Shown piece by piece: positions 1 through 64,000 of a stretch of 64,000 nucleotides of DNA (its first letter is position 1; each line of letters opens with the position of its first letter). Below the pieces are notes generated by a model. The model did not search any database, had not been told where the DNA came from, and saw nothing but the letters and a program-made list of their open reading frames with translations. A program made the translations under genes and the position numbers. Origin of the DNA: Thauera sp. K11 (GTDB lineage: Bacteria; Pseudomonadota; Gammaproteobacteria; Burkholderiales; Rhodocyclaceae); the NCBI RefSeq assembly GCF_002354895.1, contig NZ_CP023439.1, positions 3,348,001 to 3,412,000 on the forward strand, written 5' to 3'.

Positions 1-77
1 CGGTCCTGCAGGATCGGGAATATCTGCTGGTCGGCCGCGTAGCTGGTCTTGAACTGGCCGTTTTCCCTGTAGAGCAT
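1..77 (-). CDS. livM: LivM-type branched-chain ABC transporter permease, N-terminal fragment
   Basis: Only the first 25 codons are inside the window; the gene runs off the left edge. The peptide starts MLYRENGQFKTSYAADQQIF, an N-terminus I recognise from inner-membrane permeases of the LivM family, which pair with LivH. It lies 18 bases downstream of livH in the same direction, and AGGAG precedes the ATG at good spacing (reverse complement of bases 80-90). It should form the second membrane subunit of the transporter encoded by the adjacent livG and livH. The assignment rests on a short peptide plus operon position. A substrate-binding protein and a second ATPase would be expected beyond the edge. 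Confidence 0.7.
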   Translation of the reverse strand, partial: MLYRENGQFKTSYAADQQIFPILQD

Positions 78-95
78 GAAGGGTCTCCTGTTGGG

Positions 96-1025
96 TCAGA
101 CGCGGTCGATGATCTTTTCGCCGAACAGCCCTTGCGGGCGCACCAGCAGGAAGGCGAGCGCCAGCACGTAGGCGAACCAGATCTCGATGCCGCCGCCGAA
201 GAAGGGGCCGAGGTAGATCTCCGACAGCTTCTCGCCGACGCCGATGATGAGCCCGCCGAGGATGGCCCCCGGCACCGACGTCAGGCCGCCGAGGATCACC
301 ACCGGCAGCGCCTTGAGCGCCACCAGCGACAGCGAGAACTGCACGCCCAGCTTGGAGCCCCAGATGATGCCGGCCACCAGCGCGGCAAAACCCGCCACCG
401 ACCAGACGATGACCCAGATGCGGTTGAGCGGGATGCCGATCGACTGCGCCGCCTGGTGGTCGTCCGCCACCGCGCGCAGCGCGCGGCCGGTCGCGGTCTT
501 CTGGAAGAACAGCGCCAGCAGCGCGACCAGGGCGGCGGCGATGATCGCCGCGACCAGATCTTCCTTGCTCAGCAGCAGGCCGCCCTCGAACGTGCTCTCG
601 AGGATCATCGCCGGGTCCTTGGGCATGCCGACGTTGATGCTGTAGATGTCGTTGCCGAACATCGTCTGGCCCAGGCCGTCGAGGAAGTAGCTGATGCCCA
701 GCGTCGCCATCAGCAGCGTGATGCCCTCCTGGTTCACCAGCCTGGACAGGCACAGGCGCTCGATCACCCAGGCCAGCACCACCATCAGCGCCATCGCCGC
801 GGCGAAGGCCAGCACGTTGGCGAGGATCAGGCTGTCGAAGCCCAGCCACTTCGGAATCCACTCGGCAAAGCGCGCCATCGCCAGCGCGGCGAACAGCACC
901 ATCGCCCCCTGGGCGAAGTTGAACACCCCCGACGCCTTGTAGATCAGCACGAAACCAAGCGCGATCAGCGAATACAGCATCCCCGCCATCAGCCCGCCGA
1001 ACAGGGTTTCCAGAAAAAAGCCCAT
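96..1025 (-). CDS. livH: Branched-chain amino acid-type ABC transporter permease LivH
   Basis: 309 residues and very hydrophobic, with about eight predicted membrane spans, the usual size and shape for LivH permeases of the HAAT family (high-affinity uptake of branched-chain amino acids, or of aromatic and short carboxylic acids in degraders). The N-terminal GLMAGMLYSLIALGFVLIYK and the later GRALRAVADD and GGLTSVPGAILGG segments are typical; the EAA-like cytoplasmic loop contacts the ATPase. The start at 1025 has GGGGGAG about 8 bases upstream. It sits 15 bases after livG and 18 before livM. The transported substrate cannot be read from the sequence; the neighbouring acyl-CoA ligase suggests a carboxylic acid. 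Confidence 0.9.
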   Translation of the reverse strand: MGFFLETLFGGLMAGMLYSLIALGFVLIYKASGVFNFAQGAMVLFAALAMARFAEWIPKWLGFDSLILANVLAFAAAMALMVVLAWVIERLCLSRLVNQEGITLLMATLGISYFLDGLGQTMFGNDIYSINVGMPKDPAMILESTFEGGLLLSKEDLVAAIIAAALVALLALFFQKTATGRALRAVADDHQAAQSIGIPLNRIWVIVWSVAGFAALVAGIIWGSKLGVQFSLSLVALKALPVVILGGLTSVPGAILGGLIIGVGEKLSEIYLGPFFGGGIEIWFAYVLALAFLLVRPQGLFGEKIIDRV

Positions 1026-1040
1026 GTCTCGCTCCCCCGC

Positions 1041-1868
1041 TCAGTGCGACGTGCCCAGGTAGGCACGGATGACTTCTTCGTTGTTGCGCACCTCGTCGGG
1101 CGCGCCGTCGCCGATCTTCTTGCCGTAGTCAAGCACCACGACGCGGTCGGAGATATCCATCACCACGCCCATGTCGTGCTCGATCAGCACGATCGTGGTG
1201 CCGAACTGGTCGTTCACGTCGAGGATGAAGCGGCACATGTCCTGCTTTTCCTCCACGTTCATGCCGGCCATGGGCTCGTCGAGCAGCAGCAGCGAAGGCT
1301 CGGCCGCCAGCGCGCGCCCCAGCTCCACGCGCTTCTGCAGGCCGTAGGGCAACTGGCCCACCGGCGTCTTGCGCACGCTCTGGATCTCGAGGAAGTCGAT
1401 GATCTCCTCCACCTTCCCGCGATGGGCGATCTCCTCCTTCTGCACCGCGCCCCAGTACAACGCCATCTGCAGCAGGTTGCACTTCATCTTGAGGTTGCGC
1501 CCGGTCATGATGTTGTCGAGCACGCTCATGCCCTTGAACAGCGCGATGTTCTGGAAGGTGCGCGCGATGCCCTGGGTGGCCGCCATATGCGGCTCCATCT
1601 TCTTGCGCTCCTCGCCGCGGAACAGGATGCGTCCCTCCTGCGGGTAATACACGCCGTTGATCACGTTGAGCATCGAACTCTTGCCGGCGCCGTTGGGGCC
1701 GATGATCGAGCGGATCTCGTGCTCGCGCACGTTGAAGCTGATGTCGGTGAGCGCCTTCACGCCGCCGAAGCGCAGCGAGATGTTCTGCAGGTCCAGGATC
1801 ACGTCGCCGATGCGGCGCCCGCCGACCGCCGGCGCCTCGGCCGCCGCGGCCATGTCGTCCATCATCAT
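1041..1868 (-). CDS. livG: Branched-chain ABC transporter ATP-binding protein LivG
   Basis: ABC ATPase of the LivG type, 275 residues from the chosen start. The Walker A motif GPNGAGKSS and the Walker B/D-loop region LLLLDEPMAGMN are visible; the signature region reads LPYGLQKRVELGRA, a degenerate LSGGQ as is common in LivG. The H-loop lies in IEHDMGVV. The C-terminal extension (DGAPDEVRNNEEVIRAYLG) is the usual LivG tail. I start at the triple-ATG at 1868 because GAGGAGGAAAGAC sits directly upstream; an in-frame ATG at 1895 would overlap the stop of the upstream ligase and has no ribosome site. It is co-transcribed with the acyl-CoA ligase and livH. A Met-rich start (MMMDDM) is unusual but harmless. 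Confidence 0.92.
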   Translation of the reverse strand: MMMDDMAAAAEAPAVGGRRIGDVILDLQNISLRFGGVKALTDISFNVREHEIRSIIGPNGAGKSSMLNVINGVYYPQEGRILFRGEERKKMEPHMAATQGIARTFQNIALFKGMSVLDNIMTGRNLKMKCNLLQMALYWGAVQKEEIAHRGKVEEIIDFLEIQSVRKTPVGQLPYGLQKRVELGRALAAEPSLLLLDEPMAGMNVEEKQDMCRFILDVNDQFGTTIVLIEHDMGVVMDISDRVVVLDYGKKIGDGAPDEVRNNEEVIRAYLGTSH

Positions 1869-1891
1869 GTCTTTCCTCCTCGCGCCGCCCG

Positions 1892-3880
1892 TCATGCCGC
1901 CTTGCGCGCGGCCTGGACCGGAAACGTCTTCGCTTCCTCGATGCGCAGGTCGGCGGCGACCTTGCCGGTGCGGCCGTCCTCATAGGTCACCTGGGTCTCG
2001 ATGTACTGGCTGCCGCGGCCTTCGAACAGCGCATCGATCAGCACCGTGTACTTCTCGGCGATGAAGTTGCGCCGCACCTTGCGCGTGCGCGTCAGTTCGC
2101 CGTCGTCGGCGTCCAGTTCCTTGTGCAGGATCAGGAAGCGGCGGACCTGCGAGCCGCCCATCTTCGGGTCCGGAGCCAGGTCGGCATTGACCTTCTCGAC
2201 GCAGTCGCGGATCAGTTCGTACACCGCCGGCTGCGCGGCCAGGTCGGTATAGCCGGCATAGGGCAGGCCGCGGCGCTCGGCCCAGTTGCCCACCGCCTCG
2301 AGGTCGATGTTGATGAAGGCGGTGACGAAATCGCGGCCCGTGCCGAAGGTCACCGCCTCCTTGACGTGCTGAAAGAACTTCAGCTTGTTCTCGATGTAGT
2401 TGGGCGCGAACATCGAGCCGTCGGCCAGCTTGCCGACGTCCTTGGCGCGGTCGATGATCTTCAGGTGGCCGTCCTCGTCGAAGAAGCCGGCGTCCCCGGT
2501 CATGAAGTAGCCGTCGGCGTTGATCGACTCGGCGGTGGCATCCGGGCGCTTGTAGTAAGCCTTCAGCAGCATCGGCCCCTTGACCAGGATCTCGCCGTTG
2601 TCGGCCAGCCTGACCTCGACGAAGGGCGCCGGCTTGCCGACCGAATCCAGCTTGATCTCGCCGTCGGGCTGCAGGCACACGTAGGCGCAGGTCTCGGTCT
2701 GACCATAGAGCTGCTTCAGGTTGATGCCGATCGAGCGGTAGAAGCGGAACAGGTCGGGACCGATCGCCGCACCGGCGGTGTAGGCCACGCGGATGCGGCT
2801 CATGCCCAGCACGTTCTTCAGCGGCCCATACACCAGCAGCCGGCCCAGCCAGTACTGGAAGCGGTCGCCGGCCGCCACCGGCCTGCCGTCGAGCAGGTCC
2901 GCGCCGCAGCGGCGGGCGACCTCCATGAAGTGGTGGAAGATCCTGCGCTTGAGCGCGCCGGCGTCCTCCATGCGGATCATCACCTGGGTCAGCAGGTTCT
3001 CGAACACGCGCGGCGGCGCGAAGTAGTAGGTGGGGCCGATCTCGCGCAGGTCGATCATCACCGTCTCGGCGGACTCCGGGCAGTTGATCGTGAAGCCGGC
3101 GACCATCGCCTGCGCGAACGAGAACAGGTGGTCGCCCACCCAGGCCATCGGCAGGTAGGACAGGATGTCCTCGCGCTCGGTCAGCCTGTCGAACTGCATC
3201 GCCCCGGTGGCGGCGGCGATGAAGGCGCCGTGCGTCTGGCACACCCCCTTGGGCTTGCCGGTGGTGCCCGAGGTGTAGAGCATCACCGAGATGTCGTCGC
3301 CCGCGCCCTTGGCGATCTCGCGGTCGAGGAAGTCGGACTGGTTGCGGTCGTGGATGCGGCCCATCTCCTGCAACTCGTCCAGCCCCATCAGCAGGGGCTG
3401 GGTGTAGTGCCGCATGCCGCGCGGATCGTCGTAGATCACATGCTCGAGCAGCGGCGCCTCAGCGGCGATCTCGAGCATCTTGTCGACTTGCTCCTGGTCC
3501 TCCACCACGGCGAACTTGATCTCTGCGTCCTGCAGCACATAGACCATTTCCTGCGCCACCGCGTCCTGGTACATCATCACCGGGATGCCGCCCAGGCACT
3601 GGCAGGCCGCCACCGACCAGTACAGTCGCGGCCGGTTGTCGCCGACGACGGCCAGCCGGTCGCCGCGCTTGAAGCCCAGTTGCGCCAGCCCGCAGGCGAT
3701 GGCCCGCACGTTCTCGGCGACCTGCGCCCAGTCGTAGGTCTGCCAGATGCCGTATTCCTTCTCGCGCATCGCCGGCCGTTGCGGCCGTACCCTGGCGTGA
3801 TGCATCAGCAGCCGCGGAAACGTGTCGAGCGGCCCTTCCGGCCCTGCGCTGGCCGCGCCCTGCCCGTGGATGTCGGACAT
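1892..3880 (-). CDS. AMP-dependent acyl-CoA synthetase (long-chain FadD-like)
   Basis: Adenylate-forming CoA ligase of 662 residues, longer than typical 4-hydroxybenzoate or benzoate ligases and close to long-chain acyl-CoA synthetases. The phosphate-binding motif YTSGTTGKPKGV lies near residue 200, QLYGQTET in the middle, and GYFMTGDAGFFDEDGHLKIIDRAKD near residue 470 carries the conserved Asp and Arg. It activates a carboxylate to an AMP ester and then the CoA thioester in the cytoplasm. The start at 3880 has GGAGGAGAAGG upstream; an in-frame ATG at 3907 does not. It leads a run with livG, livH and livM, an arrangement fitting uptake followed by CoA activation of the same acid. The substrate (fatty, phenylalkanoic or cinnamic acid) cannot be decided from sequence alone. 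Confidence 0.88.
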   Translation of the reverse strand: MSDIHGQGAASAGPEGPLDTFPRLLMHHARVRPQRPAMREKEYGIWQTYDWAQVAENVRAIACGLAQLGFKRGDRLAVVGDNRPRLYWSVAACQCLGGIPVMMYQDAVAQEMVYVLQDAEIKFAVVEDQEQVDKMLEIAAEAPLLEHVIYDDPRGMRHYTQPLLMGLDELQEMGRIHDRNQSDFLDREIAKGAGDDISVMLYTSGTTGKPKGVCQTHGAFIAAATGAMQFDRLTEREDILSYLPMAWVGDHLFSFAQAMVAGFTINCPESAETVMIDLREIGPTYYFAPPRVFENLLTQVMIRMEDAGALKRRIFHHFMEVARRCGADLLDGRPVAAGDRFQYWLGRLLVYGPLKNVLGMSRIRVAYTAGAAIGPDLFRFYRSIGINLKQLYGQTETCAYVCLQPDGEIKLDSVGKPAPFVEVRLADNGEILVKGPMLLKAYYKRPDATAESINADGYFMTGDAGFFDEDGHLKIIDRAKDVGKLADGSMFAPNYIENKLKFFQHVKEAVTFGTGRDFVTAFINIDLEAVGNWAERRGLPYAGYTDLAAQPAVYELIRDCVEKVNADLAPDPKMGGSQVRRFLILHKELDADDGELTRTRKVRRNFIAEKYTVLIDALFEGRGSQYIETQVTYEDGRTGKVAADLRIEEAKTFPVQAARKAA

Positions 3881-4015
3881 GCCCCTTCTCCTCCTCCGGT
3901 TCGTCACCGCCGTTCCGCCGCCCCGCCCGTTTTTCTTGTATCCGGGCTTGGGAGCGCAGCGCCCGCAGGCGCATCGGGAACGTTGTCAGGCTGCAGTCTC
4001 GCAAGGCATGTTTGC

Positions 4016-4052
4016 GCAACTGTTTTTGAAATGTACTGAATTGTGCAGTTGC
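4016..4052. promoter_or_regulatory. AT-rich inverted repeat upstream of the acyl-CoA ligase gene
   Basis: The gap between mhpC and the ligase (3881-4263) has no gene. Most of it is GC-rich and featureless, but it contains one AT-rich patch with 7-bp inverted arms, GCAACTG at 4016-4022 and CAGTTGC at 4046-4052, 23 bases apart. Read on the minus strand the patch contains TGCACAAT followed by TTTCAA. It lies about 135-170 bases before the ligase start, a fitting place for an operator or promoter. No clear -35/-10 pair was found. Function is inferred from position only. Confidence 0.35.
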
Positions 4053-4263
4053 CGGTTTCCCGAGGGGAGAGGCGATGAGTCCCGGCGGAGAAGCCCGATG
4101 GATCCGGGATGAGGCGGGACTGGATGGATGGAAACGGGACGGGCGGCGAAAGGACTTTGGAAGGGGTCGCAGGCCGGCCGGGCGGCACGGGGGGCGGCCG
4201 GCCGCCTCCCGTACTTCTGCTCGCCGCCGCCGGGCGCGGATCGCAGCGCCCGGCGAACTCGGC

Positions 4264-5124
4264 TCAGTGCGCCAGGAAGTCCAGCACCATGCGGTTGAAC
4301 TTGTCCGCATGCTCCCACTGCGCCCAGTGGCCGCAGCGGTTGAAGATGTGCATCTCGGCGTTCTGCATGCCCCACACCAGGCGCAGGCCGGTGTCGAGCG
4401 GCACGAAGCGGTCGTCGCGGCCCCAGATGACCAGCGCCGGTACCGGGATCTCGCCCAGGCGCGGCCCCTGGTCGGGGAACTGCTTCGGATTGGCGGCGAG
4501 GCTCTTGACGAAGTTGTCGAGGTGGTCGCGCCGCGCCAGCATGTTGTCCAGGCGGGCCTGGAACAGTTCCTCGGTGAGGCTGCTGGCGTCGAACACGAAC
4601 ACGTTCATCATCTTCTTCAGGTTCTCGATCGTCGGCTCGCGATACAGGCCCTGCAGCAGCTTGATGCCCTCGGTCGGCATCGGCACGAACTGGCTCGGTC
4701 CGCCGGTGCCGCCGCCCATCAGCACCAGCTTGCCGACGCGCGCCGGGTTGGCGAGCGCGAAGGCCACCGCGCTGTGACCGCCCATCGAGTTGCCGACGAT
4801 GTGCACCTTGTCGAGCTTCAGGCCGTCGAGCAGGCCCTTCAGCGTGCGTGCATTCAGATCGGAGCGCGACCCGGTGCACACCACCGGATCGCTCTTGCTC
4901 CAGCCCAGGCAGTCCATCAGCACCACGCGGTAGCCCGCCGCCACGAAGGCATCGACGTTGCGGTGGAAATTGGCCCAGCCGCTGGCGCCGGGGCCGGAGC
5001 CGTGCAGCATCACCACCGTCTCCGCGCCTTCGCCGGCGTCGTTGTAGTGGATCTGCGCGTCGATATCGCCTTCGCTGATGCGCATGAAGCGGCTGGTCGC
5101 GGCTTCGGTCAGGGTTGCAGTCAT
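4264..5124 (-). CDS. mhpC: Alpha/beta-hydrolase of the MhpC/BphD meta-cleavage type
   Basis: Hydrolase of about 286 residues (E. coli MhpC is of similar size). It carries the oxyanion region [11 protein letters not shown] near residue 42, the nucleophile elbow GNSMGG with the Ser near residue 112, an acidic residue in GRDDRFVP, and the C-terminal catalytic His in CGHWAQWEH. This matches carbon-carbon hydrolases that split ring-fission products such as 2-hydroxy-6-oxo-nona-2,4-dienedioate to 2-hydroxypentadienoate and succinate. With mhpA and mhpB in the same run the mhp assignment is strong, though the real side chain could differ. Two in-frame ATGs lie six bases apart; the second (5124) has better spacing from AAGGAG. 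The next pathway genes (mhpD, E, F) are not in the window. Confidence 0.85.
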
Positions 5125-5310
5125 CGTCATCTCTCCTTCGTTGGGTCGTCCTGCTGTTCAGTCAATCACTTCGCGGCCCGCGGCGTGCCGCTCATCCTCC
5201 GCCTGCTCCGTATGCCTCCCGAATCCATCCGGGTTGCCGGAGGATTCGGTGCGCCGGGCTGTGCAAGCTCGCTTGCTTTGTCCGGTGCCCGGACAGTCTC
5301 CATTTGCGCC

Positions 5311-5422
5311 GTCCGTCTCCCGGATCCGGGCTGGTCCGTCTCTCGAATCCGGGCTGGTCGGTCTCTCGAATCCGGGCTGGTCGGTCTCCGCCTGCGCGGT
5401 CCGTCTCTTCTGATCCGGTCTG
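5311..5422. repeat. 23-bp tandem repeat array
   Basis: Three adjacent 23-base units begin at 5311, 5334 and 5357, each ending in GGATCCGGGCTG or GAATCCGGGCTG after GTCSGTCTC. Degenerate units follow at 5380 and about 5399. Units 2 and 3 differ by a single base. There is no spacer between units, so this is a tandem array, not CRISPR. It abuts the hairpin element at 5421. Confidence 0.85.
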
Positions 5423-5517
5423 GTGGCGGGGGAGGCGTTCCGCGGGCTGCGGAACTCGCCCTCGCTGCGCTCGGGGCTCGGACAGTCCTCGCCCGCTCCA
5501 CGCCTCCCCCGCCACCA
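5421..5517. repeat. Long hairpin element, copy A (conserved core, 18-bp outer stem)
   Basis: The ends 5421-5438 and 5500-5517 are perfect 18-base reverse complements. They enclose a core that starts GGCTGCGGAACTCGCCC and ends GCTCGGACAGTCCTCGCC. The same core recurs at 25.2 and 25.5 kb with different outer stems. The structure resembles a REP-like or miniature mobile element. It could also act as a transcription attenuator here. Confidence 0.75.
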
Positions 5518-5657
5518 GACCTGCCGCATTGCGTGATCCAGGCGCCTGAAAGGCCCTCGTGCGATTGATGTGGTCACATCGTACGAAGGCGTCCCGTACC
5601 GGTGCCCGGGCCGCCGGCCGCATCTGTTCCGTTGCCGTCCTGGCGCCGATCCTCCCC

Positions 5658-6254
5658 TCATTGCTCCTTGTACGGCCCGGCCCCCAGCCCGATGGGCGCC
5701 GGCGCCGCGGCCACCAGCTTCGAGAAGATCCGCCCGAAGTCCTCCTCCCCCTCGCCCGTGCGCGTGCCCCGCAGCGGATCGTCCGCCAGGAACCCCGCCT
5801 CCGCCGCCGCCCAGTCCGCTTCCGTGAAGTGCGCGATCACCAGCGGCAGCACCTCGCGCTCCTCCAGCAGCATGTGCTCCCGGTAGAACGCCGCGTACCC
5901 CTCGAACGCCTGCGCGAAGCCCTCGAAGCCCCCGGGCTCCCCCGCCCGGTAACGCCCCAGCGCCGCCTCCAGCCCCTTGATCCGCGCCTCCGCCTCGCCG
6001 TGCTCGCGCGCGAGCCGCTCGAGCGCCGCCGCCCCCTCTCCCGTCTTCGCCTTCAGCGGACCGAACAGGTACCGGTCCTCCTTCGGGTGGTGGCGCTTCT
6101 CCGGGTAGGCGTCCAGGTAATGCACCATCGCCGCCAGCAGGCCCTGGTCCGCTTCCAGCCGCCCGGCCCCGATCTCTCCGATCAGATGCCGGATCGCGTG
6201 GATGATCGCCGCCAGCGACTGGTGTTCGTCCATCAGGATGCGCATCGCTTCCAT
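5658..6254 (-). CDS. Hemerythrin-like HHE-domain protein
   Basis: 198-residue protein with the hemerythrin HHE cation-binding pattern: DEHQSL near residue 9, HHPKED near 55, REHGEAE near 85, and YREHMLLEEREVLPL near 130. Together these give the His and carboxylate ligands for a non-haem di-iron site. Such proteins bind O2 or NO, or buffer iron. I start at 6254 because AAGGAGGACGAGG lies just upstream; the long open frame further upstream is a shadow of livF. It lies between livF and mhpC within the same transcription run, an unusual partner for a transporter. A role supplying or sensing O2 for the MhpA and MhpB oxygenases is an inference. Confidence 0.85.
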   Translation of the reverse strand: MEAMRILMDEHQSLAAIIHAIRHLIGEIGAGRLEADQGLLAAMVHYLDAYPEKRHHPKEDRYLFGPLKAKTGEGAAALERLAREHGEAEARIKGLEAALGRYRAGEPGGFEGFAQAFEGYAAFYREHMLLEEREVLPLVIAHFTEADWAAAEAGFLADDPLRGTRTGEGEEDFGRIFSKLVAAAPAPIGLGAGPYKEQ

Positions 6255-6289
6255 TGGCCTCGTCCTCCTTCCGTGTGTCTTCGATCCGC

Positions 6290-7102
6290 TCAGGTACTGA
6301 GCATCGCCTGGTGCTTGCCCCCCAGCCCCAGGTACGCCTCGATCACCCGCGGGTCGTCCGCCAGCTGGTGCGCCGGGCCCTGCATCGCCACCTGCCCCGT
6401 CTCCAGCACGTACGCGTAGTCGGCCACCTGCAGCGCCGCCCGCGCGTTCTGCTCCACCAGCAGGATCGACACCCCACGGCGCCTCAGCTCCGCGATGATG
6501 CGGAAGATCTCCCGCACGATCAGCGGCGCCAGCCCCAGGCTCGGTTCGTCCAGCATCAGCAGCTTCGGCCGGGCCATCAGCGCACGGCCCACCGCCAGCA
6601 TCTGCCGCTCCCCGCCCGACAGCGTGCCCGCCAGTTGCGTGCGCCGCTCCTTCAGCCGCGGGAACAGCCCGTACACCTCCTCCATCGTCTGCCCGTGGTC
6701 GCGGTGCCCGCTGCGGTAGCGCTGGAAGGCGCCCAGCACCAGGTTGTCCTCGACGCTCATCTCGCCGAACAGTTCGCGCTTCTCCGGCACCAGGTTCATG
6801 CCGCGCGCCACCCGGCGCTCCACCTCGGGCACCGCTTCGACCGTGCCGTCGAAGCACACCTCGCCCTTCGCCTCGAGCACCCCCATGATCGCCGACAGCA
6901 TCGTCGTCTTGCCCGCCCCGTTGGGGCCGATCACCGTCACGATCTGACCTTCGCCCACCGTCAGCGTCGCGTTCGTGAGCGCTTCCACCTTGCCGTACGA
7001 CACGCACAGCCCTTTTACTTCGAGCACCGGGGACGTCGCGCCGGCGTTCGACGGGGTGGGCGGGGGATGGGCCTGGGTCTGGGTCTGGGCCTGCGTCTGC
7101 AT
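6290..7102 (-). CDS. livF: Branched-chain ABC transporter ATP-binding protein LivF
   Basis: ABC ATPase of about 270 residues, LivF type. It has Walker [10 protein letters not shown], the signature LSGGERQM, Walker [15 protein letters not shown] and the H-loop in [11 protein letters not shown], the EQN form being typical of LivF. Its N-terminus is an odd low-complexity stretch ([16 protein letters not shown]) encoded by hexamer repeats at about 7060-7100. Two in-frame ATGs occur in AGGAGATGACGATG; the second (7102) has normal spacing, the first (7108) none. It follows the livM-livG fusion and precedes the hemerythrin. It energises the same transporter as livK, livH and livMG. Confidence 0.92.
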
Positions 7103-7124
7103 CGTCATCTCCTGTCCCCTCCGC

Positions 7125-8917
7125 TCAGTCCACGCCGCCCAGGTAGGCTTCGAGCACCGCCGGGTGCTGCTGGATCTCGTCGGGCAGCCCTTCGGCGATC
7201 TTCTGACCGAACTCCATCACCACCACCCGATCCACCAGCCCCATCACGAAGTCCATGTCGTGCTCCACGATCAGCGTCGCCATCCCTTCGGCCCGCAGCT
7301 TTCTCAGAAGCTCCCCGAGCGCTTCCTTCTCCTTGAAGCGCAGCCCCGCCGCCGGTTCGTCCAGCAGCAGCAGGCACGGGTCCGAGCACAGCGCGCGCGC
7401 GATCTCGAGGATGCGCTGCTGGCCCAGCGCCAGGCTGCCCGCTTCGTCGTACAGGTGGTCCTTCAGACCCACGCGCTCGATCTGGTACGCGGCTTCCTTC
7501 AAGAGCCGTGCTTCTTCGTGCCGGTCCAGCCGCCAGGCCGAGCGCAGGACGCCCTGCCGGCTGCGCAGGTGCGCGCCGATCGCCACGTTCTCGAGCACCG
7601 TCATCGTCGGCAGCAGCTTCACGTGCTGGAAGGTGCGGCTCATGCCCATCCTGGCGATCTCGCGCGAGTCGTGCCCGGCCACCGCCTTGCCCAGGAAGCG
7701 CACTTCGCCCGAGGTGGGGGTGTCCACCCCCGAGATCTGGTTGAACATCGTGCTCTTGCCCGCGCCATTGGGGCCGATCAGCGCCAGGATCTCGCCCGCC
7801 TTCACCGTGAGGCTCATGTTGTTGTTGGCGATGAGCCCGCCGAACTTCTTCGTGACGTCCTGCGCTTCGAGGATCGGCGTGCCCGCCGCCGGCAGCGTGC
7901 GCCGCGGCAGGGGCTCGGCCGCCGCGTCGATGCGCTTGGGCACGCCCTGCACCGGCACGCATTTCTTCAGCAGCGGCCACAGGCCGTTGCGCGCGCGCTG
8001 CAGCACCAGCACCATCATGAGGCCGAACACGATCACTTCGAAGTTGCCGCTGGCGCCCAAGAGTTTGGGCAGCAGGTCCTGCAGCCATTGCTTGAGCACG
8101 GTGATCACCCCCGCGCCCACCAGCGCGCCCCACACGTGGCCCGCGCCGCCCACCACCGCCATGAAGAGGTATTCGATGCCGATGTGCAGCCCGAACGGGG
8201 TCGGATTGACGAAGCGCTGCATGTGCGCGTACAGCCACCCCGAGGCACAGGCGTGCAGCGCGGCGATCACGAAGATGATCATGCGCGAGCGCGCGGTGTC
8301 CACCCCCATCGCCTCGGCCATCACCCGCCCGCCCTTCAAGGCCCGGATGGCCCGCCCTTCGCGCGAATCCAGCAGGTTCTGCGTGGTGAGCACCGCCACC
8401 AGCACGAAGGCCCAGATGAGGTAGTAGATCTCGCCGCCTTCGTCCAGCGTCCAGCCGAACAGCGTGATCGGCGGGATGCCGGTGAGCCCGGTGTGCCCCC
8501 CGAGGCTTTCCATGGTGCCGAACAGGAAGTACAGGCTGATGCCCCAGGCGATCGTGCCCAGCGGCAGGAAGTGGCCCGACAGTTTCAGCGTGAGCGAGCC
8601 CAGGATCAGCGCGACCGCGGCGGTGAGCACCAGCCCCACGCCCAGCGCGAGCCAGGGGGAGGTGCCGGCCCAGGCGATCCAGCCGGGCAGCGCCGTCGCG
8701 GTGGTGAGCGCGGCGCTGGTGTAGGCGCCCAGCCCGACGAAGGCGGCCTGCCCGAAGCTGGTGAGCCCCCGACGCCGGTGAGCAGCACCAGACCGAGGGC
8801 CACCAGCGCGTACAGGCCGATGTAGTTGAGCAGCGTGACGTAGAACGGCGACAGCAGCGCCGGCACCCCCAGCAGCAGCGCCAGGAAGGCGCCCAGGATC
8901 AGACGGTCGGGCCTCAT
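7125..8917 (-). CDS. LivM-LivG fusion (permease plus ATPase), interrupted by a one-base frameshift
   Basis: Two subunits that are usually separate are fused. The first ~330 residues are a LivM-type permease ([17 protein letters not shown] then many membrane spans), the rest a LivG-type ATPase with [24 protein letters not shown] and [11 protein letters not shown]. The start at 8917 overlaps the livH stop (ATGA). The reading frame breaks at 8766-8770: after LLTGVGG the frame turns to nonsense, while the continuation [15 protein letters not shown] lies in the next frame. One extra G in that G-run (C on the plus strand) restores a single 597-codon frame. The intact downstream part could be translated only from an internal start. 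Either a sequencing indel or a real recent mutation; the rest is well preserved, favouring an indel or a recent event. Confidence 0.85.
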
Positions 8918-9951
8918 TCTTCTTCCTCCACGTGCCGGCTGGTGAGCGAGCGCCACAGCAGCACCGGGATGATCAGGGTGAAGACGATGACTTCCTTGTA
9001 GGCGCTGGCCCAGAACGAGGAGAACGCTTCGAGCAGCCCCACCGCGACCGCGCCCAGCGCGGCGATCGGGTAGCTGGCCAGTCCGCCGATGATGGCGGCC
9101 ACGAATCCCTTCAGCCCGATCAGGAAGCCGGTGTCGTAGTAGATGGTGGTAAGGGGGGCGATCAGCACGCCCGACAGCGCGCCGATCAGCGCCGCCAGGA
9201 AGAAGGTGAGCTTGCCCGCCAGCGACGGCGAGATACCCATCAGCCGCGCCCCCACCCGGTTGATCGCCGTGGCGCGCAGGGCCTTGCCGTACAGCGTGCG
9301 CTCGAAGAACTGGTACAGCCCGACGATGAGCACCAGCGAGGCCACGATCACCCACAGCGTCTGCCCCGACACCAAGAGCGGCCCCACTTCGAGGCTGGCG
9401 TCGCTGAAGGCCGGGGTGCGCTGGCCTTCGGCGCCGAAGAACAGCAGCCCCAGCCCGACCATGGCCACGTGCACCGCCACCGAGACGATCAGCAGGATCA
9501 GCACCGGCGCCGAGGCGATGGGCTGGTAGACGAGCCGGTACATGAAGGGGCCCATCGGCACCACCACCGCCAGCGCCAGCCCCACCTGCACCGCCAGCGG
9601 CAGGGACGGGACCGGCAGCACCGCCAAGAGACCCGCCAGCGCCAGCGGGCCGGCGAGGTTCCAGCCCAGCACCGCCACCAGCCGGCGCCCCTGCCCGGCC
9701 TTGAGCGCCGCCGCGCCGTCGAGCACCGCCACCGCCGCGCCCAGCGCCACCAGCAGCCACACCGTGGCCGGCACCGACCCCGACTGCATCATCGCCAGCG
9801 TCAGCGCCCCGTACGCCACGAACTCCCCCTGCTGGATGCAGATCACCCGCGTCACCGCGAACACCAGCACCAGCGCCAAGGCCAGCAGCGCGTAGATCGC
9901 TCCGTTCGTCAGCCCGTCCTGGGCCAGCATCAGCGCTATCGTCAGATCCAT
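8914..9951 (-). CDS. livH: Branched-chain ABC transporter permease LivH
   Basis: 345-residue hydrophobic permease with NGAIYALLALALVLVFAVTR near the N-terminus, GKALRATAINRVGARLMGI and GFVAAIIGGLASYPIAALG further on, the standard LivH landmarks. It carries an insertion of extra membrane segments (about residues 65-110), making it longer than the 309-residue paralogue at 96-1025. I start at 9951 because CGGAGGAGACAA sits upstream; the longer frame has no support. The stop overlaps the start of the fused livMG gene by ATGA, indicating translational coupling. The acidic C-terminus (EEEE) is unusual. Confidence 0.9.
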   Translation of the reverse strand: MDLTIALMLAQDGLTNGAIYALLALALVLVFAVTRVICIQQGEFVAYGALTLAMMQSGSVPATVWLLVALGAAVAVLDGAAALKAGQGRRLVAVLGWNLAGPLALAGLLAVLPVPSLPLAVQVGLALAVVVPMGPFMYRLVYQPIASAPVLILLIVSVAVHVAMVGLGLLFFGAEGQRTPAFSDASLEVGPLLVSGQTLWVIVASLVLIVGLYQFFERTLYGKALRATAINRVGARLMGISPSLAGKLTFFLAALIGALSGVLIAPLTTIYYDTGFLIGLKGFVAAIIGGLASYPIAALGAVAVGLLEAFSSFWASAYKEVIVFTLIIPVLLWRSLTSRHVEEEE

Positions 9952-10220
9952 TTGTCTCCTCCGTCGGCCGCGGGCCCGGCGTGACGATACCTCGCGAGGA
10001 AGCGTACTCCCTGCGAGGGCATCACGATTCGGAACGGGCTGCGGCCATGGGTGCCCGCAGCCGGCCCGCAGGGGGCTGCCGCGGCACGATCGGTCCAGGT
10101 CGTCCACGCCGGCGGACATGGCCGTTCCGGCGGTGGCCCCGCGTGAAAGCGATCACGCGATGCTGCCGCCCGGCCGGGCCGCGGCGCCGGTCGGCCCGAC
10201 GCGTCACTCGACGAATCGCG
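9952..10220. other. Spacer between livK and livH without a gene
   Basis: About 270 bases, GC-rich, no gene and no convincing terminator or promoter. Some short GC-rich self-complementary segments occur around 10050-10085, but with no T-run. Confidence 0.5.
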
Positions 10221-11360
10221 TCACTTGACGAGTTGCCATTTGCCGCCCGCGACCTCGATCAGCACGACCGCCTTCGGGTCGTAGCCGCCGTGGTCTTCGG
10301 CGCTCATGGTGTAGGTGCCGTTGGCGCCGACCAGCCCGGAGGTCTTTTCCAGCGCGGCGCGCACGCCTTCGCGGAACGCCGGGGTGCCCGGCTGGGCGGT
10401 CTTCAGCGCCGCCGTCATCGCGCCTTCGAGCAGCAGCCAGGCGTCCCACGACGCACCGGCGAAGGTCGAGCGCGAATCCGGGCCGAGCTTGCCTTCGAGC
10501 TTCTGCAGGAAGGCGACGCCGCTCTGCTTGTTGGGATGGCCGTCGGGCAGTTGCTCGGCGACCAGCACCGGCGCCACCGGCAGGCGCGCGCCCTCGACGG
10601 CCTTGCCGCCCACGCGCAGGAATTCCTTGTTGGCGACGGCGTGCGACTGGTAGATCGGGCCCTTGTAGCCGCGCTCGCGCAGCGTGGCCTGCGGCAGCGC
10701 GGCCGGGGTGCCGGAAGCGCCGATGAAGACCGCGTCGGGCTTGGCCGCCAGCACCTTCAGCGCCTGGCCGGTGACGGAGGTGTCGGTGCGGGCGTAGCGC
10801 TCGGTGGCGACGATCTTGATGCCGGCCGCTTCCGTCGTCCTGGTGAGCGCTTTCAGGCCCAGTTCGCCCCAGGAGTCGGAGAAGCCGATGAAGCCGACGC
10901 TCTTCACGCCCTTGGCCTTCATGTCCTCGACCACGCGGCCGATCATCACCTCGGCCGCGGGTTCGACGCGGAACACCCACTGGCGCTTCTCCGGCGCGAC
11001 GTCGACCGGCGCGATCGACAGCATGGCGACCTTTTCCCCGTTGGCGACGTCGGCCATCGCCAGCGCGTTGGTGATCAGGTTGGGGCCGATGATGGCGTCC
11101 ACCTTGTTCTCGCCGATCAGCTTCTTCGCGTTCTTGACCGCGTTGGTCGGGTCGGTGGCGTCGTCGAGGACGATGTAGTTGATCTTTTCCTTGCCCAGCG
11201 TCGCGGGCATCAGTTCGATCGCCTTCTTCGTCTCGGCGCCGAGCGAGGCCGCGGGGCCGGTGAGCGAGAACACGACGCCGACGTTGATGTCGGCGAGGGC
11301 CTGGCCTGCGGCCAGGGCCAGCGTGAGGGCGGCAAAGGTCTTGATGCGGGTGGTGGTCAT
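10221..11360 (-). CDS. livK: Periplasmic substrate-binding protein of the Liv/HAAT transporter
   Basis: About 379 residues with a cleavable Sec signal peptide (basic TTTRIK, hydrophobic FAALTLALAAG, cut after QALA) followed by DINVGVVFSLTGPAASLG, the classic start of Periplasmic_binding_6 (LivK-like) proteins. Later segments such as LIGENKVDAIIGP and GFSDSWGELGLKAL fit the two-lobed fold. It captures the ligand in the periplasm for LivH/LivMG/LivF. Gene order next to mhpAB suggests an aromatic acid ligand rather than leucine, which is an inference. AGGAGATGACAATG holds two ATGs; the second (11360) has proper spacing. Confidence 0.92.
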   Translation of the reverse strand: MTTTRIKTFAALTLALAAGQALADINVGVVFSLTGPAASLGAETKKAIELMPATLGKEKINYIVLDDATDPTNAVKNAKKLIGENKVDAIIGPNLITNALAMADVANGEKVAMLSIAPVDVAPEKRQWVFRVEPAAEVMIGRVVEDMKAKGVKSVGFIGFSDSWGELGLKALTRTTEAAGIKIVATERYARTDTSVTGQALKVLAAKPDAVFIGASGTPAALPQATLRERGYKGPIYQSHAVANKEFLRVGGKAVEGARLPVAPVLVAEQLPDGHPNKQSGVAFLQKLEGKLGPDSRSTFAGASWDAWLLLEGAMTAALKTAQPGTPAFREGVRAALEKTSGLVGANGTYTMSAEDHGGYDPKAVVLIEVAGGKWQLVK

Positions 11361-11407
11361 TGTCATCTCCTGTTTCTTGGGCTGCGTCTTATGGGTATAT
11401 GAGTGGC

Positions 11408-11451
11408 ACTGCGGGGACTGCGGGGACTGCGGGGGACTGCGGGGGACTGCG
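11408..11451. repeat. Short tandem repeat (ACTGCGGGG units)
   Basis: Four successive units ACTGCGGGG or ACTGCGGGGG plus a partial fifth lie just downstream of the mhpB stop and about 45 bases before the livK start. Unit length varies between 9 and 10 bases, which suggests slippage. It would alter only the mhpB-livK spacer. Confidence 0.8.
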
Positions 11452-11453
11452 TT

Positions 11454-12401
11454 CTAGTCGGACCGGCCGGTCAGCGCGCCGAAGCCGGCGATCCATTCGG
11501 GGATTTCGCGGTAGTAGCGTTCTTCAGCCTTCCAGGCGCCGGCGCAGGCGGCATCCATCGCCGCCACCGCCGCCACCCAGGTCTTGGCCTCGTGCGCCGA
11601 ACCGCCGGCATCGGCGGTGATGTCCTCGTTGCGGTAGGCGTCCAGCGCCGCCCAGTCGCGCGCGGCGAGCCGTGCCATCAGCCGGCGGTCCCACTCGGCA
11701 TTGAGCGGATGCAGCGTGCCGGTGCCGGCGGTGAAAGCCTCGGCGGCGGCGATCGTGCGCGCCTGGCGGGCGTCGCGCGCTTCCTTGGAGGGGTTGCGGT
11801 TGTTGATCAGGCGCTCGATCACCGCCGGGTCGGTGGCGGTGGCCATCTGCGGCACCGGCGGGTTGTGCGACAGCCCGCCCGAGCCGATGAAGAGCGCACG
11901 CTGGCCCCGCTCGCGCGCGAAGCGGCCGACCGCCTCGCCCAGCAGGCGGGCGCGGCGCGTCCTCACGACGGGCGGCGCCACCGAGTTGATGAAGATGGGC
12001 ACCACCGGGTAGCGGGCCAGCGCGCCGGTGAGTTCTTCCAGCGGCTGCGCGCAGCCGTGGTCCACCTGCATGCGGTAGGAGAAGGCGAGGTCGATGCCGG
12101 CATCCACCACCGCGTTGGCGCATGCCTCGGCGAGTTCGCGCGGCACGTCGAGCGGCCCGGCGGTGGTCTGGTAGTCGCCGACCGACTCGGCCGCCATGCC
12201 GATGCAGAACTGCGGCATGGTGTCGAGGAAGAAGCCGTTCAGGTGATCGGGCCAGAACAGGTAGATGACGTCCGGATCGAAGGCTTCGACCTCGCCGCGC
12301 AGGCGCGCCACCAGCCCGTCGACCTCCTGCACCACCGCCGCGTCGGGATCGAAGTAGCCCTTCAGCGGGGTGTGCGACAGGCACTGCAGCAGGGCGCTCA
12401 T
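11454..12401 (-). CDS. mhpB: Extradiol ring-cleavage dioxygenase MhpB (class III)
   Basis: 315 residues, matching E. coli MhpB (314). It contains the two catalytic His regions of this LigB-superfamily enzyme, VDHGCAQPL (about residue 115) and [11 protein letters not shown] (about 179), and the C-terminal metal-site region. It uses Fe(II) and O2 to open the ring of 3-(2,3-dihydroxyphenyl)propionate or a close analogue in the cytoplasm. Its ATG at 12401 overlaps the mhpA stop (TGATG), so the two are translationally coupled. The product would pass to the MhpC hydrolase further down the run. The name is secure at family level; the substrate side chain is inferred. Confidence 0.92.
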
Positions 12402-14128
12402 CACGCGGCTCCCTGCTTGACGTTCAGGCCCATCTTGTCGGCCACCTGGACGAGCAGTTCGTTGATCTTCGCCGGGTAGGCGAGGCCGGCGACGAAGCGG
12501 TCGGGGCGGATCACCGCCACCGCGCCGGAATGGCTGCCGAACCATTCCTTCAGCCGCATCTGCTCGTCGCCGACGACGATGGCGTCCGGACCGATGTCCT
12601 TGTCGCGGTGGATCTGCACGACCGGCTTGGCAGTGATGATGCGCGCGCCCAGCGCGGCGAGGACGTCGCGGCTGCGCTGGTCGAGCCAGAAGCTCGGATC
12701 CACGCCCCAGCACACCAGCGCGAAGCCGCTGCCGAGCACGTCGTCGAGCAGCTTCACCTCGCCGTCGCGGGTGCGCACCCTGGGCTGGATGAAGAGCTTG
12801 CCGACCGGCGAGTCGTCCTTCTTGCCGCTTGCGGCGGCGGGCACGAAGCGGGCCAGCGGCGTCTTCCTGGCGATCTGGCACAGCAACTGGCCGATCGAGG
12901 CTTCGGCGTTGATCTCGGATTCGCGCACCACCAGGCCGTCTTCGTACTTGGGCATCGGCTTGAAGCGCATCTCGGTGAAGTAGCGCTTGAGCGGCGGCAC
13001 CAGGTTCAGCGCCCAGGTGGCGAAGTCGCGCGCCGCCACCACCCAGCGGTTGCGCGGCGAGAAGATGCGGCCGGCGGTCACCGACAGGTCGATCATCGCC
13101 TTGGCGTGCGGCGGGCGCTCGAGCTGGTAGGTTTCGAGCAGCTTCTCGGAGGCGATGCCCTTCACCACGTAGGCGAGCTTCCAGCCCAGGTTGGCGGCGT
13201 CGCGCATGCCGGTGTTGTAGCCCTGGCCCTGCCACACCGGCATGATGTGCGCGGCGTCGCCCGCCAGCATCACGCGGCCCACCTTCCAGCGGTCGGCGAT
13301 GCGCGCGTTGTGGGTGTAGACGCGCTTGCGGATGTAGTCGAGGCTGTTCGGGTCCACGCCCGGCGGCAGCACCTTGGCCATCAGCATGGCCATGCTGTGC
13401 GGCTGGGTCATTTCCTCTTCGGATTCGTTCTCGAAGATCATGAACTCGAAGCGGCGGATCGAATCCGGCAGCGCCACCGACACGTAGGGGCGCGACGGGT
13501 CGCAGTGCAGGTAGATGTTGGGCACGCCCAGCGGGTCGTTGCGCACGTCCACCACCAGCCACTTGGAGGTGTCGGTGAAGCCGCCGAAGCCGACGTTGAG
13601 CGCGGTGCGGATCGGGCTGCGGCCGCCGTCGCTGCCCACCAGCCAGCGGCTGCGCAGCGAGTACGTCGAGCCGTCGGTGCGCTTGACGTCCAGCGTGACG
13701 CCGTCCGCATCCTGCTCGAAGCGCATCACGTCGCTGCCCAGGCGCGCTTCGACGTTGGAAAAGCGCTGCAGGCCGTCGAGCAGCACGCGGTCGACCAGCG
13801 GCTGGTTGAAGGCGTTGCGGCGCGACCAGCCGAACTCGTCGGTGCGCGGTTCGATGGACGCGAAGCAGCGGCCGCTCCCGGTGACGAAGCGCATCCAGTG
13901 GTAGGGCGTCAGGTGCGGCAGCACCGCCTCGGCCATGCCGATGCCCTGCAGCGTGCGCAGGCATTCGTCGTCCATGCCGACGGCGCGGGGGTAGTCGATC
14001 AGCTCATCGCCGCGCTCGAGCAGGATGGTCTTCACGCCGTGCAGGCCGAGCATGCTGGCCAGGCTCAGGCCGACCGGGCCGGCGCCGACGACGATCACGT
14101 CGGCATCGAATTGGCGGGCTTCAGTCAT
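12401..14128 (-). CDS. mhpA: FAD-dependent 3-(3-hydroxyphenyl)propionate-type hydroxylase MhpA
   Basis: 575-residue class A flavoprotein monooxygenase (E. coli MhpA has 554). It has the dinucleotide-binding [14 protein letters not shown] near residue 16, a DG-type region around residue 165, and [18 protein letters not shown] near residue 290 that holds the FAD ribityl chain. It adds a hydroxyl group to a phenolic ring using NAD(P)H and O2, making the catechol that MhpB cleaves. It is the first gene of the minus-strand run and lies divergent from the IclR regulator with a palindrome between them. Related MHP/OHB hydroxylases have overlapping substrates, so the exact acid is uncertain. Confidence 0.9.
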
Positions 14129-14223
14129 TTTTGTCTCCTCGTCGCCTGCGCGCCGGAGGCGGGCCTCGGGTCCGCCGCGCGGGCAGGGCTCATGAAATTG
14201 TTTGATGAAGGTATTGCCTGGAT

Positions 14224-14252
14224 CTGGGGCGCATTCTAGGAATGCACCCCAG
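14224..14252. promoter_or_regulatory. 29-bp palindrome in the mhpA-iclR divergent promoter region
   Basis: Arms CTGGGGCGCATTC (14224-14236) and GAATGCACCCCAG (14240-14252) are reverse complements over 13 bases with a single mismatch, around the centre TAG. There is no T-run on either side, so it is not a terminator. Its position about 95 bases before mhpA and 75 before the regulator start fits an IclR-type operator controlling both. A second small palindrome, ACAATATTGT, lies at 14291-14300. Confidence 0.6.
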
Positions 14253-14328
14253 GCCCCTCAACAAGACTTGATGCCGCGTCCACCAGATGCACAATATTGT
14301 TTTTCAATGCCTTATCGAGGAGGCAGCC

Positions 14329-15120
14329 ATGCGCCCGCGCACCGATGCCGAATACAGTACCGTGCGCAGCCTGGTCCGTGGCCTGGACCTGCTGTGCGCG
14401 TTGAACAGGCACGAGAAGGGCCGTGCCTCGCTGACCCAGCTCGCCAACGGCACCGGCCTGCACCGCACCACGGTGCGGCGGCTGCTGGAAACGCTGATCG
14501 AGCAGGGCTACGTGCGGCGCAGCGAATCTGACGACCGCTACGTGCTGGCGCTGAAGGTGCGCTCGCTGGCGGAAGGCTTCACCGACGACGAGCGCGTGTC
14601 GTCGGTGGCCGGGCCGGTGCTCGCCGACCTGCTGCAGCAGGTGCGCTGGCCGTCGGACCTGTGCACGCCCGACGGCGGCGCGATGCTGATCCGGGAATCC
14701 ACGCACCGCTTCAGCGCGCTGTCGTTCAATCCGGCGATGGTGGGCACGCACCTGCCGATGCTGATCACCGCCGCCGGCCGCGCCTATTTCAGCTACTGCC
14801 CCGACGAGGAGCGCGAGGCCCTGCTCGCGCTGCTGCGGCAGGACCCGGTGCAGGGCAAGCTCGCCACCGACCGGCGCTTCGTCGACAACCTCGTCGAACA
14901 GACGCGCGCCCGCGGCTACAGCTCCAACGAAGGCGACTGGGCGGCCGAACGCAAGATGGGCGCGATCGCGGTGCCGGTGTTCGAGGGCGGCCGGGTGGCG
15001 GCGACCATCAACGTCATCTACCTGAGCCGCGCCATTTCCCATGCGGAAGCGGCCGAACGCTACCTGCCGGCGCTGCACGGCGCCAGCCGGCAGATCGAGG
15101 CGGCGCTGGCCCGGCCGTAG
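14329..15120 (+). CDS. IclR-family transcriptional regulator, MhpR-like
   Basis: 263 residues. An N-terminal winged helix (SLVRGLDLLCALNRHEKG, then NGTGLHRTTVRRLLETLIEQGYV at about 35-60) is followed by a GAF-like effector domain with the IclR features LPMLITAAGRAYFSY and GAIAVPVF. The start at 14329 has GAGGAGGCAGCC upstream; the in-frame ATG at 14287 lies inside the promoter region. MhpR of E. coli is an IclR-family activator of mhp genes, and the divergent position next to mhpA supports the same role here. The effector would be the aromatic acid. Symbol left empty since orthology is inferred. Confidence 0.85.
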   Translation: MRPRTDAEYSTVRSLVRGLDLLCALNRHEKGRASLTQLANGTGLHRTTVRRLLETLIEQGYVRRSESDDRYVLALKVRSLAEGFTDDERVSSVAGPVLADLLQQVRWPSDLCTPDGGAMLIRESTHRFSALSFNPAMVGTHLPMLITAAGRAYFSYCPDEEREALLALLRQDPVQGKLATDRRFVDNLVEQTRARGYSSNEGDWAAERKMGAIAVPVFEGGRVAATINVIYLSRAISHAEAAERYLPALHGASRQIEAALARP

Positions 15121-15155
15121 CCTTCCCCGCGTCGGGCGCTCCACCCGATCGCTGC

Positions 15156-15180
15156 CCGCCGCGGGCGGCGGTCCTTTTTT
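15156..15180 (+). terminator. Rho-independent terminator after the IclR regulator
   Basis: A GC stem CCGCC/GGCGG with a 6-base loop is followed by TCC and six T residues (15175-15180), 35 bases past the regulator stop. The stem is short but the T-run is clear for this GC-rich DNA. Confidence 0.55.
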
Positions 15181-15351
15181 CCGCGGAAGGTTCCACCCGT
15201 CAGCGTATCCGTGCATCATGCGGCCATGTTGCAGTGCACACACCGCAGGCTGCCCGCGCAGCGGCGGGTGGGCATCGCAGCGATCCGTCGGCCCGGCGAC
15301 GTCCGCCGGACGGCGCCGGGCGGACTCTCGAACGATACCGTGGAGAACCCG

Positions 15352-16452
15352 ATGCGTGCCTTGGCCCTTCCCCGCCACGCCCTGGCGCTCGGCCTCGTCG
15401 CCGGCGCACTCGCCCTGCCGGCCGTCGCCACCCCGCCGCTGCCGGCCCTCGACATCGACGTGGGCCAGACCTCGGTGTCGGGCATCTCGTCCGGCGGCTT
15501 CATGACGGTGCAGTTCCAGGTGGTGCATTCGTCCATCGTCAAGGGCGCCGGCGTCATCGCCGGCGGACCGTACGACTGTTCCCAGGGCGAGGTGATGCGG
15601 GCGGTGGCGCAATGCTCCTGCACCGGCGAGCCGGCGGTGTCGTGCAAGGTCACGCCGACGAGCGCCAACGCGCCGGCGCTGGCGGCGGAAGCCAGGGCCC
15701 GGGCGGACAAGGGGCTCATCGACCCGACGGACAACCTGGCCAGGCAGCGCATCCTCACCATCTCGGGCGCCAAGGACACCCTGGTGCCGCCCGCCATCGC
15801 CGACCAGTTGTCCGCCTTCTACGCCGCCCTGGGCGTGCCCGCCGCCAACCTGTCGGCGGTCCGGCTGCCCGACGCCGGACACACGATGCCGACGTCCGGC
15901 TACGGCCTCGCCTGCGACAAGGAGACCGAGCCCTACATCGGCAAGTGCGGCTACGACAGCGCGGGCCAGATCCTGGGCTGGATCTACGGCCCGCTGAAGC
16001 CGCCGGGCGACAAGCCGGCCGGCCGCTTCGTCGAGTTCGACCAGGGCACCTACCTGCCCAGGGACGGCGGCATCGCCTTCGGCTGGAGCACCGGCCTGGA
16101 CAGGACCGGCTGGGCCTACGTGCCGGACAGTTGCGCACGGGGCGAGAAATGCCGGGTGCACATCGCGCTGCACGGCTGCAAGCAGGGCCAGAGCTACCTG
16201 CCGCTGCGCCGGCCGCCGGGCGGCGGCCTCTACAATGGCACGCTGTTCGTCAAGAACACCGGCTACGACCGCTGGGCCGACAACAACCACATCGTCGTGC
16301 TGTACCCGCAGGCGGTGTCCATCCCGTTCCGCAACCCCAACGGCTGCTGGGACTGGTGGGGCTACACCGGCGACGACTACGCCACCCGCAAGGGCGTGCA
16401 GATCCGCACGCTGCGCGCGATGGTCGACGGGCTGGCGGCCGGCGCCAGATGA
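15352..16452 (+). CDS. Secreted PHB-depolymerase-like esterase
   Basis: 366 residues with a Sec signal peptide ([20 protein letters not shown], cut near AVA). The lipase-type nucleophile motif GISSG has its Ser at residue 46, an early position typical of poly(3-hydroxybutyrate) depolymerase-family esterases. The C-terminal half repeats family features ([37 protein letters not shown]). Many Cys residues suggest disulfides in the periplasm or outside. Likely hydrolyses PHB or related esters, but relatives also act on other esters. The ATG at 15352 has GGAG eight bases upstream; in-frame ATGs further upstream would ruin the signal peptide. The iclR terminator isolates it from the gene before. 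Confidence 0.8.
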
Positions 16453-16486
16453 CGAAGGAAGGCGGCAACCCGGCCCTAGAATATGT

Positions 16487-16546
16487 TGTCGATTTTCGAA
16501 AATATCGACACGTTTCATTGACCTGTCGACGGCAGCGACATATCCT
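16487..16546 (+). promoter_or_regulatory. Promoter with overlapping TGTCG-type operator sites for the Fic gene
   Basis: A sigma70-like promoter TTGACC (16518-16523), 17-base spacer, TATCCT (16541-16546) lies just before the Fic gene. Immediately upstream is a 24-base imperfect palindrome (16487-16510): TGTCGA and TCGACA arms around the perfect core TTTTCGAAAA. Further TGTCG or CGACA half-sites lie within the spacer (16524, 16536) and downstream (about 16553). The half-site cluster over the promoter suggests repression, possibly by the Fic protein's own C-terminal winged helix. Confidence 0.6.
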
Positions 16547-16579
16547 CCAGACCTGTCGCCAAAAATCGATTTTGACACC

Positions 16580-17692
16580 ATGACATCGCCAGCCTGGCAC
16601 CCTGAACGGCCCTACGACGGTCTCCCCCTCCTTCCTCCCGGCCAGGAGATCGAAACCAGGGCCGTACTCAAACGCTGCATCCCCGCCAGGGCCGCACTGG
16701 CCGAACTCAAGCAGGCGGCCGAGCTGATTCCCAACCAGGACATGCTCATCAACACCATTCCCCTGCTCGAAGCCAAGGACAGCTCGGAAATCGAGAACAT
16801 CGTCACCAGCACCGACAAGCTGTTCCAGTTCGCACACAGCGACAGCCAGGCCGACCCGGCCACCAAGGAAGCCCTGCGCTACCGTACCGCGCTCTACCGC
16901 GGTTTCCGCTCGCTGGCCGAGCGCCCCCTATGCACGGCCACGGCCATCGAGGTCTGCCGGACGACGAAGGGCGTCGACATGGACATCCGGCGCACCCCTG
17001 GCACCCGGCTGGCCAACGACCGCAGCGGGGAAACCATCTACACCCCGCCCGAAGGCGAAGCCTGCCTGCGCGAACTGCTCGCCAACTGGGAAAGATTCCT
17101 GCACGGCGAGGAAGACATCGACCCCCTCGTGCGCATGGCCGTTGCCCATTACCAGTTCGAGGCCATCCACCCCTTCAGCGACGGCAACGGCCGCACCGGC
17201 CGCGTCATCAACATCCTCTATCTGATCCAGCAGAACCTGCTCGGTCTCCCCATCCTTTACCTGAGCCGCCACATCATCGCCCACAAGGCCGACTACTACC
17301 GGCTGTTGCTGGACGTGACACGCCAAGGCGCCTGGGAACCCTGGATACTCTTCATGCTGCAGGCCGTCGAGGAAACCGCGCGATGGACCACCGCCAAGAT
17401 CGGCGCCATCCGCAGCCTGGCGGAACATACGGCCAGCCATATCCGGGAAAGACAACCCAAGATCTACAGCCGCGAACTCGTCGACGTCATTTTCGAGCAG
17501 CCCTACTGCCGCATCGCCAACCTGGTCGAAAAGAACATCGCCCAGCGCCAGGCCGCCTCTCATTACCTCAAGGAACTGGTTGCCATCGGCGTTCTGCACG
17601 AATTCCAGGCCGGGCGGGAAAAGCTGTTCATTCATCCCAAACTGATGCAACTCCTCACCCGCGACAGCAACCTGTTTGCCGCTTACGCCTGA
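16580..17692 (+). CDS. Fic-domain AMP transferase with its own inhibitory motif
   Basis: 370 residues. The catalytic Fic motif [12 protein letters not shown] starts at His197, with every key residue present, so transfer of AMP from ATP to a target protein is expected. The N-terminal region contains SSEIEN (residues 68-73), fitting the inhibitory helix motif S/T-x-x-x-E-G/N whose Glu blocks ATP; this makes it a class II, self-inhibited Fic protein. The C-terminal ~80 residues look like a winged helix ([25 protein letters not shown]), as in SO4266-like Fic proteins. The start at 16580 follows the promoter; SD is weak. It stands alone, with no antitoxin partner gene. The target is unknown. Confidence 0.9.
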
Positions 17693-17705
17693 ATTCACCC
17701 GCCAG

Positions 17706-17730
17706 AAGAAAAACGGCGCCGAAGCGCCGT
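17706..17730 (-). terminator. Rho-independent terminator after icmF
   Basis: Minus-strand hairpin ACGGCGC/GCGCCGT with a TTCG tetraloop (plus-strand 17713-17730), followed by TTTTTCTT. It lies 30 bases past the icmF stop and 13 past the convergent Fic stop, so it may serve both directions, though the plus-strand side has only a CT-rich tail. Confidence 0.85.
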
Positions 17731-17759
17731 CTCCCTCTCTGTTGGCGTTGGGGCCTTGA

Positions 17760-20700
17760 TCACATGCTGCGCCGGTACTGCCCCCCCACCTTGTACAGCG
17801 CCTCGGTGATCTGCCCCAGCGAGCAGTAGCGCACCGCGTCGACCAGCACCTCGAACACGTTGGCGTTGTCGATGACGGCCTGCTGCAGCTTCGCCTGCCA
17901 CCTCGGCGACTCCTTGGCATTGCGGGCGTGGAAATCCTTGAGGCGCTGCAACTGTCCCTGCTTTTCCTCTTCGGTCGAGCGTGCCAGCTCGATTTCCTGC
18001 TGCGCCTGCCCCTTCGGATTGAGGAAGGTGTTCACGCCGATGATGGGATACGAGCCGTCGTGCTTCTTGTGCTCGTAGTACAGCGACTCTTCCTGGATCT
18101 TGCCGCGCTGGTAGCCGGTCTCCATGGCGCCGAGCACGCCGCCGCGGCTGGCGATGGCTTCGAACTCCTTGAGCACGGCTTCTTCGACGAGGTCGGTGAG
18201 TTCCTCGATGACGAAGGCGCCCTGGTTGGGGTTCTCGTTCTTGGCCAGGCCCCATTCGCGGTTGATGATGAGCTGGATCGCCATCGCGCGCCGCACGCTC
18301 TCTTCGGTCGGCGTGGTGATGGCCTCGTCGTAGGCGTTGGTGTGCAGGCTGTTGCAGTTGTCGTAGATGGCGATCAGCGCCTGCAGCGTGGTGCGGATGT
18401 CGTTGAAGTCCATCTCCTGCGCGTGCAGGCTGCGGCCGGAGGTCTGCACGTGGTACTTCAGCTTCTGGCTGCGCTCGTTGGCGCCGTACTTGTTCTTCAT
18501 CGCCACCGCCCAGATGCGGCGGGCGACGCGGCCGATCACCGTGTATTCCGGGTCCATGCCATTGCTGAAGAAGAAGCTGAGGTTGGGCGCGAAGTCGTCG
18601 ATGTGCATGCCGCGCGCGAGGTAGCTCTCGACGTAGGTGAAACCGTTGGCGAGCGTGAAGGCGAGCTGGCTGATGGGATTCGCGCCGGCTTCGGCGATGT
18701 GGTAGCCGGAGATCGACACCGAGTAGAAGTTCTGCACCTTGTGGTGCACGAAATACTCCTGGATGTCGCCCATCATCTTCAGCGCGAATTCGGTGCTGAA
18801 GATGCAGGTGTTCTGGCCCTGGTCTTCCTTGAGGATGTCGGCCTGCACCGTGCCGCGCACCGAGGACAGCGTCCATGCCCGGATCTTGGCGTATTCGTCC
18901 TCGGTCGGCTCGCGGCCGTTGTCGGCCGTGAACTTGGCGAGTTGCTGCTCGAGCGCGGTGTTGAAGAAGAAAGCCAGGATGATGGGCGCCGGGCCGTTGA
19001 TCGTCATCGACACCGAGGTGGTCGGGCAGCACAGGTCGAAGCCGTCGTACAGCACCTTCATGTCGTCCAGCGTGGCGATGCTGACGCCGGAGTTGCCGAT
19101 CTTGCCGTAGATGTCCGGGCGCAGGTCGGGGTCGCAGCCGTACAGGGTGACCGAATCGAAGGCGGTGCTGAGGCGATGCGCCGGCATGCCTTCGGAGACC
19201 TTCTTGAAGCGGCGGTTGGTGCGGAAGGCGTCGCCTTCGCCGGCGAACATCCGCGTCGGGTCCTCGCCCTCGCGCTTGAAGGCGAACACGCCGGCGGTGT
19301 AGGGGAAGGAGCCGGGGACGTTCTCCTTCATCAGGAATTTCAGCGTCTCGCCGTCGTCCTCGAAGTCCGGCAGCGCCACCTTGCGGATCTTGCTGCCGGA
19401 CAGCGAGGTGTGGGTGAGCTGGGTGCGGATCTCCTTGTCGCGGATCTTCACCACGTATTCGTCGGCGGCGTACAGCGCCTTGGTGGTGGGCCACTGTTCC
19501 AGCAGCTTCTTCGCCGCCGGGGTGAGTTCGCCGTCCTTCCAGTCGATCAGTTCGCCGAACGAACCTGCCTCCTTGCCGCACTGCTCGAACAGCGCCCTGG
19601 CGATCCTCAGCGACTGGCGCTCGCGCGCCACGCGGGCCTGGCTGGAGATGTGCCCGTGGTAATTGCGCACCGTGTCGGCGATCTCCGCCAGGTAGCGGAT
19701 GCGCTCGGCCGGCACGATGGCACGGCCTTCGGACGATGCCTTGACCGTCACCGCCGGCAGCCTGCTCTTGCCCGCCTTCAGGCCCTTGCCCGCCAGCGCC
19801 GGCAGCATCGCCTGGTACAGCGCGGTGACGCCGTCGTCGTTGAAGCGCGCCGCCATGGTGCCGAACACCGGCATGTCGTCGGCCGGCAGGTTGAACAGCT
19901 CTCGGTTGCGCTGGTACTGCTTGCGCACGTCGCGCAGCGCGTCCTGCGCGCCCTTGCGGTCGAACTTGTTGATCGCGACGAAATCGGCGAAATCCAGCAT
20001 GTCGATCTTCTCGAGCTGGCTCGCGGCGCCGAACTCGGGCGTCATCACGTACAGCGACAGGTCGACGAAGGGCACGATCGCGGCATTGCCCTGGCCGATG
20101 CCCGAGGTCTCGACGATGACGAGATCGAAGCCGGCCAGCTTGCACGCGGCGATGACTTCCGGCAGCGCGGCGGAGATTTCGGAGCCGGTGTCGCGGGTGG
20201 CGAGCGAGCGCATGTAGATGCCTTCGTGCTCGATCGCGTTCATGCGGATGCGGTCGCCCAGCAGCGCGCCGCCAGTGCGCTTGCGCGAGGGGTCGATGGA
20301 GACGATGGCGAGCTTGAGCTTGTCGCCCTGGTCGAGGCGGAAGCGGCGCACCAGTTCGTCGGTCAGCGAGGACTTGCCCGCGCCGCCGGTGCCGGTGATG
20401 CCCAGCGTCGGCACCCTGGTCCTGGCCGCGGCCTCTTTCAGCGCCTGCTTGACGTCGTCGCCGTAGCCGCCGTTTTCCAGCGCGGTGATGATCTTCGCCA
20501 GCGCGCGGCGGTCGCCCCTGGCGAGCGCCTTCAGCACCTCGTCGGCCTTTTGCGGCGCCGCGGCGGTGAGATCGGCGTCGGCGTGCTCGACCACGCTGTT
20601 GATCATGCCCTGCAGGCCCATCCTGGCGCCGTCCTCGGGCGAGAAGATGTGGGTGACGCCGTAGCCGTGCAGTTCCTTGATCTCGGCCGGCACGATCACG

Positions 20701-21026
20701 CCGCCGCCGCCGCCGAACACCTTGATGTTCTCGCCGCCGTTGGCCTTGAGCAGGTCGACCATGTACTTGAAGAACTCGACGTGGCCGCCCTGGTAGCTGG
20801 TGATGGCGATGCCCTGCACGTCTTCTTGCAGCGCCGCATTGACGATCTCGCCGACCGAGCGGTTGTGGCCGAGGTGGATCACCTCGGCGCCGGTCGACTG
20901 CAGGATGCGGCGCATGATGTTGATCGAGGCATCGTGCCCGTCGAACAGCGCCGCCGCGGTGACGAAGCGCACCTTGTTCTTCGGCTTGTAGGGCGCCAGC
21001 TTGTGCGCCACGCTCAGGTCGGTCAT
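17760..21026 (-). CDS. icmF: Fused isobutyryl-CoA mutase IcmF
   Basis: 1088 residues, the size of characterised IcmF. Domain order: B12-binding (residues ~15-150, with FDGHDAS providing the lower-ligand His), a MeaB-like G-protein chaperone (~205-420, Walker [10 protein letters not shown]), then the mutase TIM barrel (~550-1088). The substrate region reads [23 protein letters not shown], the IcmF form, unlike the TMY...[10 protein letters not shown] form of methylmalonyl-CoA mutase. It interconverts isobutyryl- and n-butyryl-CoA with adenosylcobalamin; relatives also act on pivalyl/isovaleryl-CoA. The start has GGAGGAGCACGAC upstream. An AraC regulator is divergent. It complements the separate mcm/meaB genes at 31-34 kb. 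Confidence 0.93.
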
Positions 21027-21167
21027 GTCGTGCTCCTCCGCCGGATGAATGTTGTCTTCGAATGGTAGAAGTCGGGCGCCTGCATTGCCATTGCCGCAGC
21101 GGACGACGATCGTGCAGAATCCGCCAGAATCGCCGGCCGCTTTTTCGAGGTCCGTCCCACCGCCGCC

Positions 21168-22250
21168 ATGCCCTACCCCGCGCCCGCCGCCGCCACTGCA
21201 TCCCCCCGCGCCTATCGCAGCCGCGCCACGGTGGCGATGGGTTTCGTGACCGGCATGCTGTCAGGCATGCGCCGGCAGGGCCGCGATCCCGCGCCCATCC
21301 TCGCCGCCAGCGGCATCGACCTTGCAGACGCTGCCAGCCGCATCCCGGTCGATCGCTACGCGGCGCTGTACAACCGGGTGATCGCCGAACTCGATGACGA
21401 GGGTTTCGGCCTCTTCAGCCGCAGCATGCCGCCGGGCTGCTTCGAATTCCTGTGCCGCGGCATGCTGGGCGCCCCGACGCTGGCCGAGGCGCTGGCGCGC
21501 GCGGCGCGCTTCATGCGCATCGTGCTGCCGGACCTCGAGGTCCGCATCCGGCGCGAGGACGGACGGGCCGAGCTGCGGATCGCCGAGACGCGGCCGCTCG
21601 CGGCGGAGCCGGACGATCCCGCGCGGGTCTTCGCCTTCGAATGGCTGCTGCGCCTGCTGCACGGCCTGGCGTGCTGGTTCGCGGGCCGCGGGCTGGCGCT
21701 GGACGCGGTGAGCTTTCCCTACGCCCGGCCGCCGCATGCCGACGACTACGCGCTGGTCTACACCGAGCACTCCCGCTTCGGGGCCGGGTCGCTGTGCGCC
21801 GGCTTCCAGGCCAATCTGCTCGACCTGCCGCTCCGCCGCGACGAGACGGCGCTCGCCGAATTCCTCGACGGCGCGCCGGGCAAGATCTCCATGCTGTACC
21901 GCCGCGACCGCGAGATGGTCTTCCGCGTGCGCGACCTGCTGCGCGACGCCCTGCCCGCCAACCTGCCGCTGGAAGAAGTCGCCGCCCGCCTGCACGTCTC
22001 GCCGCGCACCCTGCACCGGCGCCTGGAGGAAGAAGGCGCCGGCTTTCGCACGATCAAGGACGCCATCCGGCGCGACATCGCACTGGCGCGCCTGACCAAG
22101 ACGCAGCAGCCCATCGCGCAACTGGCCGCCGACCTCGGCTATGCGGACACTTCGGCCTTCTACCGCGCCTTCGTCGCCTGGTGCGGCGTGTCGCCGGAGC
22201 AGTTCCGCCGCCGGCTCGCCGGGCGCGGGAAAGGAAGCGCCGCGGGCTGA
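21168..22250 (+). CDS. AraC-family regulator (OruR/ArgR-like architecture)
   Basis: 360 residues. The N-terminal ~200 residues fit the arabinose-binding-like domain found in OruR-type regulators ([40 protein letters not shown]). The C-terminal ~100 residues hold the two AraC helix-turn-helix motifs ([20 protein letters not shown] and [20 protein letters not shown]). It lies divergent from icmF with 141 bases between starts, so control of icmF is the simplest inference; the effector would be an acyl-CoA or acid. The start is not backed by a strong ribosome site, and the Met at codon 24 (AMGFVTG) is a real alternative. Confidence 0.85.
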
Positions 22251-22365
22251 GGCGGACATGCACCGGCCACGCAGCCGAACGCGTCGATTCGCACGCACGC
22301 GGAAACGGAAGTTGTGCAAACATCGTCCCCATAACGACGACTCATGATCCGGAGACACCTCGCCC

Positions 22366-24408
22366 ATGGCGAAGCCCGCCGATGCCATGCCTGAAGGCCC
22401 GCCCTTCACGCCGGAGCAACTGCGCCGGCACGATCTGCTGCTGGCCGGGTTCGACCTGCTCGACCAGGCGATCGCGGTGTTCGACACCGCGCCCAGGCTC
22501 GTCACCTGGAACAAGGCCATGGTGCGCCTGCTCGACTTTCCCGAGGAGCTGGTCAGGGTCGGCACGCCCTTCGAAGCCTTCGTGCGCTTCAACGCCGAGC
22601 GCGGCGAGTACGGCGAGGGCGACGTCGAGCGCCTGGTCGCCGAGCGCGTCGCCGCGGCGCGCGCCTTCCAGCCCCACTACGTGGAGCGGGCCCGGCCCAA
22701 CGGCACGGTGCTGGCCGTGCGCGGCGTGCCGATTCCAAACCTGGGCTTCGTGTCGCTGTGGACCGACATCACCGAACAGCGCCGCTACGAGACGCTGATC
22801 CAGGGCCAGAACGCGCAGCTCGAAGCGCGGGTGCGCGAGCGCACCGCCGAACTCGAGGAGGCCAACAGCGAGATCGACCAGATCGCCGGCGCCCTGCGCC
22901 GCAGCGAACACCGCCTGCAGTTGATCATCGATTCGATCCCGGCGCTGATCGCCTACGTGGACAGCAACGAGATCTACCATTTCGCCAACCGCGGCTACGC
23001 CGAATGGTTCGGCTACCCGAAGGACGAGATCGTCGGCCGCGGCATCCGCGAAGTGCTCGGCGACGACGCCTATGTCCAGATCCGGCAGCACGTCGATCGC
23101 GCCCGCACCGGCGAGCGCGTGTGCTACGAGTACAGCCGCACCGGCAGCAACGGCCGCCTGCTCCATGCGCGCAGCGTGCTGGTGCCGGAGATGGGCGCCG
23201 ACGGCAGCACGGTGGTCGGCTTCTTCGTGATGACCACCGACATCACCGAGCAGAAGGCCAACCAGGCCGCGCTGGTGCAGGCGCAGAAGATGGAGGCGGT
23301 GGGCCAGCTCACCGGCGGCCTCGCGCACGACTTCAACAACCTGCTCACCATCATCATCGGCAACCTGTCGGCACTGCAGGACCGGCCCGAGGGCGCGGAC
23401 GTCGCGCAGTACGTCGGGCCCTCGCTGCAGGCCGCGCGCCGCGGCGCGGAACTGATCCGCCGGCTGCTGGGCTTCTCGCGCCGGCAGACGCTGGAACCGA
23501 CCGCGGTCGAGGTCGGTTCGCTGGTGCACAACATGACCCACCTGCTGGTGCGCACGCTCGGCGAGACGGTCCGCATGCGGCTGCGGCTGCCGGGCGAGCC
23601 GCTGCACGCGCTGGTCGATCCGCACCAGCTCGAGAACGCGATCCTCAACCTGGCGCTGAACGCGCGCGACGCCATGGCCGACGGCGGCGAGCTGACGATC
23701 GCGGTGACGCAGCGCTCGCTGGATGCGGCGCTGGCGCGGGCGGCGGAGGTGCCGCCGGGCGACTACGTGCAGATCGACGTCTCGGACACCGGCTGCGGCA
23801 TCGAGCCGGCGGTGCTGCCCCGGGTGATGGAGCCGTTCTTCACCACCAAGCCCTTCGGCGGCGGCAGCGGCCTGGGCCTGTCGATGGTCTATGGCTTCGT
23901 GCGCCAGTCGGGCGGCAACCTGCGCATTCTCAGCACGCCGGGCAAGGGGACCAACGTGCGCTTCGTGCTGCCGATGACCTCCGCGGCCCAGGCCACGACC
24001 CCGCGTGCCGAGCGGCCGGCCGGCAGCCCGCCGATGCGCGACGGCCCGGTTCTGCTGGTCGAGGACGAGCCGGAGGTGCGCAAGGTGATCCGCATGCAGC
24101 TCAACGCGCTCGGCCACCCCGTCATCGAGGCCGGCGACGGCATCGAGGCACTGACCCTGCTCGAGAACGTCGGCGACATCGCCATCCTCGTCAGCGACAC
24201 GGTGATGCCCGGCGGCATCGGCGGCCCCGAACTGGCGGCCCGCGCACGCGCGCTGCGGCCCGGCCTGCCGGTGCTGCTGATCACCGGCTACGCCAGCGAA
24301 AGCCTCACCGCCAGCGCCGGGACGGACATACCGGTGCTGCGCAAGCCCTTCGACCAGCCCGCCCTCGCCGGCGCACTCGCCGATCTCCTGGAAGCCAGCC
24401 CGACATGA
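22366..24408 (+). CDS. Hybrid sensor histidine kinase with two PAS domains and a receiver
   Basis: 680 residues, no membrane span, so probably a soluble sensor. PAS-like domain 1 at about 25-140, a coiled coil (LIQGQNAQLEARVRERTAEL), PAS domain 2 at about 185-300, the HisKA H-box GGLAHDFNNLL with His321, a HATPase domain (NLALNARDAM, DTGCGI, FTTKPFGGGSGLGL), and a C-terminal receiver with phospho-acceptor Asp611 in VSDTVMPG. The stop overlaps the start of the response regulator (ATGA). PAS ligands are unknown; cytoplasmic redox or metabolite sensing is possible. No target gene is evident; icmF and the AraC gene are nearest. Confidence 0.9.
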   Translation: MAKPADAMPEGPPFTPEQLRRHDLLLAGFDLLDQAIAVFDTAPRLVTWNKAMVRLLDFPEELVRVGTPFEAFVRFNAERGEYGEGDVERLVAERVAAARAFQPHYVERARPNGTVLAVRGVPIPNLGFVSLWTDITEQRRYETLIQGQNAQLEARVRERTAELEEANSEIDQIAGALRRSEHRLQLIIDSIPALIAYVDSNEIYHFANRGYAEWFGYPKDEIVGRGIREVLGDDAYVQIRQHVDRARTGERVCYEYSRTGSNGRLLHARSVLVPEMGADGSTVVGFFVMTTDITEQKANQAALVQAQKMEAVGQLTGGLAHDFNNLLTIIIGNLSALQDRPEGADVAQYVGPSLQAARRGAELIRRLLGFSRRQTLEPTAVEVGSLVHNMTHLLVRTLGETVRMRLRLPGEPLHALVDPHQLENAILNLALNARDAMADGGELTIAVTQRSLDAALARAAEVPPGDYVQIDVSDTGCGIEPAVLPRVMEPFFTTKPFGGGSGLGLSMVYGFVRQSGGNLRILSTPGKGTNVRFVLPMTSAAQATTPRAERPAGSPPMRDGPVLLVEDEPEVRKVIRMQLNALGHPVIEAGDGIEALTLLENVGDIAILVSDTVMPGGIGGPELAARARALRPGLPVLLITGYASESLTASAGTDIPVLRKPFDQPALAGALADLLEASPT

Positions 24409-25127
24409 CCCTGCCACGCCCCGACACGCCCGCCACGATCTTCGTGCTCGAGGACGAACCCGACATCGCGCGCCTGATCTGCGCCAGCCTTAGCGACTAT
24501 GGGTTCCGCTGCGAACACCTGAGCACCGGCCGCCAGTTGCTGTCGCGCGCGCGCCAGACGACGCCGGACCTGTGCATCATCGATCTCGGCCTGCCCGACA
24601 TGGACGGCATGCAGGTCGTGCGCGAACTGCAGGAGGGCAGTCCGTGCGCGGTGCTGATCCTGACCGGGCGCAACGACGTCACCGATCGCGTGCTGGGACT
24701 GGAGCTGGGCGCCGACGACTACATCGTCAAGCCTTTCGAGCCGCGCGAACTCGTCGCGCGCGTGCGCTCCATCCTGCGCCGCTACCACCGCGCCGCGGCG
24801 GCCGAGCCCGCCGAGCGCACGATCGCACGCTTTGCCGGCTGGACCTTCGACGGCGCCCGCCACTCGCTCACCGCACCGGACGGGCGGGAGATCGGGCTGT
24901 CGTCGTCCGAGGCCGGCCTGCTCGCCAGCCTGCTGCGGCGCCCGAACAAGATCCTGTCGCGCGAGCAGTTGCTCGGCGAACGCGACGTCGACCCTTTCGA
25001 CCGCAGCATCGACGTGCGCATCTCCCGCTTGCGCCGCAAGCTCGACGACGATCCGCAGAACCCGAAGCTGATCAAGACGGTGTATGGCGCGGGCTACCTG
25101 TTCTCGGCGCAGGTGGGGTGGGAGTGA
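24405..25127 (+). CDS. OmpR/PhoB-family response regulator
   Basis: 240 residues: receiver (1-125) with acidic pocket EDE at 16-18, phospho-acceptor Asp60 in IIDLGLPDMDG, and the conserved Lys in IVKPFEPREL, followed by a winged-helix DNA-binding domain ending in LIKTVYGAGYLFSAQV. It overlaps the kinase gene by four bases and is certainly its partner. It would bind DNA after phosphorylation. The repeat island downstream contains no gene, so its regulon lies elsewhere. Confidence 0.92.
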   Translation: MTLPRPDTPATIFVLEDEPDIARLICASLSDYGFRCEHLSTGRQLLSRARQTTPDLCIIDLGLPDMDGMQVVRELQEGSPCAVLILTGRNDVTDRVLGLELGADDYIVKPFEPRELVARVRSILRRYHRAAAAEPAERTIARFAGWTFDGARHSLTAPDGREIGLSSSEAGLLASLLRRPNKILSREQLLGERDVDPFDRSIDVRISRLRRKLDDDPQNPKLIKTVYGAGYLFSAQVGWE

Positions 25128-25195
25128 CGCCGGGGCCGCCTGCGCATGATTGACTGCGGAGGGTATTGCTGATGGCAGATGGTCCGCGGTCCCCT

Positions 25196-25291
25196 GTCGG
25201 GAGCGCGTGGCATTTGCTCCGCCGGCTGCGGAACTCGCCCTTCGGGCTCGGACAGTCCTCGCCGGCTCCACAAACGCCGCGCACTCCCGAC
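25196..25291. repeat. Hairpin element, copy B
   Basis: Same core as copy A (GGCTGCGGAACTCGCCC...GGACAGTCCTCGCC) but shortened in the middle. The outer arms 25196-25214 and 25271-25291 are complementary over about 19 bases with two mismatches and a small bulge (both contain GTCGGGAG or its complement), and differ in sequence from the arms of copies A and C. Confidence 0.7.
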
Positions 25292-25515
25292 AACGCCGGT
25301 GCGGTCCGATGCCCATGGTTCGTCACCCATCGACGACATCGGGCATGCGACGCGGTAGTTGCCGGCCGTAAGCGAGGGCGGTCCCCGCCGGCTCCGCAAA
25401 CCCACGCATTCCCGACAGCGCCGGTGCGGCCCGATGTCCATCGTCCATCACCATCGAAGACATCCGACACGCAACGCGGTAGTTGCCGGCCGGGGCGGTG
25501 TTCGTGGCGCCGGCG
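25264..25515. repeat. Tandem duplication of about 125 bp
   Basis: Two direct copies of about 124-126 bases, beginning with GGCTCC at 25264 and 25390, and both containing CGCGGTAGTTGCCGGCCG (25351 and 25475). Divergence is moderate (roughly four-fifths identical by eye). The unit joins the right half of copy B to the left arm of copy C. Confidence 0.75.
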
Positions 25516-25590
25516 AGGACTGTCCGAGCACCGAGCGCAGCGAGGGCGAGTTCCGCAGCCGGCAGAACGAACACCGCCCCGGCCGGCAAC
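25482..25590. repeat. Hairpin element, copy C (inverted orientation, 24-bp outer stem)
   Basis: Ends 25482-25505 and 25567-25590 are perfect 24-base reverse complements. The enclosed core is the copy-A core in reverse orientation, nearly identical, including the CTCGCTGCGCTCGG middle. The outer stem sequence is unrelated to those of copies A and B, so the pairing, not the sequence, is conserved. Confidence 0.8.
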
Positions 25591-25669
25591 GGCCCTCCGC
25601 CTCCCCGTACGTACCCGCGCATGCGCCACCCGCACTCGCACCTGCACCCAATAAGAAACCATCCGCCGC

Positions 25670-25682
25670 TATAATTATGAAT
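25670..25682 (+). promoter_or_regulatory. AT-rich -10/operator patch before the VOC gene
   Basis: A perfect TATAAT (25670-25675) lies about 40 bases before the VOC start codon. It overlaps ATAATTATGAAT (25671-25682), a 12-mer found again at 34467-34478 in the mcm-gntR intergenic region. No good -35 is present at the expected distance, so an activator or a shared regulator is plausible. Confidence 0.55.
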
Positions 25683-25713
25683 TCTTAATCCACTTCCCAT
25701 CCGGAGACCCACC

Positions 25714-26193
25714 ATGTCCCAGCGCCCGTTCAAGATCCTCGGCATACAGCAGATCGCCATCGGCGGACCGAGCAAGGAGAAGCTCAAGACCCTGTGGGTG
25801 GACATGCTGGGGCTGGAAGTCACCGGCAACTTCGTGTCCGAACGCGAGAACGTGGACGAGGACATCTGCGCGATGGGCGCCGGGCCGTTCAAGGTCGAGG
25901 TCGACCTGATGCAGCCGCTGGACCCGGAGAAGAAGCCGGCGGTGCACGCAACGCCGCTGAACCACGTCGGCCTGTGGGTCGATGACCTGCCCGTGGCGGT
26001 CGAGTGGCTGTCGGCGAACGGTGTGCGCTTCGCGCCGGGCGGCATCCGCCGCGGGGCCGCCGGCTTCGACATCACCTTCCTGCACCCGAAGGGCAGCGAG
26101 GAGTTCCCGATCGGCGGCGAGGGCGTGCTGATCGAACTGGTGCAGGCGCCGAAGGAAGTGGTCGACGCCTTCGCCCGCCTCGCCGCGGGCTGA
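25714..26193 (+). CDS. VOC-superfamily protein, candidate methylmalonyl-CoA epimerase
   Basis: 159 residues with two beta-alpha-beta-beta-beta modules of the glyoxalase/epimerase superfamily. Metal-ligand candidates: Gln in GIQQIAIG (where epimerases have His), His in [11 protein letters not shown] (~residue 89) and Glu in [10 protein letters not shown] (~142). The C-terminal [18 protein letters not shown] resembles methylmalonyl-CoA epimerase more than lactoylglutathione lyase. The gene follows a promoter patch sharing a 12-mer with the mcm-gntR region and precedes the pcc genes, which favours the epimerase role; the His-to-Gln change leaves doubt. Annotated neutrally it is a VOC protein. 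Start supported by CCGGAGACCCACC. Confidence 0.75.
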
Positions 26194-26214
26194 CGGGGGA
26201 CTGCGGCGGGGCGG

Positions 26215-27081
26215 CTACGGCGCGGCGGTGCTGAACGTGTCGCAGGCGCGCAGCGTCCCCTGCGTGAGGCCCTCGCGGAACCAGCGCGCGCGCTGCGCCG
26301 AGGAGCCGTGGGTGAAGCTGTCGGGCACCGCGTAGCCGCGCGCCTGCTTTTGCAGGCGGTCGTCGCCGGTGGCCGACGCTGCCGCGAGCCCTTCTTCGAT
26401 GTCTCCCGCTTCGAGCACCTTGCGCGAGCGGTCCGCGTGGTTCGCCCACACGCCGGCCAGGCAGTCCGCCTGCAGTTCCAGCCGCACCGACAGGCGGTTG
26501 GCCTCGCGTTCGGACACGCGCTGGCGCGCCTGCTGCACCTTGGCCGAGATGCCGAGCAGGTTCTGCACGTGGTGCCCGACTTCGTGGGCGATCACGTAAG
26601 CCTGCGCGAAATCGCCGGGCGCGCCGAAGCGGGTCCTCAGTTCGTCGAAGAAGGACAGGTCCAGATAGAGCTTGCTGTCCGCCGGGCAATAGAAGGGGCC
26701 CATCGCCGCCTGCCCCACGCCGCAGGCGCTCTGCGTCGCGCCGGTGTAGAGGACGAGGCGCGGTTCCTGGTATTGGCGGCCCGCGCCGCGGAAGATCGCG
26801 CCCCACGTGTCTTCCGTATCGGCCAGCACCATGGATGCGAAGCGGGCCACTTCATCCTCCGCGCGCGGCCGCGGCGATGCCGGCAGGTTCTGCGCCGCCG
26901 GCGGCTGCACCACGCTGGCGGTGTCCAGCACCACGCTGGGGTCGACGCCGAAATACCACGCCACCAGCGCCAGCACGATGGTGCCGATGCCGAGCTTGCC
27001 GCGGCCGCCGATGTTCATGCCGCCGCCCGTGCCGCGGCGATCCTCGACGTTGTCGCTTTCCCTGCCGTTTTCGAAGCGCAT
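26215..27081 (-). CDS. YpfJ-type neutral zinc metallopeptidase
   Basis: 288 residues. The N-terminus is polar (MRFENGRESDNVEDRR), followed by a Gly-rich stretch and one membrane helix (IGTIVLALVAWYFG). The remainder is a periplasmic domain with the zinc-binding HEVGHH motif in YVIAHEVGHHVQNLLG and ELQADCLAGVWANH supplying the third ligand. This is the architecture of the putative neutral zinc metallopeptidase family (YpfJ), whose substrates are unknown. The start at 27081 has AGGGAGGCGGC upstream; the longer frame lacks support. It is convergent with the VOC gene and separated from pccA by a hairpin. Confidence 0.88.
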   Translation of the reverse strand: MRFENGRESDNVEDRRGTGGGMNIGGRGKLGIGTIVLALVAWYFGVDPSVVLDTASVVQPPAAQNLPASPRPRAEDEVARFASMVLADTEDTWGAIFRGAGRQYQEPRLVLYTGATQSACGVGQAAMGPFYCPADSKLYLDLSFFDELRTRFGAPGDFAQAYVIAHEVGHHVQNLLGISAKVQQARQRVSEREANRLSVRLELQADCLAGVWANHADRSRKVLEAGDIEEGLAAASATGDDRLQKQARGYAVPDSFTHGSSAQRARWFREGLTQGTLRACDTFSTAAP

Positions 27082-27138
27082 GCCGCCTCCCTGTCGATGG
27101 CGCCGAAATCCCCGCGCATTATGGACCGCCAGAAGCAC

Positions 27139-27164
27139 GAAAGCCCATCCTGAGACGGGCTTTC
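27139..27164 (-). terminator. Hairpin downstream of pccA
   Basis: Perfect 8-base arms GAAAGCCC (27139-27146) and GGGCTTTC (27157-27164) with a 10-base loop, 52 bases past the pccA stop. The minus-strand trailing sequence GTGCTTCT is only weakly T-rich, so termination is likely but not strong. Confidence 0.55.
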
Positions 27165-27216
27165 GCTCTGCTGCGGACGCCGGAGGCGGCAGGCCGCCGG
27201 CGAACCGGGACGCGGC

Positions 27217-29205
27217 TCACTCGAACTCGATGATGACCTCGTCCACCGCCAGGCTGGCGCCCGCGCTGGCGACGATCTTCTTCACCTTGCCGTCGTTGTC
27301 GGCCTTGAGCACGTTCTCCATCTTCATCGCCTCGATGACGGCGAGCTTCTCGCCCGCCTTGACTTCCTGGCCCTGTGCGACCGACACCTCGCGCAGCAGG
27401 CCGGGCATCGGCGACAGCAGGAACTTGGACAGGTCGGGCGGCAGCTTCTCGGGCATCAGCGACAGCAGGTGCGCGGCATGCCGGGTCATGACCATCGGCT
27501 CGACCTGCAGGCCGAAGTGCGAGATGCGGTAGCGCAGGCCGCGGCGCTCGAGCTGCAGGCAGATCGGCTCGCCATTGACCGTGCCCTTGAACAGAAGGTC
27601 GCCGAAACGCCAGTCGGACAGGATGCAGTAGGCTTTGCTTTCGCTGCGCATGACCATGCCGCCGTCGACCTGTTCGACCGAGACCGGGTACTGCCTGCCG
27701 CCCATGACCACCACCCAGTCCCTGGCCACGCTGCGGCCATGGCCGGGGAGCTGGCCTTCGATCCGCACCGCGCGCTGGATGTAGCGCATGCGGGCGAAGG
27801 TGGCGATGGCGGCGAGCAGGGCCGGGTCGTCGTGCGGCACCATGGAGGCGTCGAAGCCCTGCGGGTATTCCTCGGCGATGAAGCCGGTGTTGAAGTGGCC
27901 CGAGCAGAAACGCGGGTGCTGCAGCAGCGCGGCCTGGAACGGGATGTTGGAGCTGATGCCGCGGATCACGAAGGCATTGAGCGCGTCGCGCATGCGCGCG
28001 ATCGCCTGCTCGCGGTCGCGGCCGTGCACGATGAGCTTGGCGATCATCGAGTCGTAGTACATCGAGATTTCGCCGCCTTCATACACGCCGGTGTCGACGC
28101 GCACCTGGCCGGGGATCTCTTCCGGCGGCTGGAACTTCACCAGCCGGCCGGTGGAGGGCAGGAAGCCGCGGAACGGGTCCTCGGCGTTGATGCGGCATTC
28201 CATCGACCAGCCGTCGAGCTTGATGTCTCCCTGCCCGAAGGAAAGCTTTTCGCCCGCCGCGACGCGGATCATCTGCTCGACGAGGTCGATGCCGGTGATG
28301 TTCTCGGTGACCGGATGCTCCACCTGCAGGCGGGTGTTCATCTCGAGGAAGTAGAAGCTCTTGTCGGCGCCGACGACGAATTCCACCGTGCCGGCCGACT
28401 GGTAGTTCACCGCGCGCGCCAGCGCGACCGCCTGCTCGCCCATCGCCTTGCGCGTGGCGGCGTCGAGGAAGGGGCTCGGCGCCTCTTCGATGACCTTCTG
28501 GTGGCGGCGCTGGATGGAGCACTCGCGCTCGTGCAGGTACACCACGTTGCCGTGGGCGTCGCCCAGCACCTGGATCTCGATGTGGCGCGGCTCGACGACG
28601 AACTTCTCGATGAACACGCGATCGTCGCCGAAGCTGTTGCGCGCCTCATTGACGCAGGAGGCGAAGCCTTCGTGCGCTTCCTTGTCGTCGTGGGCCACGC
28701 GCAGGCCCTTGCCGCCGCCGCCGGCCGACGCCTTGATCATGACCGGGTAGCCGATCTTCCTCGCGATCTCGACCGCCTCGTCCGGGCCGGAGATGGCGTC
28801 GTTGTAGCCGGGAATGGTGTTGACGCCGGCTCCCATCGCCAGCTTCTTCGACTCGATCTTGTCGCCCATCTTGCCGACCGAGTAATGCTTGGGGCCGATG
28901 AAGACGATGCCTTCCTCTTCCAGCCGGCGCGAGAACTCTTCGTTCTCGGACAGGAAGCCGTAGCCCGGGTGCACCGCTTCGGCACCGGTCTCCTTGCAGG
29001 CGGCGATGATCTTGTCCATCACCAGGTAGGATTCCTTGGACGGCGCCGCGCCGATGCACACCGCCTCGTCGGCGAGGTCGACGTGCAGCGCGTCCTTGTC
29101 CGCCACCGAATACACGGCGACCGTCTTGATGCCCATCCTGCGGGCGGTCTTGATGACGCGGCAGGCGATTTCACCGCGGTTTGCAATCAGTATCTTTTTA
29201 AACAT
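27217..29205 (-). CDS. pccA: Propionyl-CoA carboxylase alpha subunit (biotin carboxylase plus BCCP)
   Basis: 662 residues. Biotin carboxylase domain at 1-450 (MFKKILIANRGEIACRV, ATP-grasp loop KASAGGGGKGLRV, MNTRLQVEHPVTE), a middle BT-type domain, and a C-terminal biotinyl domain with EAMKMEN, biotinylated at Lys628. The BT domain and the ~662 length fit propionyl- rather than acetyl-CoA carboxylase, and pccB, meaB and mcm lie upstream. It makes (S)-methylmalonyl-CoA from propionyl-CoA with ATP and bicarbonate. The start at 29205 follows a leader in which the first codons of the gene are duplicated and the start codon sits in the loop of a 15-bp hairpin. Confidence 0.93.
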   Translation of the reverse strand: MFKKILIANRGEIACRVIKTARRMGIKTVAVYSVADKDALHVDLADEAVCIGAAPSKESYLVMDKIIAACKETGAEAVHPGYGFLSENEEFSRRLEEEGIVFIGPKHYSVGKMGDKIESKKLAMGAGVNTIPGYNDAISGPDEAVEIARKIGYPVMIKASAGGGGKGLRVAHDDKEAHEGFASCVNEARNSFGDDRVFIEKFVVEPRHIEIQVLGDAHGNVVYLHERECSIQRRHQKVIEEAPSPFLDAATRKAMGEQAVALARAVNYQSAGTVEFVVGADKSFYFLEMNTRLQVEHPVTENITGIDLVEQMIRVAAGEKLSFGQGDIKLDGWSMECRINAEDPFRGFLPSTGRLVKFQPPEEIPGQVRVDTGVYEGGEISMYYDSMIAKLIVHGRDREQAIARMRDALNAFVIRGISSNIPFQAALLQHPRFCSGHFNTGFIAEEYPQGFDASMVPHDDPALLAAIATFARMRYIQRAVRIEGQLPGHGRSVARDWVVVMGGRQYPVSVEQVDGGMVMRSESKAYCILSDWRFGDLLFKGTVNGEPICLQLERRGLRYRISHFGLQVEPMVMTRHAAHLLSLMPEKLPPDLSKFLLSPMPGLLREVSVAQGQEVKAGEKLAVIEAMKMENVLKADNDGKVKKIVASAGASLAVDEVIIEFE

Positions 29206-29320
29206 TCGTGGTCTCCGCGGTGAAATCGCGGCGCGCTGCGCGCGCCAGGCGATGTGACTGCGTCGCTGCGCCGCTTTGCGGCTGGTCACCGCGGTTTGCA
29301 ATCAGTATCTTCTTGAACAT
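29165..29320 (-). promoter_or_regulatory. Structured pccA leader with duplicated gene start and alternative hairpins
   Basis: Bases 29165-29179 and 29215-29229 are perfect 15-base reverse complements, placing the pccA start codon (29203-29205) in a 35-base loop. Bases 29286-29320 repeat 29171-29205, the first codons of pccA, with 33 of 35 bases equal, 115 bases upstream. The middle arm (29215-29223) can pair instead with 29286-29294, so two exclusive hairpins are possible. This looks like translation-dependent control of pccA. Confidence 0.6.
29198..29320 (-). CDS. Leader peptide: truncated duplicate of the pccA start
   Basis: A 40-codon frame beginning MFKKILIANRG, identical to the first 11 residues of PccA, then an unrelated basic tail (SHRLARAARRDF) and a TAA that overlaps the pccA start region (the ATG of pccA lies just before the stop, eight bases of overlap). 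It begins 23 bases after the pccB stop. Its ribosomes would open the hairpin that masks the pccA start, so it may act as a coupling leader. It could equally be a passive relic of a duplication. Expression is not proven. Confidence 0.45.
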   Translation of the reverse strand: MFKKILIANRGDQPQSGAATQSHRLARAARRDFTAETTNV

Positions 29321-29343
29321 GAGTAGGTAGCCTCGTGCGGCGA

Positions 29344-30876
<1,533 letters not shown>

Positions 30877-30964
30877 TGTTTGACCTCCTATCGGATTTTT
30901 CTGAGTGCCCCGCCCGGCGGCGGGGACGTTCGTCGTTTCGCGTCGCTTCTTTCCCTGCCCGGCT

Positions 30965-32071
30965 TCAGCCCAGATGGCCGAGCAGGCGCTGGGCCGCGGC
31001 CGCGGGCGTGGTCGCCCCCGCTTCCACCGCGCGCGCCAGCGAGGGCAGTTCGTCCTTCACCCGGGGATGGCCGCGGAAGCGGCTGCGCAGCCCGGCATCG
31101 ATCAGGTCCCACATCCATGCGAGGGCCTGGTGGCGCCGCTTCGCGTCGAATTCGCCGGACTTCACGAGGGCGGCGCGATAGCCGGCGACTTCCTTCCAGA
31201 AGTCGGCGATGCCCTGCTTCTGCAGCGCCGACAGCGTCAGTACCGGCACCGTCCAGTTCGGGCTGGCCGGGCGCAGCATGTGCAGCGCGGTCTTCATCTG
31301 CGCCTGGGCGCGGGTGGCGGCCATCGGGTCGATGTCGGCCTTGTTGACGACGATCAGGTCGGCAAGCTCCATGATCCCCTTCTTGATCGCCTGCAGGTCG
31401 TCGCCGGCATTGGGCAGTTGCAGCAGGCAGAAGATGTCGGTCATGCCGGCCACCGCGGTCTCCGACTGGCCGACGCCCACGGTCTCGACGATGATCACGT
31501 CGAAGCCGGCGGCCTCGCACACCAGCATCGTCTCGCGCGTCTTTTCCGCGACGCCGCCCAGGCTGCCGGCCGACGGGCTGGGGCGGATGAAGGCGGCGGG
31601 GTTCTGGCTCAGCAGTTCCATGCGCGTCTTGTCGCCGAGGATGGAGCCGCCCGTCAGCGACGAGGACGGATCGACCGCGAGCACCGCGACCCGCATGCCC
31701 TGCCCGATCAGGTACAGGCCGAGCGCCTCGATGAAGGTCGACTTGCCCACCCCCGGCACGCCGGAGATGCCGACCCGCATCGCGCCGCCGGTATGCGGCA
31801 GCAGCGCCTCGAGCACCTGGCGCGCACGCGCCTTGTGGTCCTCCCGCTGCGACTCGATGAGCGTGATCGTCTTCGCCAGCGGCCGCAGCCGGCGCGCCAG
31901 CACGCCGTCGACCAGCGCGCGGTCGGCATCGGTCAGCGGCGCCGCATGCGCCAGCGGGTTTTCGGGCATGTTCATCGTCATCGGGTCGGGGACTGGAGAA
32001 CGCGGGGCCGGTGCACACCGCGGCGCGGGCTGGGGCATCGCGCCCGCGACCTGCGCCGCGGCCGCGGTCAT
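30965..32071 (-). CDS. meaB: Methylmalonyl-CoA mutase-associated GTPase MeaB
   Basis: Up to 368 residues. G3E-family GTPase with Walker [38 protein letters not shown] and the base-specificity motif NKAD. It guards and reloads adenosylcobalamin in the mutase. The ATG at 32071 overlaps the mcm stop (ATGA), which I take as the start by coupling; an in-frame ATG 30 codons later (MTMNMPEN) would give 338 residues, closer to the usual family length, and neither has a good ribosome site. It follows mcm directly, the standard arrangement. Confidence 0.92.
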
Positions 32072-34230
32072 GCGGCGCGCGCGGCGCGGATCTGCCTGAG
32101 CACCTCGCGGGCCGACTTCGGGATCGGCGTGCCCGGACCGAAGATGCCCTTGGCGCCGGCGGCATACAGGGCGTCGTAGTCCTGCGCCGGGATCACGCCG
32201 CCGACGAAGACGATGATGTCGTCCGCACCCTGCTCCTTCAGCGACTTGATGATCGCCGGCACCAGCGTCTTGTGGCCGGCGGCGAGGCTGGAGCAGCCCA
32301 CCGCGTGCACGTCGTTCTCGACCGCGTGGCGGGCGGCCTCTTCCGGGGTCTGGAAGAGCGGGCCGATGTCGATGTCGAAGCCGAGGTCGGCGAAGGCCGA
32401 GGCCACCACCTTGGCGCCGCGGTCGTGGCCGTCCTGGCCGAGCTTGGCGATCATGATGCGCGGGCGGCGGCCTTCCTCGGCGACGAAGGCTTCGATCTCG
32501 GCCTTCAGCGCATTCCAGTCCGCATCCTCGTCGACGACGCCGCCATACACGCCGGACACGGCCTGCGGATTGGCGCGATAGCGGCCGAAGACGATCTCCA
32601 GCGCATCGGAGATCTCGCCGACGGTGGCGCGCAGGCGCACCGCCCTGATGGCGAGGTCGAGCAGGTTGCCTTCGCCGCCGCGCGCGCATGCGGTGAGCGC
32701 GGCCAGCGCGGCGTCGACGTCGGCCTGGTCGCGGGTGGCGCGGATGCGCGCCAGACGCTCGATCTGGGCCTCGCGCACGACGTGGTTGTCGATGTCGAGG
32801 ATGTCGATCGGGTCTTCCTTGGCGAGCCTGTACTTGTTGACGCCGACGATGACGTCCTTGCCGGAATCGATGCGCGCCTGCTTCTCGGCGGCGCATTCCT
32901 CGACCTTCATCTTGGCCCAGCCGGATTCGACGGCGCGGGTCATGCCGCCCATGGCCTCGATCTCCTCGATCAGCGCCCATGCCTTGTCGGCCATGTCCTG
33001 GGTGAGCTTTTCCATCAGGTAGGAGCCGGCCCACGGGTCGACGACGCTGCAGATGTGGGTCTCTTCCTGGATGATGATCTGCGTGTTGCGCGCGACGCGG
33101 GCGGAGAACTCGGTCGGCAGCGCGATGGCCTCGTCGAGCGCGTTGGTGTGCAGCGACTGGGTGCCGCCGAACACCGCGGCCATCGCCTCGATGGTGGTGC
33201 GCACCACGTTGTTGTACGGGTCCTGCTCGGTGAGCGACCAGCCGGAGGTCTGCGAATGCGTGCGCAGCATCATCGACTTGGCGCTCTTCGGGTCGAACTG
33301 CTTCATGATCCGCCACCACAGCAGGCGCCCGGCCCGCATCTTGGCGATCTCGAGATAGAAGTTCATGCCCACCGCCCAGAAGAAGGACAGGCGGCCGGCG
33401 AAGGTGTCGACGTCCATGCCGCTGGCGATGCCGGTGCGCACGTACTCCAGGCCGTCGGCGAGCGTGAAGGCGAGTTCGATCGCCTGGTTCGCGCCCGCTT
33501 CCTGGATGTGGTAGCCCGAGATCGAGATGCTGTTGAACTTGGGCATGTTGGCCGACGTGTACTGGAAGATGTCGGCGATGATCTTCATCGACGGCGTCGG
33601 CGGGTAGATGTAGGTGTTGCGGACCATGAACTCCTTGAGGATGTCGTTCTGGATGGTCCCCGAGAGCTGCTCCTGCTTCACGCCCTGCTCTTCGGCGGCG
33701 ACGATATAGCCGGCGAGGATGGGCAGCACCGCGCCGTTCATCGTCATCGACACCGAGATCCTGTCGAGCGGAATGCCGTCGAACAGGATCTTCATGTCCT
33801 CCACCGAGTCGATCGCCACGCCGGCCTTGCCGACGTCGCCCAGCACGCGGGGATTGTCGGAGTCGTAGCCGCGGTGGGTGGCGAGGTCGAACGCCACCGA
33901 CACACCCTGGCCGCCGGCGGCGAGCGCCTTGCGGTAGAAGGCGTTGGATTCCTCGGCGGTGGAGAAGCCGGCGTACTGGCGGATGGTCCACGGCTTCACC
34001 GCGTACATGGTGGGCTGGGGGCCGCGCAGGAACGGCTCGAAGCCGGGCAGCGTGTCGGCGTGCTTGAGCCCTTCCAGGTCGGCCGCGGTATACAGCGGCT
34101 TGACCGTCAGCCCTTCGGGCGTGGTCCAGTTCAGCTTGTCCAGATCGCCGCCCGGCGCCTGCCTGGCGGCGGCTTTCTTCCATGCCTCCAGATCCGGCTG
34201 CGGATAGACGGGCTCGTTCGCGTTCGACAT
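32068..34230 (-). CDS. scpA: Methylmalonyl-CoA mutase (single-chain)
   Basis: 720 residues. An N-terminal TIM barrel binds substrate ([21 protein letters not shown] with the catalytic Tyr and RQYAG segment), and a C-terminal B12 domain carries DGHDRG as the lower-ligand motif and GGVIPAQDY. Converts (R)-methylmalonyl-CoA to succinyl-CoA with adenosylcobalamin. Size and homodimer-type sequence match ScpA/MutB. The start at 34230 has GAGAGGATC upstream. Overlaps meaB by four bases and is followed by pccB and pccA: a complete propionyl-CoA to succinyl-CoA operon, apart from the epimerase, for which the VOC gene at 25.7 kb is a candidate. Confidence 0.95.
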
Positions 34231-34465
34231 GACTGATCCTCTCTGGCCATCGCGCCGCAGATGCGGCGTTGATATAGGGCGATGCACTGATCGATTGAAA
34301 TTCGCAACGCGGCGACATGCCGTCCGTGGCCGATGCCACGGACGGCCGCCGACGCCCCTTCGGCGACGCGGCCCCTCTCATGCTTGCCGGGCGCTGCCCG
34401 ACACCTCCCATGCCACGCCGCACGAAGGAAGTTGACTTGTACTACGGACGAAATAATACTTTATC

Positions 34466-34478
34466 CATAATTATGAAT
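34466..34478. promoter_or_regulatory. Candidate GntR operator between mcm and gntR
   Basis: The 328-base gap between the mcm and gntR starts has no gene; most is GC-rich. An AT-rich patch at 34450-34480 holds the perfect palindrome CATAATTATG (34466-34475) followed by AAT. ATAATTATGAAT recurs before the VOC gene at 25671. Divergent position fits an operator of the GntR protein acting on both mcm and its own gene. Confidence 0.6.
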
Positions 34479-34558
34479 GCAACGACCCTGGGAGACTGCC
34501 TCACCGCCGCCGCCGTCACGCCGCGGATACGTCTCCCGCAACGCCACCAGCCAATCTC

Positions 34559-35230
34559 ATGAGCGCCTCACGCATTGCCCCGCTCGCGCTGTACCAGGAA
34601 GTCGCCGAACGCCTGCGCGAACGCATCTTCTCGCACGAACTGCAGCCCGGCACCTGGGTCGACGAGCAGGCTCTGGCCGAGCAGTACGGCATCTCGCGCA
34701 CGCCGCTGCGCGAGGCCCTGAAGGTGCTGGCCGCGGAGGGGCTCGTCACGCTCAAGCCGCGGCGCGGCTGCTACGTCACCGAGATTTCCGACCGCGACCT
34801 CGACGAGATCTTCACCGTGATGGCGATGCTCGAGGGCGAGTGCGCACGGGCCTGCGCCGGCCGCGCGGGCGAATCCGACCTCTCGCGGCTGAAGTCCATC
34901 CATACCGATCTCGAACGCGCGGCCGGCAAGCAGGACATCGATCGCTTCTTCGAGGCCAACCAGGCTTTCCACCAGGCGATCCAGCAGATCGCCGACAACC
35001 GCTGGCTGCTGCAGGTGATCGAGGATCTGCGCAAGGTGATCAAGCTGTCGCGCCACCATTCGCTGTTCTCGGAAGGCCGCCTGGAACAGGCGCTGGCCGA
35101 GCACCGCGCGATCCTCGACGCGCTGCTCGAACGCGACACCGGCGCCGCCGAGGCGCGCATGCGCGAGCACATCCGCAGCGGCCGCACGGCGCTGGAGCGC
35201 ATCGCGCGGGCAAAGAGCAAGGTGGCCTGA
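34559..35230 (+). CDS. GntR-family regulator (FadR/FCD type)
   Basis: 223 residues. The N-terminal winged helix (LYQEVAERLRERIFSHELQPG, then LAEQYGISRTPLREALKVLAAEGLV at ~35-60) is followed by an all-helical FCD effector domain with metal-ligand positions typical of the family (EANQAFHQAI, LAEHRAILDAL, MREHIRSG). It lies divergent from the mcm-meaB-pccB-pccA operon and probably represses it in response to a propionate-derived acid or CoA ester; the palindrome between them is the likely site. No strong ribosome site was seen; the start follows family length. Confidence 0.88.
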   Translation: MSASRIAPLALYQEVAERLRERIFSHELQPGTWVDEQALAEQYGISRTPLREALKVLAAEGLVTLKPRRGCYVTEISDRDLDEIFTVMAMLEGECARACAGRAGESDLSRLKSIHTDLERAAGKQDIDRFFEANQAFHQAIQQIADNRWLLQVIEDLRKVIKLSRHHSLFSEGRLEQALAEHRAILDALLERDTGAAEARMREHIRSGRTALERIARAKSKVA

Positions 35231-35252
35231 CCGGCGGCGCCCGGCGCGGGCG

Positions 35253-36548
35253 TCAGCCCTCGCCGGAGCCGTCGCGCGTGACCAGCACTTGGTCGATGCG
35301 ATAGTTGTCGATGTCGACCACCTCGAAGGTATAGCCGCCGTAGTTCACCGAATCGGTACGGCGCGGCACCTTGCGCAGCGTGTACATCAGGAAGCCGGCG
35401 ATGGTCTCGTAGTTGTCGAAGCCCTCGAACTGGGCGATGTCCAGCGCCGCCATCACGTCCTCGATCGGGGTCGCGCCGTCGATCAGCCACGAGTTGTCGT
35501 CGCGGCGCACGATCATGTCCTCCTGGAAGGGGCTGACGAGTTCGCCCATCACCGTGCTCATGACGTCCTGCAGCGTCAGCAGGCCGACGACGAGCGCGTA
35601 TTCGTTGACCACCAGCGCGAAGTCCTCCTTCGCATCGCGGAAGCGCTCCAGCGCCTCGAACAGGCTCAGCGAATCGGGCAGCACCAGCACGTTGCGCACG
35701 ATGGGCGCGTTGCGCAGCGACAGTGGCTGGCCGTCGAGGATGCGCGGCAGGATGTCCTTCCAGTCCACGTAGCCGATCACGTTGTCGATCGCGTCCTTGC
35801 ACACCGGGAACTTGCCGTGCGGGCTGGCGGCGATCTTGTTGCGGATGCTTTCCTCGGACTCGGCCAGGGTCAGGAACACGATGCTGTCGCGCGCGGTCAT
35901 CGCCGACGGCACGATGCGCGTATCGAGTTCGAACACGTTGCTGATCAACTGCTGCTCCTGGCGCAGCAGCACGCCGGCCTGCGCGCCGGCATCGGCCATC
36001 GCGACGATGTCGCCGGCGGTGATGTCCTCGGGCCGCGCGCTGGGCAGCTTGAAGAAGCGCAGCAGGCGGTCCGCGATGCCGTCGAACATCCAGACCAGCG
36101 GCGCGAACAGCCACATGCACAACTGGATCGGCTGCACCACGGCCATCGCCACCGCCTCGGGCCGCACCATGGCGATGCGCTTGGGCATCACGTCGGCGAA
36201 CAGCACGAACAGCGAGGTCACGAAGCCGAAGGCGATCAGGAAGCCGATGGTGTCGAGATGGACGCCGTCGTACAACGGGCGCAGCAGGTCGGCGACCTGC
36301 GGCGACAGCGCCTGCTCGCCGACGATGCCGCCCAGGATGGCGATCGCGTTGAGGGCGATCTGCACCACGGTGAAGAAGTGCCCCGGATTCTGCTGCAGCG
36401 CGAGCACGCGCGCCGCCGGCTCCCTGCCCTCGTCGGCGAGCTGGCGCAGCTTGATCTTGCGCGAGGCGGCCAACGAGATCTCGGCCAGGGAGAAAAACGC
36501 GCTGACGGCGATCAGCAGCGCGATGGCGAACAACTGGTTGAGCAGCAC
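35253..36548 (-). CDS. CNNM/HlyC-CorC family membrane protein with CBS pair
   Basis: 431 residues. A DUF21/CNNM membrane domain with four spans (LFAIALLIAVSAFFSLAEISLAASR; FVTSLFVLFADVMPKRIAM) is followed by two CBS domains (~200-320) and a C-terminal CorC_HlyC domain (DNYETIAGFLMYTLRKVP). Such proteins are Mg or Na-linked transporters, often misnamed hemolysins. The ORF with an ATG start 18 codons upstream is less likely than GTG at 36548, which has CAGGAG five bases before it and starts at the membrane helix. It converges with gntR with only 22 bases between stops. Substrate unknown. Confidence 0.87.
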   Translation of the reverse strand: MLLNQLFAIALLIAVSAFFSLAEISLAASRKIKLRQLADEGREPAARVLALQQNPGHFFTVVQIALNAIAILGGIVGEQALSPQVADLLRPLYDGVHLDTIGFLIAFGFVTSLFVLFADVMPKRIAMVRPEAVAMAVVQPIQLCMWLFAPLVWMFDGIADRLLRFFKLPSARPEDITAGDIVAMADAGAQAGVLLRQEQQLISNVFELDTRIVPSAMTARDSIVFLTLAESEESIRNKIAASPHGKFPVCKDAIDNVIGYVDWKDILPRILDGQPLSLRNAPIVRNVLVLPDSLSLFEALERFRDAKEDFALVVNEYALVVGLLTLQDVMSTVMGELVSPFQEDMIVRRDDNSWLIDGATPIEDVMAALDIAQFEGFDNYETIAGFLMYTLRKVPRRTDSVNYGGYTFEVVDIDNYRIDQVLVTRDGSGEG

Positions 36549-36665
36549 GGCGACTCCTGCGGGAACGGCCCCACGCGCGGGATGCCGCGGGGGCGCCGGC
36601 ACGAGTCTATCACCTCGCCATCCGGCGCCGGCCGCCGCCTGGTGCGGCGCAGCAAGCGGCGGCCT

Positions 36666-38069
36666 TCAGTCTCCGGGGCGCGTCATGTCCGCCGGCACCA
36701 CCCAGCTCGCATACTGCTCCTCGCTCACGAAGCCGCTCGCCAGCGCCGCTGCACGCAGGCTCAGGCCCTCGTGCAGCGCCTTCTTCGCGATCTGCGCGGC
36801 GCGGTCGTAGCCGATGTGGCGGTTGAGCGCGGTGACCAGCATCAGGTTGGCGTCCAGGTGTTCGCGGATGCGTTCGGGATCGGGCTCGATGCCGCGTGCG
36901 CAATGCGCGTCGAAGGCCGCGCAGGCGTCGGCCAGCAGGTCGATGCTCTCGAGCACGTTGTGCGCCATGACCGGCTTGTACACGTTGAGCTGGAAATTGC
37001 CCTGGCTGCCGGCGAAGGCGACCGTGGCGTCGTTGCCGAACACCTGCGCGCAGACCATGGTGAGCGCCTCGCACTGGGTCGGATTCACCTTGCCCGGCAT
37101 GATGGACGAACCGGGCTCGTTCTCCGGGATGCGCAGTTCGCCGATGCCGCAGCGCGGCCCGCTGGCGAGCCAGCGCACGTCGTTGGCCGTCTTCATCAGC
37201 CCGCCGGCGAGCGTGCGCAGCGCGGCCGAAACCTGCACCAGCGCGTCGTGCGCGGCCAGCGCGAAGAACTTGTCCGGCGCGCTGCGCAGCGGCAGGCCCG
37301 TCAGCAGGCCGAGGATCTCGGCGGCGCGGGCGCCGAAGCGCGGATGTGCGTTGAGCCCGGTGCCCACCGCCGTGCCGCCGATCGCCAGGTCGTGCAGGCC
37401 GGGCAGCGCCGCGCGCACGGCGCCGAGGCCGAAGTCGATCTGCGCCACCCAGGCGCCGATCTCCTGCCCCAGCGTCACCGGCGTGGCGTCCTGCAGATGG
37501 GTGCGGCCGGTCTTCACCACGTCGGCGAAGGCGGCCGCCTTTGCCGCCAGCGTGTCGCGCAGGCGGCCGACCTCGGGAAACAGCCGCAGCTCCAGTTCGC
37601 CGAGGATCGCCACGTGCATCGCGGTCGGGAAGGTGTCGTTCGACGACTGGCCGCGATTGACGTGGTCGTTCGGATGCACCGGCGACCTGCCGCCGAGCGG
37701 CGCGCCGGCCATCTCGTTGGCACGGTTGGCGATCACCTCGTTGGCATTCATGTTGGACTGCGTGCCCGAGCCGGTCTGGAACACCACCAGCGGGAAATGC
37801 GCATCCAGCGCGCCGGCGATCACCTCGTCGGCGGCATGCACGATCAGCGCGGCCAGTTCGGGGGGAAGCTCGCCGAGTTCAGCATTGGCCTGGGCCGCGG
37901 CCTTCTTCAGCAGGCCCAGCGCGCGGATCATCGGCCGCCCCCAGCGAAAGCGCGCGACGCCGATCGGAAAGTGGTGCAGCGAGCGCTGCGTCTGCGCGCC
38001 CCAGTAGCGATCGGCCGCCACCTCGACCGGGCCCATGGAATCGTGTTCGATACGGATCGATGCCTGCAT
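36666..38069 (-). CDS. fumC: Class II fumarate hydratase
   Basis: 467 residues, exactly the length of E. coli FumC. It has the fumarase/aspartase signature [11 protein letters not shown] near residue 320, the [14 protein letters not shown] segment and [11 protein letters not shown] with the catalytic His. Interconverts fumarate and malate without an iron-sulfur cluster. The start has GGGAG six bases upstream. It lies between the CNNM gene and the actP terminator, as its own unit. FumC rather than aspartase because the fumarate-specific segments match; confidence in the family is very high. Confidence 0.93.
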
Positions 38070-38129
38070 GAAGGTCTCCCGGCGGATGCGTGACGCCCGG
38101 TAGACGCCTCCCGGCACAACAGATTCCCC

Positions 38130-38169
38130 ACAAGACAAGACCCCGCCGCGGCCTGCGCCGGGCGGGGTC
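38130..38169 (-). terminator. Terminator after actP
   Basis: Nine-base arms GACCCCGCC (38139-38147) and GGCGGGGTC (38161-38169) with a 13-base loop; the minus-strand tail reads TTGTCTTGT. It lies 46 bases past the actP stop and before fumC, separating the two units. Confidence 0.65.
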
Positions 38170-38215
38170 GGAGGTCGTTTCCGCGGACGCCGTCCGGCGT
38201 CCGCGGACGGCGGCA

Positions 38216-39898
38216 TCAGTGCGTCGAGGCGGTCGCGGCGCCGACGCCGGTCTGCGCACGCACGTACTGGTCTTCGAAGGCTTCGCGCTCGTCGCCGGCC
38301 GCCTTGCTGCCGTCGGTCACCGAGAACAGCCAGATGGCGAAGAAGGCGATCGGCATCGAGAACAGCGCCGGCTGGGTGTAGGGGAAGATCGGCGAGGCGA
38401 AGCCCAGCACGTCGACCCACACCGACTTCGACAGCACGACGAAAGCCACTGCGCTGAACAGGCCGAGATAGCCGCCCACCAGCGCGCCGCGGGTGGTCAG
38501 CCCCTTCCAGTACATCGACAGGATCAGCACCGGGAAGTTGGCCGAGGCGGCGACGCCGAAGGCCAGCGCCACCATGAAGGCGACGTTCATCTTCTCGAAC
38601 ACCATGCCGAGCAGCACCGCGACGATGCCCAGGCCGATGGTGGCGATCTTGGACACCTTCAGCTCGGTGGTCTCCGAGGCCCTGCCCTTCATGATGACGC
38701 GGGCGTAGATGTCGTGCGAGATCGCCGACGCGCCGGCGAGCGCCAGGCCGGCCACCACCGCGAGGATGGTGGCGAAGGCCACCGCCGACAGGAAGCCGAG
38801 CAGCAGGTTGCCGCCGACCGCGTGCGCCAGGTGCATGGCCACCATGTTGCCGCCGCCGACGATCTTTCCGCCGATCGAGCCGCCTTCGAAGTACTGCGGG
38901 TTCTGGCCGACGATGATGATCGCCGCCACGCCCATGATGGCAATGACGTTGAAGAAGTAGGCGACGATGCCGGAGGCGTAGAGCACCGACTTGCGCGCTT
39001 CCTTGGCGTCGGTCACGGTGAAGAAGCGCATCAGGATGTGCGGCAGGCCGGCGGTGCCGAACATCAGCCCGAGGCCGAGCGAGATCGCGGTGACCGGATC
39101 GGCCAGCAGGCTGCCCGGGTTCAGCAGATTGGCGCCCAGCTTGTGCACGTCCATCGCGCGGCTGGTCAGCTCGTCGAAGCTGAAGCCGAACTGGCTGAAG
39201 GCCAGCAGCATCACCGCGGTGCCCCCCAGGAGCAGCATGCACGCCTTGATGATCTGCACCCAGGTCGTCGCGACCATGCCGCCGAAGGTCACGTAGATCA
39301 TCATCAGCGCACCGACCACGACCAGCGCAATGTTGTAGTCGAGGCCGAACAGCAGCTTGATGAGCTGGCCGGCGCCGACCATCTGCGCGACGAGGTAGAA
39401 GCACACCACGGTCAGCGAACTCACCGCCGCCATCGTGCGCACCTTGCCCTGGTCGAGGCGGTAGGCGGTGATGTCGGCGAAGGTGAACTTGCCGAGGTTG
39501 CGCAGGCGCTCGGCCATCAGGAACAGGATGATGGGCCAGCCGACGAAGAAGGCGATCATGTAAATGTAGGCATCCACGCCCTGCGCGAACATCATCGCGG
39601 TGAGGCCCAGCAGCGTGGCCGCGGACATGTAGTCGCCAGCGATCGCCAGGCCGTTCTGGAAACCGGTGATGCCGCCGCCGGCGGTGTAGAAGTCCGACGT
39701 GGACTTGGTGCGGCTGGCCGCCCAGTAGGTGATGCCCAGGGTCATCAGCACGAACACGAAGAACATGCCGATGGCGTGGAGATTGAGCGGCTGCTTCTGC
39801 GCAGCCTCCATGGCCGGCCCGGCGGCAAGCAAAGGTACCGAGGCCGACAGTCCGGCGAGGCCCGCACCGGCGCGGGAGAGCAGGCTGGCGCGCATCAT
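38216..39898 (-). CDS. actP: Cation/acetate symporter ActP
   Basis: 560 residues, sodium:solute symporter family with about 13 membrane spans and an N-terminal signal-like segment. Landmarks: [52 protein letters not shown] and [10 protein letters not shown], all typical of ActP. Takes up acetate and related short acids such as propionate or glycolate. The ATG overlaps the yjcH stop by four bases, the usual yjcH-actP coupling. Fits with the propionate module upstream, though acs is not in the window. Confidence 0.93.
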
Positions 39899-40215
39899 TT
39901 GTCCTCCTTCCAGGCGGCGTGCACGATCTCCTTGTTGAGATCGTCGAACTCGCCGTTGGCACGGCGCACGTAGATCAGCGTCAGCACCCAGAAGAACACG
40001 AACTGGAACAGGCCGGCGAGCACCCCGAAGGTCAGGTTGCTGCCCGCGAACAGCCGGCGGCCGATGAGTTCGGGCGCGAAGGCGACGAGCAGCACGAAAC
40101 CGTAGAAGATCACCAGCACGGTGATCGCGAGCAGGCTCGCGAAGCGGGTCCGCTTCGCCACCAGCTCCGCGAACCGCGGATTGCGCCTGATGTGCGCATA
40201 CATCGAACTAGACAT
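39895..40215 (-). CDS. yjcH: DUF485 membrane protein YjcH, ActP partner
   Basis: 106 residues, two membrane helices ([19 protein letters not shown] and [20 protein letters not shown]), DUF485 family. It precedes actP in many proteobacteria and probably assists it. A GGAGGGGG ribosome site precedes the ATG at 40215; an in-frame ATG at 40203 is possible. First gene of the pair; the region upstream carries two palindromes. Confidence 0.9.
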
Positions 40216-40315
40216 TTTTCCCCCTCCTCAAGAACAAGAAAACAACGGGCACACCTGGTTGCCGCCTCACCCTCTTCCTGCCGACCGGCTGTCTGGCGCA
40301 GCGTATCGACGGGCG

Positions 40316-40358
40316 GATGATATATCATCTACAAGATTCCATACCAGTGCGTATGGAA
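40316..40358. promoter_or_regulatory. Two palindromes in the yjcH/enoyl-CoA hydratase divergent region
   Basis: GATGATATATCATC at 40316-40329 is a perfect 14-base palindrome. Eight bases further on, TTCCATAC (40337-40344) and GTATGGAA (40351-40358) form 8-base inverted arms around six bases. Both stand out in an AT-rich patch of GC-rich DNA between divergent genes, about 100 bases from each start. Likely operators, regulator unknown. Confidence 0.6.
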
Positions 40359-40443
40359 AAGTAAACACTTGTCGCAATGGGAGAATTTTTCAACTTCCTG
40401 CTCTCCCGGCACATTCCATCCAACTCGGAGGCGCCAGCAAGGC

Positions 40444-41226
40444 ATGGACACACGGATCGGATTCGACGTCGCAAACGGCATCGCCACCATCACCCTGGCC
40501 AATCCGGCCAAGCTCAATGCCGTCACCGCGGCCATGTGGCGGGGCCTGCGCGCGGCCATGGACCGCATCGCCGCCGACGACGGCGTGCGCTGCGCGATCC
40601 TGCGCGGCGCCGGCGAGGACGCCTTCGCCGCGGGCGGCGACATCGAAGAGTTCCTGACCGTGCGCGCGACGGTGGACGACGCCCTGCACTACCACGACGA
40701 CCTGGTGGCCAATGCGCTGGAGGCCGTCCGCGGCTGCGCGGTGCCGACCATCGCCGCGATCCGCGGCGCCTGCATCGGCGGCGGGCTGGAGATCGCCGGC
40801 TGCTGCGACATCCGCATCGCCGGCGAATCCGCGCGCTTCGGCGCGCCCATCAACCGCCTCGGGTTCTCGATGTATCCGGGGGAAATGGCCGGCCTGCTCG
40901 CCCTGGCGGGGCCGGCGGTGGTGCTGGAGATCCTCCTCGAAGGCCGCATCCTCGACGCGCGCGAGGCGCTGCAGAAGGGCCTGCTGAGCCGGGTGGTGGA
41001 CGACGGCAAGGTGTTCGGCGAAGCCGCCGCCTGCGCGGCGCGCATCTGCGCCGGCGCGCCGCTGGTGGCGCGCTGGCACAAGCAGTGGGTGAAGCGGCTG
41101 ATGAACGGCGTGCCGCTGAGCGAAGAGGAGAAACGCGCCGCCTTCGACTTCCTCGCGACCGACGATTACCGCGAGGGCATCGACGCCTTCCTCGCCAAGC
41201 GCACGCCGCGTTTCCACGGCCGCTGA
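40444..41226 (+). CDS. Enoyl-CoA hydratase/isomerase family protein
   Basis: 260 residues, crotonase fold. Oxyanion-hole segments are visible: FAAGGDIEEF near residue 60 and ACIGGGLEIAGCCDIRIA near 105. The usual second catalytic Glu region (near residue 140) reads LGFSMYPGEMAGLL, not a classical hydratase form, so it may be an isomerase or act on an unusual acyl chain. Not tied to a clear pathway; the nearest carbon genes are actP and fumC, transcribed the other way. Start at 40444 after CGGAGG, rather distant, with AAGG closer. Confidence 0.82.
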   Translation: MDTRIGFDVANGIATITLANPAKLNAVTAAMWRGLRAAMDRIAADDGVRCAILRGAGEDAFAAGGDIEEFLTVRATVDDALHYHDDLVANALEAVRGCAVPTIAAIRGACIGGGLEIAGCCDIRIAGESARFGAPINRLGFSMYPGEMAGLLALAGPAVVLEILLEGRILDAREALQKGLLSRVVDDGKVFGEAAACAARICAGAPLVARWHKQWVKRLMNGVPLSEEEKRAAFDFLATDDYREGIDAFLAKRTPRFHGR

Positions 41227-41347
41227 AGCGGCGTGCCGCGGCCTTCGGGCCGGACGCCCTTTCCGCGCGGCCCGCGGCCGGGGCCCCGGCGTCCCTTCCG
41301 GATCCGGCGGGCCGCCGCAGGCGCAACTCGCAGGGCGAGGCTCCTAA

Positions 41348-41362
41348 TGCTACAATGTTGCA
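41348..41362 (+). promoter_or_regulatory. Candidate Zur operator/extended -10 before zur
   Basis: TGCTACAATGTTGCA is a 15-base imperfect palindrome (TGCNACANTGTNGCA). It contains an extended -10 (TGCTACAAT, TACAAT at 41351-41356) 33 bases before the zur start. Zinc-loaded Zur binding here would block its own operon, as is usual. It shares CAATGTTGCA with the phasin promoter region, so another regulator is not excluded. Confidence 0.5.
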
Positions 41363-41388
41363 AAACGAGCCCGCCATTGGAGAACGCC

Positions 41389-41880
41389 GTGGCCAGACCC
41401 CAATCCGAGCAGCTTCCGCCTACCCTTCGCGACGACCCCGCTCCCCACGGCAGCGCCCGCGAGCGCATTGCCGCGCTGGGCGGTCGCGTCACGCGCACGC
41501 GGCTGGTCGCCCTGGAACTGCTGCAGCAAAGCCCACACCCGCTGTCGCACGACGAGATCGGCGAGGCGCTGGCGGCAGCCGGCATCGCCCACGACCGCGT
41601 CACGCTGTACCGCGCCCTCGACTGGCTGGTGGAACGGGGGCTGGCGCGGCGCATCGCCGGCGGCGAGCGCGCCTGGCGCTTCGAGGTGATGCGCGACGCC
41701 ACACATCGCCACGCCCATTTCCACTGCGACCGCTGCGGCCAGGTGGTCTGCCTGGAAGGGCTGGAACCAGCGCCGACCACCGGACTGCCGAGCGGCTTTC
41801 ACGTCGACCGCGCCGAACTCGTACTGCACGGCAGTTGCGCCGCATGCGGCCGCAGCGCCGCGGAGGCGCAGGCACGATGA
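41389..41880 (+). CDS. zur: Fur-family zinc uptake regulator Zur
   Basis: 163 residues. Winged helix (residues ~25-90, VTRTRLVALELLQQS, HDRVTLYRALDWLVERGLA) then a His/Cys-rich dimer domain: HRHAHFHCDRCG and CAACG give the two CxxC pairs of the structural zinc site. Placing it with znuCBA makes Zur, not Fur, the likely identity. I start at GTG 41389 with GGAG six bases upstream; the in-frame ATG at 41347 falls inside the promoter/operator. Represses zinc uptake when zinc is sufficient. Confidence 0.88.
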   Translation: MARPQSEQLPPTLRDDPAPHGSARERIAALGGRVTRTRLVALELLQQSPHPLSHDEIGEALAAAGIAHDRVTLYRALDWLVERGLARRIAGGERAWRFEVMRDATHRHAHFHCDRCGQVVCLEGLEPAPTTGLPSGFHVDRAELVLHGSCAACGRSAAEAQAR

Positions 41881-41996
41881 GCCGCCCCGCCGGCACGCCG
41901 TTCAGCCTGCTCACCGCCAGCCTGGGCAAGCGCCTGGCCCTTGCGGGCGCAGCCGCGGCGCTGCTGTGGCTCGCGATCTTCTGGGCCCTGAGCTGA
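41877..41996 (+). CDS. Small single-span membrane protein in the zur-znu operon
   Basis: 39 residues: a short polar start (MSRPAGTPFSLLTASLGKR) and one membrane helix (LALAGAAAALLWLAIFWALS). Its ATG overlaps the zur stop (ATGA), so it is coupled to zur translation, and it ends just before znuC. I do not recognise a family. The overlap, hydrophobic pattern and position suggest a real gene, perhaps modulating the transporter; function unknown. Confidence 0.55.
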   Translation: MSRPAGTPFSLLTASLGKRLALAGAAAALLWLAIFWALS

Positions 41997-42063
41997 CATG
42001 ACACACCCCGTGCCTCCATTTCGTTCGCAGCAGGCCGGCCCCGGTGCGGCCACGGGAGTCGTG

Positions 42064-42900
42064 ATGCACCCCGCCCCACCCCCCGTCATCCGCTTCGACA
42101 ACCTCACCCTGGGCTACGAGCGCCACCCGGCGGTGCACCATCTCAGCGGCGAGATTCCCGCCGGTGCGCTGGTCGCGGTGATCGGCCCCAACGGCGCGGG
42201 CAAATCGACGCTGCTCAAGGGCGTCGCGGGCGAATTGCGACCGATCGGCGGGCGCATCGAACGCGCCGCGCTGCCGCGCGGCGGCGTGGCCTACATGCCC
42301 CAGCGCAGCGAGATCGACCCCGGCTTCCCGGTATCGGTGTTCGACGTCGTGGCCATGGGGCTGTGGCGCGAACTCGGCGCCTTCGGCGGCCTGGACGACA
42401 GCCGGCGCCGGCGTGTGCGCGAGGCGCTGGCCGCGGTGGGCATGGAAGGCTTCGAGTCGCGTCCGGTCGGCTCGCTGTCCGGCGGGCAGTTGCAGCGCGC
42501 GCGCTTCGCCCGCCTGATCCTGCAGGACGCGCCGCTGATCCTGCTCGACGAACCCTTCGCCGCCATCGACAGCCGGACGGTGGACGACCTCGTCCGCCTG
42601 ATGCTCGGCTGGCACGCCGAGGGCCGCACCATCCTGACCGTGGTGCACGACTTCGAGCAGGTACGGCGCCACTTCCCCACCTGCCTGCTACTGGCGCGCG
42701 AACCGGTGGCCTTCGGCCCCACGCCGCAGGTCCTCACCGACACGCTGCTGGCGCACGCGCGCAGGCTGTCCGAAGCCTTCGACGACGACGCCCCGGAATG
42801 CCACCGCGCGGAAGAGTCCGGCGGCCACGGGCCCGGCGGCGAGGTCGTCCCGCTGCACGACCACGGCCATCCGCACGACCACGCCGGCCACCGGCACTGA
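42064..42900 (+). CDS. znuC: Zinc ABC transporter ATP-binding protein ZnuC
   Basis: 278 residues from the chosen start. Walker [10 protein letters not shown], signature LSGGQLQRARFARL, Walker B LILLDEPFAAID, H-loop VVHDFEQV: manganese/zinc/iron chelate class. The C-terminus is His-rich (about ten His in the last 30 residues, HDHGHPHDHAGHRH), typical of zinc-handling proteins. I prefer ATG 42064 (GGGAG six bases upstream) over 41998, which lacks a ribosome site but remains possible. Energises ZnuB. Confidence 0.9.
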   Translation: MHPAPPPVIRFDNLTLGYERHPAVHHLSGEIPAGALVAVIGPNGAGKSTLLKGVAGELRPIGGRIERAALPRGGVAYMPQRSEIDPGFPVSVFDVVAMGLWRELGAFGGLDDSRRRRVREALAAVGMEGFESRPVGSLSGGQLQRARFARLILQDAPLILLDEPFAAIDSRTVDDLVRLMLGWHAEGRTILTVVHDFEQVRRHFPTCLLLAREPVAFGPTPQVLTDTLLAHARRLSEAFDDDAPECHRAEESGGHGPGGEVVPLHDHGHPHDHAGHRH

Positions 42901-42942
42901 CCCCACCCCGCCCTTTCCGACCTTCACGCCCGCAAACCCGCC

Positions 42943-43809
42943 GTGTACGACCTGCTCGTTTCGCCCTTCATCGATTTCGCCTTCATGCGCCGTGCGCTCG
43001 CCGGCTGCCTTGCGCTGGCGCTGGGCGCCACGCCGGTGGGCGTGTTCCTGCTGCTGCGGCGCATGAGCCTGATGGGCGACGCCATGAGCCACGCCATCCT
43101 GCCCGGCGCGGCGCTGGGCTACCTCGCCTTCGGGCTGTCGCTGGGCGCGATGACGGTGGGCGGCATCGTCGCCGGCATCGTCGTGGTGCTGGCTGCGGGG
43201 GTGGTGACGCGCGCCTCGATCCTGAAGGAAGACGCCAGCCTCGCCGCCTTCTACCTGTTGTCGCTCGCCGCCGGCGTCATGATCGTGTCGCTGCGCGGCC
43301 GCAACCTCGACCTGCTGCACGTGCTGTTCGGCTCGGTGCTGGCCCTGGACGACGGCTCGCTGCTGCTGATCGGCGGCATCGCCACGCTGACGCTGTTCGG
43401 CCTGGCGCTGCTGTTCCGCCCGCTGGCGCTCGAATGCTTCGACCCCGCCTTCCTGCGCGGCGTCAGCCGCTGGTCGCCGGTGGCGCATTACGGCTTCCTG
43501 ATGCTGGTGGTGCTCAACCTGGTGAGCGGCTTCCATGCGCTGGGCACGCTGATGGCCGTCGGCATCATGATCCTCCCGTCGGCCGCCGCGCGGCTGTGGG
43601 CGCACGAACTGCCGGCGCTGCTCGGGCTCGCCGTCGTCTTCGCCGCGGCCAGCGGCGTCGCCGGCCTGCTGCTGTCGTTCCATGCCGACGTGCCGGCCGG
43701 CCCGGCCATCGTGCTGATGTGCGGCCTGGTCTATTTCGCCTCGCTGCTCGCCGCCCCCGGCGGCCTGCTCGCCGGCCGCCTGCCGGTGCGCCACCACCTC
43801 GAGTCCTGA
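42943..43809 (+). CDS. znuB: Zinc ABC transporter permease ZnuB
   Basis: 288 residues, ABC-3 family permease with about eight spans. LLLRRMSLMGDAMSHAILPG is the family hallmark; LGTLMAVGIMILPSAAAR is the second. The start is GTG at 42943 with a weak ribosome site, 42 bases after znuC. Forms the membrane channel for Zn uptake with ZnuA and ZnuC. Confidence 0.9.
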   Translation: MYDLLVSPFIDFAFMRRALAGCLALALGATPVGVFLLLRRMSLMGDAMSHAILPGAALGYLAFGLSLGAMTVGGIVAGIVVVLAAGVVTRASILKEDASLAAFYLLSLAAGVMIVSLRGRNLDLLHVLFGSVLALDDGSLLLIGGIATLTLFGLALLFRPLALECFDPAFLRGVSRWSPVAHYGFLMLVVLNLVSGFHALGTLMAVGIMILPSAAARLWAHELPALLGLAVVFAAASGVAGLLLSFHADVPAGPAIVLMCGLVYFASLLAAPGGLLAGRLPVRHHLES

Positions 43810-43826
43810 CCTTCCCGGAGAATCCC

Positions 43827-44762
43827 ATGCGCCTGCCGTTCCACCGCGCAGCGGCCGCCGCCTGCGCCGCGCTGCTCGCCCTTCTCGCCGTTCCCCGCGC
43901 GAATGCCGCCCCTGCACTGGAAGTGACCGCCAGCTTCAGCATCCTGGGCGACTTCGTGCGCCAGGTCGGCGGCGACCGCGTCGCGGTGCGGGTGCTCGTC
44001 GGCCCCGACGAGGACGCTCACACCTTCCAGCCGCGGCCGTCGGATGCGCGCGCGCTCGGCCGTTCGAAGCTGGTGGTGGCCAACGGCCTCGGTTTCGACG
44101 ACTGGGTCCTGCGCCTGGCCAGTTCGGCCGGCTTTCGCGGCAGGATCGTCGTCGCCAGCACCGGCGTGCGCAGCCTCGGCATGGAGGACGGCGGCAGCCA
44201 CGGCGGCGAGGACGGCCACGGCCACGATGGCGGCATCGACCCGCACGCCTGGCAGGACGTGGCGAACGCCCGGCGCTACGTCGCCAACATCGCCGACGCG
44301 CTGGCCGCCGCGGACCCGGACGGCGCGGCCGCCTACCGCGCCAACGCGGAACGCTATGCCGGCCAGTTGAAGGCGCTCGATGCCGAGATCCGCGCAACGC
44401 TCGGTGCCCTGCCGGCGACGCGGCGCAAGGTCGTCAGCTCGCACGACGCCTTCGGCTACTTCGCGCACGCCTACGGCATCCGCTTCCTGGCTCCGGTCGG
44501 GGTGTCGAACGATGCCGAACCCACCGCGCAGGGCATCGCGCAGCTCATCCGCCAGATCAAGGCGGAGGAAGCTCCCGCCGTCTTCGTCGAGAACATCGCC
44601 GACCCGCGCCTGATCGAGCGCATCCGCAGCGAGAGCGGCGCCCGCGTCGGCGGCACGCTGTATTCCGACGCGCTGTCGGCCGCCGGCGGCCCGGCGCCGG
44701 ACTACCTGTCGATGATGCGGCACAATCTGAAGGGCCTGAAGGAGGCGCTGTCGCCGCGCTAG
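43827..44762 (+). CDS. znuA: Periplasmic zinc-binding protein ZnuA
   Basis: 311 residues with a Sec signal peptide (cut near ANAA). Cluster A-I solute-binding fold: DEDAHTFQPRPSD supplies the first His, a His/Asp/Gly-rich loop (SHGGEDGHGHDGGIDPH) is the zinc-chaperone loop, SSHDAFGYFAHAYG the third ligand, and TLYSDALS the last region. The loop's His content favours zinc over manganese. Last gene of the zur-znu unit, 17 bases after znuB. Confidence 0.92.
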   Translation: MRLPFHRAAAAACAALLALLAVPRANAAPALEVTASFSILGDFVRQVGGDRVAVRVLVGPDEDAHTFQPRPSDARALGRSKLVVANGLGFDDWVLRLASSAGFRGRIVVASTGVRSLGMEDGGSHGGEDGHGHDGGIDPHAWQDVANARRYVANIADALAAADPDGAAAYRANAERYAGQLKALDAEIRATLGALPATRRKVVSSHDAFGYFAHAYGIRFLAPVGVSNDAEPTAQGIAQLIRQIKAEEAPAVFVENIADPRLIERIRSESGARVGGTLYSDALSAAGGPAPDYLSMMRHNLKGLKEALSPR

Positions 44763-44801
44763 CCTGCAGGGGGTCCCGATCCTGCGGAAACGTCGAATTG
44801 G

Positions 44802-44867
44802 TGCACTGCAACAAAAAATAGTTGACGGCTGGCGGCACGTCCTTATACTGCCCAATGTTGCAGCGCA
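44802..44867 (+). promoter_or_regulatory. Phasin promoter flanked by inverted TGC-type repeats
   Basis: A sigma70 promoter TTGACG (44822-44827), 16-base spacer, TATACT (44844-44849). It is bracketed by TGCACTGCAACA (44802-44813) and TGTTGCAGCGCA (44856-44867), which are inverted copies with 11 of 12 bases equal. PhaR repressors of phasin genes bind TGC/GCA-rich sites, so these are candidate PhaR operators. Confidence 0.65.
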
Positions 44868-44926
44868 CAATAATGCGCCAGACAGATTCGCAACCGGACC
44901 CACCACACCCACCCAGGAGATCGCCC

Positions 44927-45514
44927 ATGAACTACTTCACCACCCCCAACGCCTTTACCGCGGCCAACAAGGCCAGCCTCGAAGCCCTGCAGAACCTGGT
45001 CGCAAGCACCCAGAGCCGCGCCGAACGCCTCGCCGCGCTGAACATGGAAGTGCTGCGCAGCGTGCTGGAAGACGGCGCCGCCACCGCCAGGACCCTGCTC
45101 GAGATCAAGCAGCCGCAGGATCTCGCCAAGCTGCAGCAGGACGTCGCCCAGCCGGTGGTCGACAAGTTCGTCGATTACAGCCGCAGCGTGTTCGAGATCG
45201 CGAGCGAAGGCCAGCAGGAACTCTCGAAGCTGGTCGAAGCCCAGATCGCCGAAGTGAACCAGGCGTTCGCCGAAGCGCTGGCCCGTGCCGAGAAGTCGGC
45301 TCCCGCCGGTTCCGAGCCGCTGTTCGCGGGCGTGAAGCAGGCGATCGCCACAGCCAACGAAGCCTACGCCGAGTTCACCAAGCTGGTGAAGCAAGCCACC
45401 GAGACCCTGGAAGCCAACCTCGCCGCGGCGAAGAAGGCCGTCGTGCCGGTGTCGGCCTTGGCGCCCGCCCCGGCCCCGAAGCGCACCGCCGCCAAGAAGG
45501 ACGCCTCCGCCTGA
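44927..45514 (+). CDS. phaP: Phasin family protein (PHB granule surface)
   Basis: 195 residues, helical and amphipathic, phasin_2 family: starts MNYFTTPNAFTAANKASLEA, central LLEIKQPQDLAKLQQD..., and an Ala/Lys/Pro-rich tail (APAPAPKRTAAKKDASA) as in PhaP proteins. Coats polyhydroxyalkanoate granules and controls their size. CAGGAG precedes the ATG. Own promoter with candidate PhaR sites and a strong terminator make it a single-gene unit. Together with the depolymerase-like gene at 15 kb it suggests PHB storage. Confidence 0.92.
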   Translation: MNYFTTPNAFTAANKASLEALQNLVASTQSRAERLAALNMEVLRSVLEDGAATARTLLEIKQPQDLAKLQQDVAQPVVDKFVDYSRSVFEIASEGQQELSKLVEAQIAEVNQAFAEALARAEKSAPAGSEPLFAGVKQAIATANEAYAEFTKLVKQATETLEANLAAAKKAVVPVSALAPAPAPKRTAAKKDASA

Positions 45515-45565
45515 TGCCGTCGTATCCGGGGTGATGCCTGCATCGCCCCGGCGGCGCCACGTCCC

Positions 45566-45608
45566 GCATTCGCCGCCCGGCACCGCCCCGGGCGGCGAAT
45601 GCCGTTTA
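45566..45608 (+). terminator. Strong terminator hairpin after phaP
   Basis: A perfect 15-base stem (45566-45580 with 45588-45602), starting GCATTCGCCGCCCGG, closes a 7-base loop and is followed by CGTTTAC. It lies 51 bases past the phaP stop. The remaining spacer to 45878 (364 bases in all) has no gene; only a weak TTGCAA at 45665 as a possible -35. Confidence 0.75.
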
Positions 45609-45878
45609 CGTGGCCATGCCGCGCCACTGGCGGGATCCGCCCCGCCCGGCTGCCGTCCGGGCGCTTGCAAACGGGGTATTTCCTGCTACGAATGAAGTAC
45701 CAGAAACAAGCTGCGGGCGCGTGCCCCTGGCGGTGCGCCCGTCGGGTCGACAGAGAGCCCTGCCGCGCGCAGGCCGCCGCGACGCACGATGCGTCCGGCC
45801 CCTGCCCGTTGCGATCGCCCGAGCGGGCGGACACGTGTTGCGTCGCCGATGTCGGCCCGCCCCCTCGGAGGTGGCATC

Positions 45879-48464
45879 ATGAAGCGCGCGCCGGCCGTCC
45901 TCGCCCTCCTCGCTGCGGTCTTCGTCGCCGCCATCCCCATCGCCGCCACGACGCAGCAGGAAGGCGCCGGCGCGACACCCGCCACCGCCCCGCCGGCGGC
46001 CGGCACACCGCCCGCGGCGAAGGTCGTCCATGAACAGGACGTGCCCTACTACGAAGCCTGCGCGCGCGAGGGGCTGAACGAGTCCGAATGCGCCGGCCGC
46101 CTGATCTGGTTCAAGGCCACCGCGGGCAACGAGCGCTTCCACACCTACGTCTTCCAGCAGCGCGTCGGCGTGCTGATCGACTGGTACCGCGTGCTGCGCG
46201 CCGACCAGCGCGGCGACCGCTTCCGCGCCTGGGGCATCATCAACGATCCGTCGTGCTGCGTGCCGGGCGCGAAGAACTGCCCGGCCAAGAGCCTGGACGA
46301 AACCTACGGCTTCGACTGGTGCCCGGGCGACGAGGAACTGCTCGGCTACGTCGGCCGCGGCGGCTATCCCGAGCCGGCCTGCGATTTCCGCGATGCGCCG
46401 CTCGCGCAAGGCGATCCGCACGGTGCCGCCGACCAGCGCCAGTCGGCTTGCGATCTGCGCTTCGGTACCTCGACCGGGGCGCTGGGCATCCGCAAGTTCC
46501 CAAACCCGCGCTTCGACAGGGCGGCCTGGATCAGGCTCAACGGCCACGCCGGCTCGTGGGAGGGCTACGGCCGGCCGATCGCCGCCGCGGGCGGTGGCGG
46601 CGAGGCGGCGCGCTCGCACCTGCAGGACGGCGCGGTCGAACCGCCCTTCCTGATCGGCACGTCCTGCGGTTCCTGTCACATCGCCTTCGATCCGCTGAAT
46701 CCGCCCGCCGATCCGGCGAACCCGAAGTGGGACAACATCAAGGGACTGGTCGGCAACCAGTACAGCCGCATCTCCGAGATCATGGTGTCGGGCATGCCCG
46801 GCAACACGCTGGAATGGCAGATGTTCGCGCACGCCCGCCCGGGCACCAGCGACACCTCGGCGATACCGACCGACCAGGTGAACAACCCGGGCACCATCAA
46901 CGCGCTGATCAACATCGCCAGGCGCCCGACCTTCGCCGACGAGGCCGTCCTCAAGTGGCGCAAGGCCGCAAGCTGCAGCGACGACAAGGACGAGGCGAGC
47001 TGCTGGTGCGAGCCCGGGCGCAGCGGCAAGTGCTGGAAGAAGTCGCCCGGCAACGACACCGTGCATCACATCCTGAAGGGCGGCGAGGATTCGATCGGCG
47101 CGCTGGAGGCGATCCAGCGCGTGTATTTCAACATCGGCTCGTGCTCGGAGCAGTGCTGGGTGAACCACCTCTCCGACCTGCGCCAGCTCGATCCGCAGCA
47201 GCGCGGCTTCGGCCAGACGCCGTTCGACATCGGCCAGTGCCGGCGCGACTGCCCGCATTTCCGCGCGATCGAGGACCGGCTGGGCGACATCCTGGCCTTC
47301 TTCCTGTCGGCCGAGGCGCACGTCGCCGACCTGCGCGCCGCACGCGAGAACGTCCGGCGCGCGGCCATGCCGACGGCGACCTACACCGACCAGGACCTGA
47401 TCGCCGACCTCGAGAACGAATTCGGCGCCGGCGCGGTCGCGCGCGGCAGCGAAGTCTTCGCCGGCACCTGCGCGCGCTGCCACTCGAGCCAGCCCGAGGC
47501 GCTGGCCGGGGCGTTCGCCGCGCTGGACTTCCACAAGGCCGACCCCGCCACCGGCATGCGCGAGGACTGGATGGGCAACGACCGCGCCACGCCGGTGTCC
47601 GAAGTCGGCACCTTCCGCTGCCGCGCACTGCATTCCAACCACATGGCCGGCCACGTGTGGCAGGAATACGGCTCGGAGACGCTGCGCGCGCGGCCGCCCG
47701 ACCCCAACGTGAAGGAGCCGGGCGACGGCGGACGCGGCTACTACCGCAACGTCTCGCTGCTCAATCTGTGGGCGCACGCCCCCTTCCTGCACAACAACGC
47801 GCTCGGCCCGGAACTGTGCGGCAAGCCGAAGAACGCGGCGAACGACTTCTACGCCCAGCGGCCGCGCTATGTGGACGGCACCAGCGTCAGGCTGCTGCCT
47901 CCCGGCGAGCAGCCGGCCTGCTTCGAGTACGACCCCGGCGTGGAAGGGCGCTTCCGGCTGTACAAGGCATCGATGGAAGAGCTGCTGAACCCGGCGCAGC
48001 GCGTCCCCAAGGTCACGCTGCTCAACGAAGACGTCACGCTGCGCATCGGCCCGCGGCTGTGGGACGGCACCGAGAAGGAAAAGCTGCTGGGCTTTTCGCT
48101 CACCATCCCGCACGAGATCGAAGGCCGCGGCGTCACCGCCGGCACGCTGGGCAATTTCCAGCACAAGCAGTTCGTCGTCGACCTGGTGCGCGCCAGGACC
48201 GACGCCAAGTCGCTCGGCAACGACCTGGCGCAGCGCTTCGGCGCCGAGACCGGCGACAAGGTGCTGCAGGACCTGCAGGCGATCGCCGGCGAACTGGCCG
48301 GCAAGCCCGATGCCCTGGTCGCAGCGCTCAAGGCGCGGCCTTACCTCATCAAGCAGATCTACAGCAGTTGCACCGCCGAGATCGAAAACGAGGGCCACCG
48401 CTTCGGCGAGGACCTGCCCGAGGCCGACAAGAAGGCGCTGATCGCCTTCCTCGCCACGCTGTGA
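45879..48464 (+). CDS. Large di-haem c-type cytochrome of unknown function
   Basis: 861 residues with a signal peptide (KRAPAVLALLAAVFVAAIP, cut near AAT). Two CxxCH haem sites: CGSCH at 263-267 and CARCH at 531-535. Many extra Cys (CCVPGAKNC, CWCEPGRSGKC, CSEQC) suggest disulfides outside the cytoplasm. The C-terminal NLWAHAPFLHNNALGPELCG resembles the APYLHNGSVP segment of the two paralogues at 51.7 and 53.3 kb, so all belong to the same cytochrome c peroxidase/RoxA-like superfamily. CGGAGG precedes the start. First gene of the five-gene cluster. Function unknown; a periplasmic oxidase, peroxidase or oxygenase is possible. Confidence 0.75.
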   Translation: MKRAPAVLALLAAVFVAAIPIAATTQQEGAGATPATAPPAAGTPPAAKVVHEQDVPYYEACAREGLNESECAGRLIWFKATAGNERFHTYVFQQRVGVLIDWYRVLRADQRGDRFRAWGIINDPSCCVPGAKNCPAKSLDETYGFDWCPGDEELLGYVGRGGYPEPACDFRDAPLAQGDPHGAADQRQSACDLRFGTSTGALGIRKFPNPRFDRAAWIRLNGHAGSWEGYGRPIAAAGGGGEAARSHLQDGAVEPPFLIGTSCGSCHIAFDPLNPPADPANPKWDNIKGLVGNQYSRISEIMVSGMPGNTLEWQMFAHARPGTSDTSAIPTDQVNNPGTINALINIARRPTFADEAVLKWRKAASCSDDKDEASCWCEPGRSGKCWKKSPGNDTVHHILKGGEDSIGALEAIQRVYFNIGSCSEQCWVNHLSDLRQLDPQQRGFGQTPFDIGQCRRDCPHFRAIEDRLGDILAFFLSAEAHVADLRAARENVRRAAMPTATYTDQDLIADLENEFGAGAVARGSEVFAGTCARCHSSQPEALAGAFAALDFHKADPATGMREDWMGNDRATPVSEVGTFRCRALHSNHMAGHVWQEYGSETLRARPPDPNVKEPGDGGRGYYRNVSLLNLWAHAPFLHNNALGPELCGKPKNAANDFYAQRPRYVDGTSVRLLPPGEQPACFEYDPGVEGRFRLYKASMEELLNPAQRVPKVTLLNEDVTLRIGPRLWDGTEKEKLLGFSLTIPHEIEGRGVTAGTLGNFQHKQFVVDLVRARTDAKSLGNDLAQRFGAETGDKVLQDLQAIAGELAGKPDALVAALKARPYLIKQIYSSCTAEIENEGHRFGEDLPEADKKALIAFLATL

Positions 48465-48480
48465 TTGCCGGGGATACGCC

Positions 48481-49401
48481 ATGAAACCGATCCCGACCCT
48501 TGCACTGAGTCTGTGCGCCGCCGCCGCGCTGGCACCGTCCGGCTGCGGCTTCTTCGAAAACGCCGAGGACAAGGCCGCGCCGCCGATCTCGTTCGCGCCC
48601 TACACCGAGCACTACGCCGGCAAGCCCGATTTCGCCTACGTCGAGCACCGCTTTCCGCTGGCAACCGCCGACCTGTACAAGATCACGCCAAAGAACCTGG
48701 CCTTTCTCGACCAGGAACAGGTGGACCAGATCTACGCGCGGCTGTCCGCCGGGCCGATCCCCGACGGCCCGTTCGAGGGCGACCTGTTCTTCCCGCGCGG
48801 CGGCAGCGGCAAGCTGCGGCTGTCGGAGATCGCCGGCGGCGGCCTCAAGAGCCTGTTCGTGAACGTCGCCGGCGCCAAGCTCGACCTCATCGGCGAGACG
48901 CTGTGGAAGGGCAAGGTCTTCTATCGCGACCAGCGCCTGTTGCGCAACCGCATCGAGGATCTGTCGGCGCTGAAGAAGCTCGGCCTGGTCGAGGACAGCA
49001 CCGCCAACCCGCTGCAGAAGGTGCACGTCGGCGGCAAGGACCAGTGGCTGCTGTTCCCGGCCAAGCTGTACTGCGGCCAGAGCCTGCTCGACGGCCGGCG
49101 CGAATCCATCGTCATCGACTACGCCTTCACCGACGAACTGCCGGGCTACCGCCGCATGCCCGACATGATGGCCGGCCGCGACGGCTTCGCCATCCGCGAC
49201 GAGATCCGCATGGTGTATCCCGGCTTCTATCTCGGCCGCGCCTACATGGACCGCGTCTTCGTCGTCAATTTCGTGCTGTACAACAAGGACGTCGCCGAGC
49301 GCGCCAGGGAAGAATTCCTCAAGACCGGCCAGGTGCAGCAGGACTGCTGGGGCGGCACGCAGCAGCGCCTGGTGGTGATGGGGCAAGGGGGCACCGGGTA
49401 A
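48481..49401 (+). CDS. Putative lipoprotein of the cytochrome cluster
   Basis: 306 residues. Hydrophobic start (MKPIPTLALSLCAAAALAP) followed by SGC, a near-lipobox (Pro at -3 is not canonical). No haem motif. Recurrent basic/aromatic beta-like stretches (DLFFPRGGSGKLRLSEI, GKVFYRDQRLLRN, FYLGRAYMDRVFVVNFVLYN) but no family I recognise. It starts 16 bases after the first cytochrome and is clearly part of that unit, perhaps a membrane anchor or substrate-handling partner. Confidence 0.6.
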   Translation: MKPIPTLALSLCAAAALAPSGCGFFENAEDKAAPPISFAPYTEHYAGKPDFAYVEHRFPLATADLYKITPKNLAFLDQEQVDQIYARLSAGPIPDGPFEGDLFFPRGGSGKLRLSEIAGGGLKSLFVNVAGAKLDLIGETLWKGKVFYRDQRLLRNRIEDLSALKKLGLVEDSTANPLQKVHVGGKDQWLLFPAKLYCGQSLLDGRRESIVIDYAFTDELPGYRRMPDMMAGRDGFAIRDEIRMVYPGFYLGRAYMDRVFVVNFVLYNKDVAERAREEFLKTGQVQQDCWGGTQQRLVVMGQGGTG

Positions 49402-49473
49402 GGCTGCTGGCCGCCCGCGGGCCGCGCCCGGAAGGCGCGCACGGCCCGAGTCCCCACGCACGCGGGGGCGGAC

Positions 49474-51677
49474 ATGCTCCGATGGACATCGCTGCTTGCG
49501 GCTCTGACACTGGCCCTCGCGCCGTCGCCGGACGGCGCGAACGCCGGCGGCGCGGCGCAACCGGCCGGCGCCATCGAGCCGCCCGGGCCCGACCTGCCGC
49601 CGGCCGGGCGCTCGCTGTTCGACGAATTGTTCGGTGCCGATGCCGACGGCGCATCGCGCTTGCCGTTTCCCTTCCCCGCGCTGTTGCAGCGCATCGCGCA
49701 GCAGCTCGACGCCGGGCAACCGTCGGGAGGATTGTCGGTGGTGCTGATTCCACTGGGCCGCTCGCTGCAGCGCCATGCCGCCGGCGATGTCGACGCCTTC
49801 CGCCATCCGCGCGTGGTCGCGGCCGTCACGGGCGAGCCGCCGGCCGCCGCCCCGCCCGGCCACCCCTACCTGCGCGACCGCCTGTACGTGGCCTACCACG
49901 AAAAGGCCGCGGCCCTGGAGGTGATCAGCTACAACGAGGCCGCCGGCCGCTTCGAATTCCAGCTCGTGCGCAACTACCGCGAGGGCGCCGCACCCGAGCC
50001 CGGCTACGCCAACCGCACGCTCTGCCTTGCCTGCCATCACAACGCGGCGCCGATCTTCTCGCGCCAGTCGTGGGACGAGACCAGCGCCAGCACGCCGGTG
50101 GCCGCGCGGCTCGCCGCCACCGGCCTGCCCTACTACGGACTCGCATGGCGCCACGGCGTCGATGTGCCGGACGCGATCGACACCGCCGCCGCGCGCGCCA
50201 ACCTCCTCGGCACCGCTCAGCGCCTGTGGCGCGAAGGCTGCGCCGCGCCCGACCGCAAGGCCGCGGTCGCCTGCCGTGCCGAAGCCCTCCGCCAGGCCCT
50301 GCGCCATCGGCTGACGGACGGCCGCAGCACCACGGCGGAACGGCGCGCCCGCCGGCCCGCCCTGGTCGAACCGCTGCTTGCGAACTGGCGGCAGCGCTGG
50401 CCGGCGGGGCTGGCGATCCCGGACCCGTCGCTGCCCAACCGCCAGCCGTTCGCCGGCATCGAGGGCGGGCGGCCGCAGCCGTCCGACGACGAACTGCGCC
50501 GCTACGCCGACATCGCCGCCGCCTTCGACCCGCTCGCACTGCGCGCACCGCTCGAGACGTGGCCGGGCCGCAGCGCCGCCGACGCCGGCCGCTTCGTGGC
50601 CGCGCTGTCGATGTTCTTCTCGCGAGCGGACGTCGCCGCCATCGACCGCGCGCTGAGTGTCCTGTCCGCGTCTCCTGCCGCCGCCACCGCGCGGGCTGCG
50701 GAACGCGGGAACCCCGCCTTGGCCGCCCTGGCGGACGGTCGCATGGCGTCCATCCGCCACATCGCCCTGTCCTGCAGCGGACGGAAAACCACCGACCACG
50801 GTCGGCTCGACCTGGACTGCGCCGGCGCCGACGGCGCGCGGCTGCAGGCTCGCCTCGTGCTGAAGGCTGGCATGGCGACCGGCGGCACCGCCGACCGGCT
50901 GGTGCTGCCCGGCAACGACGCGATCGGCGCCGTCGCGCTGAAACCCGCCGCCAACCGCCGGCAGCGGGCCGGGGCGGAGACGATGCGCTTCATACCGGAC
51001 CGCGGCGGCCGCACCGTGCGCACCGCCGGCGGCGAAGCGATCCGCCGGATCGACATCCCGCGCCCGGCCGCGAACGCCGCCGCGCCAGCCACCGCCACCC
51101 TGGAACTGGTCGCCGATCTGGCGCCGCTGGATGTGGCGATCGATCGGCTCGCCCAGGCCACGCTCGCCGGCCGGAGCGACGCCCTGGACGATCTGCCGCT
51201 GCGCCGCTCGGCCTTGCTGCCCGCGCTGCTGACCGACCTCGGCACGCCGGCGCCCGCGCCGCCATCCGCAGCGCCATCCGCACCGCGGCTGGCCGATCCG
51301 CCCGCGGCGCGCGACGGCGCCTGGCCGCCCGAACTGCAGCCTTTCGCGCGCCAGTGCGGCCAGTGCCATGCCGCCGCCACGGCCTTTCCCCCGGGCTTCC
51401 TGCGCGGCGGCGACGAACAGGTGCGCGGCAGGATCGCCGCCTGTGCCGAGCGCATGCTCTTTCGCCTGGCGATGAACGCACGCCCGCCCGCCGCGCGGCC
51501 CAAGACGCCGATGCCGCCCCCGCCGCCGCCCATGCCGCGGCCTTCGCGCAATCGCCCGACTATCCGGCGATGACCGCCCTGCTCGAGGGCCTGCTGGCGC
51601 AGCGCGCGCTTGCGCCGGCCGGCGTGCTCGCCCGCCCCTACGCAACACTCGCCCCCTGCACGGCAGGCGCCGAATGA
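49474..51677 (+). CDS. Di-haem cytochrome c protein, probable one-base frameshift near the end
   Basis: As read, 699 residues ending in a Pro/Arg tail at 51573. A signal peptide (MLRWTSLLAALTLALAPSPD, cut near ANA) is followed by two haem sites, CLACH at 184-188 and CGQCH at 628-632. After MPPPP the normal-looking sequence SPDYPAMTALLEGLLAQRAL lies in another frame and runs to a stop at 51677, 22 bases before the next gene. One extra C in the C-run 51517-51521 joins the two into 734 residues. I therefore give the longer span. Other relatives unknown; it may carry electrons for the paired cytochromes. Confidence 0.65.
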
Positions 51678-51699
51678 TGCCGCGCCGAGGAGGATCGCC

Positions 51700-53301
51700 A
51701 TGACTCCGTCCCCCCGCCCCCAATCGCCGCGAGCCTCGCCGCCGGCCGCGCCGCGCAGGCGGCGCTGGCTGTCGTGGCGCCTCATCGTCTGGCTGCCGTG
51801 GATCGCGATCCTGATCGCCGCGCTGTATGCGGCCGCGCGCTTCCTGCCGGACGAAGCGGTCACCTACGACGACCCCGTCCAGCACTTCAAGTACGGCTCC
51901 ACCGGGGGCGAGCGCGAGTCGGGCTTTCCGTACTGGATCTGGCAGGCCCTGCCGCGGGTGTGCGCCGAACACCTGCCGGGCGGCGGGCGCGATGCCGACG
52001 CGGCAGCGGAGGCGGGACATGCCGCGCGCGGCACGGCGGACTACGCCGCGTTCGGCCTGATCTACGAGGAAGGCCGCGACCTGCCGATCGGCGTATCGAA
52101 GCGGCGCCACCTCGGGCTGGACCGCGTGTTCCTGAACTGCGCCGCCTGCCACACCAGCACCGTGCGCGATGCGCCGGACGCCGCGCCGCGCATCATCGCC
52201 GGCATGCCGGCGCACCGCTTCGACATCCGTGCCTTCGAGACCTTCTTCTTCAACTGCGCCGCCGGCCCCCGGTTCTCGCGCGAATTCATCGTGCCCGAGA
52301 TCGAGCGCCTCGCCGGCGGCCTGGGCCCGATCGACCGCTACCTGGTATACCCGGTGGCGATCGCCCTGATGCGCGAACGCCTGCTGATGCTGCGCGGCCG
52401 CTTCGCCTTCGTGTTCGAGCAGCCGGAATGGGGCCCGGGGCGGGTCGACACCTTCAACTCGGCCAAGGTGCTGTTCAACTTCCCGATGAAGCAGTTGCCG
52501 GCGCACGAACTGCTCGGCGCGTCGGATTTCCCCTCGATCTGGAACCAGAGAAAGCGCATGGCGCGCGACGACGGCCAGCGCATGGAACTGCACTGGGACG
52601 GCAACAACACCCATACCGAGGAACGCAACAAGAGCGCCGCGTTCGGCACCGGCACCACGCCGCCCACCATAGACCTCGCCGCGATCGGCCGCGTGGAAGG
52701 CTGGCTGCTGGATGCGGCGCCGCCGCCCTTCCCCTACCCGATCGACCACGGGCTTGCCGCGCGCGGCGCGCCGCTGTACGCCGAACGCTGCGCCGCCTGC
52801 CACGGCACCGGCGGCAGCGACTTCCGCGGCGCGAGGGTCGGCCATGTGACGCCGATCGCCGACATCGGCACCGACCGCGCGCGGCTGGATTCCTACACCC
52901 GCGACCTCGCGGTGAACCAGGCCACCCTGTACGCCGGCTATCCGCACCGCTTCCAGCATTTCCGCAAGACCCGGGGCTACGCCAACATGCCGCTCGACGG
53001 CATCTGGCTGCGCGCGCCCTACCTGCACAACGGCTCGGTGCCCACGCTGCGCGACCTGCTCGAACCCGCATCCGCACGCCCGGCGAAGTTCGCGCGCGGC
53101 AACGACATCTACGACCCGGCGCGCGTGGGCTTCGCCTGCGCCCTGCCCGCCGGCCCGGCGCAGGCCGCCGCCGCGGGCCTGTTCGCCTACGACACCACCC
53201 TCCCCGGCAACGGCAACGCCGGCCACGAAGGCCACGTCTACGGCACCGACCTGCCCGCCGCCGACAAGGATGCGCTGGTCGAATACCTGAAGACCTTCTA
53301 G
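51700..53301 (+). CDS. Membrane-anchored di-haem cytochrome, RoxA-like superfamily, paralogue 1
   Basis: 533 residues. A basic cytoplasmic start (APRRRRWLSWR) and one membrane helix (LIVWLPWIAILIAALYAA) put the rest in the periplasm. Haem sites CAACH at 147-151 and 364-368. Features shared with the next gene: GFPYWIWQALPRV, LPIGVSK, NCAACH, LRAPYLHNGSVPTLRDLL and GTDLPAADKDALVEYLKT. The pattern resembles rubber-oxygenase RoxA/RoxB and di-haem peroxidases, but the catalytic role is not established here. GAGGAGGATCGCC precedes the ATG. It lies 22 bases after the previous gene's extended stop. Confidence 0.75.
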   Translation: MTPSPRPQSPRASPPAAPRRRRWLSWRLIVWLPWIAILIAALYAAARFLPDEAVTYDDPVQHFKYGSTGGERESGFPYWIWQALPRVCAEHLPGGGRDADAAAEAGHAARGTADYAAFGLIYEEGRDLPIGVSKRRHLGLDRVFLNCAACHTSTVRDAPDAAPRIIAGMPAHRFDIRAFETFFFNCAAGPRFSREFIVPEIERLAGGLGPIDRYLVYPVAIALMRERLLMLRGRFAFVFEQPEWGPGRVDTFNSAKVLFNFPMKQLPAHELLGASDFPSIWNQRKRMARDDGQRMELHWDGNNTHTEERNKSAAFGTGTTPPTIDLAAIGRVEGWLLDAAPPPFPYPIDHGLAARGAPLYAERCAACHGTGGSDFRGARVGHVTPIADIGTDRARLDSYTRDLAVNQATLYAGYPHRFQHFRKTRGYANMPLDGIWLRAPYLHNGSVPTLRDLLEPASARPAKFARGNDIYDPARVGFACALPAGPAQAAAAGLFAYDTTLPGNGNAGHEGHVYGTDLPAADKDALVEYLKTF

Positions 53302-53318
53302 CAAGGAAGGAGATCGCC

Positions 53319-54883
53319 ATGACATCCGCCTTCCCGGACGCCGCCCCCGCTCCGCTGCGGGCCGGCCCTACCCCCGGACGCACGCCGGCGGCAGCCTTCC
53401 CCGCCGCCGCCGGAAGCGGAGCGCGCGACACAGGGCCGCCGGCTTCGGCATGGCCGCCCTCGTCGCGCTGGTGCTGGTGCTGGGCGCGGCGGGCGGCGCC
53501 TTCGCCTGGTACAAGTTCTTCCGCGAGGAGCCACAGCCGGAGTGGATCACGAACGATCCGGACATGCGCTTCAAGTACGGCTCGATCGGCGCCGAGCGCG
53601 ACGCCGGCATTCCGTACTGGATCTTCTACGTGCTGCCGCGGGTGTTCCCCGACCTGCTGCCGGGACCGGGCGGCTACGCCTCCTTCGGGGTGGTGTGGGA
53701 GGAAGGGCAGGAGTTGCCGGTGGGCTTCTCGAAAAAGGTGGCGGGCTTCCCGCGCGTGGCCAACAACTGCGCGTCCTGCCACGTCGCCAGCTACCGCACC
53801 GCGCCCGACGCGCCGCCGGTGCTGGTGCCCGCCGGGCCGAACCACACGCTGAACCTGTGGGCCTTCTTCCGCTTCCTGGTCGATTGCGCAAAGGATCCGC
53901 GCTTCAACGCCGACAACCTGATGGCGGAGATCCGCCTCGTCACCGGCATGTCCTTCGTCGACCGCATGCTCTACCGCTTCCTCATCATTCCGGTCACGAA
54001 GAAGCGCCTGCTCGAACGCGAACGCCAGTTCGCCTGGCTGTACCGCGCCGATTTCCCGCCCTGGGGCCGCGGCCGCGACGACGCGATGAACCTGACCAAG
54101 TACTTCATGATCCGCTGGCCGATGGACGACAGCCTGGGGCCGACCGACATGCCCTCGATCTGGAACCTGGGCAAGTACAAGCCCGAGCGGGGCATGCGCC
54201 TGAACTTCGCCGGCGACAGCCACGATCCGTATTCGGTGATCATCGATTCGGCGCTCGGCCTGCTCGGCGCGCCGCCCAAGGACAACGCCGAATTCCTCGG
54301 CCACGTCAAATGGATACAGGACTACGTCACCGCGAAACGCGCGCCGCCCTACCCCTTCCCGATCGACGCCGCCCAGGCCGAACGCGGCAAGGCGGTGTTC
54401 GACGCTGCCTGCGCTGCATGCCACGCCTCCGCGCGCACCGGCACCGTGGTGCCGCTGGCCGAGATCGGCACCAGCCGCGACCGCATCGACACTTGGAACG
54501 AGAAGGCCGCGCGCGAGGCGAACGAGGTCGTGCGCGACATGGGCATCGAGCGCCCGGGCCTGGTGGAGGCACCGCTCACCGGCTACGTCGCCGCCTTCCT
54601 GGACGGCATCTGGCTGCGTGCGCCCTATCTCCACAACGGCTCGGTGCCCTCGCTGCGCGACCTGCTGCTGCCGCCGGCCGAGCGCCCCGCAACGTTCTGG
54701 CGCGGCTACGACGTGTATGACCCGGCGCGGGCCGGCTTCGTCAGCAGCGGCCCCGAGGCCGAACGCGCCGGCACCCGCCACGACGTCGCAGCCAAGGGCG
54801 GCGGCAACCAGGGCCATGCCTTCGGCACCGATCTGCCGGCGGCCGACAAGGACGCACTCGTCGAATACCTGAAGACTTTGTAG
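53319..54883 (+). CDS. Membrane-anchored di-haem cytochrome, paralogue 2, with a 5' frameshift
   Basis: The intact frame runs 53450-54883 (477 residues) from MAALVALVLVLG. An ATG with AAGGAGATCGCC at 53319 lies in another frame: MTSAFPDAAPAPLRAG..., the Pro/Ala-rich start expected from paralogue 1. One extra C in CCCC (53399-53402) joins them as FPRRRRKR, a basic patch before the membrane helix, exactly as in paralogue 1. Haem sites CASCH (107-111 of the intact frame) and CAACH (321-325). Periplasmic, same family as the gene before; different in the middle region, so probably not redundant. Last gene of the cluster. Confidence 0.7.
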
Positions 54884-54963
54884 GGCCGGGGAGAAAACCC
54901 CATGGCAGCGCGCCTGCCCTGCGCGGACTGTCCGCCCTGCCGTCCCCGCCGCTGCGGCAGGCG

Positions 54964-56352
54964 CTAGCGCGAGCGCAGCAGGTCGAGGTCGGACGGATTG
55001 CGCTCGTCGCGGTAGGCCGGCTCGCCGTCCGGTACCGGCCCGGCGAAGCACTGCACCAGCACATTGCCCTGCTGCCGGTCGCGGAACAAGGGTTCGACCG
55101 CGCAGGGCCCATACACCGACTGGATGGTGCCGAGCAGCTTGCGCGCATAGGGCGTGGCCAGCCGCTGGTCGAGGATGAGGTTGATGAACGTCACCCCGCC
55201 GGGCGCGAGCGCACGCCGCGTCGCGCTCCAGAACTCCTGCGTGACCAGGTGGGCGGGCACGCTGGTCAGCGCGCTGTAGGCATCCACCACGATGGCGTCG
55301 TAGCGTTCGGCGGTGTCGGCCACGTAGCGGCGGGCATCGGCGGCGATGAAGCGGCCGCGCACCGGCTCGCGCAGGAACTCGCGCTCGGCCAGTTCGCGGA
55401 TGGCCGGGTCGATGTCCACATAGGTGTAGTCGTTGGCCGGCTCCCGGTGCGACAGCGTGAAGCCGCCCGCGCCGAGCACCAGGATGCGGCGACCGCGAAA
55501 ACCCATCTCGTCCAGCAGCAGGGTGCGCAGGCGCTCGATGTAGCGCGTGTAGCGCGGCGGCTCGCCGCCGTCCATCAGCGAGGCGAGGGAGTTGTTGATC
55601 CAGAACACGCGCGGCTCGTGCATGCCGGGCAGTTCCACCGCCTCCACCCGGTAGGTGGCGTAGGCGGTTTCGATCTGCTGCGGCAGCCACAGGTTGGCGG
55701 CGAGCGCCGCCGCGCCGAGCGCACCGCCCAGCCCGTTGCCCGGCCACGCCGGCCGCCCCGTGGCGGCGGGCAGGAAAGGCACCGGCGCGAGCAGCAGCGC
55801 CGCGCAGACGAGAATCGCCGCGGACACGCCCAGCCACTGCATCACCAGCAGCGAGAGCGACAGCGAGCCGAGAAAGGAACCCAGCGTGGACCAGTACAGC
55901 GCCGCGCCGCTGCGCGCACCGGCGCGTTCGTGGCGCAGCAGGTTGGTGAGTATCGGCACCGTCTGGCCCAGCAGCCAGGCGACCGGGCACAGCACACCGC
56001 CGACGAAGACCAGATAGGCGAGCCAGGCCGGGCGCAGATGGGCGAACAGCGCGTCCACGACCGGTCCGGCCATGCCGATCGCGATCAGTGCCGCCGCAAC
56101 GAGGAAATTGACGCGCACCCGCGGCAGGAAATCCTGCCCCACGCGGCCGCCGGCCTGGTAGCCGAGCGCGAGTGCGAGGAGGAAGAAACCGATCGTCGGC
56201 GCGGTGACGGTGATCGAACTGCCGAGGAAGGGAAGCAGCCGGCGCAGGGCCAGGATCTCGGCGCCGAGCGAGGCATAGCCCTCGACGAACACCAGCGCGA
56301 AGAGCAGGCGGGGTGAGGGCATCGACGCGCCGTGGCGCTCAGCGGACGCCAT
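54964..56352 (-). CDS. Polyamine-synthase-like methyl/aminopropyltransferase with membrane domain
   Basis: 462 residues. The N-terminal half has about six or seven membrane helices (FVEGYASLGAEILALRRLLP, LAYLVFVGGVLCPVAWLLG), and the C-terminal half is a spermidine-synthase-like Rossmann domain with ILVLGAGGFTL (GxGxG), YVDIDPAI, FIAADARRYV and the catalytic-type DAYSALTSVP. Proteins of this fused kind are usually annotated spermidine synthase but their substrate is unknown. It faces the cytochrome cluster tail to tail. Start at 56352 rather than the second Met (56322); neither has a strong ribosome site. Confidence 0.78.
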   Translation of the reverse strand: MASAERHGASMPSPRLLFALVFVEGYASLGAEILALRRLLPFLGSSITVTAPTIGFFLLALALGYQAGGRVGQDFLPRVRVNFLVAAALIAIGMAGPVVDALFAHLRPAWLAYLVFVGGVLCPVAWLLGQTVPILTNLLRHERAGARSGAALYWSTLGSFLGSLSLSLLVMQWLGVSAAILVCAALLLAPVPFLPAATGRPAWPGNGLGGALGAAALAANLWLPQQIETAYATYRVEAVELPGMHEPRVFWINNSLASLMDGGEPPRYTRYIERLRTLLLDEMGFRGRRILVLGAGGFTLSHREPANDYTYVDIDPAIRELAEREFLREPVRGRFIAADARRYVADTAERYDAIVVDAYSALTSVPAHLVTQEFWSATRRALAPGGVTFINLILDQRLATPYARKLLGTIQSVYGPCAVEPLFRDRQQGNVLVQCFAGPVPDGEPAYRDERNPSDLDLLRSR

Positions 56353-56394
56353 CAGGCCGGCCCTGCGGCAGCGGCATGCGCCGCCGGGGAGCGG

Positions 56395-56439
56395 AACCTC
56401 CGGCCGGACGCAGGCATCGCGCGCGTCCAGCCGGAGGTT
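56395..56439 (-). terminator. Possible terminator after the CsgG-like gene
   Basis: Ten-base arms AACCTCCGGC (56395-56404) and GCCGGAGGTT (56430-56439) with a 25-base loop, 13 bases past the stop of the gene at 56452. No T-run follows on the minus strand, so efficiency is doubtful. Confidence 0.35.
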
Positions 56440-56451
56440 TCCCTGCGGGGA

Positions 56452-57258
56452 TTACTTGACCTGCAGCGTGCCGCCACGTCCGAGGCCGCCCTTCACGTCC
56501 TGCGCCTTGTAGTTGCGCAGCGCGACGACCATGCTGTTGTAGGCGTCCATGAAGGCGGCCACCGTCGCCTTGCCTTCCGGCGTGCGCGAGAAGCCGCCCA
56601 GCGCACCGCCGGCACTGCCGCCGAGGGCACCGAGCGCCGCGCCGAAGTTGGTCGCCGTGGCGCTGCCTTCCGCCGCCGAGATCTGCACCGCGGAGCGGAT
56701 GTCGTACAGGCTGAGGGTCACCACCGAGACCTTGGACTGAAGGCCGCCGGCGATGACGCCGGCCGCACCGCCGAACAGGCCGCCGATCGCACCGCCGACC
56801 GAGCCGACCGAGTCGTTGTTGATGATGATCTGCGGTTCGAGGTAGTAGTCCGCGGCAACGCGCTGGCCCTTCTGCTGCTTGGAGCCGGCACGGTATTCGC
56901 CGGAGTTGCGCTGGATGTCGGTGATGCGCGACAGGCGGCTGTCGGTGCGCAGGTTGCCGATCGACGTGATGACGAAGCAGTTCGACTGCTGGACGGCAAG
57001 CCGCAGCAGCGGCTCGATCGTCGTCACATGCGTCTCGCTGCCGAACTGGCCGTACCAGTCGGCGGCGCGGCCGTCGTCCACCGCGATCGTGCCGAACGGC
57101 GCGTCGCAGCGCTCCATCTGGGGATTGGCATCGACGCTGGTGCCGCCGGCCGCGGCACCGGTGGTGGCGGTCTTGTTGGTGCCGGTGGTGACGCATCCGG
57201 CAAGCGCGGCCGCCGCGAGCAGGGTCAGCGCCAGGCGGGGCATGGCTGAACGGATCAT
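56452..57258 (-). CDS. Putative CsgG/HfaB-like outer-membrane lipoprotein
   Basis: 268 residues with a lipoprotein signal (LTLLAAAALAGC). The organisation (a family-like AVQQSNCFVITSIG segment, YYLEPQIII and a Gly-rich GGAIGGLFGGAAGVIAGG stretch) resembles CsgG-family secretion or assembly lipoproteins, but the similarity is distant. Might export an extracellular fibre, or assist cell-wall synthesis like LpoB. GGAGG lies ten bases before the start at 57258. Followed upstream by the Sel1 lipoprotein in the same direction; the two could be co-transcribed. Confidence 0.6.
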   Translation of the reverse strand: MIRSAMPRLALTLLAAAALAGCVTTGTNKTATTGAAAGGTSVDANPQMERCDAPFGTIAVDDGRAADWYGQFGSETHVTTIEPLLRLAVQQSNCFVITSIGNLRTDSRLSRITDIQRNSGEYRAGSKQQKGQRVAADYYLEPQIIINNDSVGSVGGAIGGLFGGAAGVIAGGLQSKVSVVTLSLYDIRSAVQISAAEGSATATNFGAALGALGGSAGGALGGFSRTPEGKATVAAFMDAYNSMVVALRNYKAQDVKGGLGRGGTLQVK

Positions 57259-57363
57259 GGTGAGTCTACCTCCATCAATAGGTCGGTCATGGGCACGCCC
57301 CGCGACATGCGGGCCGTCCTTGTGGAAAAACTGGAAAATCGCCCTCTTCCGGATTCGGAAAGG

Positions 57364-57945
57364 CTAACGGTAGTACCAGTTGCCGTCGCGCCACAGACCG
57401 AGATAGGGGTAGCCCCGGTACCAGTAGTCATACACCAGCGGCCGCCAGTGCTGGCGGAAGCGCCGTTCGGCATCGTCCGACTTGCGCGCGGCGCTGGCTT
57501 CGGCCTTCAGCTTGGCGGATTCCTTGTCACCCCGGCCCGCCGCGATCGTGAGCCATTTCTCCGCCTCTGCGGGATCCGGCCCCATTTCCTCCAGCCCGGA
57601 CAGGTAGAAGCGGCCGAGCGCCTTCTGCGCCTGGAGATGCCCGCGCTCGGCAGCGGAGCGCATCCAGGTCAGGGCCTGGTAGCTGTCCTGGCGCACGCCG
57701 TCGCCGCGGAAATAGCGCAGCGCGAGATCGTAGGCCGCACGCGGATCCCGCTCCGCGAGCGACTGCAATGCGGCGGCCCGGCCGTCGTCCTCCGGCTGCG
57801 ACGCCTGCGCGACCTCGGGGCTGACGTAGTCGCGGGGACGTTCCACGCATCCCGCGGAATCGCAGATGCGGGCGGTCTCCTTTTGCGGCGGCTGCGCGCA
57901 GGCCGCGAGCAGCAGGCACAGAGCGAGATGGGCTGGAACTCTCAT
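57364..57945 (-). CDS. Sel1-repeat lipoprotein
   Basis: 193 residues. Lipobox LLAAC near residue 16 and two Sel1-type (TPR-like) repeats: AAYDLALRYFRGDGVRQDSYQALTWMRSAAERG and the following AQKALGRFYLSG..PAEAEKWLTIAA. C-terminal Tyr/Trp-rich tail (YDYWYRGYPYLGLWRDGNWYYR). Sel1 lipoproteins act as scaffolds in the envelope; partner unknown. A clear promoter lies 33-60 bases upstream. Confidence 0.78.
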   Translation of the reverse strand: MRVPAHLALCLLLAACAQPPQKETARICDSAGCVERPRDYVSPEVAQASQPEDDGRAAALQSLAERDPRAAYDLALRYFRGDGVRQDSYQALTWMRSAAERGHLQAQKALGRFYLSGLEEMGPDPAEAEKWLTIAAGRGDKESAKLKAEASAARKSDDAERRFRQHWRPLVYDYWYRGYPYLGLWRDGNWYYR

Positions 57946-57977
57946 GAGCGATGCGTCATCCGGTCGAAAGGTGGCTC

Positions 57978-58005
57978 ATTATATTAAGTTACATTTCCAG
58001 CACAA
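57978..58005 (-). promoter_or_regulatory. Promoter of the Sel1 lipoprotein gene
   Basis: Minus-strand TATAAT (plus 57978-57983) with TTGTGC (plus 58000-58005) and a 16-base spacer. It sits in an AT-rich island of otherwise GC-rich DNA, 33 bases before the start codon. Confidence 0.65.
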
Positions 58006-58100
58006 TGACTTTTGCCCGGAGGCGAAGCAGGACGTGCGCCGGCGCCGGAAGGCGGCGTGGCGGCCCCGGCGTCCGGGCGACTCGGCTGATCGCCCTCGCC

Positions 58101-60227
58101 TCAGCGCCACATGTCGCGCATCTTCGCTGCGAGATCGACCGCCGCCTGGCGCGAGGCCGGCGTGCCCCGCAGGCCGGGCGGGGGCAGCGGCCAGGTGATC
58201 TGCTCGAAATGCTCCAGCAGCCGGTTCGGGATGAAACGGCTGCGGCCGGCATAGACGTGGCGGTCGCCCAGCCCCTGCTGCTGCGAGACGTAGAAGCGCT
58301 GCGGCAGGATGAGATCGAGGTGGTCCCTGGCGCGGGTCATCGCCACGTACAGGAGGCGGCGCTCCTCCTCGATCTCGGCGCCGTTGCGGGTGGCGATGTC
58401 GGACGGAATGCAGCCGTCGACCACGTTCAGCACGCTCACCGCGCTCCACTCCTGTCCCTTGGCCGAATGCATCGTCGACAGGATCAGGTAGTCCTCGTCG
58501 ACCAGCGGCATGCCGGGCTCGCCGCTGGTGGCGCTGGGGGGATCGAGCGTGAGTTCGGTCAGGAACTGCCGGCGGCCGGGATAGGTGGCGGCGATGCGCG
58601 CGAGTTGCTGGATGTCGGGCAGGCGCACCGGGGCGTCCTCGTACAGGCGCGGCATCTGCGCCTCGTACCAGCGGCAGGCGAGTTCGAATCCGGCCGGCCA
58701 CGGTGCCGGGCCGCCGTCGCGGCCGGCGAGGCGGTCGATCAGCGCGGCGAACGCCAGCCAGCCCTCGCGCGCGCCGTCGGGCACCGGCTGCTCGGCGAGC
58801 AGCGCGCAGCCGTCGGGCGCGGCGCAGACGTTGTCGAGCACCCGCCCCGCCGTCTTCGGCCCGATGCCGGCCAGCAACTGGACGGCGCGAAAGCCGGCGA
58901 TGCGGTCGCGCGGGTTTTCCGCCCAGCGCAGCAGCGCGAGCACGTCCTTGACGTGGGCGGCCTCGAGAAACCTGAGCCCGCCGAACTTCACGAACGGGAT
59001 GTTGCGCCGCGTCAGTTCCATTTCCAGGCGCGCACTGTAGCTGGAAGCCCGGAACAGCACCGCCTGCTGCCTGAGCCGCAGCCCGTCCTCCCGGCGCGCG
59101 AGCGCCTGCTCGACCACGTAGGCGGCCTGTTCCGCGTCGTCCTTCACCGATACCAGGCGCGGCCGCTGCGATGAGCCGCGGTCGGAGCGCAGGTCCTTGG
59201 CGTAGCGCTCGGCGGCGAGCGCGATCACCGCGTTGGCGGCGGCGAGGATGGGCTGCGTCGAGCGGTAGTTCTGCTCCAGCGTGACGATGCGCGCCGGCGG
59301 CTCGAACGCAGCGGGAAAATCCAGGATGTTGCGCACCGTGGCGCCGCGGAAGGCGTAGATGGCCTGGGCGTCGTCGCCGACCACGGTCAGGCCCCGGCCA
59401 TCGGGCTTCATCGCCAGCAGGATCGCGGCCTGCAGATGGTTGGTGTCCTGGTATTCGTCCACCAGCACGTGCTCGAACAGCGCGCCGACCTCCTGCGCCA
59501 GTTCGGGCTCGGCCATCATCTGCGCCCAGTAGAGCAGCAGGTCGTCGTAGTCGAGCACCTGCTGCGCCTGCTTGGCCTGGACGTAGGCGCGGAACAGCCG
59601 TTTCAGTTCATCCTCCCATTCGGCGCACCAGGGGAAGGAAGCCTGCAGCACCTCGGCCAGCGGCGCGCGGGTGTTCACCGCAGCGGAATAGATCGCGAGG
59701 CAGGTTCCCTTCAGCGGAAAGCGGCGGCTCTTTTCGGAGAAGCCCTGCTCATGCCGGACCAGGTTCAGCAGGTCGGCCGAATCCTCGCGATCGTGGATGG
59801 TGAACGCCACGTCCAGCCCGATGCGGCCGGCGTACTCGCGCAGGAGCCGCGCGCCGATGCCGTGGAAGGTGCCGGACCAGTTCAGTTCGGCATGGGCGAG
59901 CCACGGGTGGGTCGCCGCGAGCTGCCCCAGCAGGCGCTGCACGCGGCGGCCCATCTCGTCGGCGGCGCGGCGCGAGAAGGTCAGCAGCAGGATGCGCGCG
60001 GGGTCCGCACCGCCGGCGATCAGATGGGCGACGCGATGCGCCAGCGTGCTGGTCTTGCCCGAGCCCGCGCCGGCGATCACCAGCAGCGGCCCGGCCACAC
60101 CGCCTTCGCCGCCGCCGAACTCGACCGCCTCGCGCTGGGCGGCATTGAGGCTCGCCAGCCACGGCATGGCGGCGGAATCGGTCCGCCCGGACGACGGCGG
60201 AGCGGACGGATGGGCGGATGCGTTCAT
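58101..60227 (-). CDS. UvrD/Rep-family ATP-dependent DNA helicase
   Basis: 708 residues, superfamily 1A helicase. Motif I AGAGSGKTSTLAHR near residue 52, motif Ia LLLTFSRRAADEMGRR, motif II VDEYQDTN, motif III VGDDAQAIYAFRGA, motif IV LEQNYRS, motif V STMHSAKGQEW, motif VI YVAMTRARDHL. Complete and full-length for a UvrD/PcrA-like 3'-5' helicase used in repair; I do not call it uvrD because paralogues exist in these genomes. The start abuts a palindrome that looks like a LexA box and contains the -10, so the transcript may be leaderless and SOS-inducible. Confidence 0.9.
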   Translation of the reverse strand: MNASAHPSAPPSSGRTDSAAMPWLASLNAAQREAVEFGGGEGGVAGPLLVIAGAGSGKTSTLAHRVAHLIAGGADPARILLLTFSRRAADEMGRRVQRLLGQLAATHPWLAHAELNWSGTFHGIGARLLREYAGRIGLDVAFTIHDREDSADLLNLVRHEQGFSEKSRRFPLKGTCLAIYSAAVNTRAPLAEVLQASFPWCAEWEDELKRLFRAYVQAKQAQQVLDYDDLLLYWAQMMAEPELAQEVGALFEHVLVDEYQDTNHLQAAILLAMKPDGRGLTVVGDDAQAIYAFRGATVRNILDFPAAFEPPARIVTLEQNYRSTQPILAAANAVIALAAERYAKDLRSDRGSSQRPRLVSVKDDAEQAAYVVEQALARREDGLRLRQQAVLFRASSYSARLEMELTRRNIPFVKFGGLRFLEAAHVKDVLALLRWAENPRDRIAGFRAVQLLAGIGPKTAGRVLDNVCAAPDGCALLAEQPVPDGAREGWLAFAALIDRLAGRDGGPAPWPAGFELACRWYEAQMPRLYEDAPVRLPDIQQLARIAATYPGRRQFLTELTLDPPSATSGEPGMPLVDEDYLILSTMHSAKGQEWSAVSVLNVVDGCIPSDIATRNGAEIEEERRLLYVAMTRARDHLDLILPQRFYVSQQQGLGDRHVYAGRSRFIPNRLLEHFEQITWPLPPPGLRGTPASRQAAVDLAAKMRDMWR

Positions 60228-60247
60228 GACTGGAATTATATCCAGTC
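60228..60247 (-). promoter_or_regulatory. LexA-like SOS box overlapping the helicase -10
   Basis: CTGGAATTATATCCAG (60230-60245) fits CTG-N10-CAG, flanked by GA and TC to give seven-base inverted arms. The minus-strand TATAAT (plus 60235-60240) inside it ends seven bases before the helicase ATG, so transcription would start at or near the ATG. No good -35 was found. The E. coli uvrD gene also has an SOS box. Confidence 0.65.
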
Positions 60248-60279
60248 ACCCTGCTCTTGCCGCCGGTTCGCGGCCGCTT

Positions 60280-61086
60280 TCAGCCGAACAGGCTGTGCAG
60301 CATCTTCAGCGACAGTGCGATCAGCACGCCGGCAAAGATCTTCTTCAGCACGGACACAGGCAGCTTGTGGGCAAGGCTGGCGCCGACCGGCGCCACCGCC
60401 ATGCTCACCACGCTCACCAGCACCAGCGCCGGCAGGTAGATGTAGCCCAGCGTGTGGGCCGGCATGTCCGGCGCGCCCCAGCCATTGACCATGTAGCCGA
60501 CGGTGCCCGCCGCCGCGATCGGCAGGCCGATCGCCGCCGAAGTGCCGATCGCATGCTGCATCTTGACGTTGCACCAGGTCATGAAGGGCACCGACAGGGA
60601 GCCGCCGCCGATCGCCACCAGCGCCGACACGCCGCCAATGCCGGCACCCGCCAGGCTCAGGCCGACCGGGCCGGGAATGTCGCGCGAGGGTTTGGGCTTG
60701 ATGTTGACCAGCATCTGCAGCGACACGTAGGCCATGAAGATCGAAAAGAAGATGGCCAGCGGCGCGGTGTCCACGCGCGCTGCGATGAAGGTGCCGCCGA
60801 AGGTGCCCAGCAGAATGCTCGGGGTGATGCCCTTGACGATGTCCCAGCGTACCGCGCCGTGTTGCTGGTGGGCGCGCAGGCTGGAGATCGAGGTGAGGAC
60901 GATGCTCGCCATCGACGTCCCCAGCGACATATGCACCACCTGCTCGTAGGGAAAGCCCTGGGCGACGAAGAAGGTCGTCAGCATCGGCACCATGATCCCG
61001 CCGCCGCCGACACCGAGCAGTCCGGCAAAGAAGCCCACCCCCGCGCCGAGCACCGGGTAGGCCAGCCACCACACGTCGAATTCCAT
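60280..61086 (-). CDS. TSUP-family (TauE/SafE) sulfite/anion exporter
   Basis: 268 residues, about eight membrane spans, with the paired GVGGGGIMVPML and AIGGGSLSVPFM motifs of TauE/SafE permeases. Exports sulfite or organosulfonates in known members; here the anion is unknown. The start at 61086 precedes a membrane helix with positive flank; the in-frame extension upstream to 61275 crosses the 6S RNA gene and is rejected. It is followed by the helicase on the same strand, separated by 52 bases. Confidence 0.85.
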   Translation of the reverse strand: MEFDVWWLAYPVLGAGVGFFAGLLGVGGGGIMVPMLTTFFVAQGFPYEQVVHMSLGTSMASIVLTSISSLRAHQQHGAVRWDIVKGITPSILLGTFGGTFIAARVDTAPLAIFFSIFMAYVSLQMLVNIKPKPSRDIPGPVGLSLAGAGIGGVSALVAIGGGSLSVPFMTWCNVKMQHAIGTSAAIGLPIAAAGTVGYMVNGWGAPDMPAHTLGYIYLPALVLVSVVSMAVAPVGASLAHKLPVSVLKKIFAGVLIALSLKMLHSLFG

Positions 61087-61131
61087 CGCCCGCAGCGTCT
61101 CCGCAAGCCAGCGCGCCCATCCGGGGCGCAC

Positions 61132-61157
61132 AAAGAAAAAACGCGGCTTGCGCCGCG
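61132..61157 (-). terminator. Terminator after the 6S RNA gene
   Basis: Minus-strand stem CGCGGC/GCCGCG with GCAA tetraloop (plus 61142-61157), followed by TTTTTT and CTTT (plus 61132-61141). A textbook Rho-independent terminator ending the zapA/6S transcript before the TSUP gene. Confidence 0.9.
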
Positions 61158-61171
61158 CTTTGTGAATGGCC

Positions 61172-61348
61172 CCCCGCCTGTGCCGTCTCCGCCGGGCATC
61201 CTGAACCAGGGGTTCAGGGAGGTCGCTTTCCTTCCGCTTAAGGCTCACCCGCGAGGGGCGTGCACACCGCGGCATCCATGGTAGGCAACCAAGTCTCTCG
61301 ACTATTGGTTCAAGGAATCTACGGCTTCAACGAACACTGCAGGGGATT
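61172..61348 (-). ncRNA. ssrS: 6S RNA
   Basis: Right after zapA, the conserved place of ssrS. Read on the minus strand: a CCCC...GGGG closing stem, GTGTTCG near the 5' end, GAGCCTTAAG and CCTGAACCCCTGGTTCAGG near the 3' end, matching GAGCCTTAA and CTTGAACCAAGGGTTCAAGG of E. coli 6S RNA. About 177 nt, the right size. Ends are approximate. It mimics an open promoter and binds sigma70 RNA polymerase in stationary phase. A strong terminator follows. Confidence 0.85.
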
Positions 61349-61372
61349 GACCTTGCCGCCCCGAACCGGCCC

Positions 61373-61675
61373 TCAAAAGAGTTTTTCCTGCTGGGCCAGC
61401 ACCCCGTCGAGGCGCGCTTTCATGAGTCCGATTCTACGCTTCGCGCCTGCTATGTCAAACCCGCCGCCGCGCTGGTACATGAGGAATTCATGGGCGATGT
61501 TGAGCGCCGTCATGACGGCGAGACGCTCGCCCGATGCATGCGTTTTGTCGGCCAGTTCGACGAGCTTGCCGTCCACGTAGGACACCGCGGCCTGGAGCGC
61601 TTCCTTGTTCTCGGGCGGGCAGGAGACGCGGTATTCCTTGCCCAGCAGAACGATGTCGAGGTAATCGGTCGCCAC
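61373..61675 (-). CDS. zapA: Cell division protein ZapA
   Basis: 100 residues, ZapA length. VATDYLDIVLLGKEYRVSCPPENKEAL at the N-terminus, LVELADKTHASGERLAVMTALNIAHEFL in the middle and a C-terminal coiled coil match ZapA/YgfE. Crosslinks FtsZ protofilaments at the Z ring. GTG start at 61675 with GGAG about ten bases upstream; the ATG frame further upstream is in the neighbouring gene. Four bases after the ZapB-like gene, followed by 6S RNA. Confidence 0.92.
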   Translation of the reverse strand: MATDYLDIVLLGKEYRVSCPPENKEALQAAVSYVDGKLVELADKTHASGERLAVMTALNIAHEFLMYQRGGGFDIAGAKRRIGLMKARLDGVLAQQEKLF

Positions 61676-61679
61676 GTGC

Positions 61680-61874
61680 TCAGGTCTCCGGCAGTTTGTC
61701 CAGCACCGCTTCCAGGCGCTCGGCGGCACGCCGCACCTTGTCGGAGAGCTGGTGGTTTTCGGCTTCGAGCTTCACGACGCGGGAGCGCAGCGCCAGGTTC
61801 TCCGCCCTGAGGGCGCCGTGAAGGCTGATGAGTTGCTCGAGCTGGGCTTCGAGGCGGGTGAGTTCGTCATCCAT
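61680..61874 (-). CDS. ZapB-like coiled-coil protein (TIGR02449 type)
   Basis: 64 residues, almost entirely a coiled coil with heptads (LTRLEAQLEQLISLHGALRA, LRSRVVKLEAENHQLSDKV). Small coiled-coil partners of ZapA in this position are ZapB-like (TIGR02449). Start at 61874, length normal. Probably assembles with ZapA at the divisome. Short and low in information, so identity rests on pattern plus position. Confidence 0.75.
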   Translation of the reverse strand: MDDELTRLEAQLEQLISLHGALRAENLALRSRVVKLEAENHQLSDKVRRAAERLEAVLDKLPET

Positions 61875-61935
61875 GCGCTGATGGTAGAAGTGGGAAGGAA
61901 AGGCGGTCAATACGCCGTTGCGGGCCGTCCGGCGC

Positions 61936-61957
61936 GAAAAACGCTCCGCGCCGGAGC
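61936..61957 (-). terminator. Terminator after ilvD
   Basis: Minus-strand stem GCTCC/GGAGC with a five-base loop (plus 61943-61957) followed by GTTTTTC (plus 61936-61942). It lies nine bases past the ilvD stop and separates it from the ZapB-like gene. Confidence 0.75.
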
Positions 61958-61966
61958 GGCCGCGCC

Positions 61967-63817
61967 TCAGCGCTGGACCTGGGTCACGTCGCGCACCGCG
62001 CCGGTGTCGGCCGAGGTGGTGAGCGCCGCGTAAGCCTGCAGCGCCGCCGACACCGCGCGTTCGCGCCTGGCCGGCCTCCATGCCGCACGGCCCCTGGCTT
62101 CCATCGCAGCGCGCCGGCGGGCGAGTTCTTCCTCGCCGACCTCCAGGTGGATGCGGCGGTTGGGGATGTCGATCTCGATCGTGTCGCCATCCTCGACGAG
62201 CGCAATGGCGCCGCCGCAGGCCGCCTCGGGCGAGGCGTGGCCGATCGACAGGCCGGACGTGCCGCCGGAGAAGCGGCCGTCGGTGAGCAGCGCGCACTGC
62301 GCGCCCAGGCCGCGGCTCTTCAGGTAGGACGTGGGGTAGAGCATCTCCTGCATGCCGGGGCCGCCCTTCGGGCCCTCGTAGCGGATCACCACCACGTCGC
62401 CGGCCTGCACCTGCTCGCCCAGGATGCCGTCGACCGCGTCTTCCTGGCTCTCGTACACCCGCGCCTTGCCGGTGAATGTCCAGATCGACTCGTCCACGCC
62501 GGCCGTCTTCACGATGCAGCCCTTCTCGGCGATGTTGCCGTACAGCACCGCGAGGCCGCCGTCGGCGGTGAAGGCGTGTTCCCTGGTGCGGATGACGCCC
62601 GCCTCGCGGTCGGCGTCGAGTTCCTTCCAGCGCCGGTCCTGGCTGAAGGCGACCTGGGTCGGCACGCCGCCGGGCGCGGCGCGGAAGAAGGTATGCACGG
62701 TCTCGTCGGAGGTGCGCTTGATGTCCCACTTCGCCAGCGCCTCGGCCATCGACGCGCTGTGCACCGTCGGCACGTCGGTGTGCAGCAGGCCGGCGCGGTC
62801 GAGTTCGCCGAGGATGGACATGATGCCGCCGGCGCGGTGCACGTCCTCGATGTGCACGTCGGGCACCGCCGGCGCCACCTTGCACAGGCAGGGCACGCGG
62901 CGGCTGATGCGGTCGATGTCCTTCATCGTGAAATCGACGCCGGCCTCGCGTGCCGCCGCCAGCAGGTGCAGCACGGTGTTGGTCGAGCCGCCCATCGCCA
63001 CGTCCAGGCTCATCGCGTTCTCGAACGCCTCGAAGCTGGCGATGGAGCGCGGCAGCACCGAGGCGTCGTCCCCTTCGTAGCAGCGACGGGCGAGATCGAC
63101 GATGCGGCGGCCGGCTTCGCGGAACAGGCGCTCGCGGTCGGCATGGGTGGCGAGCGTGGTGCCGTTGCCGGGCAGCGACAGGCCGAGCGCCTCGGTCAGG
63201 CAGTTCATCGAGTTGGCGGTGAACATGCCCGAGCACGAGCCGCAGGTCGGACAGGCGGAGCGCTCGATGGCCTCGACCTCCTCGTCGGAGCAGTGCTTGT
63301 CGGCCGCCTTGACCATCGCGTCGACGAGGTCGAGCGAGATCACCTTGGCTTCCCATTTCACCTTGCCAGCCTCCATCGGCCCGCCGGACACGAAGATCGC
63401 CGGGATGTTGAGGCGCAGCGCCGCCATCAGCATGCCCGGGGTGATCTTGTCGCAGTTCGAGATGCACACCAGCGCGTCGGCGGTGTGGGCGTTGCACATG
63501 TATTCGACGCTGTCGGCGATCAGCTCGCGCGAGGGCAGCGAGTACAGCATGCCGCCGTGGCCCATGGCGATGCCGTCGTCGACGGCGATGGTATTGAATT
63601 CCTTGGCCACGCCGCCGGCCGCCTCGATCTCGCGCGCGACGAGCTGGCCGAGGTCCTTCAGGTGCACGTGGCCCGGCACGAACTGGGTGAAACTGTTGGC
63701 GATCGCGATGATCGGCTTTTCGAAGTCGCCGTCCTTCATGCCGGTGGCGCGCCACAGCGCGCGGGCACCCGCCATGTTGCGGCCGGCGGTGGAAGTGCGG
63801 GAACGGTACTGGGGCAT
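61967..63817 (-). CDS. ilvD: Dihydroxy-acid dehydratase
   Basis: 616 residues, same as E. coli IlvD. Iron-sulfur ligands in [10 protein letters not shown] (~residue 122) and [11 protein letters not shown] (~residue 195); [21 protein letters not shown] region and the C-terminal [21 protein letters not shown] motif. Dehydrates 2,3-dihydroxy-isovalerate and -methylvalerate in valine and isoleucine synthesis, cytoplasmic. The start at 63817 ([17 protein letters not shown]) is the canonical N-terminus; the longer frame is discarded. Single-gene unit with its own terminator. Confidence 0.95.
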
Positions 63818-63980
63818 GGGGGCGCTCCGGGAAATCTGTGCGGAAAGGCTTCGGATTCTAACGCCGGCCGGCCGGCCGGTCACGCCGTCCGCGCCTGCCC
63901 CGGCCGCGCCGCGAGGTGGCCGGGACCGCCACACCCTGCGTATCATCCCTCCCCTGCCAGCCATCCCGTCCGGAGCCATC

Positions 63981-64000
63981 ATGGAAGCCCGCAATCCGCT
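63981..64000 (+). CDS. Start of an unidentified gene (cut by the window edge)
   Basis: ATG at 63981 with CCGGAG upstream opens a frame reading MEARNP and runs off the right edge, divergent from ilvD. Six codons are too few to identify it. Confidence 0.4.

Follow-up and report, generated by a model that had tools for sequence, protein, structure and literature searches.

What might four di-haem c-type proteins and a lipoprotein, encoded side by side on one strand, do together? The question is raised by five genes, here called g1 to g5, in a 64,000-nucleotide stretch of Thauera sp. K11 DNA, referred to as the window. A first-pass annotation had suggested periplasmic oxidation or electron transfer involving a large or unusual substrate, of which oxidation of an unusual hydrophobic substrate fits the evidence below, and had seen no recognised pathway, which proved too broad a statement: because related clusters hold alpha-dioxygenase, lipoxygenase and patatin genes, we narrowed the pathway to fatty-acyl lipid oxygenation. 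We give an even chance to the reading that the cluster encodes an inner-membrane-anchored periplasmic di-haem module oxygenating unsaturated fatty-acyl lipids.

Gene layout and recurrence of the five-gene set

The five same-strand open reading frames were confirmed (Table 1). As annotated, g1, g3, g4 and g5 are four di-haem c-type proteins with eight CxxCH motifs in total, two per protein being observed compared to 0.000–0.016 expected (2000 shuffles), the non-haem putative lipoprotein is g2, and an LHN region is common to three of the four cytochromes. The annotated spacing of 16 to 72 bases held for the first two gaps only, the gaps from g1 to g5 with the chosen starts being 16, 72, 126 and 148 bases; an alternative upstream TTG start of g4 at 51610 would leave a g3–g4 gap of 36 bases. 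The start codon of g5 is uncertain: its earliest in-frame ATG, GTG or TTG is the one used here, the ATG at 53320, which has a strong Shine-Dalgarno sequence, lies in a different reading frame, and g5 in the window may be frame-disturbed near its start. No promoter was recognised in the window by consensus.

Table 1. Positions in the window and main sequence features of the five genes
Gene	Position	Strand	Length (aa)	Features
g1	45879-48464	+	861	CGSCH263, CARCH531, PFLHNNALG
g2	48481-49401	+	306	without CxxCH; lipobox-like Cys22
g3	49474-51573	+	699	CLACH184, CGQCH628
g4	51700-53301	+	533	CAACH147, CAACH364, PYLHNGSVP
g5	53450-54883	+	477	CASCH107, CAACH321, PYLHNGSVP

All five genes were present in 19 of 101 genomes (its own included), and three further genomes held part of the set. 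Counted singly, g1 was found in 22 genomes, g2 in 20, g3 in 22 and g5, as a strong match, in 19, with the same 19 genomes holding every one of the five. The order g1-g2-g3-g4-g5 was seen in 28 of the 80 named loci (proteobacteria and Nitrospira; duplicate loci included) and in 34 of 102 loci after two duplicates had been dropped (from the pairs L053/L090 and L058/L079), the genes of unannotated loci coming from our own codon-usage caller, with uncertain starts and small genes. Given this recurrence and conserved order, the five-gene set is a real module by the conserved-neighbourhood check that the first-pass annotation had proposed, and it does not dissolve into unrelated, already characterised families never found together: g2 and g3 matched no family and g1 only a generic cytochrome c model, at threshold. 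Among the papers listed in searches of the open-licence literature, none was seen to describe these five genes as a cluster. Because one genome (G074) carries g1, g2 and g3 without g4 or g5, and two others (G042 and G063) carry g1 and g3 without them, g1–g3 may serve a separate function apart from g4/g5.

The g4/g5 pair and its companions

Both g4 and g5 matched PF21419 (E = 1e-16 and 5e-16, respectively), g4 also matched the RoxA structure 4b2n, and against NF040606 (cut-off 150 bits) g4 scored above the threshold (170.9) and g5 slightly below it (145.7). The suggestion that the last two genes are paralogues with N-terminal anchors was borne out by 44% identity and a membrane-anchor-like segment at the start of each. 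A tree clade with a support of 0.997 comprised 80 g5 proteins and one g4 and united type I clusters, the window's type, with type II clusters; the g4/g5 split therefore predates both types. On sequence grounds, g4 and g5 form an old pair of paralogues within the RoxA superfamily.

The two proteins differ at the columns of RoxA Trp302 and Phe317, both of which are reportedly conserved among active rubber oxygenases: the window's g4 has W and F, and its g5 has F and L. With duplicate loci removed, type I g4 proteins had W and F in 43 of 44 cases (W and Y in the other), type I g5 proteins had F at the Phe317 column in 0 of 45, and type II g4 proteins had L or I, never F, at that column in 27 of 27. 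A Trp302 equivalent was present in 45 of 85 g5 relatives (duplicate loci included). The MauG motif PY(F/L/M)HNGSVP was found in both window proteins, and its histidine was conserved in 86/86 g4 and 85/85 g5 proteins of at least 430 aa (duplicate loci included). We regard g4 as a putative dioxygenase from these sequence features, and g5, by analogy with PA2078, as a putative hydroperoxide-converting enzyme.

The kinship with RoxA and MauG that had been suggested for the cytochromes stands for g4, g5 and the C-terminal half of g1, whose nearest known kin these are, and falls away for g3, which is not detectably RoxA-like. For g1, profile comparison with the g5 family gave 99% probability (E = 5e-18, 119 columns), and PF00034 (generic cytochrome c) was the only family at cut-off (21.6 against 21.3 bits). 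Its predicted model (pLDDT 84.7) found nothing at E ≤ 0.001, the twelve closest folds being MauG entries with weak matches (E = 0.06), and the LHN histidine was conserved in 35 of 42 relatives (duplicate loci included). No Pfam or NCBIfam family matched g3, and profile comparison gave no support for a further RoxA-like protein. Both g1 and g3 are probably exported di-haem c-type proteins.

The lipoprotein g2 likewise matched no family in Pfam and NCBIfam scans, and its 34 relatives gave just two isolated Pfam hits, both weak (E = 0.058 and 0.29), with Cys22 conserved in at least 90% of them. A PDB fold search with its predicted model (pLDDT 82.2) returned 4mve as best and sole match at E ≤ 0.001 (E = 4e-4), followed by CRABP, FABP and lipocalin folds at E = 0.04 and above with low TM-scores. 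From these weak matches the non-haem lipoprotein g2 is predicted to have a lipocalin/FABP-like barrel and is a putative lipid carrier.

Neighbouring genes and the proposed function

Related clusters hold genes for fatty-acid alpha-dioxygenase, lipoxygenase, patatin, Old Yellow Enzyme and GMC proteins. At 91 g4/g5 loci, neighbours fell into patatin clusters in 15 cases, alpha-dioxygenase in 7 and lipoxygenase in 4, with at least one of these at 23 loci, counts that exclude duplicate loci but are inflated by related species and in which the family of a neighbour cluster rests on its representatives. Patatin made up 12 of 243 adjacent genes compared to 3 of 694 others, and in the same two sets alpha-dioxygenase numbered 6 versus 1 and lipoxygenase 3 versus 1. 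Among type I loci (n = 44), five had a patatin-cluster gene and two an alpha-dioxygenase (7 in total); 15 of 26 type II loci had any of the three neighbours. No lipase, lipoxygenase or alpha-dioxygenase was recognised beside the cluster in the window. The adjacent-gene scan covered 80 of 117 cluster representatives, with the best 25 of 127 families listed. In a control of 118 of 567 eligible distal genes (120 drawn, two dropped), patatin, GMC, Old Yellow Enzyme, lipoxygenase and haem peroxidase were absent among the 25 of 183 families listed, where single matches may be hidden; the lipoxygenase gene of locus L140 fell into the distal sample through a gap exceeding the 200-base cut-off for adjacency.

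The haem peroxidase among the neighbours proved homologous to fatty-acid alpha-dioxygenase (E = 1e-111 at L107 and 2e-61 at L088); at L087/L088 it stands in line with g4-g5, and tblastn at 1e-6 found neither g1 nor g3 over those 21 kb and also missed the short g2 relative there (154–167 aa). The Nostoc lipoxygenase matched 5mef (E = 3e-127), and a patatin-like frame at L044, its first start being assumed, overlaps g5 by 4 bases. Separately, a gene for a LodA/GoxA quinone-cofactor oxidase was seen near a g1-like/GMC locus in Mesorhizobium, at this one locus only. On pRL11 of R. johnstonii 3841 lies a type II cluster (RL_RS32240-RL_RS32270); its GMC gene is distinct from GmcA of R. leguminosarum, which is pRL100444 according to the accessible part of PMC7105596, and the pRL110 genes in the accessible parts of PMC3333776, PMC11103875 and PMC11406972 are other kinds of gene.

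Under the proposed mechanism, g2 would hold or present the lipid, as its weak fold match suggests; the N-terminal haem of g4 would take O2, as in RoxA, and g4 would dioxygenate the acyl chain to a hydroperoxide, a step to which its superfamily and the Trp302/Phe317 pair point. As the paralogue without Phe317, g5 might then convert or disarm the hydroperoxide, the role that PA2078 plays for PA2077, and g1 and g3 could act as di-haem redox partners or additional oxidases, which is the weakest step.

The RoxA superfamily, the Trp302 and Phe317 retained in g4 and a lipocalin/CRABP-like carrier, which could suit isoprenoids too, would also accord with a module that oxygenates or cleaves a different hydrophobic unsaturated compound (hopanoids, carotenoids, terpenes or squalene-like isoprenoids, rubber included), but we consider this unlikely, as the oxygenases recognised beside related clusters are fatty-acid enzymes. 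The RoxA/RoxB profile search suggested in the first-pass annotation, extended to RoxC, left g4 and g5 at 45–77 bits against cut-offs of 900–1000, so that membership of the rubber oxygenases was rejected; these are moreover described as extracellular in the accessible part of PMC10837239, whereas g4 and g5 begin with an anchor-like segment, and rubber itself is, judged from the sequences, an unlikely substrate. Removal of H2O2 or lipid hydroperoxides, with the four di-haem proteins relaying the electrons, would suit the name of NF040606 (di-heme-cytochrome C peroxidase), the several di-haem proteins per operon, which suggest an electron chain, and the proposal that PA2078 relieves hydroperoxide toxicity (PMC4496055, accessible part). 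It appears quite unlikely to us, since lipoxygenase and alpha-dioxygenase neighbours produce rather than remove hydroperoxides, Phe317 of RoxA has been linked to stabilisation of bound O2 (PMC6311187, accessible part), and no known peroxide-stress family was recognised among the recurrent neighbour clusters in the non-exhaustive scan.

Four multihaem proteins could also form a respiratory or extracellular electron-transfer chain unrelated to lipids, and several named hosts (Thauera, Denitromonas, Nitrotoga and Nitrospira) are denitrifiers or nitrifiers. This is very unlikely in our judgement, given that g4 and g5 belong to RoxA-like, non-electron-carrier families, that related clusters have lipid-enzyme neighbours, and that non-exhaustive scanning of the recurrent neighbour clusters recognised neither a terminal reductase nor a terminal oxidase complex. 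Most unlikely is a MauG-like oxidation of a partner protein to a redox cofactor by g1 and its partners, to which the MauG folds closest to the g1 model and the LodA/GoxA gene would point: the fold match is weak and is to be expected for any di-haem relative, the LodA/GoxA gene was seen at a single locus, and g2 aside, no evident protein substrate turns up repeatedly.

Oxylipins are well known in eukaryotes. Beyond oxygenation of fatty-acyl lipids as such, we tentatively suggest, as less likely than not, that the cluster represents, for proteobacteria, an oxylipin pathway that is widespread among bacteria but undescribed. In it, an ancient pair of membrane-anchored di-haem cytochromes would take the place that lipoxygenases and cyclooxygenase-like enzymes have in plants and animals, and g1–g3, three unnamed families, would deliver lipids and serve as a redox unit. 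Modules with lipoxygenase, alpha-dioxygenase, Old Yellow Enzyme, GMC or phospholipase would be exchanged across phyla to yield varied oxidised lipids for signalling or defence. If pairs of this kind stand in conserved clusters in Thauera, Nitrospira, Nostoc, Rhizobium, Azotobacter, Halomonas-type and other bacteria, the use of c-type cytochromes to oxygenate lipids may be common to bacteria in general. The gene sets supply concrete function hypotheses for the otherwise unnamed g1, g2 and g3, and these are directly testable in the cultured hosts Azotobacter chroococcum and Rhizobium johnstonii 3841.

Comparison with known systems

A di-haem pair has been shown to oxygenate fatty acids in P. aeruginosa, namely PA2077/PA2078, the oleate diol synthase (FadCcp), comprising a 10S-dioxygenase and a 7,10-diol synthase (PMC4496055, of which the accessible part is used throughout). 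Compared with g4/g5 on its published description, it is likewise an adjacent paralogous RoxA-like pair (43.4% identity, against 44%), has the MauG-type motif PY(F/L)HNGSVP, and has a Trp302 equivalent in one member only, the other having Ser243 where the window's g5 has Phe. In contrast, PA2077 and PA2078 are longer (634 and 624 aa, against 533 for g4 and 477 for g5), a membrane helix is predicted for PA2077 only whereas g4 and g5 each have an anchor-like segment, the Phe317 equivalent of PA2078 (F260) has no counterpart in g5, and the accessible text mentions no g1, g2 or g3. PA2078 retained activity without either haem, and the analogy therefore says little on the chemistry of g5. In the genus of P. 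mediterranea, PF21419 matched in 209 of 298 genomes; PA2077/PA2078 was not identified in the 30 loci read there, and a search of 298 family genomes for PYFHNGSVP, by degenerate DNA pattern, gave 0 hits, P. aeruginosa perhaps lying outside both samples.

With MauG and the bacterial cytochrome c peroxidases, the cluster shares a di-haem core and the HNG motif, and MauG is the closest fold of the g1 model; the cluster's haem proteins are 477–861 aa compared to about 35–40 kDa. The proposed search with the MauG profile came out negative, TTQ_mauG giving g5 9.6 bits against 443.85 and going unlisted for g1, g3 and g4. NF040606 takes in g4 and narrowly misses g5, but the fifteen matches listed in a class sample scored 411–609 bits from position 1 to 523/524, whereas the best stretches of g4 and g5 are C-terminal, from position 414 or 425. 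Among related proteins, two of the RoxC type with no known function showed no rubber oxygenase activity (PMC10837239, accessible part). From RoxA, RoxB and RoxC, g4 and g5 differ in their N-terminal anchor-like segments and their place within a five-gene cluster, with no isoprenoid enzyme recognised nearby; they share with them two c-haems, the MauG motif, the Trp302 and Phe317 pair in g4, and a C-terminal region that aligns with RoxA.

Layout of the cluster and its flanks

Features in the window and in loci of relatives
Feature	Sequence	Positions	Strand	Description
Upstream flank	window	42943-45514		zinc ABC transporter permease and phasin genes, one ORF between
Cluster	window	45879-54883	+	five genes, all same strand
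g1	window	45879-48464	+	
g2	window	48481-49401	+	
g3	window	49474-51573	+	
g4	window	51700-53301	+	
ATG	window	53320 (in 53302-53450)		strong Shine-Dalgarno
g5	window	53450-54883	+	first in-frame start at 53450
Downstream gene	window	54964-56352	opposite	462 aa, converging on g5
Oxidase genes	L041	1-3601		multicopper oxidase and tyrosinase, near Sinorhizobium type II locus
Oxidase gene	L042 (Mesorhizobium)	372-3933		LodA/GoxA-type quinone-cofactor oxidase, near g1-like and GMC locus
Inserts between g1 and g2	L044	6433-9219		repeat-rich lipoprotein-like, LipL45/FecR-like and small membrane-like proteins

Given the preferred starts, the intergenic gaps from g1 to g5 are 16, 72, 126 and 148 bases. 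Two CxxCH motifs are encoded by each of g1, g3, g4 and g5 (shuffled expectation at most 0.016), and g2 encodes none, carrying instead a lipobox-like cysteine shared by 90% or more of 34 relatives. As read from the sequence, the N-termini of g4 and g5 contain a hydrophobic segment resembling a membrane anchor, and those of g1 and g3 signal-peptide-like segments. The ATG that has a strong Shine-Dalgarno is not in the g5 frame, and the first in-frame start of g5 lacks a clear ribosome site; possible explanations are a sequencing slip, a genuine frameshift or unusual initiation of g5. The upstream zinc permease resembles AztB but, at 244.7 bits, falls short of the 280 cut-off; the converging downstream gene encodes a putative fused membrane/spermidine-synthase-type protein, a likeness judged by eye.

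Conservation as a unit

The five genes are a unit. Among 101 genomes, including that of Thauera sp. K11, g1 was detected in 22, g2 in 20 and g3 in 22; strong g5 matches occurred in 19, and all genes of the set were present in those same 19, with g4 scored per genome as the second match in each g5 search. Two genomes (G042 and G063) held g1 and g3 only, G074 held g1, g2 and g3 only, and four (G010, G036, G047 and G081) gave weak g5 matches only. By our own gene calls, the contiguous one-strand order g1-g2-g3-g4-g5 was observed in 36 of 104 loci (34 of 102 without two duplicate loci), and in 28 of 80 named loci, which are the best 80 of 565 g5 relatives and include many metagenome bins. Judged by their titles, these 28 come from proteobacteria and Nitrospira/Nitrospirales bins; the best 80 also span Cyanobacteria, Acidobacteria, Verrucomicrobia, one Phycisphaeraceae and one Gemmatimonadetes bin, and the closest among them are two Thauera bins (g5 identity 83-84%). 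Horizontal transfer is suggested by the g5 identity of Azotobacter chroococcum (83%) compared with that of Denitromonas (72-75%). Three additional genes separate g1 from g2 in L044 and L045, the latter being the locus of G074, a genome in which no g5 match was found.

Neighbours of related clusters

After duplicate removal, 91 g4/g5 loci comprised 44 of type I (with g2 or g3, as in the window), 26 of type II (with Old Yellow Enzyme, OYE), 10 of type III and 11 others. Type II clusters are ordered OYE-g4-small membrane protein-g5, followed in Rhizobium by a g1 relative, a GMC oxidoreductase and a patatin-like phospholipase. A lipoxygenase (PF00305 in L098; E 3e-127 against 5mef) is the second gene past g5 in four Nostoc/Fortiea loci. 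In Halomonas-type loci, diverging g4 and g5 flank a haem peroxidase gene, whose product in L107 is a full-length homologue of fatty-acid alpha-dioxygenase (E 1e-111). L087 and L088 (Aestuariibacter, Alteromonas) encode an enzyme of that same protein cluster (E 2e-61 to fatty-acid alpha-dioxygenase in L088); after it, all on one strand, come another protein, a short one weakly resembling g2, and then g4 and g5. In neither locus did tblastn at 1e-6 detect g1 or g3. Patatin-cluster genes made up 12 of 243 adjacent versus 3 of 694 other genes, alpha-dioxygenase-cluster genes 6 versus 1 and lipoxygenase-cluster genes 3 versus 1, counts that use our own gene clusters, are inflated by related species and carry family names checked on representatives only. 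At least one of the three families occurred in 23 of 91 loci (type II, 15/26; type I, 7/44; other, 1), and the window's type is thus usually without lipid-enzyme partners. In L044, a type I locus, g5 and a patatin-like ORF share four bases, provided the ORF begins at its first start. TIR-domain genes lie downstream of g5 in three relatives (L053, L055 and L057), a hint of ties to defence or signalling.

Protein families, active-site residues and a proposed pathway

Both g4 (E 1e-16) and g5 (E 5e-16) matched the RoxA-like cytochrome family PF21419, scored 170.9 and 145.7 bits against NCBI subfamily NF040606 (cut-off 150), and matched rubber oxygenase RoxA (4b2n) as profiles; the RoxA, RoxB and RoxC profiles gave them only 45-77 bits against cut-offs of 900-1000. 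Of 298 genomes from the P. mediterranea genus (Pseudomonas around G468), 209 also have a PF21419 match, and in five Pseudomonas loci (L131, L132, L133, L141 and L143) a 622-634 aa relative is flanked by a 1111-1150 aa protein and a protein from a cluster whose L106 member is metallophosphatase-like. The profiles of g1 and g5 aligned across 119 columns (99% probability), and the twelve best fold matches of the g1 model (pLDDT 84.7) were all MauG entries, albeit weak (E 0.06 to 0.5). Profile comparison found no relation of g3 to g5-type/RoxA-like proteins. No convincing Pfam family emerged among 34 g2 members (two single matches, E 0.058 and 0.29); the g2 model (pLDDT 82.2) best matched 4mve (E 4e-4), followed by many retinoic-acid-/fatty-acid-binding proteins and lipocalins (E 0.04 and above, low TM-scores) and a few unrelated proteins, so that the modelled resemblance to lipid-binding barrels is a lead, not proof.

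In a FastTree phylogeny of 171 g4/g5 sequences, one clade (support 0.997) held 80 g5 and one g4; the other 85 g4 fell outside it, as did five long type III proteins labelled g5. Because type I and type II clusters intermingle within this g5 clade, the g4/g5 separation predates that of the two cluster types. At columns set from a RoxA alignment and A1-A2 comparison, with duplicates included, g4 has W at Trp302 in 86/86 and F at Phe317 in 50/86, and g5 has 45/85 and 0/85, respectively. With duplicates removed, type I g4 showed W+F in 43/44 and W+Y in 1/44, type I g5 F at 317 in 0/45, and type II g4 W+L in 22/27 and W+I in 5/27. One review terms both residues strictly conserved in active rubber oxygenases (PMC10837239); an earlier one places Phe317 near haem-bound O2 and gives RoxB a valine at the Trp302 position (PMC6311187). 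The P. aeruginosa dioxygenase PA2077 has Trp251 and Phe269, and the diol synthase PA2078 has Ser243 and Phe260 (PMC4496055). On these residues, g4 therefore resembles an O2-activating oxygenase. The sequence of g5 is further from that pattern, and the Phe present in PA2078 is absent from it as well.

Established here are a conserved cluster, a RoxA-superfamily pair, active-site residues kept or lost, and fatty-acid enzymes recurring beside related clusters. In the pathway we propose, g2 would carry an unsaturated lipid, g4 would dioxygenate it, g5 would convert the resulting hydroperoxide, and g1 and g3 may exchange electrons or carry the oxidation further; we give the whole reading roughly an even chance. 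PA2077 overexpression was toxic, which was attributed to its hydroperoxide, and PA2078 co-expression removed the toxicity (PMC4496055); the same need would account for g4 and g5 staying together. Four findings weigh most heavily against this lipid pathway: three relatives have g1-g3 genes but no g4-g5; lipid partners are found more often with type II clusters than with those of the window's type; Phe317 is missing from type II g4; and the haems of PA2078 are dispensable (PMC4496055).

PA2077/PA2078 and the rubber oxygenases are already known; among the open-licence papers listed by our searches, we found no description of their kin clustered with three unnamed families in a set of five genes, nor of the same pair linked to lipoxygenase and alpha-dioxygenase genes.
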